Source of the DNA: Methanosarcinaceae archaeon
GTDB lineage: Archaea; Halobacteriota; Methanosarcinia; Methanosarcinales; Methanosarcinaceae
Reading direction: 5' to 3'
DNA length: 45,789 bases
Assembly (NCBI GenBank): GCA_020055655.1
Contig: JAIPUR010000021.1
Span: 1 to 45,789, forward strand
Both the position numbers and the translations under genes were made by a program. The first letter of the stretch is position 1. Each line of letters starts with the position of its first letter. The notes below the pieces were generated by a model. It worked only from the letters and a program-made list of their open reading frames with translations, did no database searches and was not told where the DNA came from. Shown piece by piece: positions 1 to 45,789 of the stretch.

Positions 1-633
1 TCCTGTTAGCGTAGTGGAACCTACAGTACCGTATGCAGCATCCTTAGCGTCACTCGAGGTAGTTGCAATATACAATGTGATAAGATCACCGGTATTCATT
101 ACAGGATTTGATTGTGAGAATGATGAATCTTCATCACGGATCTTTTCAACAGTATAGAATTTTGCAGACGCTTCCGATTCAGAGAGCAATGATTCAAGAT
201 TCTGATCCGCAGTTCTAGTATCCGTATAAGTAGGCATAGGATCACCATAAGATTTATCGTTTGCTGCGTAAACAAGATTATTTGCAGTTGTTCCGTCTGT
301 GATGGAAACTATAACCTGATTGACATCTACAGGTGCACTACCCACGTTGAGACCAACCTTGAGTTTCAAAAGATCGACAGTTTCAGACATATTAATCGAG
401 TCACTCTTTGCACGGACACCTTCGATATCCTTGACCATTAAGTTGGATGAAACTTCCTGTGTTGCCTGTTTACCGGTTGACTGTGCTTTTTGCTGCAGAA
501 CACCAGAGGTCTGGATGAGTACAGCAGCTGCCACTGCAGCTACAAGAACCATGGCGATAAAGATAATAAGAGTACCAATACCCACCTGGGCTCGTGTGTC
601 TTTTTTCATGAATAGTTTGTTGTTTGCTTTCAT
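1..633 (-). CDS. flaB: Archaellin (archaeal flagellin), 3' end beyond the window
   Basis: Major filament subunit of the archaellum. The reading frame is open from the ATG at 633 to base 1 (211 codons), so the C-terminus lies outside the window. It starts with a short leader (basic, with a second Met near residue 9) followed by AQVGIGTLI and a long hydrophobic stretch, the class III signal peptide removed by prepilin peptidase (FlaK/PibD). SD AGGAGA lies seven bases before the ATG. The N-terminal two thirds is almost identical at DNA level to the archaellin at 3184-3960 and less like the one at 2358-3137, which suggests duplication or gene conversion. A 7TM gene is divergently transcribed next door. 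Confidence 0.93.
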
Positions 634-689
634 GTACAATTCTCCTATAAATACAAATATATGTATTTACTAATTATATAAACACTTAG

Positions 690-729
690 AATATATATAA
701 TATTTGGTTGGAAATATTAAACATCAAAC
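690..729. promoter_or_regulatory. Conserved 40-bp archaellin promoter/upstream element, copy 1
   Basis: This block matches 4019-4058 at 34 of 40 positions although the surrounding spacer is unlike it. On the minus strand it reads GTTTG..GTTT, then ATTTCCAACCAA, then ATTATATATATT, which fits an upstream site, a BRE-like element and a TATA box for the archaellin. The TATA lies about 60 bases before the archaellin ATG, giving a leader of roughly 30 nt. A second TATA-like run (about 754-765) could serve the plus-strand 7TM gene. Assignment is by pattern only. Confidence 0.6.
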
Positions 730-805
730 AGCATCTTTTTGTACTATAAACATATTAATATATATACTACGATATTACAAGATAGCATTAGGCTGAGGCA
801 AACCC

Positions 806-1594
806 ATGATGAATACAGGACTATTACTAAATGCAACAATTTGTTTTGCCATTGCCATATCATCATTGTCATTTGCATGGGTTCTTGCCAGAAGTGAAGA
901 TAACCAAGGAAGAAAAAGCAAACCTGCACTTTGGTCTCTTGTTGTGCTCTGGTCTTTGGTAGGACTTACATATTTCCCAACAACAATAAGAATGGTCGCA
1001 GCCTATTTTGGAAATCATGAACTTGATCTTTTGATGTACAATCTTGCAGCAATTCCTTTTTCATTTGTTTCTGTCCCATTGGTATTTTTTATAATCTATG
1101 TGATCACAGGTGAAAAAAAGATAAGTGCATACACATCAATGCTTTTTGTTATTTTTGGAGCAGCATATCTTATATTGCTCTACTCCAATGGAGTAACAGG
1201 ACCAAATGTTACGATATTCTCATCTATATTTACAATTAATAGTGATTTTGCAATAAACATATACATGGCAGGACTTTTTGTTATACCTACTGCCATGATC
1301 ATTGGACTACTGTTCTTAATATTTATTCAGCGAATGCCAAAACGGCTCAGATACAGAACAGCACTTCCACTAGTAGCAATATCCTTTGTTTTTGATTTCA
1401 TGCTTACGGACATGATAACACTTGTCGATGCAATGCAACTGGCAGCAAGGATATTTGTCCTTATAGGCACAGTACAGGCATTCCTTGCATATTTCCCACC
1501 GCTGACATTACAGGAAAAGCTTGGCATCAAGAAATATCAGTATGAGCTTTATGAAGATGAATTAGACGAAGAAGAGGTCGATATCAATGTCTGA
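806..1594 (+). CDS. Seven-helix membrane protein, archaellin-linked (copy 1)
   Basis: Function not recognised. The 262-aa protein has about seven hydrophobic helices (roughly residues 3-25, 42-62, 75-98, 107-125, 152-173, 184-202, 207-226) and an acidic C-terminal tail (YEDELDEEEVD). A conserved Arg/Lys segment (QRMPKRLRYRTALPL) precedes helix 6. The layout resembles sensory 7TM input domains of histidine kinases, but no kinase or effector domain is attached. GAGG seven bases upstream supports the ATG. It is divergent from an archaellin, overlaps the downstream wHTH gene by 8 bp, and has an equal-length paralogue at 4127. The context suggests a role tied to archaellum expression or surface sensing; this is inference. 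Confidence 0.85.
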   Translation: MMNTGLLLNATICFAIAISSLSFAWVLARSEDNQGRKSKPALWSLVVLWSLVGLTYFPTTIRMVAAYFGNHELDLLMYNLAAIPFSFVSVPLVFFIIYVITGEKKISAYTSMLFVIFGAAYLILLYSNGVTGPNVTIFSSIFTINSDFAINIYMAGLFVIPTAMIIGLLFLIFIQRMPKRLRYRTALPLVAISFVFDFMLTDMITLVDAMQLAARIFVLIGTVQAFLAYFPPLTLQEKLGIKKYQYELYEDELDEEEVDINV

Positions 1595-1949
1595 TGATAT
1601 TGACGTTAACCTTGAACAAAAGGTTGCAGAATTCTACCAATCCCTGGGGATTCATCAAGGCCCTGGAGATATACAATACAGATTAATACTTAGAGTTCTT
1701 GAAAAGAATGAAGGAAAGATTACAGAATTCTCCGAGATTAGAGAATATACAGATCCATTTGCAGATAAAGGAAGTATTGGAAGCAAAATGAAAACTGTAT
1801 TTCAACTGGAAGGACTGGTTGAAAAGGTTAAGCGCGGGGGATACATCATAACAGATAAAGGTATCACAGCAGCAAATTTCCTCAAAGACACAAGTACATT
1901 CTACAAGAAGAATAAGAGAATAGAAGAGATCATTGAGAGAATGCCATAA
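1587..1949 (+). CDS. Winged-helix-like small protein, coupled to the 7TM gene
   Basis: 120-aa soluble protein of no recognised named family. The middle and C-terminal part (residues about 28-95) alternates helices with a basic strand-turn-strand ending KRGGYIITDKGITAANFL, typical of a winged helix; a charged helix (KKNKRIEEIIER) follows. The ATG lies inside the end of the preceding 7TM gene (8-bp overlap), so translation is probably coupled. A plausible reading is a DNA-binding partner of the membrane protein that controls the adjacent archaellin promoter. The second 7TM copy has no such partner. Confidence 0.78.
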   Translation: MSDDIDVNLEQKVAEFYQSLGIHQGPGDIQYRLILRVLEKNEGKITEFSEIREYTDPFADKGSIGSKMKTVFQLEGLVEKVKRGGYIITDKGITAANFLKDTSTFYKKNKRIEEIIERMP

Positions 1950-2328
1950 AAATAATTTAACGTCAAAAATTGTGCATTAATACATCCACCATACTATTTT
2001 GCTTTAACTTTTTCATTTATCCACAACTAAGAGAACTCATAAAAATCGAAAAAAATTTTCCTCATTGAAACTACAGATCATTCCAAATCATACTATTAGC
2101 ACATAATAGTAGCACACAATATTTCAATTTACAGGAATTATGATGTAATTCCAGTAAGCAAAGATAATCCAGCATCAATCAAAGTATTGAATTTAAAAAA
2201 ATATTCGGTTCTTTCCTATTTTTCAAGCGAATAATAGCTACAATATTTGCTAATGAAAAAACTCGAACAAATATCCATGTTTTGAAGTCACACAAGCGAA
2301 AAAAGTAGCATTTCTTTTAACAAAACTT
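1950..2328. other. AT-rich intergenic region, no gene seen
   Basis: About 380 bp between the wHTH gene and the terminator of archaellin 2. It is rich in A and T with no ORF of note on either strand and no convincing homology to the other intergenic regions of the window. It may hold the 3' UTR of the 7TM-wHTH operon. Confidence 0.5.
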
Positions 2329-2359
2329 AAAAAAAAGAAAAAGGTGATCAAATCACCTT
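2329..2359 (-). terminator. Hairpin plus T-tract terminator of archaellin 2
   Basis: AAGGTGAT-CAA-ATCACCTT (2341-2359) is a perfect 8-bp stem that includes part of the archaellin stop codon. On the minus strand it is followed at once by a run of T broken by one C. Archaeal RNA polymerase terminates at oligo-T; here a bacterial-style stem is added. Confidence 0.75.
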
Positions 2360-3137
2360 ATGGGTAAAGTTGTACAGTTTCTTTAACACCATATGAAGAT
2401 GGAGTTATGAAATCAGCAGTTGTAGCTGCACCAGACTCTGGAGTCATCACAATACTTACAGCAGTACGTGGACTGACTACAAGACCTGTAACACCCTGAC
2501 CACCAGCAGTGTTAGTTGTACCAATATCAGTGAAACTTGTATCACCTGTAGCTACAGTTGAGACATACACAGTAGCAAGATCACCAGTATTCATAACAGG
2601 CTTACCCTGGGAGAAAGAACCATCCTCATCACGTATTTTACCCAGTGTATAGAAATACTTACCATTAGCACCAGGAGTTCCTGATGATGTCAATAGCTTC
2701 TCCAGATTGGTAGATGCGTTTGCTGCTGAATCAAAATCAGCCATATCTTCTGAATAAGTCTTATCGTTAGCAGCATAAAGGAGGTTGTTAGTAGTAGTAC
2801 CATCAGTTATGGAAATAACAACCTGATTCATATCCACAGGAGAGCTACCGACATTAAGACCGGTCTGCATTTTTAATAGAGAGATATTAGTTGACAGGTC
2901 AGAACCAGTCTTTGCACGTACACCCTCAATACCTTTGATCATTAAATTAGAAGATACTTCCTGAGTTGCCTGCTTACCAGTTGCCTGTGCTTTCTGCTGA
3001 AGCACACCAGAGGTCTGGATAAGAACAGCAGCTGCAACTGCGGCTACAAGCACCATAGCAATGAATATAATGAGAGTACCTATACCCACCTGAGCAGTTG
3101 TATCCTTTTTCATGAATAATTGTTTGTTTGCTTTCAT
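2358..3137 (-). CDS. flaB: Archaellin (archaeal flagellin) 2
   Basis: Filament subunit of the archaellum, 259 aa, complete. The leader is [14 protein letters not shown], then AQVGIGTLI and a hydrophobic helix to about residue 45 that forms the filament core, then a variable beta-rich outer domain and a conserved C-terminus ([13 protein letters not shown]). The leader has Thr where the other two archaellins have Arg just before the processing site. Sequons N-I-S and N-A-S are candidate N-glycosylation sites. AGGTGG lies just before the ATG. It lies 46 bp downstream of archaellin 3 and is probably cotranscribed, with a hairpin in the gap. Confidence 0.96.
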
Positions 3138-3155
3138 ATAACCACCTACAATAAA

Positions 3156-3176
3156 GAGTGCTAAGTATTAGCACTC
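3156..3176. promoter_or_regulatory. Perfect 9-bp hairpin between two archaellin genes
   Basis: Arms GAGTGCTAA and TTAGCACTC are separated by GTA in the 46-bp gap between archaellin 3 and archaellin 2. There is no T tract on the minus strand, so it is more likely a processing, stability or partial-readthrough element than a full terminator. Confidence 0.55.
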
Positions 3177-3183
3177 AATTCAA

Positions 3184-3960
3184 TTATGGATACAATGATA
3201 CAGTTTCTTTAACACCGTATGAAGAAGGAGTTACGAAATCTGCAGTGGTTGCTGCACCAGATTCAGGAGTCAGGACAATGCTGACCGCCGTACGAGGGAC
3301 AAGGTTCAGACCTGATGAAACTATATCCGTCATCGTAATAGAACCCATTTCTGTATATCCAGCTGTTTCAGCAGCATCTGATGTAGTTGCAATATATAAG
3401 GTAATAAGGTCACCAGTGTTCATTACAGGATTTGATTGTGAGAATGATGAATCTTCATCACGGATTTTTTGTACAGTATAGAACCTAGATGGTTCATTTG
3501 CTGAAGAGAGTAATTTTTCGAGGTGAACAGACCCATTATTGGTCCCGACATAGCCCGTCATAGCACCATCAGAATAAGACTTGTCGTTTGCTGCATAAAC
3601 AAGATTATTTGCAGTTGTTCCATCTGTAATGGATACTATAACCTGATTGACATCTACAGGTGCACTACCCACGTTGAGACCAACCTTGAGTTTCAAAAGA
3701 TCGACAGTTTCAGACATATTAATGGAGTCATTCTTTGCACGGACACCTTCGATGTTCTTGACCATTAAGTTGGATGAAACTTCCTGAGTTGCCTGTTTAC
3801 CAGTTGACTGTGCTTTTTGCTGCAGAACGCCAGAGGTCTGGATAAGTACAGCAGCTGCAACAGCAGCCACCAGAACCATGGCGATAAAGATAATAAGAGT
3901 ACCAATACCCACCTGGGCACGTGTATCTTTTTTCATGAATAATTTGTTGTTTGCTTTCAT
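3184..3960 (-). CDS. flaB: Archaellin (archaeal flagellin) 3
   Basis: Complete 258-aa archaellin, first gene of the two-gene transcript with archaellin 2. Class III signal peptide [14 protein letters not shown] then AQVGIGTLI, a hydrophobic core helix, a variable outer domain with N-D-S, N-M-S and N-G-S sequons, and a conserved end ([13 protein letters not shown]). SD AGGAGA lies seven bases before the ATG. It is nearly identical to the partial archaellin at the window start over the first ~125 codons. Expression is probably driven from the conserved promoter block at 4019-4058. Confidence 0.96.
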
Positions 3961-4018
3961 GTACAGTTCTCCTATTTATCCAACTAATTTTGGATATATG
4001 TTTATTATATATTTGATT

Positions 4019-4058
4019 AATATATATAATGATTGGTTGGAAATGTCAAACGACAAAC
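4019..4058. promoter_or_regulatory. Conserved 40-bp archaellin promoter/upstream element, copy 2
   Basis: Second copy of the block at 690-729 (34/40 identical). It contains ATTATATATATT (TATA), TTTCCAACCAA and GTTTG..GTTTGACA in the minus-strand direction, about 60 bases before the archaellin 3 ATG. A run AATATATATATAAATAA (about 4084-4100) is the likely TATA of the plus-strand 7TM gene. Confidence 0.6.
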
Positions 4059-4126
4059 AAGTCTCAATTGCACTTTAAGGGCGAATATATATATAAATAA
4101 TGAAAAACAAATCACTGCATGGTCAG

Positions 4127-4915
4127 ATGATGAATACAGGGCTTTTACTTAATAGTGCAATTTGTTTTGCAATTGGCATATCTTCTATGGCTTTTGCATG
4201 GGTACTGCTTGGTAGCAGCAAGCAGCATAGCGATAACAGTAAGCCAGCTCTATATTCATTGGTTGTTTTCTGGACAATTGTTGGACTTACTTATTTACCA
4301 ACTTCTATCCGAATGCTGGCAGCATATTTTGGAAATCAGGAAATTGATGCAATACTTTATTTTATATCTGCAATCCCTTTTGCGTTTGTTGCAGTACCTC
4401 TTGCGTTTTTCATAATTTATATCGTAGTAGGCACCCGTAAAGCAGGAGAATATACTGCATTATTCTTTACAATACTTGGTGCACTTTATCTTGCTTTTTT
4501 GTACCAGAGTGGTATTGTTGGCCCTGCAGTAACTGAGTGGGCATCCATTTTCAGCATAAACAGTGACATTGCCATCCACATATACCTAATAGGATTATTT
4601 GTTGTGCCAACATCAATGATCATAGGACTTCTAACACTTATACTTCTACAAAGACTTCCAAAAAGGATACGATATCGAACAGCATTACCGCTTGTAGCTA
4701 TTTCTTTTGTATTTGATTTCATGCTAACTGATGTTATTGCAATACTTGATTTTATGCAAATATTTTCCAGACTCTTCATATTGATAGGAACAATACTTGC
4801 ATATTTAGCATATTTTCCTCCAATGACAGTACAGGAGAAATTAGGAATTCAAAAATACTGCGTAGATATGTATACAATAGAAGAACTTGAAGAAAAATTT
4901 GACCTGAAATCATAA
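4127..4915 (+). CDS. Seven-helix membrane protein, archaellin-linked (copy 2)
   Basis: Paralogue of the 806-1594 product, clearly related along its whole length (MMNTGLLLN start; PKRIRYRTALPLVAISFVFDFMLTD before and in helix 6; YFPPMTVQEKLGIQKY after helix 7). An upstream ATG at 4100 extends the frame, but it lies inside the probable TATA box; starting at 4127 gives 262 aa, exactly the length of copy 1. Seven hydrophobic helices and an acidic tail. Function unknown; possibly a 7TM sensor. It is divergent from archaellin 3 and lacks the wHTH partner of copy 1. Confidence 0.85.
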   Translation: MMNTGLLLNSAICFAIGISSMAFAWVLLGSSKQHSDNSKPALYSLVVFWTIVGLTYLPTSIRMLAAYFGNQEIDAILYFISAIPFAFVAVPLAFFIIYIVVGTRKAGEYTALFFTILGALYLAFLYQSGIVGPAVTEWASIFSINSDIAIHIYLIGLFVVPTSMIIGLLTLILLQRLPKRIRYRTALPLVAISFVFDFMLTDVIAILDFMQIFSRLFILIGTILAYLAYFPPMTVQEKLGIQKYCVDMYTIEELEEKFDLKS

Positions 4916-5032
4916 ACATACTATAAGAAAAACAACTTCTTTCTTATTGAAAATTTAGCTTAAAGATTAGTTGCAATTAGCCCAATCATTAATTGCAAAT
5001 AGCTATTAGAGTAGATATAGCCAATATACTTA

Positions 5033-5064
5033 AGTACAATTAATTCTATGTACTTTTTTGTACA
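5033..5064. promoter_or_regulatory. Candidate TRP boxes (TGTACA-like) before trpC
   Basis: AGTACA (5033-5038), TGTACT (5049-5054) and TGTACA (5059-5064) lie 24-55 bases before the trpC ATG. The last two form the inverted repeat ATGTAC-TTTTTT-GTACAT. TGTACA is the TRP box bound by the archaeal repressor TrpY in Methanothermobacter. No trpY gene is in the window, so tryptophan control is an inference. Confidence 0.5.
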
Positions 5065-5087
5065 TTATAGTCCAGAAGTGGTAGTTT

Positions 5088-5882
5088 ATGCATTCCGTAA
5101 TCAAAGAAATAGTCAAAGCAACTGAAAAAAGGGTTGAAGACATACTAGCAAGAGAGAATGAGTTGCCTGATATAAATTTTAAAAGTAGGGATATACTAGC
5201 AAACATCAAAAAAAAGCAGAGTGAAAACAAAGTACCAGTCATATCTGAAGTCAAGCCTGCATCCCCAAGGGGAAAAATTATGGACATTAGTCCTTTCGAT
5301 GCAGCAAAAATAGCAAAAAAAATGGAAAGGGCCGGAGCTATTGCTATATCCGTGTTAACTGAGCCTGATTTTTTTGACGGATCAATTAGTAACCTGCAAA
5401 ATGTAAGGAAAAATGTTGATATCCCAGTATTACGCAAAGATTTTCTTATCGATGAAGTTCAAATGAATGAAAGCAAAAGTGATCTCTTATTGATCATCGT
5501 TGGAATTCTTGGTGAAAGTAGTAAGGACATGGTTAAAAGGGCTATTGAACATGGATTTGAGCCACTTGTAGAAGTCCACAGTGAAGAAGAACTATTGATT
5601 GCACTGGATACAGATACCCGAATAATAGGCATAAACAATAGAGATCTAAGAACATTAGAGATAAGTCTTGAAATGACAGTTCAGCTTGCACCCATGATAC
5701 GGAATTTCGATAAAGAGAATGGTACGAAGCACATTATAATCAGCGAGAGTGGCATAGAGAACATATCTGATGTTATCAAAGTAATCGATGCAGGAGCAGA
5801 TGGAATACTTGTTGGCACATCTATAATTAAAAGTAATGACATTTATGAAAAAACAAAGGAGCTTGTTGAAGCACTTAACTAA
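5088..5882 (+). CDS. trpC: Indole-3-glycerol-phosphate synthase
   Basis: Closes the indole ring: CdRP to indole-3-glycerol phosphate, the step before tryptophan synthase. TIM barrel of 264 aa with the family's active-site segments: SEVKPASP (catalytic Glu/Lys pair), LRKDFLIDEVQ (Lys), EVHSEEEL (Glu), GINNRDL (Asn) and ISESGI (Glu/Ser). The spacing matches a standalone TrpC, not a TrpC-TrpF fusion. First gene of trpCBA, 27 bp before trpB. trpE, trpG, trpD and trpF are not in this window. Confidence 0.96.
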   Translation: MHSVIKEIVKATEKRVEDILARENELPDINFKSRDILANIKKKQSENKVPVISEVKPASPRGKIMDISPFDAAKIAKKMERAGAIAISVLTEPDFFDGSISNLQNVRKNVDIPVLRKDFLIDEVQMNESKSDLLLIIVGILGESSKDMVKRAIEHGFEPLVEVHSEEELLIALDTDTRIIGINNRDLRTLEISLEMTVQLAPMIRNFDKENGTKHIIISESGIENISDVIKVIDAGADGILVGTSIIKSNDIYEKTKELVEALN

Positions 5883-5909
5883 TTAGCCCAGATCCAGAGG
5901 AGTTATGAC

Positions 5910-7097
5910 ATGAAGAAATCTATGTATGGCAAATATGGAGGACAGTTCGTCCCTGAAGTTTTAATGCCAGCACTTACAGAGCTCGAAGAAGCCTATGATA
6001 AATACAAAGATGATAAGGATTTTCTCGAGGAACTTGACTATTATATGAAGGAATTTGCAGGTCGAGAAACACCACTTTACTTTGCAAAGAACCTAAGCAA
6101 AAAATATGGAATTAAGATATACCTCAAAAGAGAAGATCTTGTTCATGGTGGTGCACACAAACTCAATAATACAATAGGACAGGGACTGCTGGCAAAGTAC
6201 ATGAGGAAAAAGCGTATTATTGCTGAAACCGGAGCAGGACAACATGGAACTGCTACTGCCATGATTGGCGCAAATCTCGGATTTGAGACGGAGGTCTACA
6301 TGGGCGCAAAAGATGTGGAACGCCAACACATGAATGTGTACCGCATGGAGCTTATGGGATCAAAGGTAAATTCAGTGGAATCTGGATCAAGAACACTTAA
6401 AGATGCCATTAATGAAGCATTACGGGACTGGGTCACCAATGTGGAGAATACACATTACCTGATAGGTTCTGTAGTAGGCCCGCACCCATATCCAATGATA
6501 GTCAGAGATTTCCAGAGTGTTATTGGCAACGAGGTCAAAAAGCAGATAATGGAGAAAGAAGGTCGTCTACCGGATTCGATCGTTGCCTGTGCCGGAGGAG
6601 GAAGTAATGCTATGGGCATATTCCATCCATTCATTGATGACAAGGATGTCAGACTTTTCCCAGTTGAAGCAGGTGGCTGTGGTTTGAAGAATACGAACAA
6701 AGAAGCACTCCATTCTGCATCACTAAGTGTTGGAGAAGAGGGAATACTTCAAGGTGCATACACAAAGATCCTTCAGGATGAATACGGACAGATCCTTGAA
6801 TCCAGCTCAGTATCCGCAGGGCTTGATTACTCTGGTGTTGGACCTGAACTTGCACATCTTGCAGACATAGGAAGAATAGAGCCAAGGTATGTTACTGATG
6901 ATGAAGCATTGGAAGCATTCTACGAATTGAGTAGAAATGAAGGAATAATACCAGCACTTGAATCATCACATGCAATTGCTAACGTTATGAAAATGGCAGA
7001 TGATGGAGAACTTGGGGAACTTGTTGTGATAAGCCTCTCCGGCCGAGGTGACAAAGACCTTGAAACCGTATTCAAATTAAAGGAAATGGAGGCCTGA
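5910..7097 (+). CDS. trpB: Tryptophan synthase beta chain
   Basis: PLP enzyme condensing indole with serine to give tryptophan. 395 aa, the usual size of TrpB1. HGGAHKLNN carries the PLP lysine, GAGQHG and [10 protein letters not shown] are the substrate and phosphate loops, and GRGDKD closes the cofactor site. The sequence is of the TrpB1 type that pairs with TrpA. AGAGGAG upstream is a good SD. trpA follows with only two bases between. Confidence 0.97.
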
Positions 7098-7099
7098 CA

Positions 7100-7882
7100 A
7101 TGAGAATCCATGATAAGTTCAGTGAGCTGGATGAAAAAGATGAGAAGGCACTGATAGCATACGTATGTGCAGGAGATCCTTCATTTGAAGAGACGAAAGA
7201 AATAGTCAAGTCATTGATCAATGCCGGAGCAGACATTATAGAACTTGGACTGCCTTTTTCAGACCCGGTTGCAGATGGCCCTACAATAGAGGCAGCTGCA
7301 CAAAGGGCACTTGAAGCCGGAATGAACCCAGACAGATATTTTGAGTTGGCTGCAGATATTGACACTGATATACCCCTTGTATGTATGACTTACTACAACC
7401 TCATCTACCAAAGAGGTCTTGAAAAGTTTGCAGAAGATTGTGTTAACGTAGGAATTAGGGGCATCATCGTGCCGGACCTTCCTGCAGAAGAAGCTGATGA
7501 TCTGCATAATGCATGCAAAGAAAATGGTATTGATCTAATATTCCTTGTTACCCCAGTAACCGATAATAGAAGAATGGAAACTATTCTTAACAAAACATCA
7601 GGTTTTGTTTATGTTGTTTCAAGGCTTGGAGTTACAGGTACAAGGTCTGATGTAGCACGATCCACAAAAGATATCCTTGATCGCATTGACACAGATGTAC
7701 CAAAGGCAGTCGGCTTTGGAATATCTGACAAAGAGCAGGCAGCTGAAGTAATATCAGAAGGTGCTGATGCAGTTATTGTTGGTTCTGCGTTCATAAAGAT
7801 AATAGCATCGGGTGAAAATGTTAACGAAAGGGTTGAAACGCTGGCAAGAGAACTTAAAGAAGCCTGCAGAACAGAGAATTAA
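7100..7882 (+). CDS. trpA: Tryptophan synthase alpha chain
   Basis: Cleaves indole-3-glycerol phosphate to indole, which is channelled to TrpB. 260-aa TIM barrel with the catalytic Glu in DIIELGLPFSDP and the catalytic Asp in the following DPVADGPTIE; GFGISDKEQ and VIVGSAFIK form the phosphate-binding end. GGAGG overlaps the end of trpB and serves as SD, so translation is coupled. The operon ends at a hairpin shared with convergent ftsY. Confidence 0.97.
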   Translation: MRIHDKFSELDEKDEKALIAYVCAGDPSFEETKEIVKSLINAGADIIELGLPFSDPVADGPTIEAAAQRALEAGMNPDRYFELAADIDTDIPLVCMTYYNLIYQRGLEKFAEDCVNVGIRGIIVPDLPAEEADDLHNACKENGIDLIFLVTPVTDNRRMETILNKTSGFVYVVSRLGVTGTRSDVARSTKDILDRIDTDVPKAVGFGISDKEQAAEVISEGADAVIVGSAFIKIIASGENVNERVETLARELKEACRTEN

Positions 7883-7917
7883 AAAAAAGATACTGTTTAA
7901 TGGGATCTAATCCCATT
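7883..7917 (-). terminator. Hairpin/T-tract at the trpA-ftsY convergence
   Basis: AATGGGAT-CTA-ATCCCATT (7899-7917), a perfect 8-bp stem that includes part of the ftsY stop codon. Downstream on the minus strand is AAACAGTATC followed by eight T. For trpA the stem lies 17 bases after the stop. Confidence 0.7.
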
Positions 7918-9013
7918 ATGCAGCAAATAATTGATCAACAAACCATTGAGGATCGAATTTCTGTAAGTCATCATAACCCTGTCCCATTCCAAGGAACAAT
8001 ATTGGGCTTCCGGTGATATAAGCAATTGATATCGCAGCGCCACCTTTTGAGTCTGCATCTGTTTTTGTTAAAATTGAACCATTTATAGGAACAGCTTCAT
8101 TGAATTGAGAAGCTCTTTCAACAGCATCATTACCTGCTACTGCCTCATCAACGAATATCAAAAGATCAGGAGGACTTACACGACAAACTTTTTTGAGTTG
8201 CTCCATGAGATTGATATTTGTATGCATACGACCTGCAGTATCTGAAAGAATAACATCAACATTGTGTGCTTTTGCATGCTGAACTGCATCGAATATGACT
8301 GCAGCAGGATCAGCTTGTTCCTGATGTTTGATTACTTTGACACCAACATTATCGCCGTGGATCGCAAGCTGGTCGATAGCTCCTGCCCTGAATGTATCAC
8401 CAGCAGCCAAAACTACTGAATATCCCTGATCTTTCAGGCGCTTGGACATTTTTGCAATGGATGTGGTTTTTCCTGTACCATTTATTCCTATGAAAACGAT
8501 ATGTACGGGTTTTTCAGAATTGCGTATAAATTCATCAAAATCAAATGTGTTTGCACTCATTACATCAAATATTGCCTTTTTGAGTGCCTCTTCCACAATA
8601 TTTTCAGTATTTTTACCAACCCTACGGCGAGTACCTACAAGTTCCTTTTTAACAGCTTCAACTATTGCTTCTGAGACTGAAAGTGCAATATCACTTTCAA
8701 GAAGAGCCATCTCCAGTTCCCACAAAGGTTCATCAAGATCATCTTCTTCGAGAATGAATTCTCTTTCCAGAACCAGAGCTTTTGCCTTTTTTACGAAGCC
8801 AGCTTTTTTAGGTTCTTTTTTATCAATGCTTTGGGAAGATGATACAGAAGCCGGACTGTCATTTCCTGTAGTTTCAACTACAGATTCAGTGCTATTGGAT
8901 GCTAAGGTCTGATCAGAAGATTCTTCAGGCTCGACATCGACAGCTTTTTCATCAATTTTGCTTCCTATTTTGTCTTTGAAGCTGCTTAATTTAGATTTCA
9001 GTTTATTGAACAC
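7916..9013 (-). CDS. ftsY: Signal recognition particle receptor FtsY
   Basis: SRP-family GTPase docking ribosome-SRP complexes at the membrane. The NG domain spans about residues 100-365: GINGTGKTTS (P-loop), DTFRAGA, DTAGRMHTN, TKTDADSKGGA and GMGQGYDDL. A charged, Ser/Glu-rich linker lies before it. The frame opens further upstream to an ATG at 9091, but the extension reads as hydrophobic filler; a GTG at 9013 gives VFNKLKSKLSSF, the usual start of archaeal FtsY, and 365 aa. Last gene of the translation cluster. Confidence 0.93.
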   Translation of the reverse strand: MFNKLKSKLSSFKDKIGSKIDEKAVDVEPEESSDQTLASNSTESVVETTGNDSPASVSSSQSIDKKEPKKAGFVKKAKALVLEREFILEEDDLDEPLWELEMALLESDIALSVSEAIVEAVKKELVGTRRRVGKNTENIVEEALKKAIFDVMSANTFDFDEFIRNSEKPVHIVFIGINGTGKTTSIAKMSKRLKDQGYSVVLAAGDTFRAGAIDQLAIHGDNVGVKVIKHQEQADPAAVIFDAVQHAKAHNVDVILSDTAGRMHTNINLMEQLKKVCRVSPPDLLIFVDEAVAGNDAVERASQFNEAVPINGSILTKTDADSKGGAAISIAYITGSPILFLGMGQGYDDLQKFDPQWFVDQLFAA

Positions 9014-9118
9014 TGGATTCAACCCGCAAAAAGTGAATTTGATATTAGATATAAATAACTTTAAAAAATAAGTCGAATGATATCGAAACAATTCTAATTG
9101 ACCAAAAATAAAAAAGAA

Positions 9119-9568
9119 TTATTGGGATACCGGAGGCATCCCTGGCTGTCCCTGAGGCTGCTGAATACTAGACAGGTATGATTCAATTGATTGCATCTGC
9201 TGTCCGATCTGCTCGAGAGCATTGCTCATGTTCTCAAAGGCTTTTTCAAGCTTTGCCTTACGGTTCTCAAGTATTTCCTTTGCATCCTTCAATGGACGCT
9301 CAATACTAAAACCAGCCCCAATATCAACAACTATATTGTTGATCCGGGAGACGTTGGCAGATACAAATGAACCTGAGCCAATAGGAACCATCATTTCAGT
9401 ACCATCTTCTATGTCATTGAGCTCTTCAATTGTAGCAAGAGCTTTCGCACATTCCTGTGTAGAAGTCTGAATCATGCCCATTTGTTGCTGAACGGATTCA
9501 GCACGCTTTTGAAGTTCACTATGCTGCATTGAAAGTGTTTTTGGATCCTGTTCATTTGCATTGACCAT
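9119..9568 (-). CDS. pfdA: Prefoldin subunit alpha
   Basis: Alpha subunit of the hexameric co-chaperone prefoldin (GimC), which hands unfolded proteins to the thermosome. 149 aa: N-terminal coiled coil (about 12-50), central beta hairpins with MVPIGSGSFVSANV and VVDIGAGFSIERPL, C-terminal coiled coil (about 95-132) and a Pro/Gln tail. It lies 2 bp after rpl18a in the conserved euryarchaeal order rpl31e-eif6-rpl18a-pfdA-ftsY. Confidence 0.96.
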   Translation of the reverse strand: MVNANEQDPKTLSMQHSELQKRAESVQQQMGMIQTSTQECAKALATIEELNDIEDGTEMMVPIGSGSFVSANVSRINNIVVDIGAGFSIERPLKDAKEILENRKAKLEKAFENMSNALEQIGQQMQSIESYLSSIQQPQGQPGMPPVSQ

Positions 9569-9570
9569 GA

Positions 9571-9747
9571 TTATGCCTCGTTTATGCTGTCGATCTTAAT
9601 GTAGTTTCTTTTAAGAGAATGTTTGCTTCCAAAAAGAGAATAAACCTTATCAAGTGCATTCTTCTCATTCTGGCTTTCAACAGTCTTTGTAAATTTTTCC
9701 CATGAAACTCCGGCTTTGAATGTGCCTTTAACCTGGAATGTCTTCAT
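9571..9747 (-). CDS. rpl18a: 50S ribosomal protein L18Ae (LX)
   Basis: 58-aa ribosomal protein. It begins [13 protein letters not shown] and ends [11 protein letters not shown], the archaeal LX pattern, with [15 protein letters not shown] in the middle. SD AGGTGATTTC stands just before the ATG. It sits between eif6 and pfdA, which is its usual place in euryarchaea. Confidence 0.93.
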
Positions 9748-9776
9748 ATGAAATCACCTGTTTAATCTTTATTAAT

Positions 9777-10433
9777 CTACTTAATAAAATCCAATGCATC
9801 TTCTACCCTTGCAAGTTCGTGACCTGTGGTGTTTGAGCCTGCAACATAACCTTTTGAATTTGCAATAATACCTGAACCTACCATCTGAGTACCAAAATTA
9901 CTTGTACCAATGCTCACAGGAAGATCGAATATCTTCTCCAGATATTCCATTTCTGCATCGCTTACCAGAGGATGAACTAGTAAACCCTTATTGGTAGCAA
10001 TAGCTGCCATTCCAACAGTTTTTATGCCGCCTATGGTACCTCTGTACACATCGACTTTCAGTGCATCCCTAATAGCTTTGATTGCGTTATCACTTAGTTC
10101 AGGATGAACTAAGGCAGCAGAATCATTTGCAAGCACAACGTTACCCACTGCATTTAGCTTACTGGGCAGGTTGTGAATTGGAATATCCAGATCCTTAAGA
10201 TCTTCTGGAGTAGTACCTCGAGGAACCAACAATCCATTGGAATTACCCCTGGACATAGAACCCACAACAGTACTACCATTGATCAGCTTTGGAAATACCG
10301 GGACTTTAAGCATATCTTCGATAGATCTGCAAATTTTACCTTTAGTTCCCTGGGGAACCAGTGCAAACTCTTCAGTACAGGTTGCAAAAGCCCCAATAAT
10401 AGGACTATCGTGAATGTTCAAAGTTTTTATCAT
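9777..10433 (-). CDS. eif6: Translation initiation factor 6 (aIF6)
   Basis: Anti-association factor that binds the 50S subunit and blocks premature joining with 30S. 218 aa, the usual archaeal length, with pentein pseudo-repeats visible as recurring G-[ST] and LVHP elements ([20 protein letters not shown]), [13 protein letters not shown] early and [16 protein letters not shown] at the end. It lies between rpl31e and rpl18a. Stop codon TAG. Confidence 0.97.
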
Positions 10434-10479
10434 TATATTTCTCGGTTATTGTTAAAAGGCAGGATGCATTAGCTTTCAC

Positions 10480-10746
10480 TTATGCAAGCTCGACCTGGAC
10501 TTCTCCGTCCTCGAACTTAGCTGCCTTTACACGAATGGAGCTTGGTGGTTTTTCTGAACCACGGGCCCATAGTTTCTCGTTGACGGACTGATCGAACTTG
10601 ATCTGTTCTGCATCAACTTTCATGTGCTTTGTAAGGTATGCCCTGACGAGCTTTACAGACTTGTGGGATCTCTTCCACCTAGCAGTCATCTTTACTCTAC
10701 GGAGCGGAATTGTATATACCTGTTCTTTTACTATATCATCTGCCAC
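10480..10746 (-). CDS. rpl31e: 50S ribosomal protein L31e
   Basis: 88-aa ribosomal protein with YTIPLRRVKMTARWKRSHKS, KLVRAYLTKHMK and EKLWARGSEKPPSSIRVKA, all hallmarks of L31e. Two ATGs three and two codons upstream would add MMI, but they overlap the SD GGTGAT; the GTG at 10746 lies four bases after that SD and gives the normal archaeal start (ADDIVKEQ). It follows rpl39e by 13 bp. Confidence 0.95.
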   Translation of the reverse strand: MADDIVKEQVYTIPLRRVKMTARWKRSHKSVKLVRAYLTKHMKVDAEQIKFDQSVNEKLWARGSEKPPSSIRVKAAKFEDGEVQVELA

Positions 10747-10759
10747 TATCATCACCTAC

Positions 10760-10915
10760 TTACTTCACATCAAGGCTGCTTCTTCTCCAGTGTCTTCTCT
10801 TGGGGTGGCTTGCAACCTTACGGTTGGTCTTGATAATTGCCCAGGTAGGAACCCTGTGGTTCTGCCTGTGTGCTTTTGCCAGCCTCATTTTTTGTCCTTT
10901 AGTATTGTGACTCAC
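10760..10915 (-). CDS. rpl39e: 50S ribosomal protein L39e
   Basis: 51-aa, very basic ribosomal protein: [18 protein letters not shown], then [17 protein letters not shown] and the end [13 protein letters not shown], unmistakable for L39e. Start is GTG at 10915 with SD GGTGAG seven bases upstream. First of the rpl39e-rpl31e-eif6 run. Confidence 0.95.
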
Positions 10916-11026
10916 TTGTCTCACCTATGCTATGATCTGTAATATTATTATATGAAATACCAATTAAAGTTTGAACTTACAACATAACTATGATATAAAT
11001 CATTAATCATGGATCCGTTTATTAAT

Positions 11027-11635
11027 TTATTGATAATATTCTCTTTTTCGTTCAACAACATGTGACTGGATATGTGACGGAAATAATTTTCCTACAAGAT
11101 CCGGACCATTTCTTTGCCTGATCAGTTCACGAAGTTCAGCCTCATAATCTGATTTGATTATTTTTTCACTGGGGCCTTCTTTGATGATCAGATGTTCTTT
11201 TACCAGTTTATTAACGGCAGCACGACCAAATCCCTGCAGGGGACATATGTAGTGCACACCAAACCGGTCTTCAATGCTTCTTGACTGCGATCGGTCTATC
11301 AAAGGTACACGATCATCGCGACGAATTCCATCTGCAATGAAAATATCTTTTTTTTCAGATGCAATGTGTTCGACTGCTGATCTATGTATATGATCTATGG
11401 CATTTTTCGGAAAGCCGTCTTTGATGATCATCTCGTAAGCATCTTCGAGAATCGATCTTTCAAGACAAACAACCCGATGAGCAAAGCCCAGTTCATCTGC
11501 AGTTTCCCGCGCATGATCCGCAACTGGGAGCAACGAAAAAGTGCATGTGACAAGTCCAACATCAAAAAAGGGCTCCAGCATAATTGCTGCCAAAGAGCTG
11601 TCTTTTCCTCCACTGAACAATACCGAGGCTTGCAT
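11027..11635 (-). CDS. PP-loop ATPase of the N-type ATP pyrophosphatase superfamily
   Basis: 202 aa. SGGKDSSLAA near the N-terminus is the PP-loop of enzymes that adenylate a substrate (ThiI, TilS, QueC and asparagine-synthetase relatives). IADGIRRDDRVP and ICPLQGFGRAAVNKLV suggest a further substrate or nucleotide site. Archaeal homologues are often annotated as alpha hydrolase or by a DUF number and sit in this same cluster between PDCD5 and rpl39e, so a role in RNA or ribosome modification is plausible; the substrate is unknown. Confidence 0.85.
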   Translation of the reverse strand: MQASVLFSGGKDSSLAAIMLEPFFDVGLVTCTFSLLPVADHARETADELGFAHRVVCLERSILEDAYEMIIKDGFPKNAIDHIHRSAVEHIASEKKDIFIADGIRRDDRVPLIDRSQSRSIEDRFGVHYICPLQGFGRAAVNKLVKEHLIIKEGPSEKIIKSDYEAELRELIRQRNGPDLVGKLFPSHIQSHVVERKREYYQ

Positions 11636-11646
11636 GAACTGCCAAC

Positions 11647-12009
11647 TTACATACGTTTGATACTAGGTTCATGCTTTTTCGACTGCATCTGGGATAGAAG
11701 ATGTTTTAGTTGAGCATCATCTATTTTAGATTGCAGCCTGCCACCCTGAGCAAGTGAGATCAATTGTTGTTCTATTTGTTCTACTAGCTCTTTACGAGAC
11801 AATCGCAATGAAGTCAAACGGTCACGGGCCTCAGGTGTCAGAACCTGACGAAGTATGGCCTGCTTCTGAGCTTCCATTTCAGCCTGTTCCCGCTCCTGCT
11901 GCATAGCTGCCTGCATATCAGCACCAGGCATCTGTTGCTGACCTTCTTGCTGTTGCTGCTGGAGTTGTTCAAGTTTCCTTCTTCTTATAGATTCAAGATC
12001 ATCTGCCAT
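11647..12009 (-). CDS. DNA-binding protein, PDCD5 family
   Basis: 120-aa homologue of eukaryotic PDCD5 (TFAR19). Residues 1-50 are a Gln-rich charged helix (QQQQQEGQQQ), followed by the family core (ILRQVLTPEARDRLTSLRLSRKELVEQIEQQLISLAQGGRL) and a basic tail. It binds nucleic acid in vitro in other archaea; its cellular role is not settled. It lies between rps19e and the PP-loop gene, 11 bp from the latter. Confidence 0.94.
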   Translation of the reverse strand: MADDLESIRRRKLEQLQQQQQEGQQQMPGADMQAAMQQEREQAEMEAQKQAILRQVLTPEARDRLTSLRLSRKELVEQIEQQLISLAQGGRLQSKIDDAQLKHLLSQMQSKKHEPSIKRM

Positions 12010-12082
12010 GAAATCCGCCTCTTCTTAGATTAACGCAAATATTGTATCTTTATGCGTCTATATTATTGAACGACATGAGATA

Positions 12083-12532
12083 TCAGTATTTCTCAAGGCC
12101 TGGAATTGTTTCCACAAGCTCCTGTTTTACCTGGTATGCTACATTATCAAGCAAGGACCTGCCCTGAGGGGAAACCACACGACCGCTCTTGAGACTGCGT
12201 ACAAAGCCTGCCTCTTCAAGTTGTTGAAGTGCTACTCTTGCGATGGAACCGCTGCCCTTTGCTTTCTTGTAAGGATTGGCTCCTCTGTCCTTTTTACCAC
12301 CGTAGATGGATCTCATACGCTCTATGCCTACTGGGCCCTGGGTATAAGTAGTTCTAAGAACTGATGCACATCTGGTATACCACCAGTCACTGTCTACTGG
12401 AGGTAGATCCTTGTGTACACCGGTCTTTACATGTGCTGCCCACTCAGGTGGGGTTATCTTATCATTAGCCTTAAGATTTTCTGCAACCTTACTGATAAGG
12501 TTGGCTGCAGGTACATCATATGCAGTTGTCAT
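12083..12532 (-). CDS. rps19e: 30S ribosomal protein S19e
   Basis: 149 aa, all-helical small-subunit protein needed for 30S maturation. [20 protein letters not shown] start, [33 protein letters not shown] and the [19 protein letters not shown] winged-helix segment are diagnostic. First gene of the cluster running to ftsY; the upstream gap to purA holds the purA terminator. Confidence 0.97.
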
Positions 12533-12654
12533 TTTATTCTCCCTGTAATTGTGATATAATCAATCATGGACTCACTGATTAATATCTAAATTCGTTCTAG
12601 CTGGAGTTAGAATGGTTAAACTATCGAGTAGTATATACGTGTTTCGGCAGAAAA

Positions 12655-12692
12655 GATAAAAAAAAGAAAAGTGAAAGGAAGTACTACTTCCT
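12655..12692 (-). terminator. purA terminator
   Basis: AGGAAGT-ACT-ACTTCCT (12676-12692), a perfect 7-bp stem spanning the purA stop codon, followed on the minus strand by TTCACTTTTC and eight T. Same design as the hairpins at 2341, 7899 and 24001. Confidence 0.7.
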
Positions 12693-13955
12693 GAAAGTCT
12701 GATCTCTTGCTGGTCCCACTGATATGAACTCAACAGGAACTCCCATTTTATCCTCAAGGTAAAGTACGTAATCTTTGGCTGCCGGTGGCAGATCATCGAA
12801 GCTCTGCACGCCAGTAAGATCATCATCCCATCCCGGAAGCTCCTGATAAACTGGTTTGCATGCTGCAAGGTCTGCTGTATCCTCAGGAGGATAATCAAGC
12901 ACCTTGCCATTCAGATCATAGGCAACACAGACCTTGATCGGTTCGAGATCCAAAAGCACATCAAGTTTAGTAAGAGCTATAGATGTATAGCCATTGAGAT
13001 AAATAGCCTTTTTAAGAAGGGGGAGATCAAACCACCCACAGCGTCTGGATCTGCCAGTTGTAGTCCCTATCTCTCCACCAGCTTCCTGGATCTGTTTGCC
13101 AAGATCATCAAAAAGTTCTGTAGGCATTGGACCTTCACCAACACGTGTAATATATGCTTTAACGATACCCAGGACACTGTCAACCCTTGTAGGACCAACA
13201 CCGATGTTAGCACAGGCAGAGCCTGCAATAGTGCATGATGATGTCACAAACTTCTGAGTACCATGGATCACATCAAGATGAGTACCTTGTGCACCTTCTG
13301 CAAGCACATTTTTACCATCATCAAGTGCTTTGTTCACTTCATAGGAAACATCAGTGATATATGGGGCCATACGCTCGCCAAGTTGCACATATTTTTCAAT
13401 TAGTCCTTCATCCATCACGATACCTGGATCTCCGCCTAAATCCCTGATAGCAGCTTCTTTGGAAGCTGCAAGCTCTGAAAGTCTTTTCATGAGCCTTTCA
13501 CTACTTGTGAGGTCCGCCATTCGAACTTCATCTCTGGCCACCTTGTCAATATATGCAAATCCAATACCTCTACCAGTAGTTCCTATTTTTTCAGTTCTCT
13601 TGGATTCGCGCAGAACATCCAGTTCTATATGATATGGCATAATAATACTGGTTTTAGCATCTATACCCATTTTTTCAGGAGGGAGATCAATACCACCTGC
13701 TGAAAGCATATCTACTTCTTCAAGGAGCACACCAGGATCAACAACAGTACCAGGACCTATTAAAACACGGGAATCTAAAAGAAAACCTGATGGTATCAGA
13801 TGAAGCTTATAGACATCATCACCGACCTTTACTGTATGCCCTGCGTTGTTACCTCCCTGAAAACGAACAACCAGATCATAATCCTTTGACATGAGGTCAA
13901 CTATTTTCCCTTTACCTTCATCGCCAAACTGAGAACCTGTAATAATAGTGAACAT
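12684..13955 (-). CDS. purA: Adenylosuccinate synthetase
   Basis: GTP-dependent ligation of IMP and aspartate, the first committed step to AMP. 423 aa. GSQFGDEGKGKIVD is the P-loop-like signature with the catalytic Asp, NAGHTV carries the catalytic His, QGTHLDVIHGT is the IMP loop, and TTTGRSRRCGWFD binds aspartate and GTP. Full length with no unusual insertion. Last gene of its transcript (stop inside a hairpin); a small unknown gene lies 42 bp upstream. Confidence 0.97.
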   Translation of the reverse strand: MFTIITGSQFGDEGKGKIVDLMSKDYDLVVRFQGGNNAGHTVKVGDDVYKLHLIPSGFLLDSRVLIGPGTVVDPGVLLEEVDMLSAGGIDLPPEKMGIDAKTSIIMPYHIELDVLRESKRTEKIGTTGRGIGFAYIDKVARDEVRMADLTSSERLMKRLSELAASKEAAIRDLGGDPGIVMDEGLIEKYVQLGERMAPYITDVSYEVNKALDDGKNVLAEGAQGTHLDVIHGTQKFVTSSCTIAGSACANIGVGPTRVDSVLGIVKAYITRVGEGPMPTELFDDLGKQIQEAGGEIGTTTGRSRRCGWFDLPLLKKAIYLNGYTSIALTKLDVLLDLEPIKVCVAYDLNGKVLDYPPEDTADLAACKPVYQELPGWDDDLTGVQSFDDLPPAAKDYVLYLEDKMGVPVEFISVGPARDQTFRK

Positions 13956-13997
13956 GGGAGAAGGATTAGCCTGTACGCATAATAATGTTTTGATTGC

Positions 13998-14354
13998 CTA
14001 GAGATCTTCATCAAAGACCAGTATGCGCGTGTTTTCATCGAACGAAGATGAGCCTGCGATCGAGCACCTCAATGCATGAGTAATACCCATATCCAGAAGA
14101 GTATCAATAATCCGCTCTGCTAAGCTTACCGAGACATTGAATTCAGATTGGAGCATGTATATAGCATCAGGCCTCTTTATGGAAAAAAAGCAAGATCGCG
14201 ACCTTTTAGCAGAAGTACATGAATCATACCCGGGACACTTCATTACACGGGAACTATTTTTGAAATGAATAGCAAGTCCTTGCCATGAATATACATTGTG
14301 CATACCTTTGATACCAAAAAGATTAGATTTAGTACGGTCCCTGGGTCTTAGCAT
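13998..14354 (-). CDS. Hypothetical protein upstream of purA
   Basis: 118 aa, family not recognised. Four cysteines (CPGYDSC, SRSC, LRC), a basic N-terminal half and a helical C-terminal half (SVSLAERIIDTLLDMGITHAL) ending in acidic FDEDL. The spaced cysteines could bind metal, but no known zinc-ribbon spacing is complete. Position and strand suggest cotranscription with purA. An internal Met at residue 18 is an alternative start. Confidence 0.6.
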   Translation of the reverse strand: MLRPRDRTKSNLFGIKGMHNVYSWQGLAIHFKNSSRVMKCPGYDSCTSAKRSRSCFFSIKRPDAIYMLQSEFNVSVSLAERIIDTLLDMGITHALRCSIAGSSSFDENTRILVFDEDL

Positions 14355-14394
14355 AGAGAATTATTAGAACTAATTATATAATTAGTTTTTTCCA

Positions 14395-14444
14395 AAAACA
14401 AAAAAGAAGAAGGAAGAAGAAACATCTGGAGATAAGATCAGATG
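14395..14444 (-). terminator. Terminator of the secreted Ig-like protein gene
   Basis: CATCTG (14423-14428) pairs with CAGATG (14439-14444); on the minus strand the stem is followed by a long T/C-rich tract (TTTCTTCTTCC then TTCTTCTTTTTT). Confidence 0.5.
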
Positions 14445-14481
14445 AACAGCTATTAAACTGCAAAAAATAAAGTGAGGATTA

Positions 14482-15570
14482 TTACTTGAACCTATTTCTT
14501 CGATAGCCAATGAAAATAGCACCTATGGCAAATAGTACCACAATAACATTGAGTGTATCAGATACAGGCAAGTAGTCCATTAATTTAGAAGGTTCCGGTT
14601 CAAGCAATTGTCCCTCGACATAAGCATCATCCACACTATCGCCTACACTATTATCCACATCATTAGGTGAATTCATATCCTCGGGAGCCGATTCCAGATC
14701 ATCACCGAAACCATCATCTGACTCAGTTGAAGAATTTTGAGTTGTTTCTGGTGCAGGAACTATAGGAAGGCTGCCTGTATGACTGCTTCCTGATGAAGAA
14801 GAAGAAGAAGATGAGGAAGATGTATCTACAGGAACTGATCCACCACCATTATCAGCTTCATCAGAATCAATGCCATCCCCCAGGGTAAGTGTTCTACTCT
14901 CAGCACCTATATTCAGATCGAAATCACCCATGGGCATGTTATCCGTAGTATAAGTATATTCAAAATTTCCATCAGAATCTGCTTTGATGGTAGCTGCAGC
15001 CTTAAAGCTTAAAGACACAGGTGATTCACTTGCAGCATTTCCGGACAAAGTAATGTCATATGTACCGCTTTTGATCTTTGATGTACCAAAAGTAGCAACA
15101 GAACCTGAAACTGATGCAGGTACAGTTACAGGCACTCCAAAAACATTAACGGTTACGTCAAGATCTTGAACACCTTCTGCTCGGAGACTGAACGAATCTG
15201 AACCTTCGGGAATAGTTACCTTCCCTATATCATATTCATAGAGACCACCCGAAACAGGTCGCTCTTTTGTAAAGGACACGGATGCAGATATATCCTCATT
15301 TGGATCAGCTTTGCCAGTAACAGTTATTGGTTCACCCGCTGCCGGATTCTCAGGAGATATTGCCAACTCGGTCACTTGCGCATAAGCAGGGATAAAAGCA
15401 AGTGATAATAGCATCAGAAAGATTACAGATATGCAGGAAATTCGTGCTGCAAACATGTGACTACATTTGAACGATGACAATAAAGTATCCTGATAAGCAT
15501 GCAAGTTACGTATCATATTATTTTTGGCCCCTATGAGATAGAATATCTCATCCAGTATATCAGTGAACAT
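14482..15570 (-). CDS. Secreted, membrane-anchored Ig-like surface protein
   Basis: 362 aa as an open frame. A signal peptide lies at residues 39-65 (MFAARISCISVIFLMLLSLA...AYAQ), so the true start may be the Met at 15456; Met 19 is another option. Two beta-sandwich repeats follow (about 68-230, with ISPENPAAGEPITVTGKADP), then a low-complexity linker of ten Ser and acidic Asp/Glu/Ser stretches, then one C-terminal helix (LNVIVVLFAIGAIFIG) and a basic tail. The topology is that of an archaeal surface protein tethered in the membrane with a flexible stalk. No PGF-CTERM motif is seen. N-S-S and similar sequons are present in the linker. Confidence 0.85.
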   Translation of the reverse strand: MFTDILDEIFYLIGAKNNMIRNLHAYQDTLLSSFKCSHMFAARISCISVIFLMLLSLAFIPAYAQVTELAISPENPAAGEPITVTGKADPNEDISASVSFTKERPVSGGLYEYDIGKVTIPEGSDSFSLRAEGVQDLDVTVNVFGVPVTVPASVSGSVATFGTSKIKSGTYDITLSGNAASESPVSLSFKAAATIKADSDGNFEYTYTTDNMPMGDFDLNIGAESRTLTLGDGIDSDEADNGGGSVPVDTSSSSSSSSSSGSSHTGSLPIVPAPETTQNSSTESDDGFGDDLESAPEDMNSPNDVDNSVGDSVDDAYVEGQLLEPEPSKLMDYLPVSDTLNVIVVLFAIGAIFIGYRRNRFK

Positions 15571-15670
15571 TTATTTAATATTATCCGAAAAAAATCAAAC
15601 TTATATTGAGATTATCAAATTAGGTCATAAATCCTCTCATTCTAATTTGAGATATTAAGTTAATCATAGC

Positions 15671-15689
15671 GCATGAGCTACGCTCATGC
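15671..15689. repeat. Perfect 8-bp inverted repeat in intergenic region
   Basis: GCATGAGC-TAC-GCTCATGC stands in the AT-rich gap between the CPBP gene (ending at 15799) and the Ig-like protein gene. It may be a terminator stem or an operator; there is no clean T tract. Confidence 0.45.
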
Positions 15690-15798
15690 AACGTTTATTA
15701 GTAATTAAAAAAGAGTTACGATTTTAAAGTGAAAATCTAATTTGATGGCTTCACATTAAAATGTTATATTAGAATCTCATCATTTACATACCCAAATA

Positions 15799-16608
15799 TC
15801 ATACCATATATAGAGGAATGAAACCAAATAGGAATATATTTACAAAACCATGTGTCAGAGATACAAATGTTAAACTGTTAGTTTTTTGGAACATATAACC
15901 TAAGATCAGTCCTGCAAAAGATGTGAAAAATATCTCATAGATAGTACCATATCCAGAGTGCATTACTCCGAATAACAAGCTTGCTAATATAAGTCCACGG
16001 AAACTACCAATTGATGCCTCAAGACGAGTTTGCAACAAGGAACGGAATATTAACTCCTCACCAAGACCTACAAAAAAGATCATAATGATCGAAATGTGTA
16101 ACAGATTGGAGAAAGACATATCAGGAATTAAATAGCCTGCATGTATGACCAGATTCTCACCATAAGCAATTAAAAAGCCAATGCCTATAGCCATTGGAAT
16201 GAAACTTGTCATATTCTTAAAAGTAATGCCAAGTTTCTTTTTTGTAATACCCTGTTCCCGGACTATAATGTATATCGGTATGAACAACGGGGCATAAATA
16301 AAGAAATACATATTGAGAGTAAGCTCAGAAAATATTGGCATTGATATATTCAATAAACGTAATAAGGGCAATAAAGAGAGAACCTGAACGCTACGAAATG
16401 AACCTGTATCACGCATCCATAGTGAGGACAAAGATATCAATATCAGCACAGCAACATGAAGAATAATACCCGCTTTGAGATGGTCAGCGTAAATTGTTAA
16501 TTCAGCCAGAATGATCATGATAACAGGAATCAATATCATATTCATATCTTTCAGACCATACTGAAATGAAGTAGTTGAACTGGCGGTATTTTCATTTTCC
16601 ATTAGCAT
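15799..16608 (-). CDS. CPBP-family intramembrane metalloprotease
   Basis: 269-aa membrane protein of the CPBP (Abi/CAAX protease) family. Motif 1 GEELIFRSLLQ (EExxxR), motif 2 LFGVMHSGYG (His) and motif 3 HGFVN (HxxxN) are in place in the C-terminal half, preceded by several helices. Substrate unknown; archaeal members are found with surface-protein genes. Its ATG shares one base with the stop of the DUF1616 gene, so translation is coupled. Confidence 0.9.
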   Translation of the reverse strand: MLMENENTASSTTSFQYGLKDMNMILIPVIMIILAELTIYADHLKAGIILHVAVLILISLSSLWMRDTGSFRSVQVLSLLPLLRLLNISMPIFSELTLNMYFFIYAPLFIPIYIIVREQGITKKKLGITFKNMTSFIPMAIGIGFLIAYGENLVIHAGYLIPDMSFSNLLHISIIMIFFVGLGEELIFRSLLQTRLEASIGSFRGLILASLLFGVMHSGYGTIYEIFFTSFAGLILGYMFQKTNSLTFVSLTHGFVNIFLFGFIPLYMV

Positions 16609-17825
16609 TACTCCGTGACATTGAGTAAAACAGTCTGTTTTCGATACGGAGCTGTGAAATTAGACTCCCTGTATAAAATGTATTCCATTTCGATATCAGT
16701 ACCTTTTGATACAGGAGTGAAGGCTATTGGCCGTTCCCAGCGAGAATAGTGTTCAAGACTAATGTTATGGAAATTATCGGAGAGAGGCACACCACGTCCA
16801 TTGAACTCAAGTTCCAATGAGTAATTTGTCATTTCATATTCATTATTGAATATGCCAATAGTAGCAACCAGCTCATCGCCCAGGGTCAATTCAGACTCCA
16901 GATCCGATCCATCGGGACCACTCACGTAGAGATCAGTGAATGTTTCACCCTCTGACACATTGATCCACAGGTGCAAATCACGGTATGGTCCAGTCTTATT
17001 ATCTTCACGATAAAGAAGGTACTGCAACTTCATATCAGTACCAGCTTCTGAAGGTACAAAAGACAGAGGCATTTCCCATGTCATATTATGCGACAGGGAA
17101 ATGTGTTCAAGGTCATCCGGCATATCCATGGTCTGATCATCAAGCCGCATTTCAAGTGAATAGTTTACCAGGTCATATTCATGATTTACAATACCAACTA
17201 CCACATCCACCTGCTCACCTGATACAAGTTGAGTATTGTAACCATCAGCCATGCCATCAGGGCCAAGAATATAAAATTCAGTGAATTTTTCACCCTGCTT
17301 TGGAGTGACCACTACATAAACCAAGGTCAAAACAGAAGCAAGAATAGAGATTACCAGAATTATACTTAGAATACGATCCAAGCGCGATTGAGGTGTTGTG
17401 GTCAATTCATCAAGAACAGATAAATACATTTTTTCAAATGGAACATCGAATGCCTCAGCATCCAAAATATCTCTGCGATACACAGCCACCAGACACATAG
17501 AAACTGTGAAAAGTGAAATTGATACAAGTATAGGCAGAAGACGAATGCCCCATGGAGTATAATTCAAGATCAAGCCTATCAGAGGCACTACAGCAATACT
17601 TAGCCCAAAGCTCAATGCAATTCGCTCGATCCCATCCAGATCATCCTTTCCAGGAAACAAAGCTGCTATTAGAGCATATCCCGGTAGAAAGAGAACCATG
17701 GGCAAACCCAGTACAGTACGTATAGGCGTACCACTAAGTGGAGGGATCAGCACAATGAGATCTGTTAATAAAACAAGTATCAATACCAATTTAAGATCTG
17801 TAGGAAGGCGTTTTTTTAGAGACAT
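16608..17825 (-). CDS. DUF1616 membrane protein with two extracellular Ig-like repeats
   Basis: About 405 aa. Four helices fill residues 10-125 (PF07760 pattern with LGLPMVLFLPGYALIAALFP and ERIALSFGLSIAVVPLIGL), a further helix lies near 155-175, and then two tandem outer repeats (GEKFTEFYILGPDG..., GETFTDLYVSGPDG...) of about 100 aa each, both with NHEY/NNEY and NYSLE. Each repeat carries N-Y-S and similar sequons. The ATG at 17825 is chosen over one 13 codons upstream because it gives the usual charged start before helix 1. Role unknown; archaeal homologues lie near surface-glycan genes. Confidence 0.88.
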   Translation of the reverse strand: MSLKKRLPTDLKLVLILVLLTDLIVLIPPLSGTPIRTVLGLPMVLFLPGYALIAALFPGKDDLDGIERIALSFGLSIAVVPLIGLILNYTPWGIRLLPILVSISLFTVSMCLVAVYRRDILDAEAFDVPFEKMYLSVLDELTTTPQSRLDRILSIILVISILASVLTLVYVVVTPKQGEKFTEFYILGPDGMADGYNTQLVSGEQVDVVVGIVNHEYDLVNYSLEMRLDDQTMDMPDDLEHISLSHNMTWEMPLSFVPSEAGTDMKLQYLLYREDNKTGPYRDLHLWINVSEGETFTDLYVSGPDGSDLESELTLGDELVATIGIFNNEYEMTNYSLELEFNGRGVPLSDNFHNISLEHYSRWERPIAFTPVSKGTDIEMEYILYRESNFTAPYRKQTVLLNVTE

Positions 17826-18078
17826 TTCCGTTTTACCAAGAATAGATAATAAATTAATATACAAGATAATGTTTTACCAAATGTACATAAAATTATTAAT
17901 AATTTTGGCTTTGGTTAAGCAGAACAGGAACTACCAGGTCAAGCAAATACCCACACAGTAATGCATAAAGTAGCAGACAACCACCCAAATCGCAAATACT
18001 GACAATTTTCAACAACAAAATTGAATAATGTTATATAACTGAGAAGTCGTAAAGGTAATAAAATACGAGAGTGGGAAC

Positions 18079-18747
18079 ATGACTGAAGACAATAACTATA
18101 TTCATTATTCTGTTAAGATATATGGCCAGACAGAAATTGGAAATAACCCCACAATTATGGAAAATGTCATTCTGGGTTATCCTATGCATAACACAATTCA
18201 GGAAATGATCAAAAATAAAAAAGAGATCGAAGAAACTGAATTTACAGGTTGCAGTATAGGAGAGGATTCTTTCATCAGAGCAGGAACTACTATTTTTGCT
18301 AATGTGAAAACAGGTAAGAGATTTAAAACAGGACATAATGCCATGATACGCGAGAATACCACAATAGGTGATAATGTCCTTGTAGGAACGAACGTGATAA
18401 TTGATGGAAATGTGAGCATTGGAAATAATGTCAGCATACAGGGAAATGCCTACATCCCTACCCATGTGACAATAGAGGACAATGTATTCATCGGACCATG
18501 TGCAGTACTTGCAAACGATAAATACCCAATTCGTGGAGAATACGAACCCGAAGGTCCGGTTCTCAGAAAAGGAGTATCCATAGGTGCCAATGCGACTGTT
18601 GTACCGGGTGTGGAAATTGGAGAAGGAGCTATGGTGGCTGCAGGAGCAGTTGTGACAAAAGATGTACCAGCATGGAAATTAGCCATCGGCTGCCCTGCAA
18701 AAATAACTGATCTTCCAGAAAAATTGGAAAGCCTGAATAATATATAG
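18079..18747 (+). CDS. Hexapeptide-repeat N-acetyltransferase (WbpD-like)
   Basis: 222-aa left-handed beta-helix acyltransferase. [IV]GxN/[IV]GDN hexapeptides run from about residue 18 to 200 ([32 protein letters not shown]). [10 protein letters not shown] matches the active-site region of WbpD-type enzymes that N-acetylate a UDP-3-amino-sugar. First gene of four on the plus strand, followed by the aminotransferase and oxidoreductase that would make its substrate. The N-terminal insertion (residues 36-58) is unusual. The substrate is inferred. Confidence 0.88.
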
Positions 18748-18837
18748 ATAAGATATTAGTAGCATCCGAACAATGTCTGATTAATATATTTTTATCATAA
18801 TTATAAGCCCAATAATAAGTATGATTTTAGTGATCAC

Positions 18838-19920
18838 ATGATACCTATTGCAAAACCACAGATCGATGAGGCTGAAGTACAGGCAGTCACAGAGGTATTA
18901 CGTTCTGGCATAATAGCCCAGGGACAACGTGTAGCAGATTTTGAAAATGCGTTTACAGAGTGTTCAGGAACTGAGCATGCAATTGCTGTCAATTCAGGAA
19001 CTGCAGCTCTCCATGCCGCTTTACTGGCCCATGGAATTGGAGAAGGTGATGAAGTTATCACAAGTCCATTCAGTTTTATCGCAACTGCAAATTCCATATT
19101 ATATACCAATGCAAGACCCGTGTTCTCAGACATAGAGGGAAAGACATTCAATCTTGATCCAGAACAGATATCTGAGAAGATCACAAGCAAAACAAAAGCT
19201 ATCATGCCGGTGCATCTCTACGGCCATCCTGCAGAGATGAAAATTATAAGAGAAATTGCAGAGGATCATAAGCTTGCCATAATAGAAGATGCATGCCAGG
19301 CCCACGGCGCAAAATACGATGGAAAAACAGTTGGTTCCTTTGGAACAGGTGCTTTCAGTTTTTACCCAACCAAGAATATGACCACCAGCGAAGGTGGCAT
19401 AATTACAAGCAATGATAAAAAGATAGCAGACAAATGCCGCATGATCCGTAACCATGGATCAAGTCAGCGATACCTTCATGGAATATTGGGATTCAATCTC
19501 CGAATGACAGATATAAGTGCATCCATTGGGCTTGTTCAACTTGGAAAGCTTGGTAACTATACTGCACAAAGACAGCAGAATGCAAAAAAGCTTACTCAAG
19601 GATTGGAAACCATTGAAGGAATTACCTGTCCGGAAGTCAGAGAAGGATGTGAACATGTGTTCCATCAGTACACCATCCGAACTCAGGAGAGGGATAAACT
19701 GGCTGAATACCTAAATCATAACGGGATAGGTACAGGCATACACTATCCAATACCCATCCATAAACAACCCCTGTATCAGGAATTGGGATATGCAGATGAA
19801 TTGCCAGAATCCGAGAAGGCCAGTGCAGAAGTGCTTTCATTACCAGTGCATCCACAACTGAATGAAAGTGAAATTGACATTATTATTAACACTATTAGAC
19901 AGTGGAGTGAGGAAAAATGA
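18838..19920 (+). CDS. DegT/DnrJ/EryC1-family aminotransferase (WbpE-like)
   Basis: PLP enzyme that aminates a keto-sugar nucleotide. 360 aa. GTAALHAAL binds the phosphate, EDACQAHGA supplies the Asp for the pyridine ring, and FSFYPTKNMTTSEGG carries the Schiff-base lysine. In the WbpABED pathway this enzyme aminates C3 of UDP-3-keto-GlcNAcA. The stop overlaps the next start (ATGA), so it is coupled to the oxidoreductase. Confidence 0.93.
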   Translation: MIPIAKPQIDEAEVQAVTEVLRSGIIAQGQRVADFENAFTECSGTEHAIAVNSGTAALHAALLAHGIGEGDEVITSPFSFIATANSILYTNARPVFSDIEGKTFNLDPEQISEKITSKTKAIMPVHLYGHPAEMKIIREIAEDHKLAIIEDACQAHGAKYDGKTVGSFGTGAFSFYPTKNMTTSEGGIITSNDKKIADKCRMIRNHGSSQRYLHGILGFNLRMTDISASIGLVQLGKLGNYTAQRQQNAKKLTQGLETIEGITCPEVREGCEHVFHQYTIRTQERDKLAEYLNHNGIGTGIHYPIPIHKQPLYQELGYADELPESEKASAEVLSLPVHPQLNESEIDIIINTIRQWSEEK

Positions 19921-20852
19921 TCAGAGTAGGAGTCATAGGTGCTGGAGCCATGGGGAAGAACCACATACGCATTTACAGTGAGATGACGAATGTGGAACTT
20001 GCAGGTATCTCAGATATTGACAAGGACCTTGTAGAGGAACTTGCCCAGGAATACAATACAAAATCATTTACTGATTACAATGAACTTCTCAAAATGGACC
20101 TGGATGCAATAAGTATTGTAGTTCCGACAAAGATGCACAAAGTGGTTGCCATTGAATGCATAAGGTCCGGTGCCAATGTACTTGTGGAAAAACCCATTTC
20201 GGATAGTGTTGAAAATGCTCAGGCAATTATAGACGCTGCAAAAGAGAATGATAAAATTGTCATGGTAGGACATATCGAAAGATTCAATCCTGCAGTCATT
20301 AAACTAAAAGAGATAATAGATTCCGGTTTACTTGGCAAGATAGTATCCATATCCACAACGAGAGTAGGACCATATAATCCAAGAATAAGAGATGTTGGCG
20401 TTATTTTAGATATTGGGGTTCACGACATAGATATAATATCATACCTCTATGGCAAAAGTGTAAATCAGACCTATACTGTGGCAGGTGCAGACATACATTC
20501 TTTTGAAGACCATGCAACCATACATATGCGCTTCGATCATGAATTATCGGGTCTTGTGGAAGTTAACTGGCTTACACCCCATAAAGTTAGAAACCTAACT
20601 GCTCTGGGAGTAGAAGGTGTTGCATATCTTGATTATATTGACCAAACAGTAGAATTGCATGATAGTGGCTGGGTAAGAAAAGCAAAGATAGAGCAGAAAG
20701 AGCCGCTTAGAAATGAACTTGAGTATTTTGTAGATTGCGTAAAAGAAGGAAAACAAGCAAATCCATCCGGCGAGGATGGAATGCATGCACTTAAAGTAAG
20801 CCTTGCAGCCATCCGATCATACAAAGAAGAAAAGCTCATCCAGATAGAATAA
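19917..20852 (+). CDS. Gfo/Idh/MocA-family oxidoreductase (WbpB-like)
   Basis: 311-aa NAD-dependent dehydrogenase. Rossmann fold GAGAMGKNHIRIY, catalytic EKPISDS (Lys) and GVHDIDII (His/Asp) are those of the Gfo/Idh family. With the aminotransferase and acetyltransferase neighbours, the best assignment is the C3 oxidation of UDP-N-acetylglucosaminuronate (WbpB). The 4-bp overlap with the upstream gene supports a joint pathway. Confidence 0.92.
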   Translation: MIRVGVIGAGAMGKNHIRIYSEMTNVELAGISDIDKDLVEELAQEYNTKSFTDYNELLKMDLDAISIVVPTKMHKVVAIECIRSGANVLVEKPISDSVENAQAIIDAAKENDKIVMVGHIERFNPAVIKLKEIIDSGLLGKIVSISTTRVGPYNPRIRDVGVILDIGVHDIDIISYLYGKSVNQTYTVAGADIHSFEDHATIHMRFDHELSGLVEVNWLTPHKVRNLTALGVEGVAYLDYIDQTVELHDSGWVRKAKIEQKEPLRNELEYFVDCVKEGKQANPSGEDGMHALKVSLAAIRSYKEEKLIQIE

Positions 20853-20887
20853 GATCAATAATAAGATTATATTAAAGTGTGATCAAT

Positions 20888-22318
20888 ATGACTAAGAAAC
20901 TTGCAGACATCATTAAAGAAAAAGGGCCGATCAAAAAGATAGGAGTTATTGGAATGGGGTACGTTGGTATTCCTGCAGCTGCCCTTTTTGCAGATTCAGA
21001 TAAATTCGACCTTGTACTTGGATTCCAAAGGGATTCACCTTCATCAGGACATAAGATCGAGATGATAAATAACGGTGAAAGTCCACTTAAAGGGGAAGAG
21101 CCGGGATTAGAAGAGCTTTTAAAAAGGGTTGTTAATTCAGGTAAATTCCAATGTACAGCTGATTTTTCAAGAATCGCCGAACTGGATGCAGTTACCCTTG
21201 CTATCCAGACACCTTTTGCAAACCCTAAGGCCCTGGAGCCTGACTTTGGAGCTTTAAAAGAAGGGATCCGCAATGTTGGAAGGTACCTGAAACCAGGTAT
21301 GCTCGTAGTCCTTGAATCAACAATCACACCAGGAACTACCGATACCATGGCAAAGGAGATCCTGGAAGAAGAATCCGGCCTGAATGCAGGAGAGGATTTT
21401 GCATTAGCCCATGCTCCTGAACGTGTAATGGTTGGCAGACTCTTACGCAACATACAGGAACACGACCGCATCGTTGGTGGAATTGACGAAGTTAGCACTG
21501 ATCGAGCAGTAGAGCTCTACAGTCCGGTGCTGACCAAAGGTACGATCATACCAATGAGCTCTACAGCAGCTGAAGTTACCAAGACCACAGAGAACACGCT
21601 CAGAGACCTGCAGATTGCCGCAATGAACCAGCTTGCACTTTATTGTGAAGCAATGGGCATCAATGTCTATGATGTAAGAAGCGGCGTTGACAGTCTCAAG
21701 GGAGAAGGTATTACAAGAGCAGTACTCTGGCCAGGAGCTGGTGTTGGTGGACACTGCCTTACAAAAGATACATACCACCTGGAACGTGGTGTAACCATGG
21801 GCTCCGAGACACTTGACTATCCCGAAGATGCGGAATCCATCTATGTGCTGGCAAGAAGAGTGAATGATTTCATGCCTTTACACATGTTCAATCTCACAGT
21901 GGCTGCATTGAAGCGACTGAACAAGGACATCAAAGGTGCAAAGATAGCAATGCTTGGCTGGGCATTTATCAATGACTCAGATGATGCACGCAATCCACCA
22001 TCCGAACCTTACAGAGATATAGCAATGGAAGCTGGTGCTGACATCAAGGTTCATGACCCACATGTACTTGATTATCCTGATGTTGAAATACACAGGAAGA
22101 TGGAAGATGTGATCAAAGGAGCTGACGTAGTCCTGATATTCACCGGACACAAGGAATACTTTGCTCTGACACCAGAAGCGATCAACTCATTAACCGGTAA
22201 AGAACACACTGTAATAGTAGATGGGAGAAACGTAATTGAGCCTGATGCATTCATTGATGCGGGCTTTGTCTACAAAGGCATTGGTCGCGGAGATAAGAAC
22301 AGCCACGATATCAACTGA
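20888..22318 (+). CDS. Nucleotide-sugar 6-dehydrogenase (UDP-GlcNAc or UDP-ManNAc type)
   Basis: Oxidises C6 of a UDP-N-acetylhexosamine to the uronic acid. 476 aa from the ATG at 20888; the GTG nine bases upstream is part of the SD (GTGATC). GMGYVGIPAAALFAD is the NAD site, LESTITPGTT and GVGGHCLTKDTYH the catalytic Cys segment, and MLGWAFINDSDDARNPPSEP the C-terminal half. WbpA (UDP-GlcNAc) and WecC (UDP-ManNAc) are not separable by eye; the neighbours favour WbpA. Last gene of the set. Confidence 0.92.
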   Translation: MTKKLADIIKEKGPIKKIGVIGMGYVGIPAAALFADSDKFDLVLGFQRDSPSSGHKIEMINNGESPLKGEEPGLEELLKRVVNSGKFQCTADFSRIAELDAVTLAIQTPFANPKALEPDFGALKEGIRNVGRYLKPGMLVVLESTITPGTTDTMAKEILEEESGLNAGEDFALAHAPERVMVGRLLRNIQEHDRIVGGIDEVSTDRAVELYSPVLTKGTIIPMSSTAAEVTKTTENTLRDLQIAAMNQLALYCEAMGINVYDVRSGVDSLKGEGITRAVLWPGAGVGGHCLTKDTYHLERGVTMGSETLDYPEDAESIYVLARRVNDFMPLHMFNLTVAALKRLNKDIKGAKIAMLGWAFINDSDDARNPPSEPYRDIAMEAGADIKVHDPHVLDYPDVEIHRKMEDVIKGADVVLIFTGHKEYFALTPEAINSLTGKEHTVIVDGRNVIEPDAFIDAGFVYKGIGRGDKNSHDIN

Positions 22319-22345
22319 ATTGCCAGCATTTTATGATGCAGCCCA

Positions 22346-22948
22346 TCAAGGCTCATCTTTTCTTTTTCTTTCTTTTCTAAGTTGTATATTTTTCAGTACC
22401 AGCAATATGAATAATATTTGTGCAATGGTAACACCAATACCATCTGCAAGTAGATCGTGGACGTTGGCAGTTCTTCCGGGAACATAGGATTGATGCAATT
22501 CATCAGTTATTCCATACACAATACCCAGTATTATTGCAAAGATCGCTGCATACTTTCGAAGAATTAGATTCTCAGAATTCTTGAACGTTAAATGAAGAAG
22601 AAAACCAAGCCCAAAATACAAGAATATATGTGCCACTTTATCCTTTTGATCATAAGAATAATTGACAAGATCAATAACAAAGTGCAAACCTGCATTTTCA
22701 AATATATCCCGGATCGTGTAAAGAAGAGGGATTTTGAAAAAGCTCGTTGGAATTCCAATGTCAGACCGAGAGGACAAATAGAATATCATTGCTGCATAGA
22801 GTACACTCAATATCAAAAATATCTTAGCTTTGTTATTCCTGTAATCATAGTGAAGAACAAAGTGAACTATATCAAGAGATTTTTGTAAAAAGTACAGTAC
22901 GCCTAGTGCAATATAGGCAAATATTTTGTTTTTCAGTATATCTCGCAT
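22346..22948 (-). CDS. VanZ-family membrane protein
   Basis: 200 aa with five or six helices. The VanZ signature is clear: KVAHIFLYFGLGFLLHL in mid-protein and GITDELHQSYVPGRTANVHDLLADGIG near the end. VanZ-like proteins are common beside surface polysaccharide genes; their biochemical role is unknown. Convergent with the sugar dehydrogenase, 27 bp apart, with a weak shared inverted repeat in the gap. Confidence 0.9.
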   Translation of the reverse strand: MRDILKNKIFAYIALGVLYFLQKSLDIVHFVLHYDYRNNKAKIFLILSVLYAAMIFYLSSRSDIGIPTSFFKIPLLYTIRDIFENAGLHFVIDLVNYSYDQKDKVAHIFLYFGLGFLLHLTFKNSENLILRKYAAIFAIILGIVYGITDELHQSYVPGRTANVHDLLADGIGVTIAQILFILLVLKNIQLRKERKRKDEP

Positions 22949-22986
22949 AGAACCCTGATACCAAAAGTACTTGAAGTATCAAATAT

Positions 22987-23907
22987 CTATCTGGAAATTA
23001 TCGAGTCTACAATCTCCTGAAGACCATCCTTTAATCCCACTTTTGGATCATAACCAATACTTTTTGCTTTAGATATATCAGAATAACTATCTTTGATATC
23101 TCCTGGCATCCAATCCTCGAATTCAATATCCAGAGGAGAGTCAAATATATCCAGAATAACCTGCGCAAGTTCTTTTACAGTTGTCTTCTGACCAGTGCCA
23201 ACGTTGAATACCTGCCCATTTGAGTTCTGATCATCTATAAGCAGAGTGATCATATCCACAATATCATGTACTGAAACAAAATCCCTTGTCTGAGAGCCAT
23301 CGCCAAATATTATTGGAGATTTGCCTTCTTTAACACGACCTATGAATTTCGATATAACACCGGAATATGGATTTGAAGGGTCCTGTCTTGGGCTGTAGAT
23401 GTTGAAGGGACGGATGCAGACGGTTGGCATACCAAATGCCTGGTAATACATGGTACAGAACTTTTCACCACTGAGTTTGCTTACACCGTATGGAGACATT
23501 GGACTTTGAGGATGTTTTTCATCCACAGGTAGATATTCAGGATTACCATAAATTGCTGCAGAGCTCATGTATATGAATTTCTGGACATTACCCTTTCGAG
23601 CACCTTCCAGAAGGTTGAGTGTACCAAAGACATTGTTATCGGCATCGAAGAGTGGCTCATCCATAGATCTAACTACACTTATCTGTGCAGCGGTGTGAAT
23701 GATCACATCTTGTGAGGCTGCCAGATCCTGAGCCACAGGAGACCTGATATCATCTTTTACAAGTTCAACACCTTCAGGAAAATCGGAGCGTGTATTGGAT
23801 GACAAATTATCAAGGATAGTTAATTGGTGATTTTCATGCAGCCGGTCCACTAGGTAGCTGCCCACCTGGCCCATTCCACCTGTGATGAGAATTTTCTTCA
23901 TGTTCAT
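22987..23907 (-). CDS. NAD-dependent epimerase/dehydratase (UDP-hexose 4-epimerase-like)
   Basis: 306-aa extended short-chain dehydrogenase. GGMGQVGSYL (NAD loop), KDDIRS, SSAAIYG with the catalytic Ser, and YGVSK with Tyr and Lys are intact; RPFNIYSPRQDP and VHDIVDMI complete the sugar site. Homologues interconvert UDP-Glc/Gal or UDP-GlcNAc/GalNAc. The product would feed the surface glycan made by this cluster; substrate not decided by sequence. A second Met two codons in is an alternative start. Confidence 0.92.
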   Translation of the reverse strand: MNMKKILITGGMGQVGSYLVDRLHENHQLTILDNLSSNTRSDFPEGVELVKDDIRSPVAQDLAASQDVIIHTAAQISVVRSMDEPLFDADNNVFGTLNLLEGARKGNVQKFIYMSSAAIYGNPEYLPVDEKHPQSPMSPYGVSKLSGEKFCTMYYQAFGMPTVCIRPFNIYSPRQDPSNPYSGVISKFIGRVKEGKSPIIFGDGSQTRDFVSVHDIVDMITLLIDDQNSNGQVFNVGTGQKTTVKELAQVILDIFDSPLDIEFEDWMPGDIKDSYSDISKAKSIGYDPKVGLKDGLQEIVDSIISR

Positions 23908-24000
23908 ATCAGTAGAATGGAAAAAGAATTATAAAGTTCTTATCATTATAGGAAAAAAGATTAGAAAAAATACAGGCTACTATAAAACAATTAAAATAAA

Positions 24001-24022
24001 TGATCTAAAGAAAATTAGATCA
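24001..24022 (-). terminator. Terminator of the small cysteine-rich gene
   Basis: TGATCTAA-AGAAAA-TTAGATCA, a perfect 8-bp stem whose upstream arm contains the TGA stop of the 24020-24187 gene; T-rich sequence follows on the minus strand. Confidence 0.65.
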
Positions 24023-24187
24023 TGCCATGTTTGCAGATATTAGAGCTGCGGATTCTTTTACCATTACGTTACCAGAATTTGCTGATTCCATGCAATGTAG
24101 AGTGCAATACATATCTTCACGAAGGAAATCTTCGTAAACAAATATTGAACTTTTACATGCTGCACATTTTGTTTCCACTAATTTCAT
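24020..24187 (-). CDS. Small cysteine-rich (putative zinc-binding) protein
   Basis: 55 aa. MKLVETKCAACKSSIFVYED followed by MYCTLHCME gives CxxC and CxxxC knuckles about 22 residues apart, a likely Zn site. The ATG at 24187 has SD GGTGGT four bases upstream; the longer frame to 24217 has none. Function unknown. It ends in a stop embedded in a hairpin. Confidence 0.75.
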   Translation of the reverse strand: MKLVETKCAACKSSIFVYEDFLREDMYCTLHCMESANSGNVMVKESAALISANMA

Positions 24188-24486
24188 ATGTACCACCATA
24201 TTGTTGCTAACTTGCAAACTACTACATCATGTGGAGATATAATTTTGGCCCACATGAATAGTAATAATTTGTAATTACGAATAAGAAAATAACCCATTTG
24301 ACTTATTCAATTTTTAATATCCATTCACTGCTATATAAGTATATGTGCACTGTGAAATGTTATACTCATAATGATGGTAACATATATTCAGCCAAAAAAA
24401 GCATTATCATAAGCATAAATAATATATAACAACAAAAGCCTAAATGCGCAGGTGATAGATATTATTGCTGAAGAGAGAGTGACTTA

Positions 24487-25470
24487 ATGTTTTTGGACTT
24501 TGGATCCGCAGCAACAATTCATGGCATAGTACTTGCCAGTAACTTCATTTTACCATTCATAGTAGCATACATATCACTACCATATTTTATTAATAAACTA
24601 ACAGAAAGAGGAATACTTGCAAAGGATTATTACAAACCTGGTAAAGTAATGGTTCCAGACAGAGGCGGAATTGCGATTCTATTGATCGCAATGGTTTGTT
24701 TCTCGCTGAATACACTTTTCTTTAAATACTCGACTACCAACTATGTAGTACTCATTGTCATTGCACTGTTTGGACTCTTTGGCATTCTTGATGATATGAT
24801 AGACATTGGAAGAGTGACGAAGCTTCTTTTGATGTACTACTGCTCATACCCCCTTATTCAGTACGCAACCCATACTGCATTTGCTCTTCCTGCCGTAGGT
24901 AACCTGGAACTTGGCATCCTTTATCTACAATTCATTGTACCCACATATGTGCTTGTAGCATCAAACCTTGTGAACATGCATTCAGGTTACAATGGCCTTG
25001 CATCAGGACTTTCGACCATCATCCTGATCTCACTCATAATAAAATCAGCATTGATAGGAGATGTTGAGAATATATTTGCTGTCGTCAGTGTCACAGGTGC
25101 TACACTTGCATATTTACTCTACGACAAATACCCATCCAAGATATTCTGGGGAAATATAGGGTCACTGACAATTGGTGCTGCCATAGGCACTATAATAGTG
25201 ATACAGGGATTCATTATTAGCGGTTTTGTCATGTTCATCCCACATACATTGAATTTCCTCATGTACGTCTATTGGAGAGTTAAGAAGTTCCCGGTGGCGA
25301 AGTTCGGAAAGGACAGAGGAGACGGAATACTGGAGGTTCCCAATCCACTTACATTGAAATGGGTACTGCCTTATTATCGCGAGGTCACTGAAAAGCAGGC
25401 TACATGGGCAATGTATGCTTTGACTGGATTCTTCTGTTTGTTGGGAATATTGATGCCCGGAAGGATATAA
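24487..25470 (+). CDS. Polyprenyl-phosphate GlcNAc-1-P transferase (GT4; AglH/WecA/MraY superfamily)
   Basis: Integral membrane enzyme of 327 aa with about ten helices that starts lipid-linked glycan synthesis by moving HexNAc-1-P from UDP to dolichyl phosphate. FGILDDMIDIGR (Asp-rich loop), NLVNMHSGYNGLASG (catalytic NxxN/xxD-like loop) and KFGKDRGDGILEVPNP near the end fit the family; AglH is the archaeal counterpart. Placed after the WbpD-E-B-A-like genes, it could start the glycan that decorates archaellins. Its last ~25 codons are duplicated at 40631-40700. Confidence 0.9.
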   Translation: MFLDFGSAATIHGIVLASNFILPFIVAYISLPYFINKLTERGILAKDYYKPGKVMVPDRGGIAILLIAMVCFSLNTLFFKYSTTNYVVLIVIALFGLFGILDDMIDIGRVTKLLLMYYCSYPLIQYATHTAFALPAVGNLELGILYLQFIVPTYVLVASNLVNMHSGYNGLASGLSTIILISLIIKSALIGDVENIFAVVSVTGATLAYLLYDKYPSKIFWGNIGSLTIGAAIGTIIVIQGFIISGFVMFIPHTLNFLMYVYWRVKKFPVAKFGKDRGDGILEVPNPLTLKWVLPYYREVTEKQATWAMYALTGFFCLLGILMPGRI

Positions 25471-25578
25471 TAATTTTAGACTTAAGGCTGATTATAAGCT
25501 TCGATTTCATTAAATTAATTTCATGTCCCATCAAGATAATAATTAGCTAAATGTTTGACATGATGATATTGATGGAAT

Positions 25579-25619
25579 GTGCCGCCTGCAGCTTGTGGTT
25601 GCACCGGATTTAGAAACAT
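25579..25619. repeat. GC-rich bracket repeat 1 of 4
   Basis: GTGCCGCCTGCAGC then GTGGTTGCACCGGATTTAG. The same unit recurs at 26689, 40786 and 41907, all in the same orientation, at both ends of each toxin-antitoxin block. In copy 3 the core GCCGC-CT-GCGGC is a perfect inverted repeat. Confidence 0.7.
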
Positions 25620-25635
25620 ATATAATGAGACATGA

Positions 25636-25971
25636 TCATTTTCCTGTGATGAGCTGTATGAGCCGGTCTTCCACCTCTTTTAATTTAGCATCATTCAATG
25701 TTCCAAGTTCGTATTCAATTATATCCCCTGTTGCAGTGAATATCTTATTTGTCCGGATCAGACTATTAACTTTAAGCTCACCATTTGCAAGATCACTTTT
25801 TCCAAGTCTTACTTCATAAGAATCATGCCTGTGATTTGATGTGATCTGGCACAGAATATAGTCATCACCTTTCAGATCAACGATAACTAGTGCAGGACGT
25901 TTCTTGGTTGCGGTTAGATCTGAGAAAGGAAATGGCAGGACAACTATTGAACCTTTCTTGAAAACAGCCAT
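25636..25971 (-). CDS. mazF: MazF/PemK-type endoribonuclease toxin
   Basis: 111-aa type II toxin cutting mRNA. KGSIVVLPFPFSDLTATKKRPALVI is the family's start (the Arg-Pro loop), QITSNHRHDSYEV and NSLIRTNKIFTA carry the other conserved segment. It follows the AbrB-type antitoxin by 27 bp. The second copy of this locus has only the C-terminal two thirds of this gene, fused to a piece of the antitoxin. Confidence 0.92.
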   Translation of the reverse strand: MAVFKKGSIVVLPFPFSDLTATKKRPALVIVDLKGDDYILCQITSNHRHDSYEVRLGKSDLANGELKVNSLIRTNKIFTATGDIIEYELGTLNDAKLKEVEDRLIQLITGK

Positions 25972-25998
25972 TTTATATTACCTCATGCCTTGATCAAT

Positions 25999-26244
25999 TC
26001 AAAGGTAACCCCATGCTTCATCTTCTTCAGGATTATCCCAGAGCTTTGAGAGGGACTTTTCTGATGCCATGGCAGCACCCATCTTCCACTCGATATCCTC
26101 AATTGGACGGACTTCTATATGATCGTCCATGGCTATGACAGCAACCTTGCTCCCAATGTCAAAAGCTCCCTTGCGCATACCAGAAGGTATTACAATCTGC
26201 CCTTTGCTAGTTATTGTTACGGTTCTTATACCTACAATTGACAT
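25999..26244 (-). CDS. mazE: AbrB/MazE-type antitoxin
   Basis: 81 aa. Swapped-hairpin AbrB domain at residues 5-50 (RTVTITSKGQIVIPSGMRKGAFDIGSKV), then a flexible acidic tail (LWDNPEEDEAWGYL) that would bind and block MazF. It is upstream of mazF on the same strand and probably autoregulates the pair from the 53-bp divergent promoter gap shared with the mntA remnant. Confidence 0.9.
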   Translation of the reverse strand: MSIVGIRTVTITSKGQIVIPSGMRKGAFDIGSKVAVIAMDDHIEVRPIEDIEWKMGAAMASEKSLSKLWDNPEEDEAWGYL

Positions 26245-26297
26245 TTATTATTCACCCCTTGAGTCTTACATGTAAGATAGGTAATCTGATATTATAT

Positions 26298-26495
26298 ATG
26301 AATTGTGATACTATAATAGAAAAGCAGATCAATAATTACAGAGAGGCTATTATCCCAATACTACTGAAAAATGATGTGCGTAAAGCCGACATCTTCGGCT
26401 CATTTGCTAGGAATGTGGCCAATATTGATAATGATATAGATATTCTTGTTCATTTCAAGGAGCGCATTCTGAAAGACGAAGTTAAGATACTATAA
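26298..26495 (+). pseudogene. Truncated MntA-type nucleotidyltransferase antitoxin
   Basis: 65 aa. It matches the intact MntA at 41165-41455 up to DIDILVHFK, then lacks 36 residues (in frame) and resumes at ERILKDEVKIL. The nucleotidyltransferase core GSFARN...DNDIDI is kept. The deletion ends fall in similar sequence (AAAGGGCGC versus AAGGAGCGT), suggesting slipped or microhomology recombination. It may still make a short protein. Confidence 0.8.
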
Positions 26496-26610
26496 AGGAT
26501 CCTGAAGTTTCATCCGACACATAATAGATCCTATCGAGAAGATAGAAGATTTCACATTCAATAAGAGAACGTAGAAGACTTTTTTGATGATATAAGAACA
26601 GAATATTTAG
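26492..26610 (+). pseudogene. HepT (HEPN) toxin remnant
   Basis: The start codon that overlaps mntA in copy B (CTATGAAGG) reads CTATAAAGG here, so ATG is lost. About 90 bases remain alignable to the hepT start (GATCCTATCGAGAAGATAG, GATTTCACATTCAATAAG) with a small frameshift, then about 260 bp of the gene are missing before the common downstream sequence (TAAGAACAGA). No functional toxin can be made. Confidence 0.75.
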
Positions 26611-26688
26611 CCTTTTTTGGACCTAAGTTTGAACTCTAGATTCTAAACTCCGTTCTCTTTTTTTTATTTGTGCACAACAATTATGAAT

Positions 26689-26726
26689 TGTACCGCCTGT
26701 CGGCGTGTGGTTGCACCGGATTTAAG
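26689..26726. repeat. GC-rich bracket repeat 2 of 4
   Basis: TTGTACCGCCTGTCGGCG then TGTGGTTGCACCGGATTTAA; same unit and orientation as at 25579. It closes copy A on the right. Confidence 0.65.
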
Positions 26727-26830
26727 TCTTTCACCTCATTGCCCATACAAAACAAAGAGGATATAGCCAGTATTTCTTACACTAAAAAAAGAAGTTGGAA
26801 GAGAGAAAATGATAGCAAATTTATAGAATT

Positions 26831-26953
26831 TCAGTTCAGACCAAGGATATTCCGTTTATCCTTTTTTTTCTCATCTTTCTTCTCTTTCTTTTTTGTCTTT
26901 ACGAACTCATCGACTTCCTTGATCCTGTGAATGTTGGTTTCTTTTTTCCCCAT
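26831..26953 (-). CDS. Small Lys-rich protein
   Basis: 40 aa: MGKKETNIHRIKEVDEFVKT, then an almost uninterrupted Lys/Glu/Asp run, ending KRNILGLN. GGAGGG eight bases before the ATG is the strongest SD of the region. It is 19 bp downstream of the coiled-coil gene and probably in the same transcript. Function unknown; may interact with the coiled-coil protein or nucleic acid. Confidence 0.6.
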   Translation of the reverse strand: MGKKETNIHRIKEVDEFVKTKKKEKKDEKKKDKRNILGLN

Positions 26954-26972
26954 ATTTTCCCTCCTGATTGGA

Positions 26973-28271
26973 TTATGCCTTATACTCTATCTCGCTCTCT
27001 TCGCCAAATACTTTTCTGACATTTGAAAGCAGAACTGACCTTTTCCTCTCCATATCATCCTTAAGGCTGTACAGATTTTTGCTCTCTGAATCTATGTCAT
27101 TCTTTGTGGAATCCACACAACTTCGATGATTTTCAATATCCTTTTCGATCTTTTCCCGCTCCTGATAGATGCTAAGATCATTGAGCTCTGCTACCATTTC
27201 CTCCTTCTCGGCAAGGTATGCATTCCTCTGTTCCACAAGTGAGGATGCTGCGTCCCCATCAGTGAGCACCTGCACCTGCATGAGTGTCTTTTCTCGCATC
27301 TGTTCCTTCAATCCGAGTTCTCCGCCCTCCATCCTGCTGGTGAGTTCTGCAAGGAAGGGACCAAGGTCCTTTTCAATAGCATTGACAGGGTCTTCTTTGA
27401 TGGACCTGAGTATTTTCCTGTTCTCGGGCGATAGCACAGCTCTTTCATTATCATCCTGTTTTTCCATTCTGGAAATTGCCTTAGAGAGCGGTGTGAACAA
27501 CCTCCTTGCCTCAGATACAGTATCTGCAAGTCTGCCGTCAATTTCTTTTATCCCAGATCCCAGCTCTTTTGCCCTTTCGAACTCCTTGCTACTCTCAAGT
27601 TCTGCAAGTCGGGAATCGCTCTTCGACAGTTCCTCCTTTGCATTCTCATATATGGAATCCAGCTCAGACATCCTCTTTGTGCTCTTCTCCGTCTCCTCTT
27701 CGATCATCCTGATATCATCGATAGCTTCTGATATATGCTGCAGTTCGTGGATATTTTCTACCCCCTGCATTATTGAGGAATTGAGCTCATCAAGAGTATC
27801 TTCCAGTTCTGCAAGACCCTGGTTGATCTTCTGGTATTGCTGTGGATAGATAGCTTTGATATACATCAGACTCCGGCTGGTGTTATCAAGAACTGTCTTG
27901 AGGGTCGATTTTGCCTCCTGAAAAAATTGAGATGCAGCTACCGGTGATGTATTCCCCGGGAGCTTCAGTTTGTCCTGGATGAGCTTAAGGTTATGGGCAA
28001 GATTGTCCCTGTTGGAGTCGCCAATTTTCTCTCCCCTTTTGCTGACATTCTCTATAGGTTCTGCATCAAGAAGTTCCTTCTTTAAGTCATCAAGCTCCTT
28101 CAGGGCATGTCGTATCGCTTCGTACCCATCCCTGACAACGGGTTTCAGGCCATCTTCCTCATCTCTTGCCCTTTTTTTAACGATGCCGGCAAGTTCCCCG
28201 AACTCAAAAACAACTGAATGAGATCGTTCTTTTTCCTGCTTTTTTCCAAAAAGCCTTTCAATGAACTTCAT
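26973..28271 (-). CDS. Long coiled-coil protein of unknown function
   Basis: 432 aa, no family recognised. MKFIERLFGKKQEKE start, then charged heptad-like helices over almost the full length, strongest at about 45-75, 150-250 and 340-425, without signal peptide or membrane helices. It looks like a soluble structural or scaffold protein. A Gly/Pro-containing segment (LPGNTSPVAA, residues ~104-113) may be a hinge. It heads a two-gene transcript with the 40-aa Lys-rich protein. A 226-aa frame on the other strand is a shadow. Confidence 0.82.
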   Translation of the reverse strand: MKFIERLFGKKQEKERSHSVVFEFGELAGIVKKRARDEEDGLKPVVRDGYEAIRHALKELDDLKKELLDAEPIENVSKRGEKIGDSNRDNLAHNLKLIQDKLKLPGNTSPVAASQFFQEAKSTLKTVLDNTSRSLMYIKAIYPQQYQKINQGLAELEDTLDELNSSIMQGVENIHELQHISEAIDDIRMIEEETEKSTKRMSELDSIYENAKEELSKSDSRLAELESSKEFERAKELGSGIKEIDGRLADTVSEARRLFTPLSKAISRMEKQDDNERAVLSPENRKILRSIKEDPVNAIEKDLGPFLAELTSRMEGGELGLKEQMREKTLMQVQVLTDGDAASSLVEQRNAYLAEKEEMVAELNDLSIYQEREKIEKDIENHRSCVDSTKNDIDSESKNLYSLKDDMERKRSVLLSNVRKVFGEESEIEYKA

Positions 28272-28442
28272 ATCTTCAAATACATTACGTGATGTGAATT
28301 TAAAGGTCTATTGGAAGACCGGGACCTATTAGTATAAGTGATCTTAGGTTCAATTATGAACTAGACCAGTAACCATAACTAATATTCATGATAATTACCC
28401 GAAACTTTTTTTAATTGGCAGAACTATTAGTAATTAATAATT

Positions 28443-28646
28443 ATGAACAATTGTATTACTGAAGAAGTAAACAATAAAACAGTTGGTGTTAAGTATATGG
28501 AATCTATGATAAATTGGGAATACGCAACAGAACATATGGATCGCGACAACCTTGAGAATCAGCTTTTCTATCTTGGAAACCGTGGTTGGGAACTGGTCTC
28601 CATCTGGGATGAAAAGGCCATCTTCAAGCGCGAAAGAACCAATTGA
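28443..28646 (+). CDS. Small DUF4177-like protein
   Basis: 67 aa. WEYATEHMDRDNLENQLFYLGNRGWELVSIWDEKAIFKRE matches the pattern of DUF4177 (beta-alpha-beta with GWELV). The function of this family is unknown. A second start at Met 19 or 22, after GGTG, is possible. Confidence 0.65.
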   Translation: MNNCITEEVNNKTVGVKYMESMINWEYATEHMDRDNLENQLFYLGNRGWELVSIWDEKAIFKRERTN

Positions 28647-28803
28647 TAAACTATTATCAGAAATACAGGTACATGATACCTGTTATCTTTTTCTTTTAAG
28701 ATATATTCTTTCGACCTTTTATTTAGAGTCCATCTAAGTTTTTGGCAAAGATATAAACCATTTACTCTTATTCCTCATTTATGGATAGGTTGGAGAGAGT
28801 AAG

Positions 28804-28866
28804 ATGATTGATAAAACAATAATAGAGGACTTCAATTCCCACACAAAGTTGAAGATCTTATGTTAA
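28804..28866 (+). other. 20-codon micro-ORF, possible remnant gene start
   Basis: MIDKTIIEDFNSHTKLKILC with SD GGAGAG eight bases upstream and an AT-rich promoter-like region. It runs into the 3' end of the convergent antiporter gene. It has the signals of a real gene start but no body, so it could be the 5' stub of a gene cut by rearrangement. Confidence 0.25.
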
Positions 28867-30909
28867 CAGCTGATCATCCGTACAATCTACTGATGATCCG
28901 GCATTATTACCTTCTTCCATTAATCGTCTAAGCTTACACAGACTCTCGGGTTTCCCGAGTACTATCAGCATGTCCCCAGACATAAGTTGTGTATTGCCTC
29001 CAGGGTTCTCTATGATCTCATCATCCCTGTGTATGGCCAATACCGTTGCATCATGAAGCTTTCTGAGATCAATATCCTTCAGAGTATTTCCATGGAGCAT
29101 GCAATCCTCTTTTACCTTGAAAGATGTTACATCCACCCCGGGCATGCCTTCCTTGAGATCACATTTGCCCCCATTTATAATAGGGTGCTTCCTCAGCATC
29201 GAATAGCCGTCAGCACGCATCTCCCTTGTGAACTTGTAGATATCCTCTTCAGGTACCAGGTATTTTTTAAGAAGGCGGCTAAATATCTCTACGGAGGTTT
29301 CATATTCCTCAGGGATAACTTCGTCAGCACCCAACTTACGGAGATGATCGATCTCATTCATATAGCGAGTTCTTGCAATGATATATATATCAGGATTTAC
29401 TCTTTTTGCGACATCTATTATTTTCCTGGTAGCAATAAAATCAGATATACCTACCACAAGTACCCTGGCTGACTTTATGTTAGCGTTATCAAGGACAAGC
29501 TCATGTGTTGCATCTCCGTAGAATATCCTTTCCCCTTGTTCCCTCTCATAACGCACGGTTTCGGGATTCATTTCTATGATCACACACGAAATACCTGCAT
29601 TATTTGCAGCATTGGACACTGTCTTTCCATTAAAACCATAGCCTATGATGATAAGGTGATCCTGCAATTTTTCATCTTCCTTTTCTGGTGCCAGGGTCGT
29701 TGAGTACAGGCCGTTGATCAATATGGCATTCTTAGTTCTTTTGAGAATACTGGCTGAGAGACTGTGTGAGGATGTCATCACAAAAGGAGTGGCTGCCATG
29801 GTGACTATTGATACAGCAAGGAAGGTCTGATACAGTCCACCGTTGAGCAATCCGTACTCACGACCAACGCTGGAAAGTATGAATGAGAACTCACCTACCT
29901 GTGACAATGTCAGACCGGTTATGATGGTTGTTCTAAGGGGATAGCCCAATATGAAAGTAACAATACCCGAGATCATTGACTTCAGAAGAATAACAGCAAG
30001 CGCCAATAGAAGCAGGATGCTTATGTTCTCAATAAAAAAACTGACATCCAACAACATCCCTATGGATACAAAGAAAAAGCTTATAAAGACATCCTTGAAG
30101 GGTAGCATGTTACCTATAGCCTGATGGCTGTATTCAGATTCAGATATTATCAGACCTGCCAAAAATGCCCCCAGGGCCAGTGACAAACCAGCTTTGGCAG
30201 TTAGCCATGCGGTCCCGAATACTATGAAAAGTATTGCCAAAAGGAAAAGTTCCCTGTTTTTTGTCCTGACGATCCTGAAGAGCAATGCAGGCACTACCCA
30301 CCTTGCACTGATGATCACAAAGAGAACTATTCCAAGCCCTTTAAGAAGGAAAATGGTTGCACTGTCACCTGATTCTGAAGTAACCCCTGCCAGGATGGGT
30401 GTCAGGAGTATCATGGGAACGATAACAATATCCTGAAATATCAGTACCCCAAGAGATATTTTGCCGTGAGGAGTGTTCATTTCTCCGTTTCCCTGGAGCA
30501 ACTTGAGCACAATGGCTGTACTGCTAAGCGATACGAGGAAACCCAAAAAAAGAGCGGTGCTGGAACTATAACCCATGTAAAGTGATATATAATAGATCAA
30601 TGCGGTTGTGATCGCAACCTGCAGCCCACCACCTATCAGCACAAATCTTTTGATGTCCCACAGTTCCCTGATAGACATCTCAACACCGATAGTGAACAGC
30701 AACAGGATGATCCCGATCTCTGCCAGTATCTCTACCTGCCCGACATCACTAATGATACCAAGCATGTGAGGTCCTGCGATAATTCCCGTTACAAGAAAAC
30801 CAAGAACCGGAGAAAGTTTTATCCGGTGGAATAATAATAGGATCAATACTGACAAACCAAATATGATCTCAATATCAGTAAAGAGTGTCAGATCCATGTT
30901 GCCAGCCAT
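28858..30909 (-). CDS. CPA2-family cation/proton antiporter with TrkA-N and TrkA-C domains (KefB-like)
   Basis: 683-aa membrane transporter for K+ or Na+ against H+. Residues 1-395 hold about 12 helices with GVEMSIRELWDIKRF, FLVSLSSTAIVLKLLQ and SLALGAFLAGLIISESEY of the Na/H exchanger fold. RCK/TrkA-N follows (IIGYGFNGKTVSNAA, GDATHELVLDNANI), then TrkA-C (VKEDCMLHGNTLKDIDLRK...SGDMLIVLGKPE). NAD(H) or ligand binding to the RCK would gate transport. It suits an organism from a saline or fluctuating habitat. Confidence 0.94.
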   Translation of the reverse strand: MAGNMDLTLFTDIEIIFGLSVLILLLFHRIKLSPVLGFLVTGIIAGPHMLGIISDVGQVEILAEIGIILLLFTIGVEMSIRELWDIKRFVLIGGGLQVAITTALIYYISLYMGYSSSTALFLGFLVSLSSTAIVLKLLQGNGEMNTPHGKISLGVLIFQDIVIVPMILLTPILAGVTSESGDSATIFLLKGLGIVLFVIISARWVVPALLFRIVRTKNRELFLLAILFIVFGTAWLTAKAGLSLALGAFLAGLIISESEYSHQAIGNMLPFKDVFISFFFVSIGMLLDVSFFIENISILLLLALAVILLKSMISGIVTFILGYPLRTTIITGLTLSQVGEFSFILSSVGREYGLLNGGLYQTFLAVSIVTMAATPFVMTSSHSLSASILKRTKNAILINGLYSTTLAPEKEDEKLQDHLIIIGYGFNGKTVSNAANNAGISCVIIEMNPETVRYEREQGERIFYGDATHELVLDNANIKSARVLVVGISDFIATRKIIDVAKRVNPDIYIIARTRYMNEIDHLRKLGADEVIPEEYETSVEIFSRLLKKYLVPEEDIYKFTREMRADGYSMLRKHPIINGGKCDLKEGMPGVDVTSFKVKEDCMLHGNTLKDIDLRKLHDATVLAIHRDDEIIENPGGNTQLMSGDMLIVLGKPESLCKLRRLMEEGNNAGSSVDCTDDQLLT

Positions 30910-31007
30910 ATTTATCGTACTGTAATCTGATTGCTTATTAAAAAATGTTTGTATGGCTCTTTACAATTCGCGACACCTCGACAAATATGAGACCATCAAA
31001 TTAGAAT

Positions 31008-31124
31008 GGCTCTGTAGAAAAACTCCAAATTCAACTGATGATACTTTGTATATTATTTTAAACATTTATTGTTTTGCACAATTATGGCTGAGTGTAATGG
31101 TTTCAATATGATTTCTACATCGCC
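31008..31124. mobile_element. MITE-like element, copy 1 (117 bp)
   Basis: Left end GGCTCTGTAGAAA (31008-31020), right end TTTCTACATCGCC (31112-31124), 11 of 13 matching the inverse of the left end. Near the right end the interior (GTGTAATGGTTTCAATATG) resembles the element at 40500 (GTGATTTCAATAGG). No ORF. It lies in the 424-bp gap before the histidine-kinase gene; the rest of the gap is AT-rich with no gene. Confidence 0.6.
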
Positions 31125-31333
31125 ACAAACTTGCTAGTAACTAGATACTCATTAATTGGTCCTATCCCAGCAACTTTTTAACAGATATTCAAATGATAGT
31201 TACATATATACTACATTATTTATATAATATACTAGATCTCATGCTAACCTTAAAATTAATCTAAGATCAATAATAAAGGGATCTGGATAAGAGAAAATCC
31301 GAGTCAGTACAAGATAGTAATCCGGTGGGAATT

Positions 31334-34300
31334 ATGACTAGCTCACATACAGACATAAGTGAAATAAAAAAGTTTGAAGAAAATCTGCTTCTCTGGGAAA
31401 AGCGACTAAATATTTTTTCAGACATTCTGCATTCCAGATATAATTCCATCCAGGAATACCTTGATTTCGCCCTTGAAAGTGCAATCAAGTTGACTGATAG
31501 TAAGTTTGGCTATATCTATCATTACAGTGAATCAAAAAAAGAATTTACTCTGAATACATGGTCTAAAGGCGTAATGAAAGAGTGTGAAGTTGAGGAAACA
31601 CAGACTGTTTATAAACTGGATGATACAGGCATCTGGGGAGAAGCTGTCAGGCAGCGTAAGTCTCTCATAATAAATGATTTTAATGCGCCAAATCCTCTAA
31701 AAAAAGGTTATCCAAAAGGGCATGTCCAAGTTCACAGATTTATGACTGTGCCAATTTTCCGAAATAACAAAATAGTGGCAGTTGTGGGCCTTGCGAACAA
31801 AGGATCAGATTATAAGGAAATAGATGAACTACAGTTAACTTTGCTAATGGACTCTGTATGGAACATGATAAGACAGATAGGTGCTGAAGAAGCAATACGC
31901 GAGAGTGAGGAAAAATATCGCGGCTTATTTGAGAATGCCCTTAGTGCTGTGGCAATCCATAAAATAATCCTGGATGAATGTGGAAAACCCAGTGACTATG
32001 TTTTTCTTGATGCTAATGAAGCCTTTGAGACTCATACAGGACTCAAAGTTGAAGATGTTGTTGGAAATTGTGCAACTGAGGTTTTACCAGGTATAGAAAA
32101 AACGTCTTTAATTGAAATATATGGTGATGTTGCACTTAACGACACTAATGTTAATTTTGAAATCTTCCTCGAACCATTACAGCGACACTATACCATAAGT
32201 GCTTATCAGGTAGATCCGGGAATATTTGCGACGGTCTTCCAGGACATAACTGAGCGCAAAAATGCAGATGAACTGGTAAAAGAAATAGAACAACGTTTCA
32301 GAAAGTTAGCAGAAAATGCTGAAGACATGATATATAGCTATGAATTCTCTCCTAAAAGAGGGTTTACCTACGTTAGTCCGGCTTCAACCAGGATCACAGG
32401 CTATACGCCTGAAGAACATTATGAAGATCCTGATCTAGGGCTTAAACTGGTGCATCCGGATGATGCTGATATTCTCAAGAGCTTGTCAAAAGTAGATTCT
32501 AATGACCGAACAACTGTAGTTCTTCGTTGGATTAAAAAAGACGGACAAATTATTTGGACAGAACAAAAGAATTTTTTTGTTTATGATGACAATGGAAATC
32601 TTATTGCCCTGGAAGGAGTTGCCAGGGATATAACCGACACGAAAAACGAACAAAAGCGGGATGATTATATCAAAAATATCATTCTTGCAAATCGAAATAT
32701 CAACCAGATTATTGTAAAAGAACATGATCCGGAAATTCTTATCCAGAAAGCCTGCAGGAAACTGACAGAAGCACTAGGGAGTTACAGTTCCTGGATTGCG
32801 CTTGTTGATCATGAGAAGAATGTTACAGGAACAGCATATTTTTGTTCCGATCTCTCCAATGGTTTTGAACAGTTGGAACAACAGTTAAAAGAAGGCATAT
32901 TTCCACAATGTATGCAGCAAATTTTGGAAAAAGATGAAACTTTGATAATAGAGGAGTTTCCTAAAAAATGTATAGAGTGCCCTCTCGAATGTAACTATTC
33001 AAATTGTGTATCTTTATTTTATCGGATGCAATATGCTTCCAAATTATATGGTGTTCTGTCGGTTACAATTCCGCGAAAATATACCGACTTAGATGAAATA
33101 CATGACCTGTTCAGGCAAGTTTCAGATGATCTGGGTTTTGCTCTCTATAAGATCGAAACAGAAAAAAAGAGGGAAAAATATGAAGCCCATCTTCATCTGA
33201 TGACACAGAATATGAATGATGTTATAATTGAAACAAATGTTGAAGGACTATATTTATATATCTCTCCTTCCCACAAACGAATTCTTGGCAGGGGTAAAGA
33301 ATTATTGGGTAAAAACTGTATGAAGGACCTGCATCCTGATGATATTGCCGTTGTTGCTAGCGTATTTAAAAAAATTGTTGAAACCGGTGAGCAGGGGCAA
33401 GCTGAGTACAGATATATGCATCCTGAAAAGGGTTATATTTGGCTGGAATCAATTGCTAATTATTATGTTGATAAAAATAATAAAATAAGGATACTTATCA
33501 ATACCCGTGATATTACTACCCGAAAGTTGACAGAAAAAGAACTTGAAAAGGAAAGTTCTCTACTAAAAAGCCTTCTAGATTCAATTCCAGATATTATATT
33601 CTTCAAAAATCCCGATGGCGTATATATGGGATGTAATTCCGAATTCTCAAATCTTGTTGGCAGGAAAAGGGAAGATATCATTGGTAAAACCGATTATGAA
33701 CTGTTCAATAAAGACCTTGCAGACTTCTTCAGAATGAATGATCTATTAATGATGAAAGAGGGTAAAACCAGGCATAATGAAGAATCGGTAGTTTATCCTG
33801 ATGGAAGGAATGTAATGCTCTACACCACCAAAGCTCCTTTGAAAAACTCTGCAGGGACGATAATTGGTCTGGTGGGTGTGGGTCGAGATATAACTGATAA
33901 CTGGCAGTCACAAGAAACTATTAAAGAACTGAACAGCCTTAATCAATCCACAATTGACTCTCTGGATGCAAATATTTGTGTACTTGATGAAGCAGGAAAT
34001 ATCATTAAGACGAATAAATCATGGAAGGATTTTGCTATTGAGAATTCTGCAGATATTGAAAAAGTGAGCGAGGGGACAAATTACATCAAGATCGCAAAGA
34101 ATTCTGTAGGCAAGGATAGTGATATAGCCTGGAAGTTTGCAAAGGGAATAGAAGATGTGATTATGGGGTTGAGTGATGAATACGACTTTGAATATCCATG
34201 TCACTCGCCAGATGAAAATAGATGGTTCATAGGAAAAGTTCGTCCCTTTCAAAGTACTACAGCTTCTTTCCCCCGCAAAGTCGTAATATCGCATCTAAAT

Positions 34301-36346
34301 ATTACTGAACGTAAAGTTGCTGAGGAAAATTTGAAGAACTATGCATCTGAGGTTAAAAGAAAAAATCTGGAACTTGACAATGCCCTCCTAAAAGCAGAAG
34401 ATGCCACCAGGGCAAAGAGCGAGTTTTTGGCCAATATGTCCCATGAGATACGCACACCTATGAACGGTGTTATAGGCATGACCAGTCTGCTTATGGACAC
34501 TAAACTTGGTGAAGAGCAAAAACATTATGTTGAAACGATAAAGACAAGCGGAGAGTTATTGCTTAGTCTTATAAATGATATATTGGATTTCTCCAAGATC
34601 GAAGCAGACAAGTTAGATCTGGAAGTTGTTGATTTTGATCTAAGCGATATTCTTGATGATTTTGCTTCAATGCTGGCTGTAAAGGCTAATGATAAAGGAT
34701 TGGAATTCATCTGTGCATATGAACCCGATGTTCCTGTTCACATCAAAGGTGATCCAAGTCGCTTGCAGCAAATATTGATGAATTTGGCAGGAAATGCTAT
34801 TAAATTCACAGAGAAAGGTGAAATTGTTTTGCATGTAAGCCTTGAATCCGAGACGGGATCTCAAGCCATATTGCATTTTTCTGTCAAGGATACTGGTATA
34901 GGCATTACTGAAGATAAAATCGAATCTCTTTTTGATACCTTCTATCAAGTGGATGCATCAACAACAAGAAAATATGGTGGAACAGGTCTTGGTCTTGCCA
35001 TCTCCAAAAAACTTGTTGAGATGATGGGGGGAGAGATAGGCTTGAAAAGTAAGGAAGGATCTGGATCCGAATTCTGGTTTACAATGCCTTTTGCTAAGCT
35101 TTCAGATGTAAAGCCCAAAGACAATTCATTGAACCATATAAGAGATTTACGCGTACTTATAGTGGATGATAATGCAACAAATCGTGAATTTTTACGAGTT
35201 TGGCTTTCATCACGGGGAGCTAAAGTGGAAGAGGCTGAAAATGGTGCCATGGCACTACAACAACTCTATCAGGCAAATGAGAACAACAAATCATTTGATG
35301 TGGCACTTCTTGATCTCCAAATGCCAGGAATGGATGGCATTACTGTTGCCAATGTGATTAAATCAGACGAGAAGCTCAAAGATATTTCTCTTATTATGCT
35401 GGCATCTCCCGGACAGCGACCCACTTATGATAAAATCGATGAAAATCAGTTAACTGATTTTATTACTAAGCCGATCAATCATGCATTGTTGCTTGAGAGA
35501 TTATCATATATTCTCAAAGATGGAGCGAATACAAACAGATCACATCACAATGTTGATCAAAATAATTATTATGAAAAACCAATTAAAGGACTTAGAATTC
35601 TATTGGCTGAAGACAACACTGTGAACCAGAAAGTTGCACAAAGCATGCTAAAGAAGATGGGGCACATCGTAGACACTGTAGCCAATGGTAAGGAATCAAT
35701 AAAAGCACTTGAGATGATTCCCTACGATCTTGTACTTATGGATGTGCAGATGCCTGAAATGGATGGTCTTGAAGCTACTAAACATATCCGGCATCACAGT
35801 TCATCTGTTCTCAAAAAGGATGTGCCTATAATTGCCATGACAGCACATGCTATGAAGGGAGATAAAGAGCGTTTTATAGAGGTTGGGATGGATGATTATA
35901 TCGCAAAACCGATTTCAATGCATTCCTTCATAGAATTGATCGATAAATGGTCAAAGGAATTGAATGTGGAAAGTTGGAAAGTTGCCAGATCTGATGAAAC
36001 AATTCATCAAACAGATACACCTATTTTTGACAAGCAAGCATTTATGGAAAGAGTGGATAACGATGTTGAACTGGCACATCACCTAATTTCTACTTTTTTG
36101 AAACATACGCCACAGCAGATAGAATCCCTGAAGGAAAGTATAGAAAGTTCAAATGCCCAGGAGATAAGTAATTATGCGCACAGCATTAAAGGTGCATCAG
36201 CGAATATGGGTGGTATGGCTTTAAGTTACATTGCTGGTGAAATGGAAAAAGCAGCAATTTCAGGCAATGTTGAGGAAGCTACAGGAATGCTGGCAGAAGT
36301 GGAAAAGCAGCTTAGATCGCTTATAAATCATCTGCGAGAGCTATGA
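31334..36346 (+). CDS. Hybrid sensor histidine kinase (GAF-PAS2-GAF-PAS3-HisKA-HATPase-REC-REC-Hpt)
   Basis: 1670 aa, no membrane helix, so a cytosolic sensor. Order: GAF (~36-175), PAS (~194-305), PAS (~321-435), GAF-like domain with a cysteine cluster [13 protein letters not shown] (~442-602), PAS (~619-729), PAS (~737-852), PAS-like (~870-992), HisKA with [12 protein letters not shown] (His1037), HATPase ([25 protein letters not shown]), receiver 1 ([11 protein letters not shown], Asp1327), receiver 2 ([11 protein letters not shown], Asp1470) and Hpt ([10 protein letters not shown], His1616). The ATG at 31334 follows SD GGTGG; the GTG at 31325 is within it. A full phosphorelay lies in one chain; the output partner is not nearby. 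The Cys cluster could hold metal or a cofactor. Confidence 0.94.
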
Positions 36347-36385
36347 AATAGCCGCTCTTCCTTTTTAGTAACCTGAGAGTTAATG

Positions 36386-36459
36386 GGCTCTGTAGAAAAA
36401 CTGCTTATTTTTTAATTATAATGCCAAAATAAAAGATGAGTTAGTTTTTCTACAGAATC
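36386..36459. mobile_element. MITE-like element, copy 2 (74 bp), between convergent genes
   Basis: GGCTCTGTAGAAAAACT (36386-36402) pairs with AGTTTTTCTACAGA (36443-36456) followed by ATC where GCC is expected. The shortest of three copies; its ends form a 14-bp stem. It sits between the stops of the histidine kinase and MscS genes, where it could act as a bidirectional terminator. Confidence 0.6.
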
Positions 36460-36471
36460 TAAATATTATGA

Positions 36472-37365
36472 TTATGACTCATGTTGCAATTCTCCAATGT
36501 CCTTCTTATAGACAATGGTTCTATATGGGAAAGGTATCTCTATTCCTTCTGAATCAAAGCGCTTCTTGATAGATTCTTTCAGCTCACAACCAGTAATAAA
36601 CGCAACTGAACGGTCACGTATCCAAATATACAATACCATGTTCACTGAAAAATCTGCAAGTTCAGTCAGCAGTACGGAGATCTCATTGCCGGAATATCCA
36701 TTGGATTTATATTTTAGAATATCTTTATGGGCCATGACCTCAGGATGCTTGCGAGCCTCTTCGATCATAATTCTACGTGCAAGGTCGATATCAGAATCAT
36801 AACTAATTCCTATTTCAATGGTCCAGTTAACTGTGGGATCATCAATTGACCAGTTAATAACAGCCTCATCACTAATTATATGGTTAGGAATATTAAGCCT
36901 TCTATTATCCCAAGTAAGGATCTTTGTATAACCAAGTGTGATATCTTTTACCCTTCCATATTCTCCATGAATTGTCAGCAGGTCACCAACACGAAATGGT
37001 CTGAAAGTCGCAAGCGAAACACCTGAAATTATATTAGCTAGTGTGCTCTGTGCAGCCATACCAATTACTATACCTGCAAACCCCGCTCCCGCAAAAAGTG
37101 CAATGGATAAGTCACGAAGACCTGGAATACTAAATATTATAACAATTAAGCCAATGAAATAGACCATTGCAACTATAATACGACGTACAAGTCCGTAAGC
37201 TGTCTCATCAATCTTCATTTTCTTGCTTGCCAGAACAAAGTATGCTTCCAGCATCCTGTTAATAAGCTTAGCCAATAAAAATGTCGATATTAATACTAAA
37301 ACAACAAAAACAATAGAAGCAAGTTCCCATGAGATCAAAGATGAATCAATATCCATAATATTCAT
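36472..37365 (-). CDS. mscS: Mechanosensitive channel, MscS family
   Basis: 297 aa. Three N-terminal helices, the last of them the Gly/Ala-rich pore helix (ALFAGAGFAGIVIGMAAQSTLANIISGV), then the cytosolic beta domain (FRPFRVGDLLTIHGEYGRVKDITLGYTKILTWDNRRLNIPNH) and the alpha/beta vestibule ending ESIKKRFDSEGIEIPFPYRT. It opens on hypo-osmotic shock to release solutes. A typical small archaeal MscS with no extra domain. Confidence 0.95.
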   Translation of the reverse strand: MNIMDIDSSLISWELASIVFVVLVLISTFLLAKLINRMLEAYFVLASKKMKIDETAYGLVRRIIVAMVYFIGLIVIIFSIPGLRDLSIALFAGAGFAGIVIGMAAQSTLANIISGVSLATFRPFRVGDLLTIHGEYGRVKDITLGYTKILTWDNRRLNIPNHIISDEAVINWSIDDPTVNWTIEIGISYDSDIDLARRIMIEEARKHPEVMAHKDILKYKSNGYSGNEISVLLTELADFSVNMVLYIWIRDRSVAFITGCELKESIKKRFDSEGIEIPFPYRTIVYKKDIGELQHES

Positions 37366-37726
37366 GGAGCATAATTAGACAAAAGGGGTATACATATTTG
37401 ACCATCCATTAATAGAAAAATCAAAATCATAAAATAAATTGTAATATTCTTTTTAACATCGTGCATGAATGTACATATATTCACCCGAATTAAAGTTAAA
37501 TTTCTACCGTAGAATGCATTCATTGAATCATATTTACATTTGTTCAGAAAGCAAAAAGATCAACAAGTTTGCTCGACTTGAATCATTTTTTGGACAAAGA
37601 GTATACTATTATGCTTCTTAAGCTGCTCACCAAAGAGAAATAAAGGTGGCTTGCGCAATTGAGCAATTATTCAATGCTTTTTATTTTGATAATCCCGCAA
37701 GGCTTTTTGAGGGCGTTTTTCCAATC
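37366..37726. other. Intergenic region with one weak 35-codon ORF
   Basis: 361 bp between mscS and the 3' end of glgP. A plus-strand frame 37514-37621 encodes MHSLNHIYICSESKKINKFA and 15 more residues ending VYYYAS, with no SD or convincing promoter. It may be a decayed gene or chance. A GC-richer imperfect inverted repeat near 37695-37720 may terminate glgP. No other feature seen. Confidence 0.3.
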
Positions 37727-39445
37727 TCAATAGCAGCAATATGCATTGAGCACATATTCCTGTATCATCCTATGAGTATTGAAGAAAGAACCATTGATGG
37801 CAATGGAATTGCGCATCACATCGATGAAACTGTTACGGTCATGATAGTACATAGGAAGGATTATGTTCTCCAGTTTGTCATACATTGATACCGCGTCCTG
37901 TGAGCGCTTGTTCTCTTCAGTGACCGTTGAAGCACCATTACCTATTGCCCAGCCTGTCACTCCTTCTATATTTCCTTCTATCCACCATCCATCCAGCACG
38001 CTCAGGTTGGGAACACCGTTTAAGGTAGCTTTCATCCCACTTGTACCGGAGGCTTCCTTTGGGGGTTCTGGAGTGTTAAGCCAGATATCAACCCCTGAGG
38101 TTATCAGTGCTCCAAGGCCCATGTTGTAATTCTCAAGGTAAACTATTTTTATATCGTTGGCAAGGGCATGTTTTGCATGGAATATCCTTTTTATTAGCTC
38201 CTTACCGCCATGGTCTGCCGGATGAGCTTTACCTGAAAAGATCACCTGGATCTTCCCGACATTGTTTGAGATATTCCTTAAGCGCTCAATATCGTGGAAC
38301 AGCAGGTCAGCTCTCTTGTAGTTAGCAGCCCTCCTTGCAAAACCGATGGTCAGCACATTCTCATCCATATATAACCCGGTTTTACTGCTAACATGGTCCA
38401 TTAGTTTCCTTTTGGCTTTCATATGAGCCCCCCATATCTCTTCCTTTGGGATACTCAATGCATAGCGAAGACTGAAATTGTCTTTTTGCCACATGGGGAT
38501 ATACTGATCGAACAATTTACGGAATGGATCTGAGACCCATGTGCCTGCATGAACGCCGTTGGTAATGGAACTGATAGAATAGCCCGTAAAGAGTTCCCTC
38601 GAAATTTTTCCATGACTTTTGGCCACTCCGTTTATATAACGACTCATGTAAAGGGCCAGATATGTCATATCGAGGGTATTTTCATCATACAATACCCCCG
38701 ACAATCCAAAGAAATCATCCCTTTTACCAAGGACCATCTCTGCCATATCCCTGGTGAATATGTCATGGGCTGCAGGAACGATGGTATGGGTGGTGAATAC
38801 ACATTTTTTATTAACTTCTTTACAGTCCTCTTCCAGTACATGATCCCTTCCGGCTTTTTTAGCTTCTTCATCAAGCAGTTCCAGGGTAAGGAGTGCAGAA
38901 TGTCCTTCGTTCATATGGTAACTGCTGATATTCTTATAGCCAAGCTCATTGAGCATCCGAGCTCCTCCTACACCAAGGATCAGTTCCTGGCATAATCTAT
39001 AGTAGTTATCTCCTCCATAGAGGTGATGGGTGAGTTCCCGATCCCATTCAGAATTCTCGGGCAGATCTGCGTCAAGGAAGTAGACAGGAACTACAAAACC
39101 GCCGATACCCTTTACTTCATATTTCCAGGCCCTTAAATGAACTGTTCTTCCATGGACGACTACATGGATCCTTGCGGGCATCTCCTGCATGAGCTCTTCC
39201 ACAGGCCAGGGATCTGACTCCTCATACTGCCATCCATCTTTCCCCAGTTTTTGGAAAAAATGCCCCATCCTATAAAGAAGAGTAACTGCGATCATAGGTA
39301 CCTTGAGATCTGCAGCCGAGCGTATGGTGTCACCTGCAAGTATCCCAAGTCCTCCACTATAGGTGTGTATCTTTTCGTCAATACCTATCTCCATTGAAAA
39401 GTATGCCACACCATTTCTGTCATTGAACATATCCTGCATTTTCAT
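37727..39445 (-). CDS. glgP: Alpha-glucan (glycogen/maltodextrin) phosphorylase, short type
   Basis: Phosphorolysis of alpha-1,4-glucan to glucose-1-phosphate with PLP. 572 aa, the short archaeal/thermophile-type phosphorylase. [26 protein letters not shown] near the start, [14 protein letters not shown] with the active-site His, [25 protein letters not shown] and the PLP segment [25 protein letters not shown] are all intact. Second gene of an operon with pfkB (15 bp gap). The pair looks acquired; methanogens usually use ADP-dependent glycolytic kinases. Confidence 0.94.
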
Positions 39446-39460
39446 CCTCCATATCCTAAA

Positions 39461-40408
39461 TTACATTGGTTTCATAGCTGCTGTTATTATTTTTGTATAG
39501 AGGCGTTCAGTATCTTCCTTTCGGCATAATTCGGTCCCTGGTGTCATCACAGCAGCAGAACCCGCAGCTATCCCGTATAGAACGGCTTCCCGCAGCTTTT
39601 CTCCCCTAGACAGACCCAGGACGATACCAGCCACCATACTGTCCCCAGCTCCCACTTTGCTGCTGATGGGAACGGTTGGCGGGACAATGTGCTCCATGTT
39701 ATCCCTGGTAACGAACAGAGCACCGGCTGCACCCAGGGATATGACCATCGTTTCACACTTTCCGTCCCTGATCATTCTCTGAGCTGCTTCTAATATCTGC
39801 AGCTCCTCTTTTATATCGTTTCCTGCAAAATCCCTGAACTCGCGGATGTTGGGTTTGATAAGATATACACCTTCCTGCAGCGCATGTTCAAGGGCTTCTC
39901 CGGATGCATCAACGATAACCTTTGCTCCTATATCATTCCCGATAAGTGCAACACGGGCATAGAAATCCGATGGCACACCTAAAGGAAGACTTCCACTGGC
40001 TACCAGATAATCCGGAGCAGGGCTGAGCGAGGAGATTTCTTGAAGGCACTGTTCCCATTCCTCCCGCTTAAGCTCAGGACCAAGCATTCCAAAGCGGAAC
40101 TGTTGTCCTGTGGACTCTTCAAGGACGATAAGGTTCTCTCGTGTAAATCCTTTTATAGGCAAGGACAGTTGATCGACTTCTTCCTTTTCCATAAGTTCAT
40201 TTAGCATCTTACCAGGCATGCCACCAGCAGGATAGACCAGCAGTGACTCTCCTCCAAGTTTTTTTATGGCCCTGGAGACATTAACACCTCCTCCACCAGG
40301 TTCATAGATGGCAGGGCCACAATACAGTTTGTGCTCAGCTATCACATGCTGAGTTCTAGTGCTTTTGTCAATGGCAGGATTCATATTCAGGGTAACGATC
40401 TTCTTCAT
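39461..40408 (-). CDS. pfkB: PfkB-family phosphofructokinase (Pfk-2-like)
   Basis: 315-aa ribokinase-fold kinase. TLNMNPAIDKSTRTQHV, then EPGGGGVNVSRAIKKLGG, PAGGMPGKML, TRENLIVLEESTGQQFRFGM and the catalytic SSKVGAGDSMVAG (Asp) closely follow the E. coli Pfk-2 (ATP-dependent 6-phosphofructokinase) pattern; 1-phosphofructokinase and tagatose-6-P kinase are the alternatives. First gene of the pfkB-glgP operon, which would take glycogen to fructose-1,6-bisphosphate with help from phosphoglucomutase and isomerase coded elsewhere. Confidence 0.9.
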   Translation of the reverse strand: MKKIVTLNMNPAIDKSTRTQHVIAEHKLYCGPAIYEPGGGGVNVSRAIKKLGGESLLVYPAGGMPGKMLNELMEKEEVDQLSLPIKGFTRENLIVLEESTGQQFRFGMLGPELKREEWEQCLQEISSLSPAPDYLVASGSLPLGVPSDFYARVALIGNDIGAKVIVDASGEALEHALQEGVYLIKPNIREFRDFAGNDIKEELQILEAAQRMIRDGKCETMVISLGAAGALFVTRDNMEHIVPPTVPISSKVGAGDSMVAGIVLGLSRGEKLREAVLYGIAAGSAAVMTPGTELCRKEDTERLYTKIITAAMKPM

Positions 40409-40499
40409 GGCTAATTCTCCATTGATACTATTTGAATGATATTAAGATCCCCATGATATTTCATAACTGCGAACTGGACCGAAAATCATACAATCCTTT

Positions 40500-40629
40500 G
40501 GCTCTGTAGAAATCCTCGATATTCAGGCGTTCAAGCAAAGCAATAAAACTTCAATATGTTTTTCAAGATGTCGATTATTCTATAAAATATAGCCGCAGAT
40601 AGTGATTTCAATAGGTTTTCTACAGAGCC
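40500..40629. mobile_element. MITE-like element, copy 3 (130 bp), perfect 13-bp ends
   Basis: GGCTCTGTAGAAA at 40500-40512 and TTTCTACAGAGCC at 40617-40629 are perfect inverted terminal repeats. The interior is AT-rich without ORF. Its right end abuts the first base of the duplicated GT4 tail (about 40631), so it marks the junction of the segmental duplication. Ends like these belong to a DDE-type insertion sequence, but no transposase is in the window. Confidence 0.75.
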
Positions 40630-40630
40630 G

Positions 40631-40700
40631 CAACATGGGCAACGTATGCTTTGACTGGGATATTCTGTGTGTTGGGGATATTGATGCCAGGAAGGATATG
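40631..40700 (+). pseudogene. Duplicated 3' fragment of the GT4 glycosyltransferase gene
   Basis: About 70 bp matching 25403-25470 (ACATGGGCAA, GTATGCTTTGACTGG, TTGATGCC.GGAAGGATAT) with scattered substitutions and a TGA end in place of TAA. It is the left edge of the duplicated segment and codes for nothing by itself. Confidence 0.75.
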
Positions 40701-40785
40701 AGTTTCTGCCTGGAAGCAGGAACTTAGTATTAAATTTAAATCAAGCTAAGCATTTGAGATTCATTTCTACTGATATGTAGGGAAT

Positions 40786-40826
40786 ATGCCGCCTGCGGCG
40801 TATGGTTGCACCGGTTTTAGAAACAT
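40786..40826. repeat. GC-rich bracket repeat 3 of 4
   Basis: GCCGCCTGCGGCGTATGG followed by TTGCACCGGTTTTAGAAACAT. The inner GCCGC-CT-GCGGC is a perfect inverted repeat. Most complete copy of the unit. Confidence 0.7.
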
Positions 40827-40853
40827 GCACATTACGACATGATCACTTGTTGA

Positions 40854-41090
40854 TCATTTTCCTGTGATGAGCTGTATGAGCCGGTCTTCCACCTCTTTTA
40901 ATTTAGCATCATTCAATGTTCCAAGTTCGTATTCGATTATATCCCCTGTTGCAGTGAATATCTTATTTGTCCGGATCAGACTATTAACTTTAAGCTCAGC
41001 ATTTGCAAGATCACTTTTTCCAAGTTCTACTTCATAAGGATTATCCCAGAGCTTTGAAAAGGACTTTTCTGATGCCATGGCAGCACCCAT
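40854..41090 (-). pseudogene. MazE-MazF deletion fusion
   Basis: A 78-codon frame whose first 18 residues (MGAAMASEKSFSKLWDNP) come from the middle of the antitoxin and the rest (YEVELGKSDLANAELKVNSL...) from the C-terminal two thirds of the toxin. Compared with copy A, the end of mazE, the gap and the start of mazF are deleted, and the AbrB domain upstream is gone. The toxin's N-terminal loop is missing, so it should be inactive. No SD. Confidence 0.8.
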
Positions 41091-41164
41091 CTTCCACTCG
41101 ATAATCCTGCACGAAACCTTATAAGAATAATAACCAATATGAATATGAAATAAATTGTGATATT

Positions 41165-41455
41165 ATGGCAGAAAAACAAATCAATAATTACAGAGAGGCT
41201 ATTATCCCAATACTACTGAAAAATGATGTGGATAAAGCCGGCATCTTCGGCTCGTTTGCAAGAAATGAGGCCAATGTTGATAGTGATATCGATATTCTTG
41301 TTCATTTCAAAGGGCGCAAAGGCCTCTTTGATCTTGCCAAACTGGAAATGGAGCTTGAAAAGGAAGCTCAAAGAAAGGTAGAAGTTATCACTTACGATTC
41401 CATTAACCCCCTTATTAAGGAGCGTATTCTGAAGGAAGAAGTCAAGATACTATGA
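41165..41455 (+). CDS. mntA: MntA-type minimal nucleotidyltransferase (antitoxin)
   Basis: 96 aa. GSFARNEANVDSDIDILVHF is the GSx10DxD core of minimal nucleotidyltransferases, followed by KGLFDLAKLEMELEKEAQRK and the third acidic position in VEVITYD. In MntA/HepT systems this enzyme AMPylates and silences the HEPN toxin. The last bases overlap the hepT start (ATGA), so both are made together. Intact counterpart of the broken gene at 26298. Confidence 0.92.
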   Translation: MAEKQINNYREAIIPILLKNDVDKAGIFGSFARNEANVDSDIDILVHFKGRKGLFDLAKLEMELEKEAQRKVEVITYDSINPLIKERILKEEVKIL

Positions 41456-41817
41456 AGGACCCTGAAGTTTTCATTAAACATATTATAGATTCTATCGAGA
41501 AGGTAGAGGATTTCACATACAACAAGACCAGAGATGATTTTCTTGGTAATGTGCAGCTTCAGGATGCCACGATCAGAAGAATAGAGATCATCGGCGAGGC
41601 ATCAAAAAATATTCCAGAAGATTTTAAAAGACAATACCCTGATGTGCTGTGGAGTGAAATGGCGAGGACAAGGGATAAGCTGATCCATGGTTATTTCGGT
41701 GTGGACCTTGAACTTACCTGGGATATTATTGAACATGATCTGCCTGAATTAAAAGAGAAGATGATGCATATACTTGAGGAAATTGAATCACCGAGGATCC
41801 ATACATCAGATAGATAA
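41452..41817 (+). CDS. hepT: HepT-type HEPN ribonuclease toxin (DUF86)
   Basis: 121-aa all-helical HEPN protein. RDKLIHGYF provides the Rx4H motif with the following Tyr (Rx4HxY), which is the RNase site and the AMPylation target. RRIEIIGEASKNIPEDFK is typical of DUF86. Start overlaps mntA by 4 bp. The copy at 26492 is destroyed. Confidence 0.92.
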   Translation: MKDPEVFIKHIIDSIEKVEDFTYNKTRDDFLGNVQLQDATIRRIEIIGEASKNIPEDFKRQYPDVLWSEMARTRDKLIHGYFGVDLELTWDIIEHDLPELKEKMMHILEEIESPRIHTSDR

Positions 41818-41906
41818 GAACAGAGTTATAGGCCTTTCTTGGATTTAAATTAGAACTCTAGATTTTATACGATGCTCTTTTTAACTTGTTATCAGCAATT
41901 ATAGAC

Positions 41907-41940
41907 TGTGCCTTCTGCGGCGTATGGTTGTGACCATACT
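41907..41940. repeat. GC-rich bracket repeat 4 of 4
   Basis: GTGCCTTCTGCGGCGTATGG then TTGTGACCATAC; the most diverged copy, closing segment B on the right. Confidence 0.6.
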
Positions 41941-41978
41941 AAGTGATTAATTGGATTAATGTGGCTTGTAAGTTACAA

Positions 41979-42012
41979 TGAAAAAAGGAAAAGCACCGTA
42001 TTACGGGTGCTT
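41979..42012 (-). terminator. Terminator of the surface-protein gene
   Basis: AAGCACCGTA / TTACGGGTGCTT (41991-42012), a stem with one bulge, begins two bases after the stop codon; the minus strand continues TTCCTTTTTTC. Confidence 0.65.
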
Positions 42013-42013
42013 A

Positions 42014-45000
42014 TCATACAGTTTCACCGAAGCGACCTGAAACAATAGAAAGGTCCTGAATATTGACAATTCCATCCTGATTAACATCCCATCTTGGAAG
42101 GTTTGATTCGTATGTTAAACCGTAGTTCTGACCTACCAGAGTGATGTCAAGGATATTCACACTGCCATCTTCATTGACATCCCATCTTGGGTGCAGGTCC
42201 GTGATGGTTATTGTGTGTGTGGAACTTACATCATCTATGCCATCACTTACAATTGCTGTAATTGTATGTGTGCCTGCAGATGAGTAGTTCGTTACCCAGC
42301 TATAAGATCGGCTGGTGCTCACTGTTTCACCGTCGATCTTGATGATATAACTTAAACTCTGGTCATCTGCATCACTTGCATCCACATTTATATCAATTGT
42401 TGAAGATTCCTCGAATTCGGATCCTTCAGGAGGCTCAAACAGCGTGATCACAGGTGCATGATTCAGTTCTTCCACAGTTATCGCAACACTGACAGAATCA
42501 TTCAGATATCCATCTGTGACAGCAAAACCTGCAGTGTAAGTTCCGGCATCCCCTTCAGCAGGAGTCCAGCTAAAGCTTCCAGTGTTTGCATCAAATGTTG
42601 CAGATCCTGGCAAGGATGTAGCTGAGTAGCTGAGCTCATCACCATCCGCATCTGTTGCAGCTACAGTGAAGCTGATAGTATCTGTTTCATCTGCTGTGAC
42701 CGGCGGGATTGCATTGAACTGCGGTGCTGTGTCCACAAGCACTGTGGCATAGTTCACGTCATATGAAGCAGGATTTGAGTCAGCATCACTCAGTATTACA
42801 TTGGACAGAGTGAGATCGACCTCTCCGCTTGCACTTCCTGCTATCATGTCCACCGTGGCCATGACGCCTGCATTTGAAACTGTACCTGAGCCCACTATGG
42901 CAGAGTAAACACCGCGAATGATACTATCGAAGTTATCGATCTGGCCAGTCTGGAAGGTGCTTGATAGTCCATCCACATCAAAGAGGCCACCATCCTGCAC
43001 CGAACTTGCTGATGCAATACTGTTGTAGTGAAGATTGAACTGGGAACCTGAAAGTGGTTCTGCAGGATCTATGTACACATCCAGTGAGAATGGCTCACCT
43101 GGCTCAACCACAGTTGTTGATGGAGAGATGCTTATGGATGATATTGCAGGAGCTTCTTGTTCTGGGACTGTTACAGTCCATTTTCTGGAGATCGTTCCTG
43201 CTGAAGCTGTACCATCGAATCTGACTGTGTGTGTTCCAGCTGTGTCCCAGTTCTGTGTGTAAGTTGTTGCTCCGCTTGCAACTTCTGCATCATTGAGGTA
43301 CCATTTGGATGTAGTGAATGTTTGATCAGAGCTTACTTCAAAGTTTGTGGAAGCTCCGACTGTAGATTCGAATGCTGGAGCTGTTGGAGTGAATGATAGG
43401 CCTGTGCCTGAGGTTGTTGGGGCTTGCTCCGCACCATTTACATCAACATTCCATGTTTTGAAGACTACACCATTATCATTGCGTCCTTCGAACAATATAC
43501 TATGAGAACCTTCCAAAGCAGTCCAGGAATACTCAAGTGAGTTGGATGAGACCTGAACACCATCTACATACCATTTCATAGTTGTAAATGATTCATCAGC
43601 CCAAACTCTGAATGTTTTAGTGTTGCCTGTACTGAATACATTATTATCAGCAGGTGCAAAACCATAACTTGCCAGACCTGAATTGCCGGCCCCCCTGCTC
43701 AGGGTTCCGTTTGTGCCTGCACCAACAAGCCAGTCACCCTTCCCGGTTGAAGTGCTAAGGCTGACAGTACCAGCGTAATCGGTAACAGGCTGTCCATTGG
43801 TATCGCTGGCCTGGATAGTAACCGGAGCAGGAGAGCAGGTAACTGCGTTCCCGCCGCTTATTATGCGGAAGTGATCGAGAGCATTCGCCGCGTCCGGACA
43901 GCTGAAAAGCACCGAAGCCGGCACAATCTCAAAGTCATTAGAACCTGGCGTCTGCCAGGACAGCTCAGCCACCGCGCCACCGGTATTCTCATACATCTCC
44001 ATTTTCAGTGCATAGGCTTGGCCCTGCTGGAGAGTAATTACTCCCGATTCATGGTTGGTCGGCGACTGAAGCACCCATTCATCGATAATCGGGTTGTTAA
44101 GATCCCGAACCCACAAGCGAACACCATCATCGGTCCGGGTCTGAAACCGATAGTCGCCAGTCTCACGCGGTACGATGAAACCGCTCCATCGAATTGAAAA
44201 TCGATCATTATCCACCACACCCGGAATTGGGCTCCCACTGCCGTAGTCATTATCAATGTTGGCGGAGGTTTCTTGAGCGACAGTCGGCCCGGTAAGATCT
44301 CGGTTGTTCCAATAAAAAGTGGTCAGGCCGGTACCACCGCCCTCAAATTCGACGGTTGCCGGATTGGGAGACATTACCAAACCACCAACATCCTGAAGAT
44401 CAGACACGGTCACTTCGTAGCTTTCATCGCCGGACAAGGGCTCGGAAAGATTGAGCAGAATGCTAAAACCGGAGGATTCCAGTGAGGCTGAGTCAACACC
44501 GATAACATTGCCGGAGCCTACTTCCTCTATAGAATAGAACAGCGGGTTCTCGACCGAAGCAGCATCCAGCATGCGCGATCGCGGTGTCTGGGCAAATTGA
44601 ACTCTCAGCAAATCAGACGCGCCGCAGACCGCTGAGGCCGACTCAAGTGCTGGTGCAGACACAGGCAAACAGGCAAACAGGTTCGACTCGGGAATGACAT
44701 CGAATCCTCCGCCGCTCGGCGTATTCCACTGAAGTTCCGCTACCGCCTGACCGCCGTTCTCGTAAAACTGCATTCGTATTGCATATCGCTGGCCAGCTTC
44801 CAGAAAAACACCTTCACTTGTCCGATTGGCCGCGGAGTGATCGTTCCAATCGTCGATGATCGCCTGATCAAACGCCAGATCACCGACCCAGAGGCGTACA
44901 CCGTCGTCAGTTCGAGTTCGGAATCGGTAAGTTCCAGACACTGGCACCTCGATCGCTCCCTGCCACTGAACGGCAAAGTCGTTATCATCAACAACAGGGT

Positions 45001-45511
45001 CTGGCGAGCCGTTGCCCCAGTTGAAATCCACCTCCGGGTCCAGCCGGGTCAGAACCGGAGATTCCGGAAACGAGTCGTTACTCTGGTAACCGTTATAGAA
45101 AGTTGCCTCGAGGCCATTCTGATAGCAGGTGCACTGGACGACATCGGTCCAGCGCTCACCAGCTGCTACCTGGCCCACCTCTACAGTTGCCCCGTTACTC
45201 AGGTTCTCCGACCTGAATCCCAACTCCGTAATTTCGGAGACCTCCGCACTCGGGTTTTTGATAATAGTTGCTGAAGGGGTAGGTGGCGGTGAGTCCGTGC
45301 ATTGGGGATTTACCCATAGCCGTCCCTGGTTGTAAAAATCGAAGCCGCCCTTATCGAAGCGAGCCACCAACAAATAGGTTTGACCGGGTTGAAATTGCGT
45401 GGAATACGCCGCCTCCCTATCCAACCGCACGAAGAAATCAGAATCACCGGAACCACCCTCATCGACTTTGACACCGAACTGCGGCGAGTCACCGAAGTTT
45501 GGCCGTTGCAC
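42014..45511 (-). CDS. Mosaic surface protein: PA14 x2, MshQ-like segment, Ig-like repeats, cohesin, dockerin; 5' end missing
   Basis: 1165 aa from a GTG at 45511, but the frame and its homology-like sequence (DFLGFWVQRP) continue upstream to about 45,532, and there is no signal peptide, so the true start is lost. N-terminal lectin-like piece, two PA14 domains (~155-285, ~395-540: RTRTDDGVRLWV and QTRTDDGVRLWV), then LDHFRIISGGNAVTCSPAPV of the MshQ/DUF6701 type. From about residue 615 it changes character: two Ig-like repeats with KWYVDG/KWYLND, a cohesin (EPGEPFSLDVYIDP...), cadherin-like and PKD-like domains and two dockerin loops (DVNEDGSVNILD, DVNQDGIVNIQD). The DNA is GC-rich above about 43,660 and ordinary below. 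Either an inter-domain transfer fusion or an assembly chimera. Confidence 0.7.
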   Translation of the reverse strand: MQRPNFGDSPQFGVKVDEGGSGDSDFFVRLDREAAYSTQFQPGQTYLLVARFDKGGFDFYNQGRLWVNPQCTDSPPPTPSATIIKNPSAEVSEITELGFRSENLSNGATVEVGQVAAGERWTDVVQCTCYQNGLEATFYNGYQSNDSFPESPVLTRLDPEVDFNWGNGSPDPVVDDNDFAVQWQGAIEVPVSGTYRFRTRTDDGVRLWVGDLAFDQAIIDDWNDHSAANRTSEGVFLEAGQRYAIRMQFYENGGQAVAELQWNTPSGGGFDVIPESNLFACLPVSAPALESASAVCGASDLLRVQFAQTPRSRMLDAASVENPLFYSIEEVGSGNVIGVDSASLESSGFSILLNLSEPLSGDESYEVTVSDLQDVGGLVMSPNPATVEFEGGGTGLTTFYWNNRDLTGPTVAQETSANIDNDYGSGSPIPGVVDNDRFSIRWSGFIVPRETGDYRFQTRTDDGVRLWVRDLNNPIIDEWVLQSPTNHESGVITLQQGQAYALKMEMYENTGGAVAELSWQTPGSNDFEIVPASVLFSCPDAANALDHFRIISGGNAVTCSPAPVTIQASDTNGQPVTDYAGTVSLSTSTGKGDWLVGAGTNGTLSRGAGNSGLASYGFAPADNNVFSTGNTKTFRVWADESFTTMKWYVDGVQVSSNSLEYSWTALEGSHSILFEGRNDNGVVFKTWNVDVNGAEQAPTTSGTGLSFTPTAPAFESTVGASTNFEVSSDQTFTTSKWYLNDAEVASGATTYTQNWDTAGTHTVRFDGTASAGTISRKWTVTVPEQEAPAISSISISPSTTVVEPGEPFSLDVYIDPAEPLSGSQFNLHYNSIASASSVQDGGLFDVDGLSSTFQTGQIDNFDSIIRGVYSAIVGSGTVSNAGVMATVDMIAGSASGEVDLTLSNVILSDADSNPASYDVNYATVLVDTAPQFNAIPPVTADETDTISFTVAATDADGDELSYSATSLPGSATFDANTGSFSWTPAEGDAGTYTAGFAVTDGYLNDSVSVAITVEELNHAPVITLFEPPEGSEFEESSTIDINVDASDADDQSLSYIIKIDGETVSTSRSYSWVTNYSSAGTHTITAIVSDGIDDVSSTHTITITDLHPRWDVNEDGSVNILDITLVGQNYGLTYESNLPRWDVNQDGIVNIQDLSIVSGRFGETV

Positions 45512-45532
45512 CCAGAAGCCGAGAAAATCATT

Positions 45533-45789
45533 ATAAACAAATTGCTATTAAATATTCAATTGATAATAACACAATAGATGGTTTGTTTTGGAAAAATGAT
45601 AATGTTTTATTTGATAGAAATGTTACATCTCTGTTAAATGTATTAAACGCTTATATTAGATTAGAAGCAATAAAAAAATATCCAGAATTAGATATAAGAG
45701 AAGTTCAACTTAGAGATGATGAAACCGAAAATATTAAGTTAAGAGTTAAATATAAACCTAGTAGAGATGTTGATTTTACAGTTGAAAGA
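45533..45789 (+). CDS. Partial, very AT-rich coding fragment of unknown origin
   Basis: An open frame runs to the window end without ATG: YKQIAIKYSIDNNTIDGLFW near its start and VQLRDDETENIKLRVKYKPS later, with no stop. The amino-acid pattern (charged helices, hydrophobic spacing) looks like real protein, and third positions are almost all A or T. It begins abruptly beside the GC-rich gene, so its 5' part is missing. Family not recognised. Confidence 0.4.

Follow-up and report, generated by a model that had tools for sequence, protein, structure and literature searches.

Does a methanogen encode a surface protein whose one half is archaeal and whose other half is bacterial? The question is raised by the right end of contig C13, the whole of which (45,789 bp, no excerpt) is the window analyzed here. 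A single open frame runs on the minus strand from a GTG codon at 45,511 to 42,014 and encodes 1165 a.a.; its upper part has two PA14 matches in Pfam (1.1e-48), and its lower part matches He_PIG, Big_7, and Dockerin_1. The original prediction, made from the sequence alone, placed an in-frame switch from archaeal to GC-rich, PA14-bearing bacterial sequence near 43,650, and this switch is confirmed by the single frame, the split in Pfam content, the drop in GC, a GC3 change point, and the position at which similarity to congener proteins starts. Two readings of it had been offered: either a methanogen adhesin has taken up domains from bacteria, or the contig was misjoined during assembly. The data presented here speak for the second, and what looks like an archaeal-bacterial hybrid is almost certainly a chimera, produced by assembly (or in the library), in the right-hand end of C13.

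Boundaries of the composite open frame

The right end of C13 consists of three composition blocks, with GC contents of about 42, 55, and 24%, which are separated by two joins (Table 1). Neither join is more than 2.2 kb away from the contig end (~2.1 kb for join 1 and 277 bp for join 2). At join 1, the GC content, ~55% in the bacterial block, goes down to ~40% over a stretch of ~100 bp (43,650-43,720), the GC3 change point falls at 43,663-43,729 (log-likelihood ratio 26.3, vs. at most 8.8 in 500 permutations), and the similarity to congener orthologues begins at 43,663-43,681. Join 1 is placed at 43,660-43,690 rather than at a single base, as no bacterial parent was found. At join 2, which the original prediction did not mention, the GC content falls from 55% to 24.5% at ~45,512, which is also where the coordinates of the feature noted earlier come to an end, and the visible microhomology is no longer than ~8 bp (CAGAAGCC).

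Table 1. Features of the right-hand end of C13.
Feature	Position	Strand	Evidence
Methanogen surface protein, C-terminal half	42014..43672	-	Congener orthologues (~60% identity), Pfam, native gene neighbours
Join 1, change from archaeal to bacterial sequence within ...GLASYGFAPADN...	43660..43690	-	GC profile, GC3 change point, start of congener similarity, DNA comparison
Foreign bacterial fragment, interior of a PA14 protein	43664..45512	-	Two PA14 domains, bacterial relatives, codon usage
Join 2, bacterial to phage	45505..45520	.	L141 alignment: similarity starts at 45,513, background before
Foreign viral fragment, interior of a 1127-a.a. protein (residues ~334-427)	45513..45789	+	IMG/VR identity

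The archaeal part and its orthologues

In addition to its He_PIG, Big_7, and dockerin domains, the archaeal part of the frame contains KWYVDG-type repeats and a cohesin-like segment. Of the archaeal surface domains predicted below ~43,650, the dockerin is upheld by Dockerin_1, but the cohesin is cohesin-like by eye only, as no Pfam cohesin model matched the open frame at E ≤ 1. Orthologues from the same genus share ~60% identity with the archaeal part across 549 residues (E 1.5e-216). The whole congener proteins are 1100-1550 residues long, but their alignment with the window starts no higher than 43,663 (43,681 for L143) and goes downward from there; they extend roughly 580-1010 residues further upstream of the match, a continuation that is itself archaeal sequence. 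This upstream sequence closes with ...YTITAVIP...ITGFAPSEDNP..., in place of which ...GLASYGFAPADN... is found in the window. The join segment (GFAPADN) fits both sides, as had been predicted for FAPADN. In two congener genomes, the orthologue directly adjoins genes that match window positions 18,025-25,467; therefore, the archaeal part of C13 is native. The ~16.5 kb that separate the surface-protein gene from this cluster in the window (25,500-42,000) have no match in the corresponding regions of the two congeners, and may represent an inserted variable region.

What the locus really encodes is a surface protein of ordinary type from a Methanosarcinaceae-like methanogen, and the N-terminal half of that protein is missing. 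Searches of the other contigs of the genome with the N-termini of two congeners as queries did not recover this half, and a search of the genome for the congeners' upstream neighbour genes, which belong to species-variable regions, did not find them either. The absence of the true N-terminal half from the other contigs counts against a chimera, as it leaves the archaeal gene with no demonstrated continuation; this failed search is nevertheless uninformative, because the N-termini differ between species. Across the genus, the C-terminal ~550 residues of the surface protein are conserved, and the N-terminal ~580-1010 residues are species-variable (L142, L144, and L145). From the alignments, it looks as if differing front ends shared a single dockerin-bearing tail.

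The bacterial block and the viral tail

The bacterial block spans 1.85 kb, has a GC content of ~55% and a GC3 of 0.56, and shows no visible native gene start. Its relatives in the species-genome collection come from Verrucomicrobia, Phycisphaerales, Ignavibacteriales, and Herpetosiphon (30-42% identity), and the related loci in plasmids are likewise bacterial. In 60 related genomes, nothing matches the block over its full length, and only weak or partial PA14 matches were obtained (G058, G020, and G027); nor does it have a counterpart in the 26 other genomes of the genus, save for one weak PA14 match. A bacterial parent genome was not found among the 60 related genomes, the species-genome collection, and the plasmids, a search that had Gammaproteobacteria outside its range. 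The pattern TVSLSTSTGKGDW...GLASYGFAPADN within the block presumably resembles an MshQ-like segment; no MshQ-type model was matched, and an 81-a.a. segment had no plasmid match, again with Gammaproteobacteria outside the search.

A genuine interdomain fusion would require that the methanogen, or a recent ancestor, exchanged the N-terminal half of the protein for PA14 domains from bacteria and now makes a hybrid adhesin. Such an event would account for the single open frame across the join and for the segment that fits both sides, both of which speak against a chimera, and PA14 domains do occur, as the weak and partial matches above, in some related archaeal genomes. However, the bacterial block abuts a phage slice at the contig end and, lacking a start, does not amount to a whole gene; the fusion is seen in none of the congeners and is absent from all 60 related genomes (a set that does not include other strains of the same species); and similar foreign tails are found on other contig ends. 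The open frame across join 1 is a chance-level coincidence, with odds of about one in three, and, since the frame is also open across a join on contig C26 (see below), its being kept in C13 is nothing special. The fusion is therefore highly improbable, and the proposal that a methanogen adhesin took bacterial domains is unsupported in view of the phage slice, the congeners without the fusion, and the other chimeric ends. Just as improbable is a narrower version, in which the in-frame gain of PA14/MshQ-like domains is real and the sole artefact is the outer phage join at 45,512.

The last 277 bp of C13 (GC 24.5%) are open on the plus strand up to the contig end, and are 89% identical in DNA and 91% identical in protein to the IMG/VR viral contigs L140 and L141. 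The terminal peptide had no match in a phage database, in contrast to IMG/VR, and the phage proteins of L140 and L141 were not assigned a function by PHROGs. The 1127-a.a. viral protein contains internal repeats at 4,620-4,920 of L141, where shifting the DNA against itself by 72 or 144 bp gives a similarity of about 68-70%. Within the whole genome, only residues 334-427 of this protein are present, at the end of C13, and none of the rest was found. Phage-like DNA at the contig end would also be expected if a real mobile element or provirus had inserted into the surface-protein gene, and had carried bacterial and phage DNA into the methanogen. On the other hand, the viral contribution to the genome amounts to a 94-residue slice of one protein, the bacterial block comes from within a PA14 protein and is not a mobile-element gene, and the three blocks show no relationship in base composition, so that an insertion of this kind has very little to recommend it. 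As assembled, the end of C13 is made of archaeal, bacterial, and phage pieces, the latter two being internal gene slices from unrelated sources, and the fusion is not a complete gene, since its 5′ side runs into the phage slice and the contig end with no start region.

Foreign DNA at other contig ends, and comparison with known systems

All 96 contig ends of the assembly were profiled for composition over 1.5 kb each. Foreign DNA was detected on at least 4 of them, C13 included, and the pieces come from several unrelated organisms. For instance, the last ~950 bp of C1 (L091, G000:C1:67218-68717, about 550-1500; GC about 11-26%) carry a T2SSF (gspF) piece that abuts an archaeal gene for tRNA-guanine transglycosylase (TGT_C2). 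This piece has in-frame TGA codons at glycine positions, scoring 84 bits when TGA is read as Gly and 65 when it is read as Trp, and is interrupted by stops under the standard code; the use of TGA for glycine is the code of Gracilibacteria/Absconditabacteria. At the start of C26 (L068, G000:C26:1-1500), the first ~1.05 kb (1-1050; GC 61-75%) look alphaproteobacterial, include a Urease_beta fragment, and apparently consist of two pieces, one of which holds that fragment. This foreign DNA cuts galE after ~80 of 332 residues, with the frame across the join remaining open; the congener galE (355 residues) matches C26 at residues 46-126 only, and the remainder has no close match elsewhere in the genome. 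The third case is the start of C28 (L070, G000:C28:1-1500), where the first ~150-220 bp (GC 69% over the first 150 bp) encode part of subunit A (atpB) of a bacterial F-type ATP synthase and run into an archaeal gene for dihydropteroate synthase. Four more GC-rich ends, those of C3, C14, C22, and C29, proved to be archaeal rRNA genes and were rejected as candidate chimeras. The end of C44 (L134, G000:C44:129140-130639) has a GC of 0.49-0.64 over ~1.3 kb, with no rRNA match.

Chimeric contig ends are thus recurrent in this assembly. The recurrence of foreign tails, the two successive joins in C13, the gene slices, and the congeners without the fusion all argue that the C13 chimera arose during assembly or library preparation, and the alternative of an assembly join, as first suggested, gains further from the position at the contig end, the phage piece, and the congener orthologues. 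The methanogen surface-protein gene would have been assembled to about 43,660, beyond which the contig would run into the 1.85-kb bacterial PA14 fragment, then into the 277-bp phage fragment, and then stop. The joins were probably made at short shared sequences, such as GFAPADN, in a mixed-community read set, and the organism itself would then possess no hybrid adhesin. As the microhomology at join 2 is at most ~8 bp and the bacterial parent was not found, the data favour a k-mer join no more than a chimera formed in the library.

The archaeal-bacterial mosaic protein is accordingly almost certainly not a real feature, and is without importance as a biological claim. The genome passes quality checks (99.9% complete and 0.9% contaminated), yet at least 4 of its 96 contig ends carry foreign DNA; therefore, where contigs of genomes of this kind end in hybrid genes, these should not be taken for horizontal transfer.

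Three known systems can be compared with this locus. The dockerin/Ig surface proteins of the same genus (L142, L144, and L145) likewise have Big/He_PIG domains followed by a dockerin, and 549 residues can be aligned to the archaeal part, but they possess their own N-terminal half, in whose place the window has foreign DNA. Among bacterial proteins, those with PA14 domains and MshQ-like segments share two PA14 domains with the block and presumably also its MshQ-like pattern; in contrast to these proteins, the block is an internal fragment only, and belongs outside the methanogen genome. The chimeric contig ends of metagenomes show the same abrupt shifts in composition, taxonomy, and gene content, with partial genes on either side of the joins. 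From these, C13 differs in nothing essential, and its open frame across the join is incidental.
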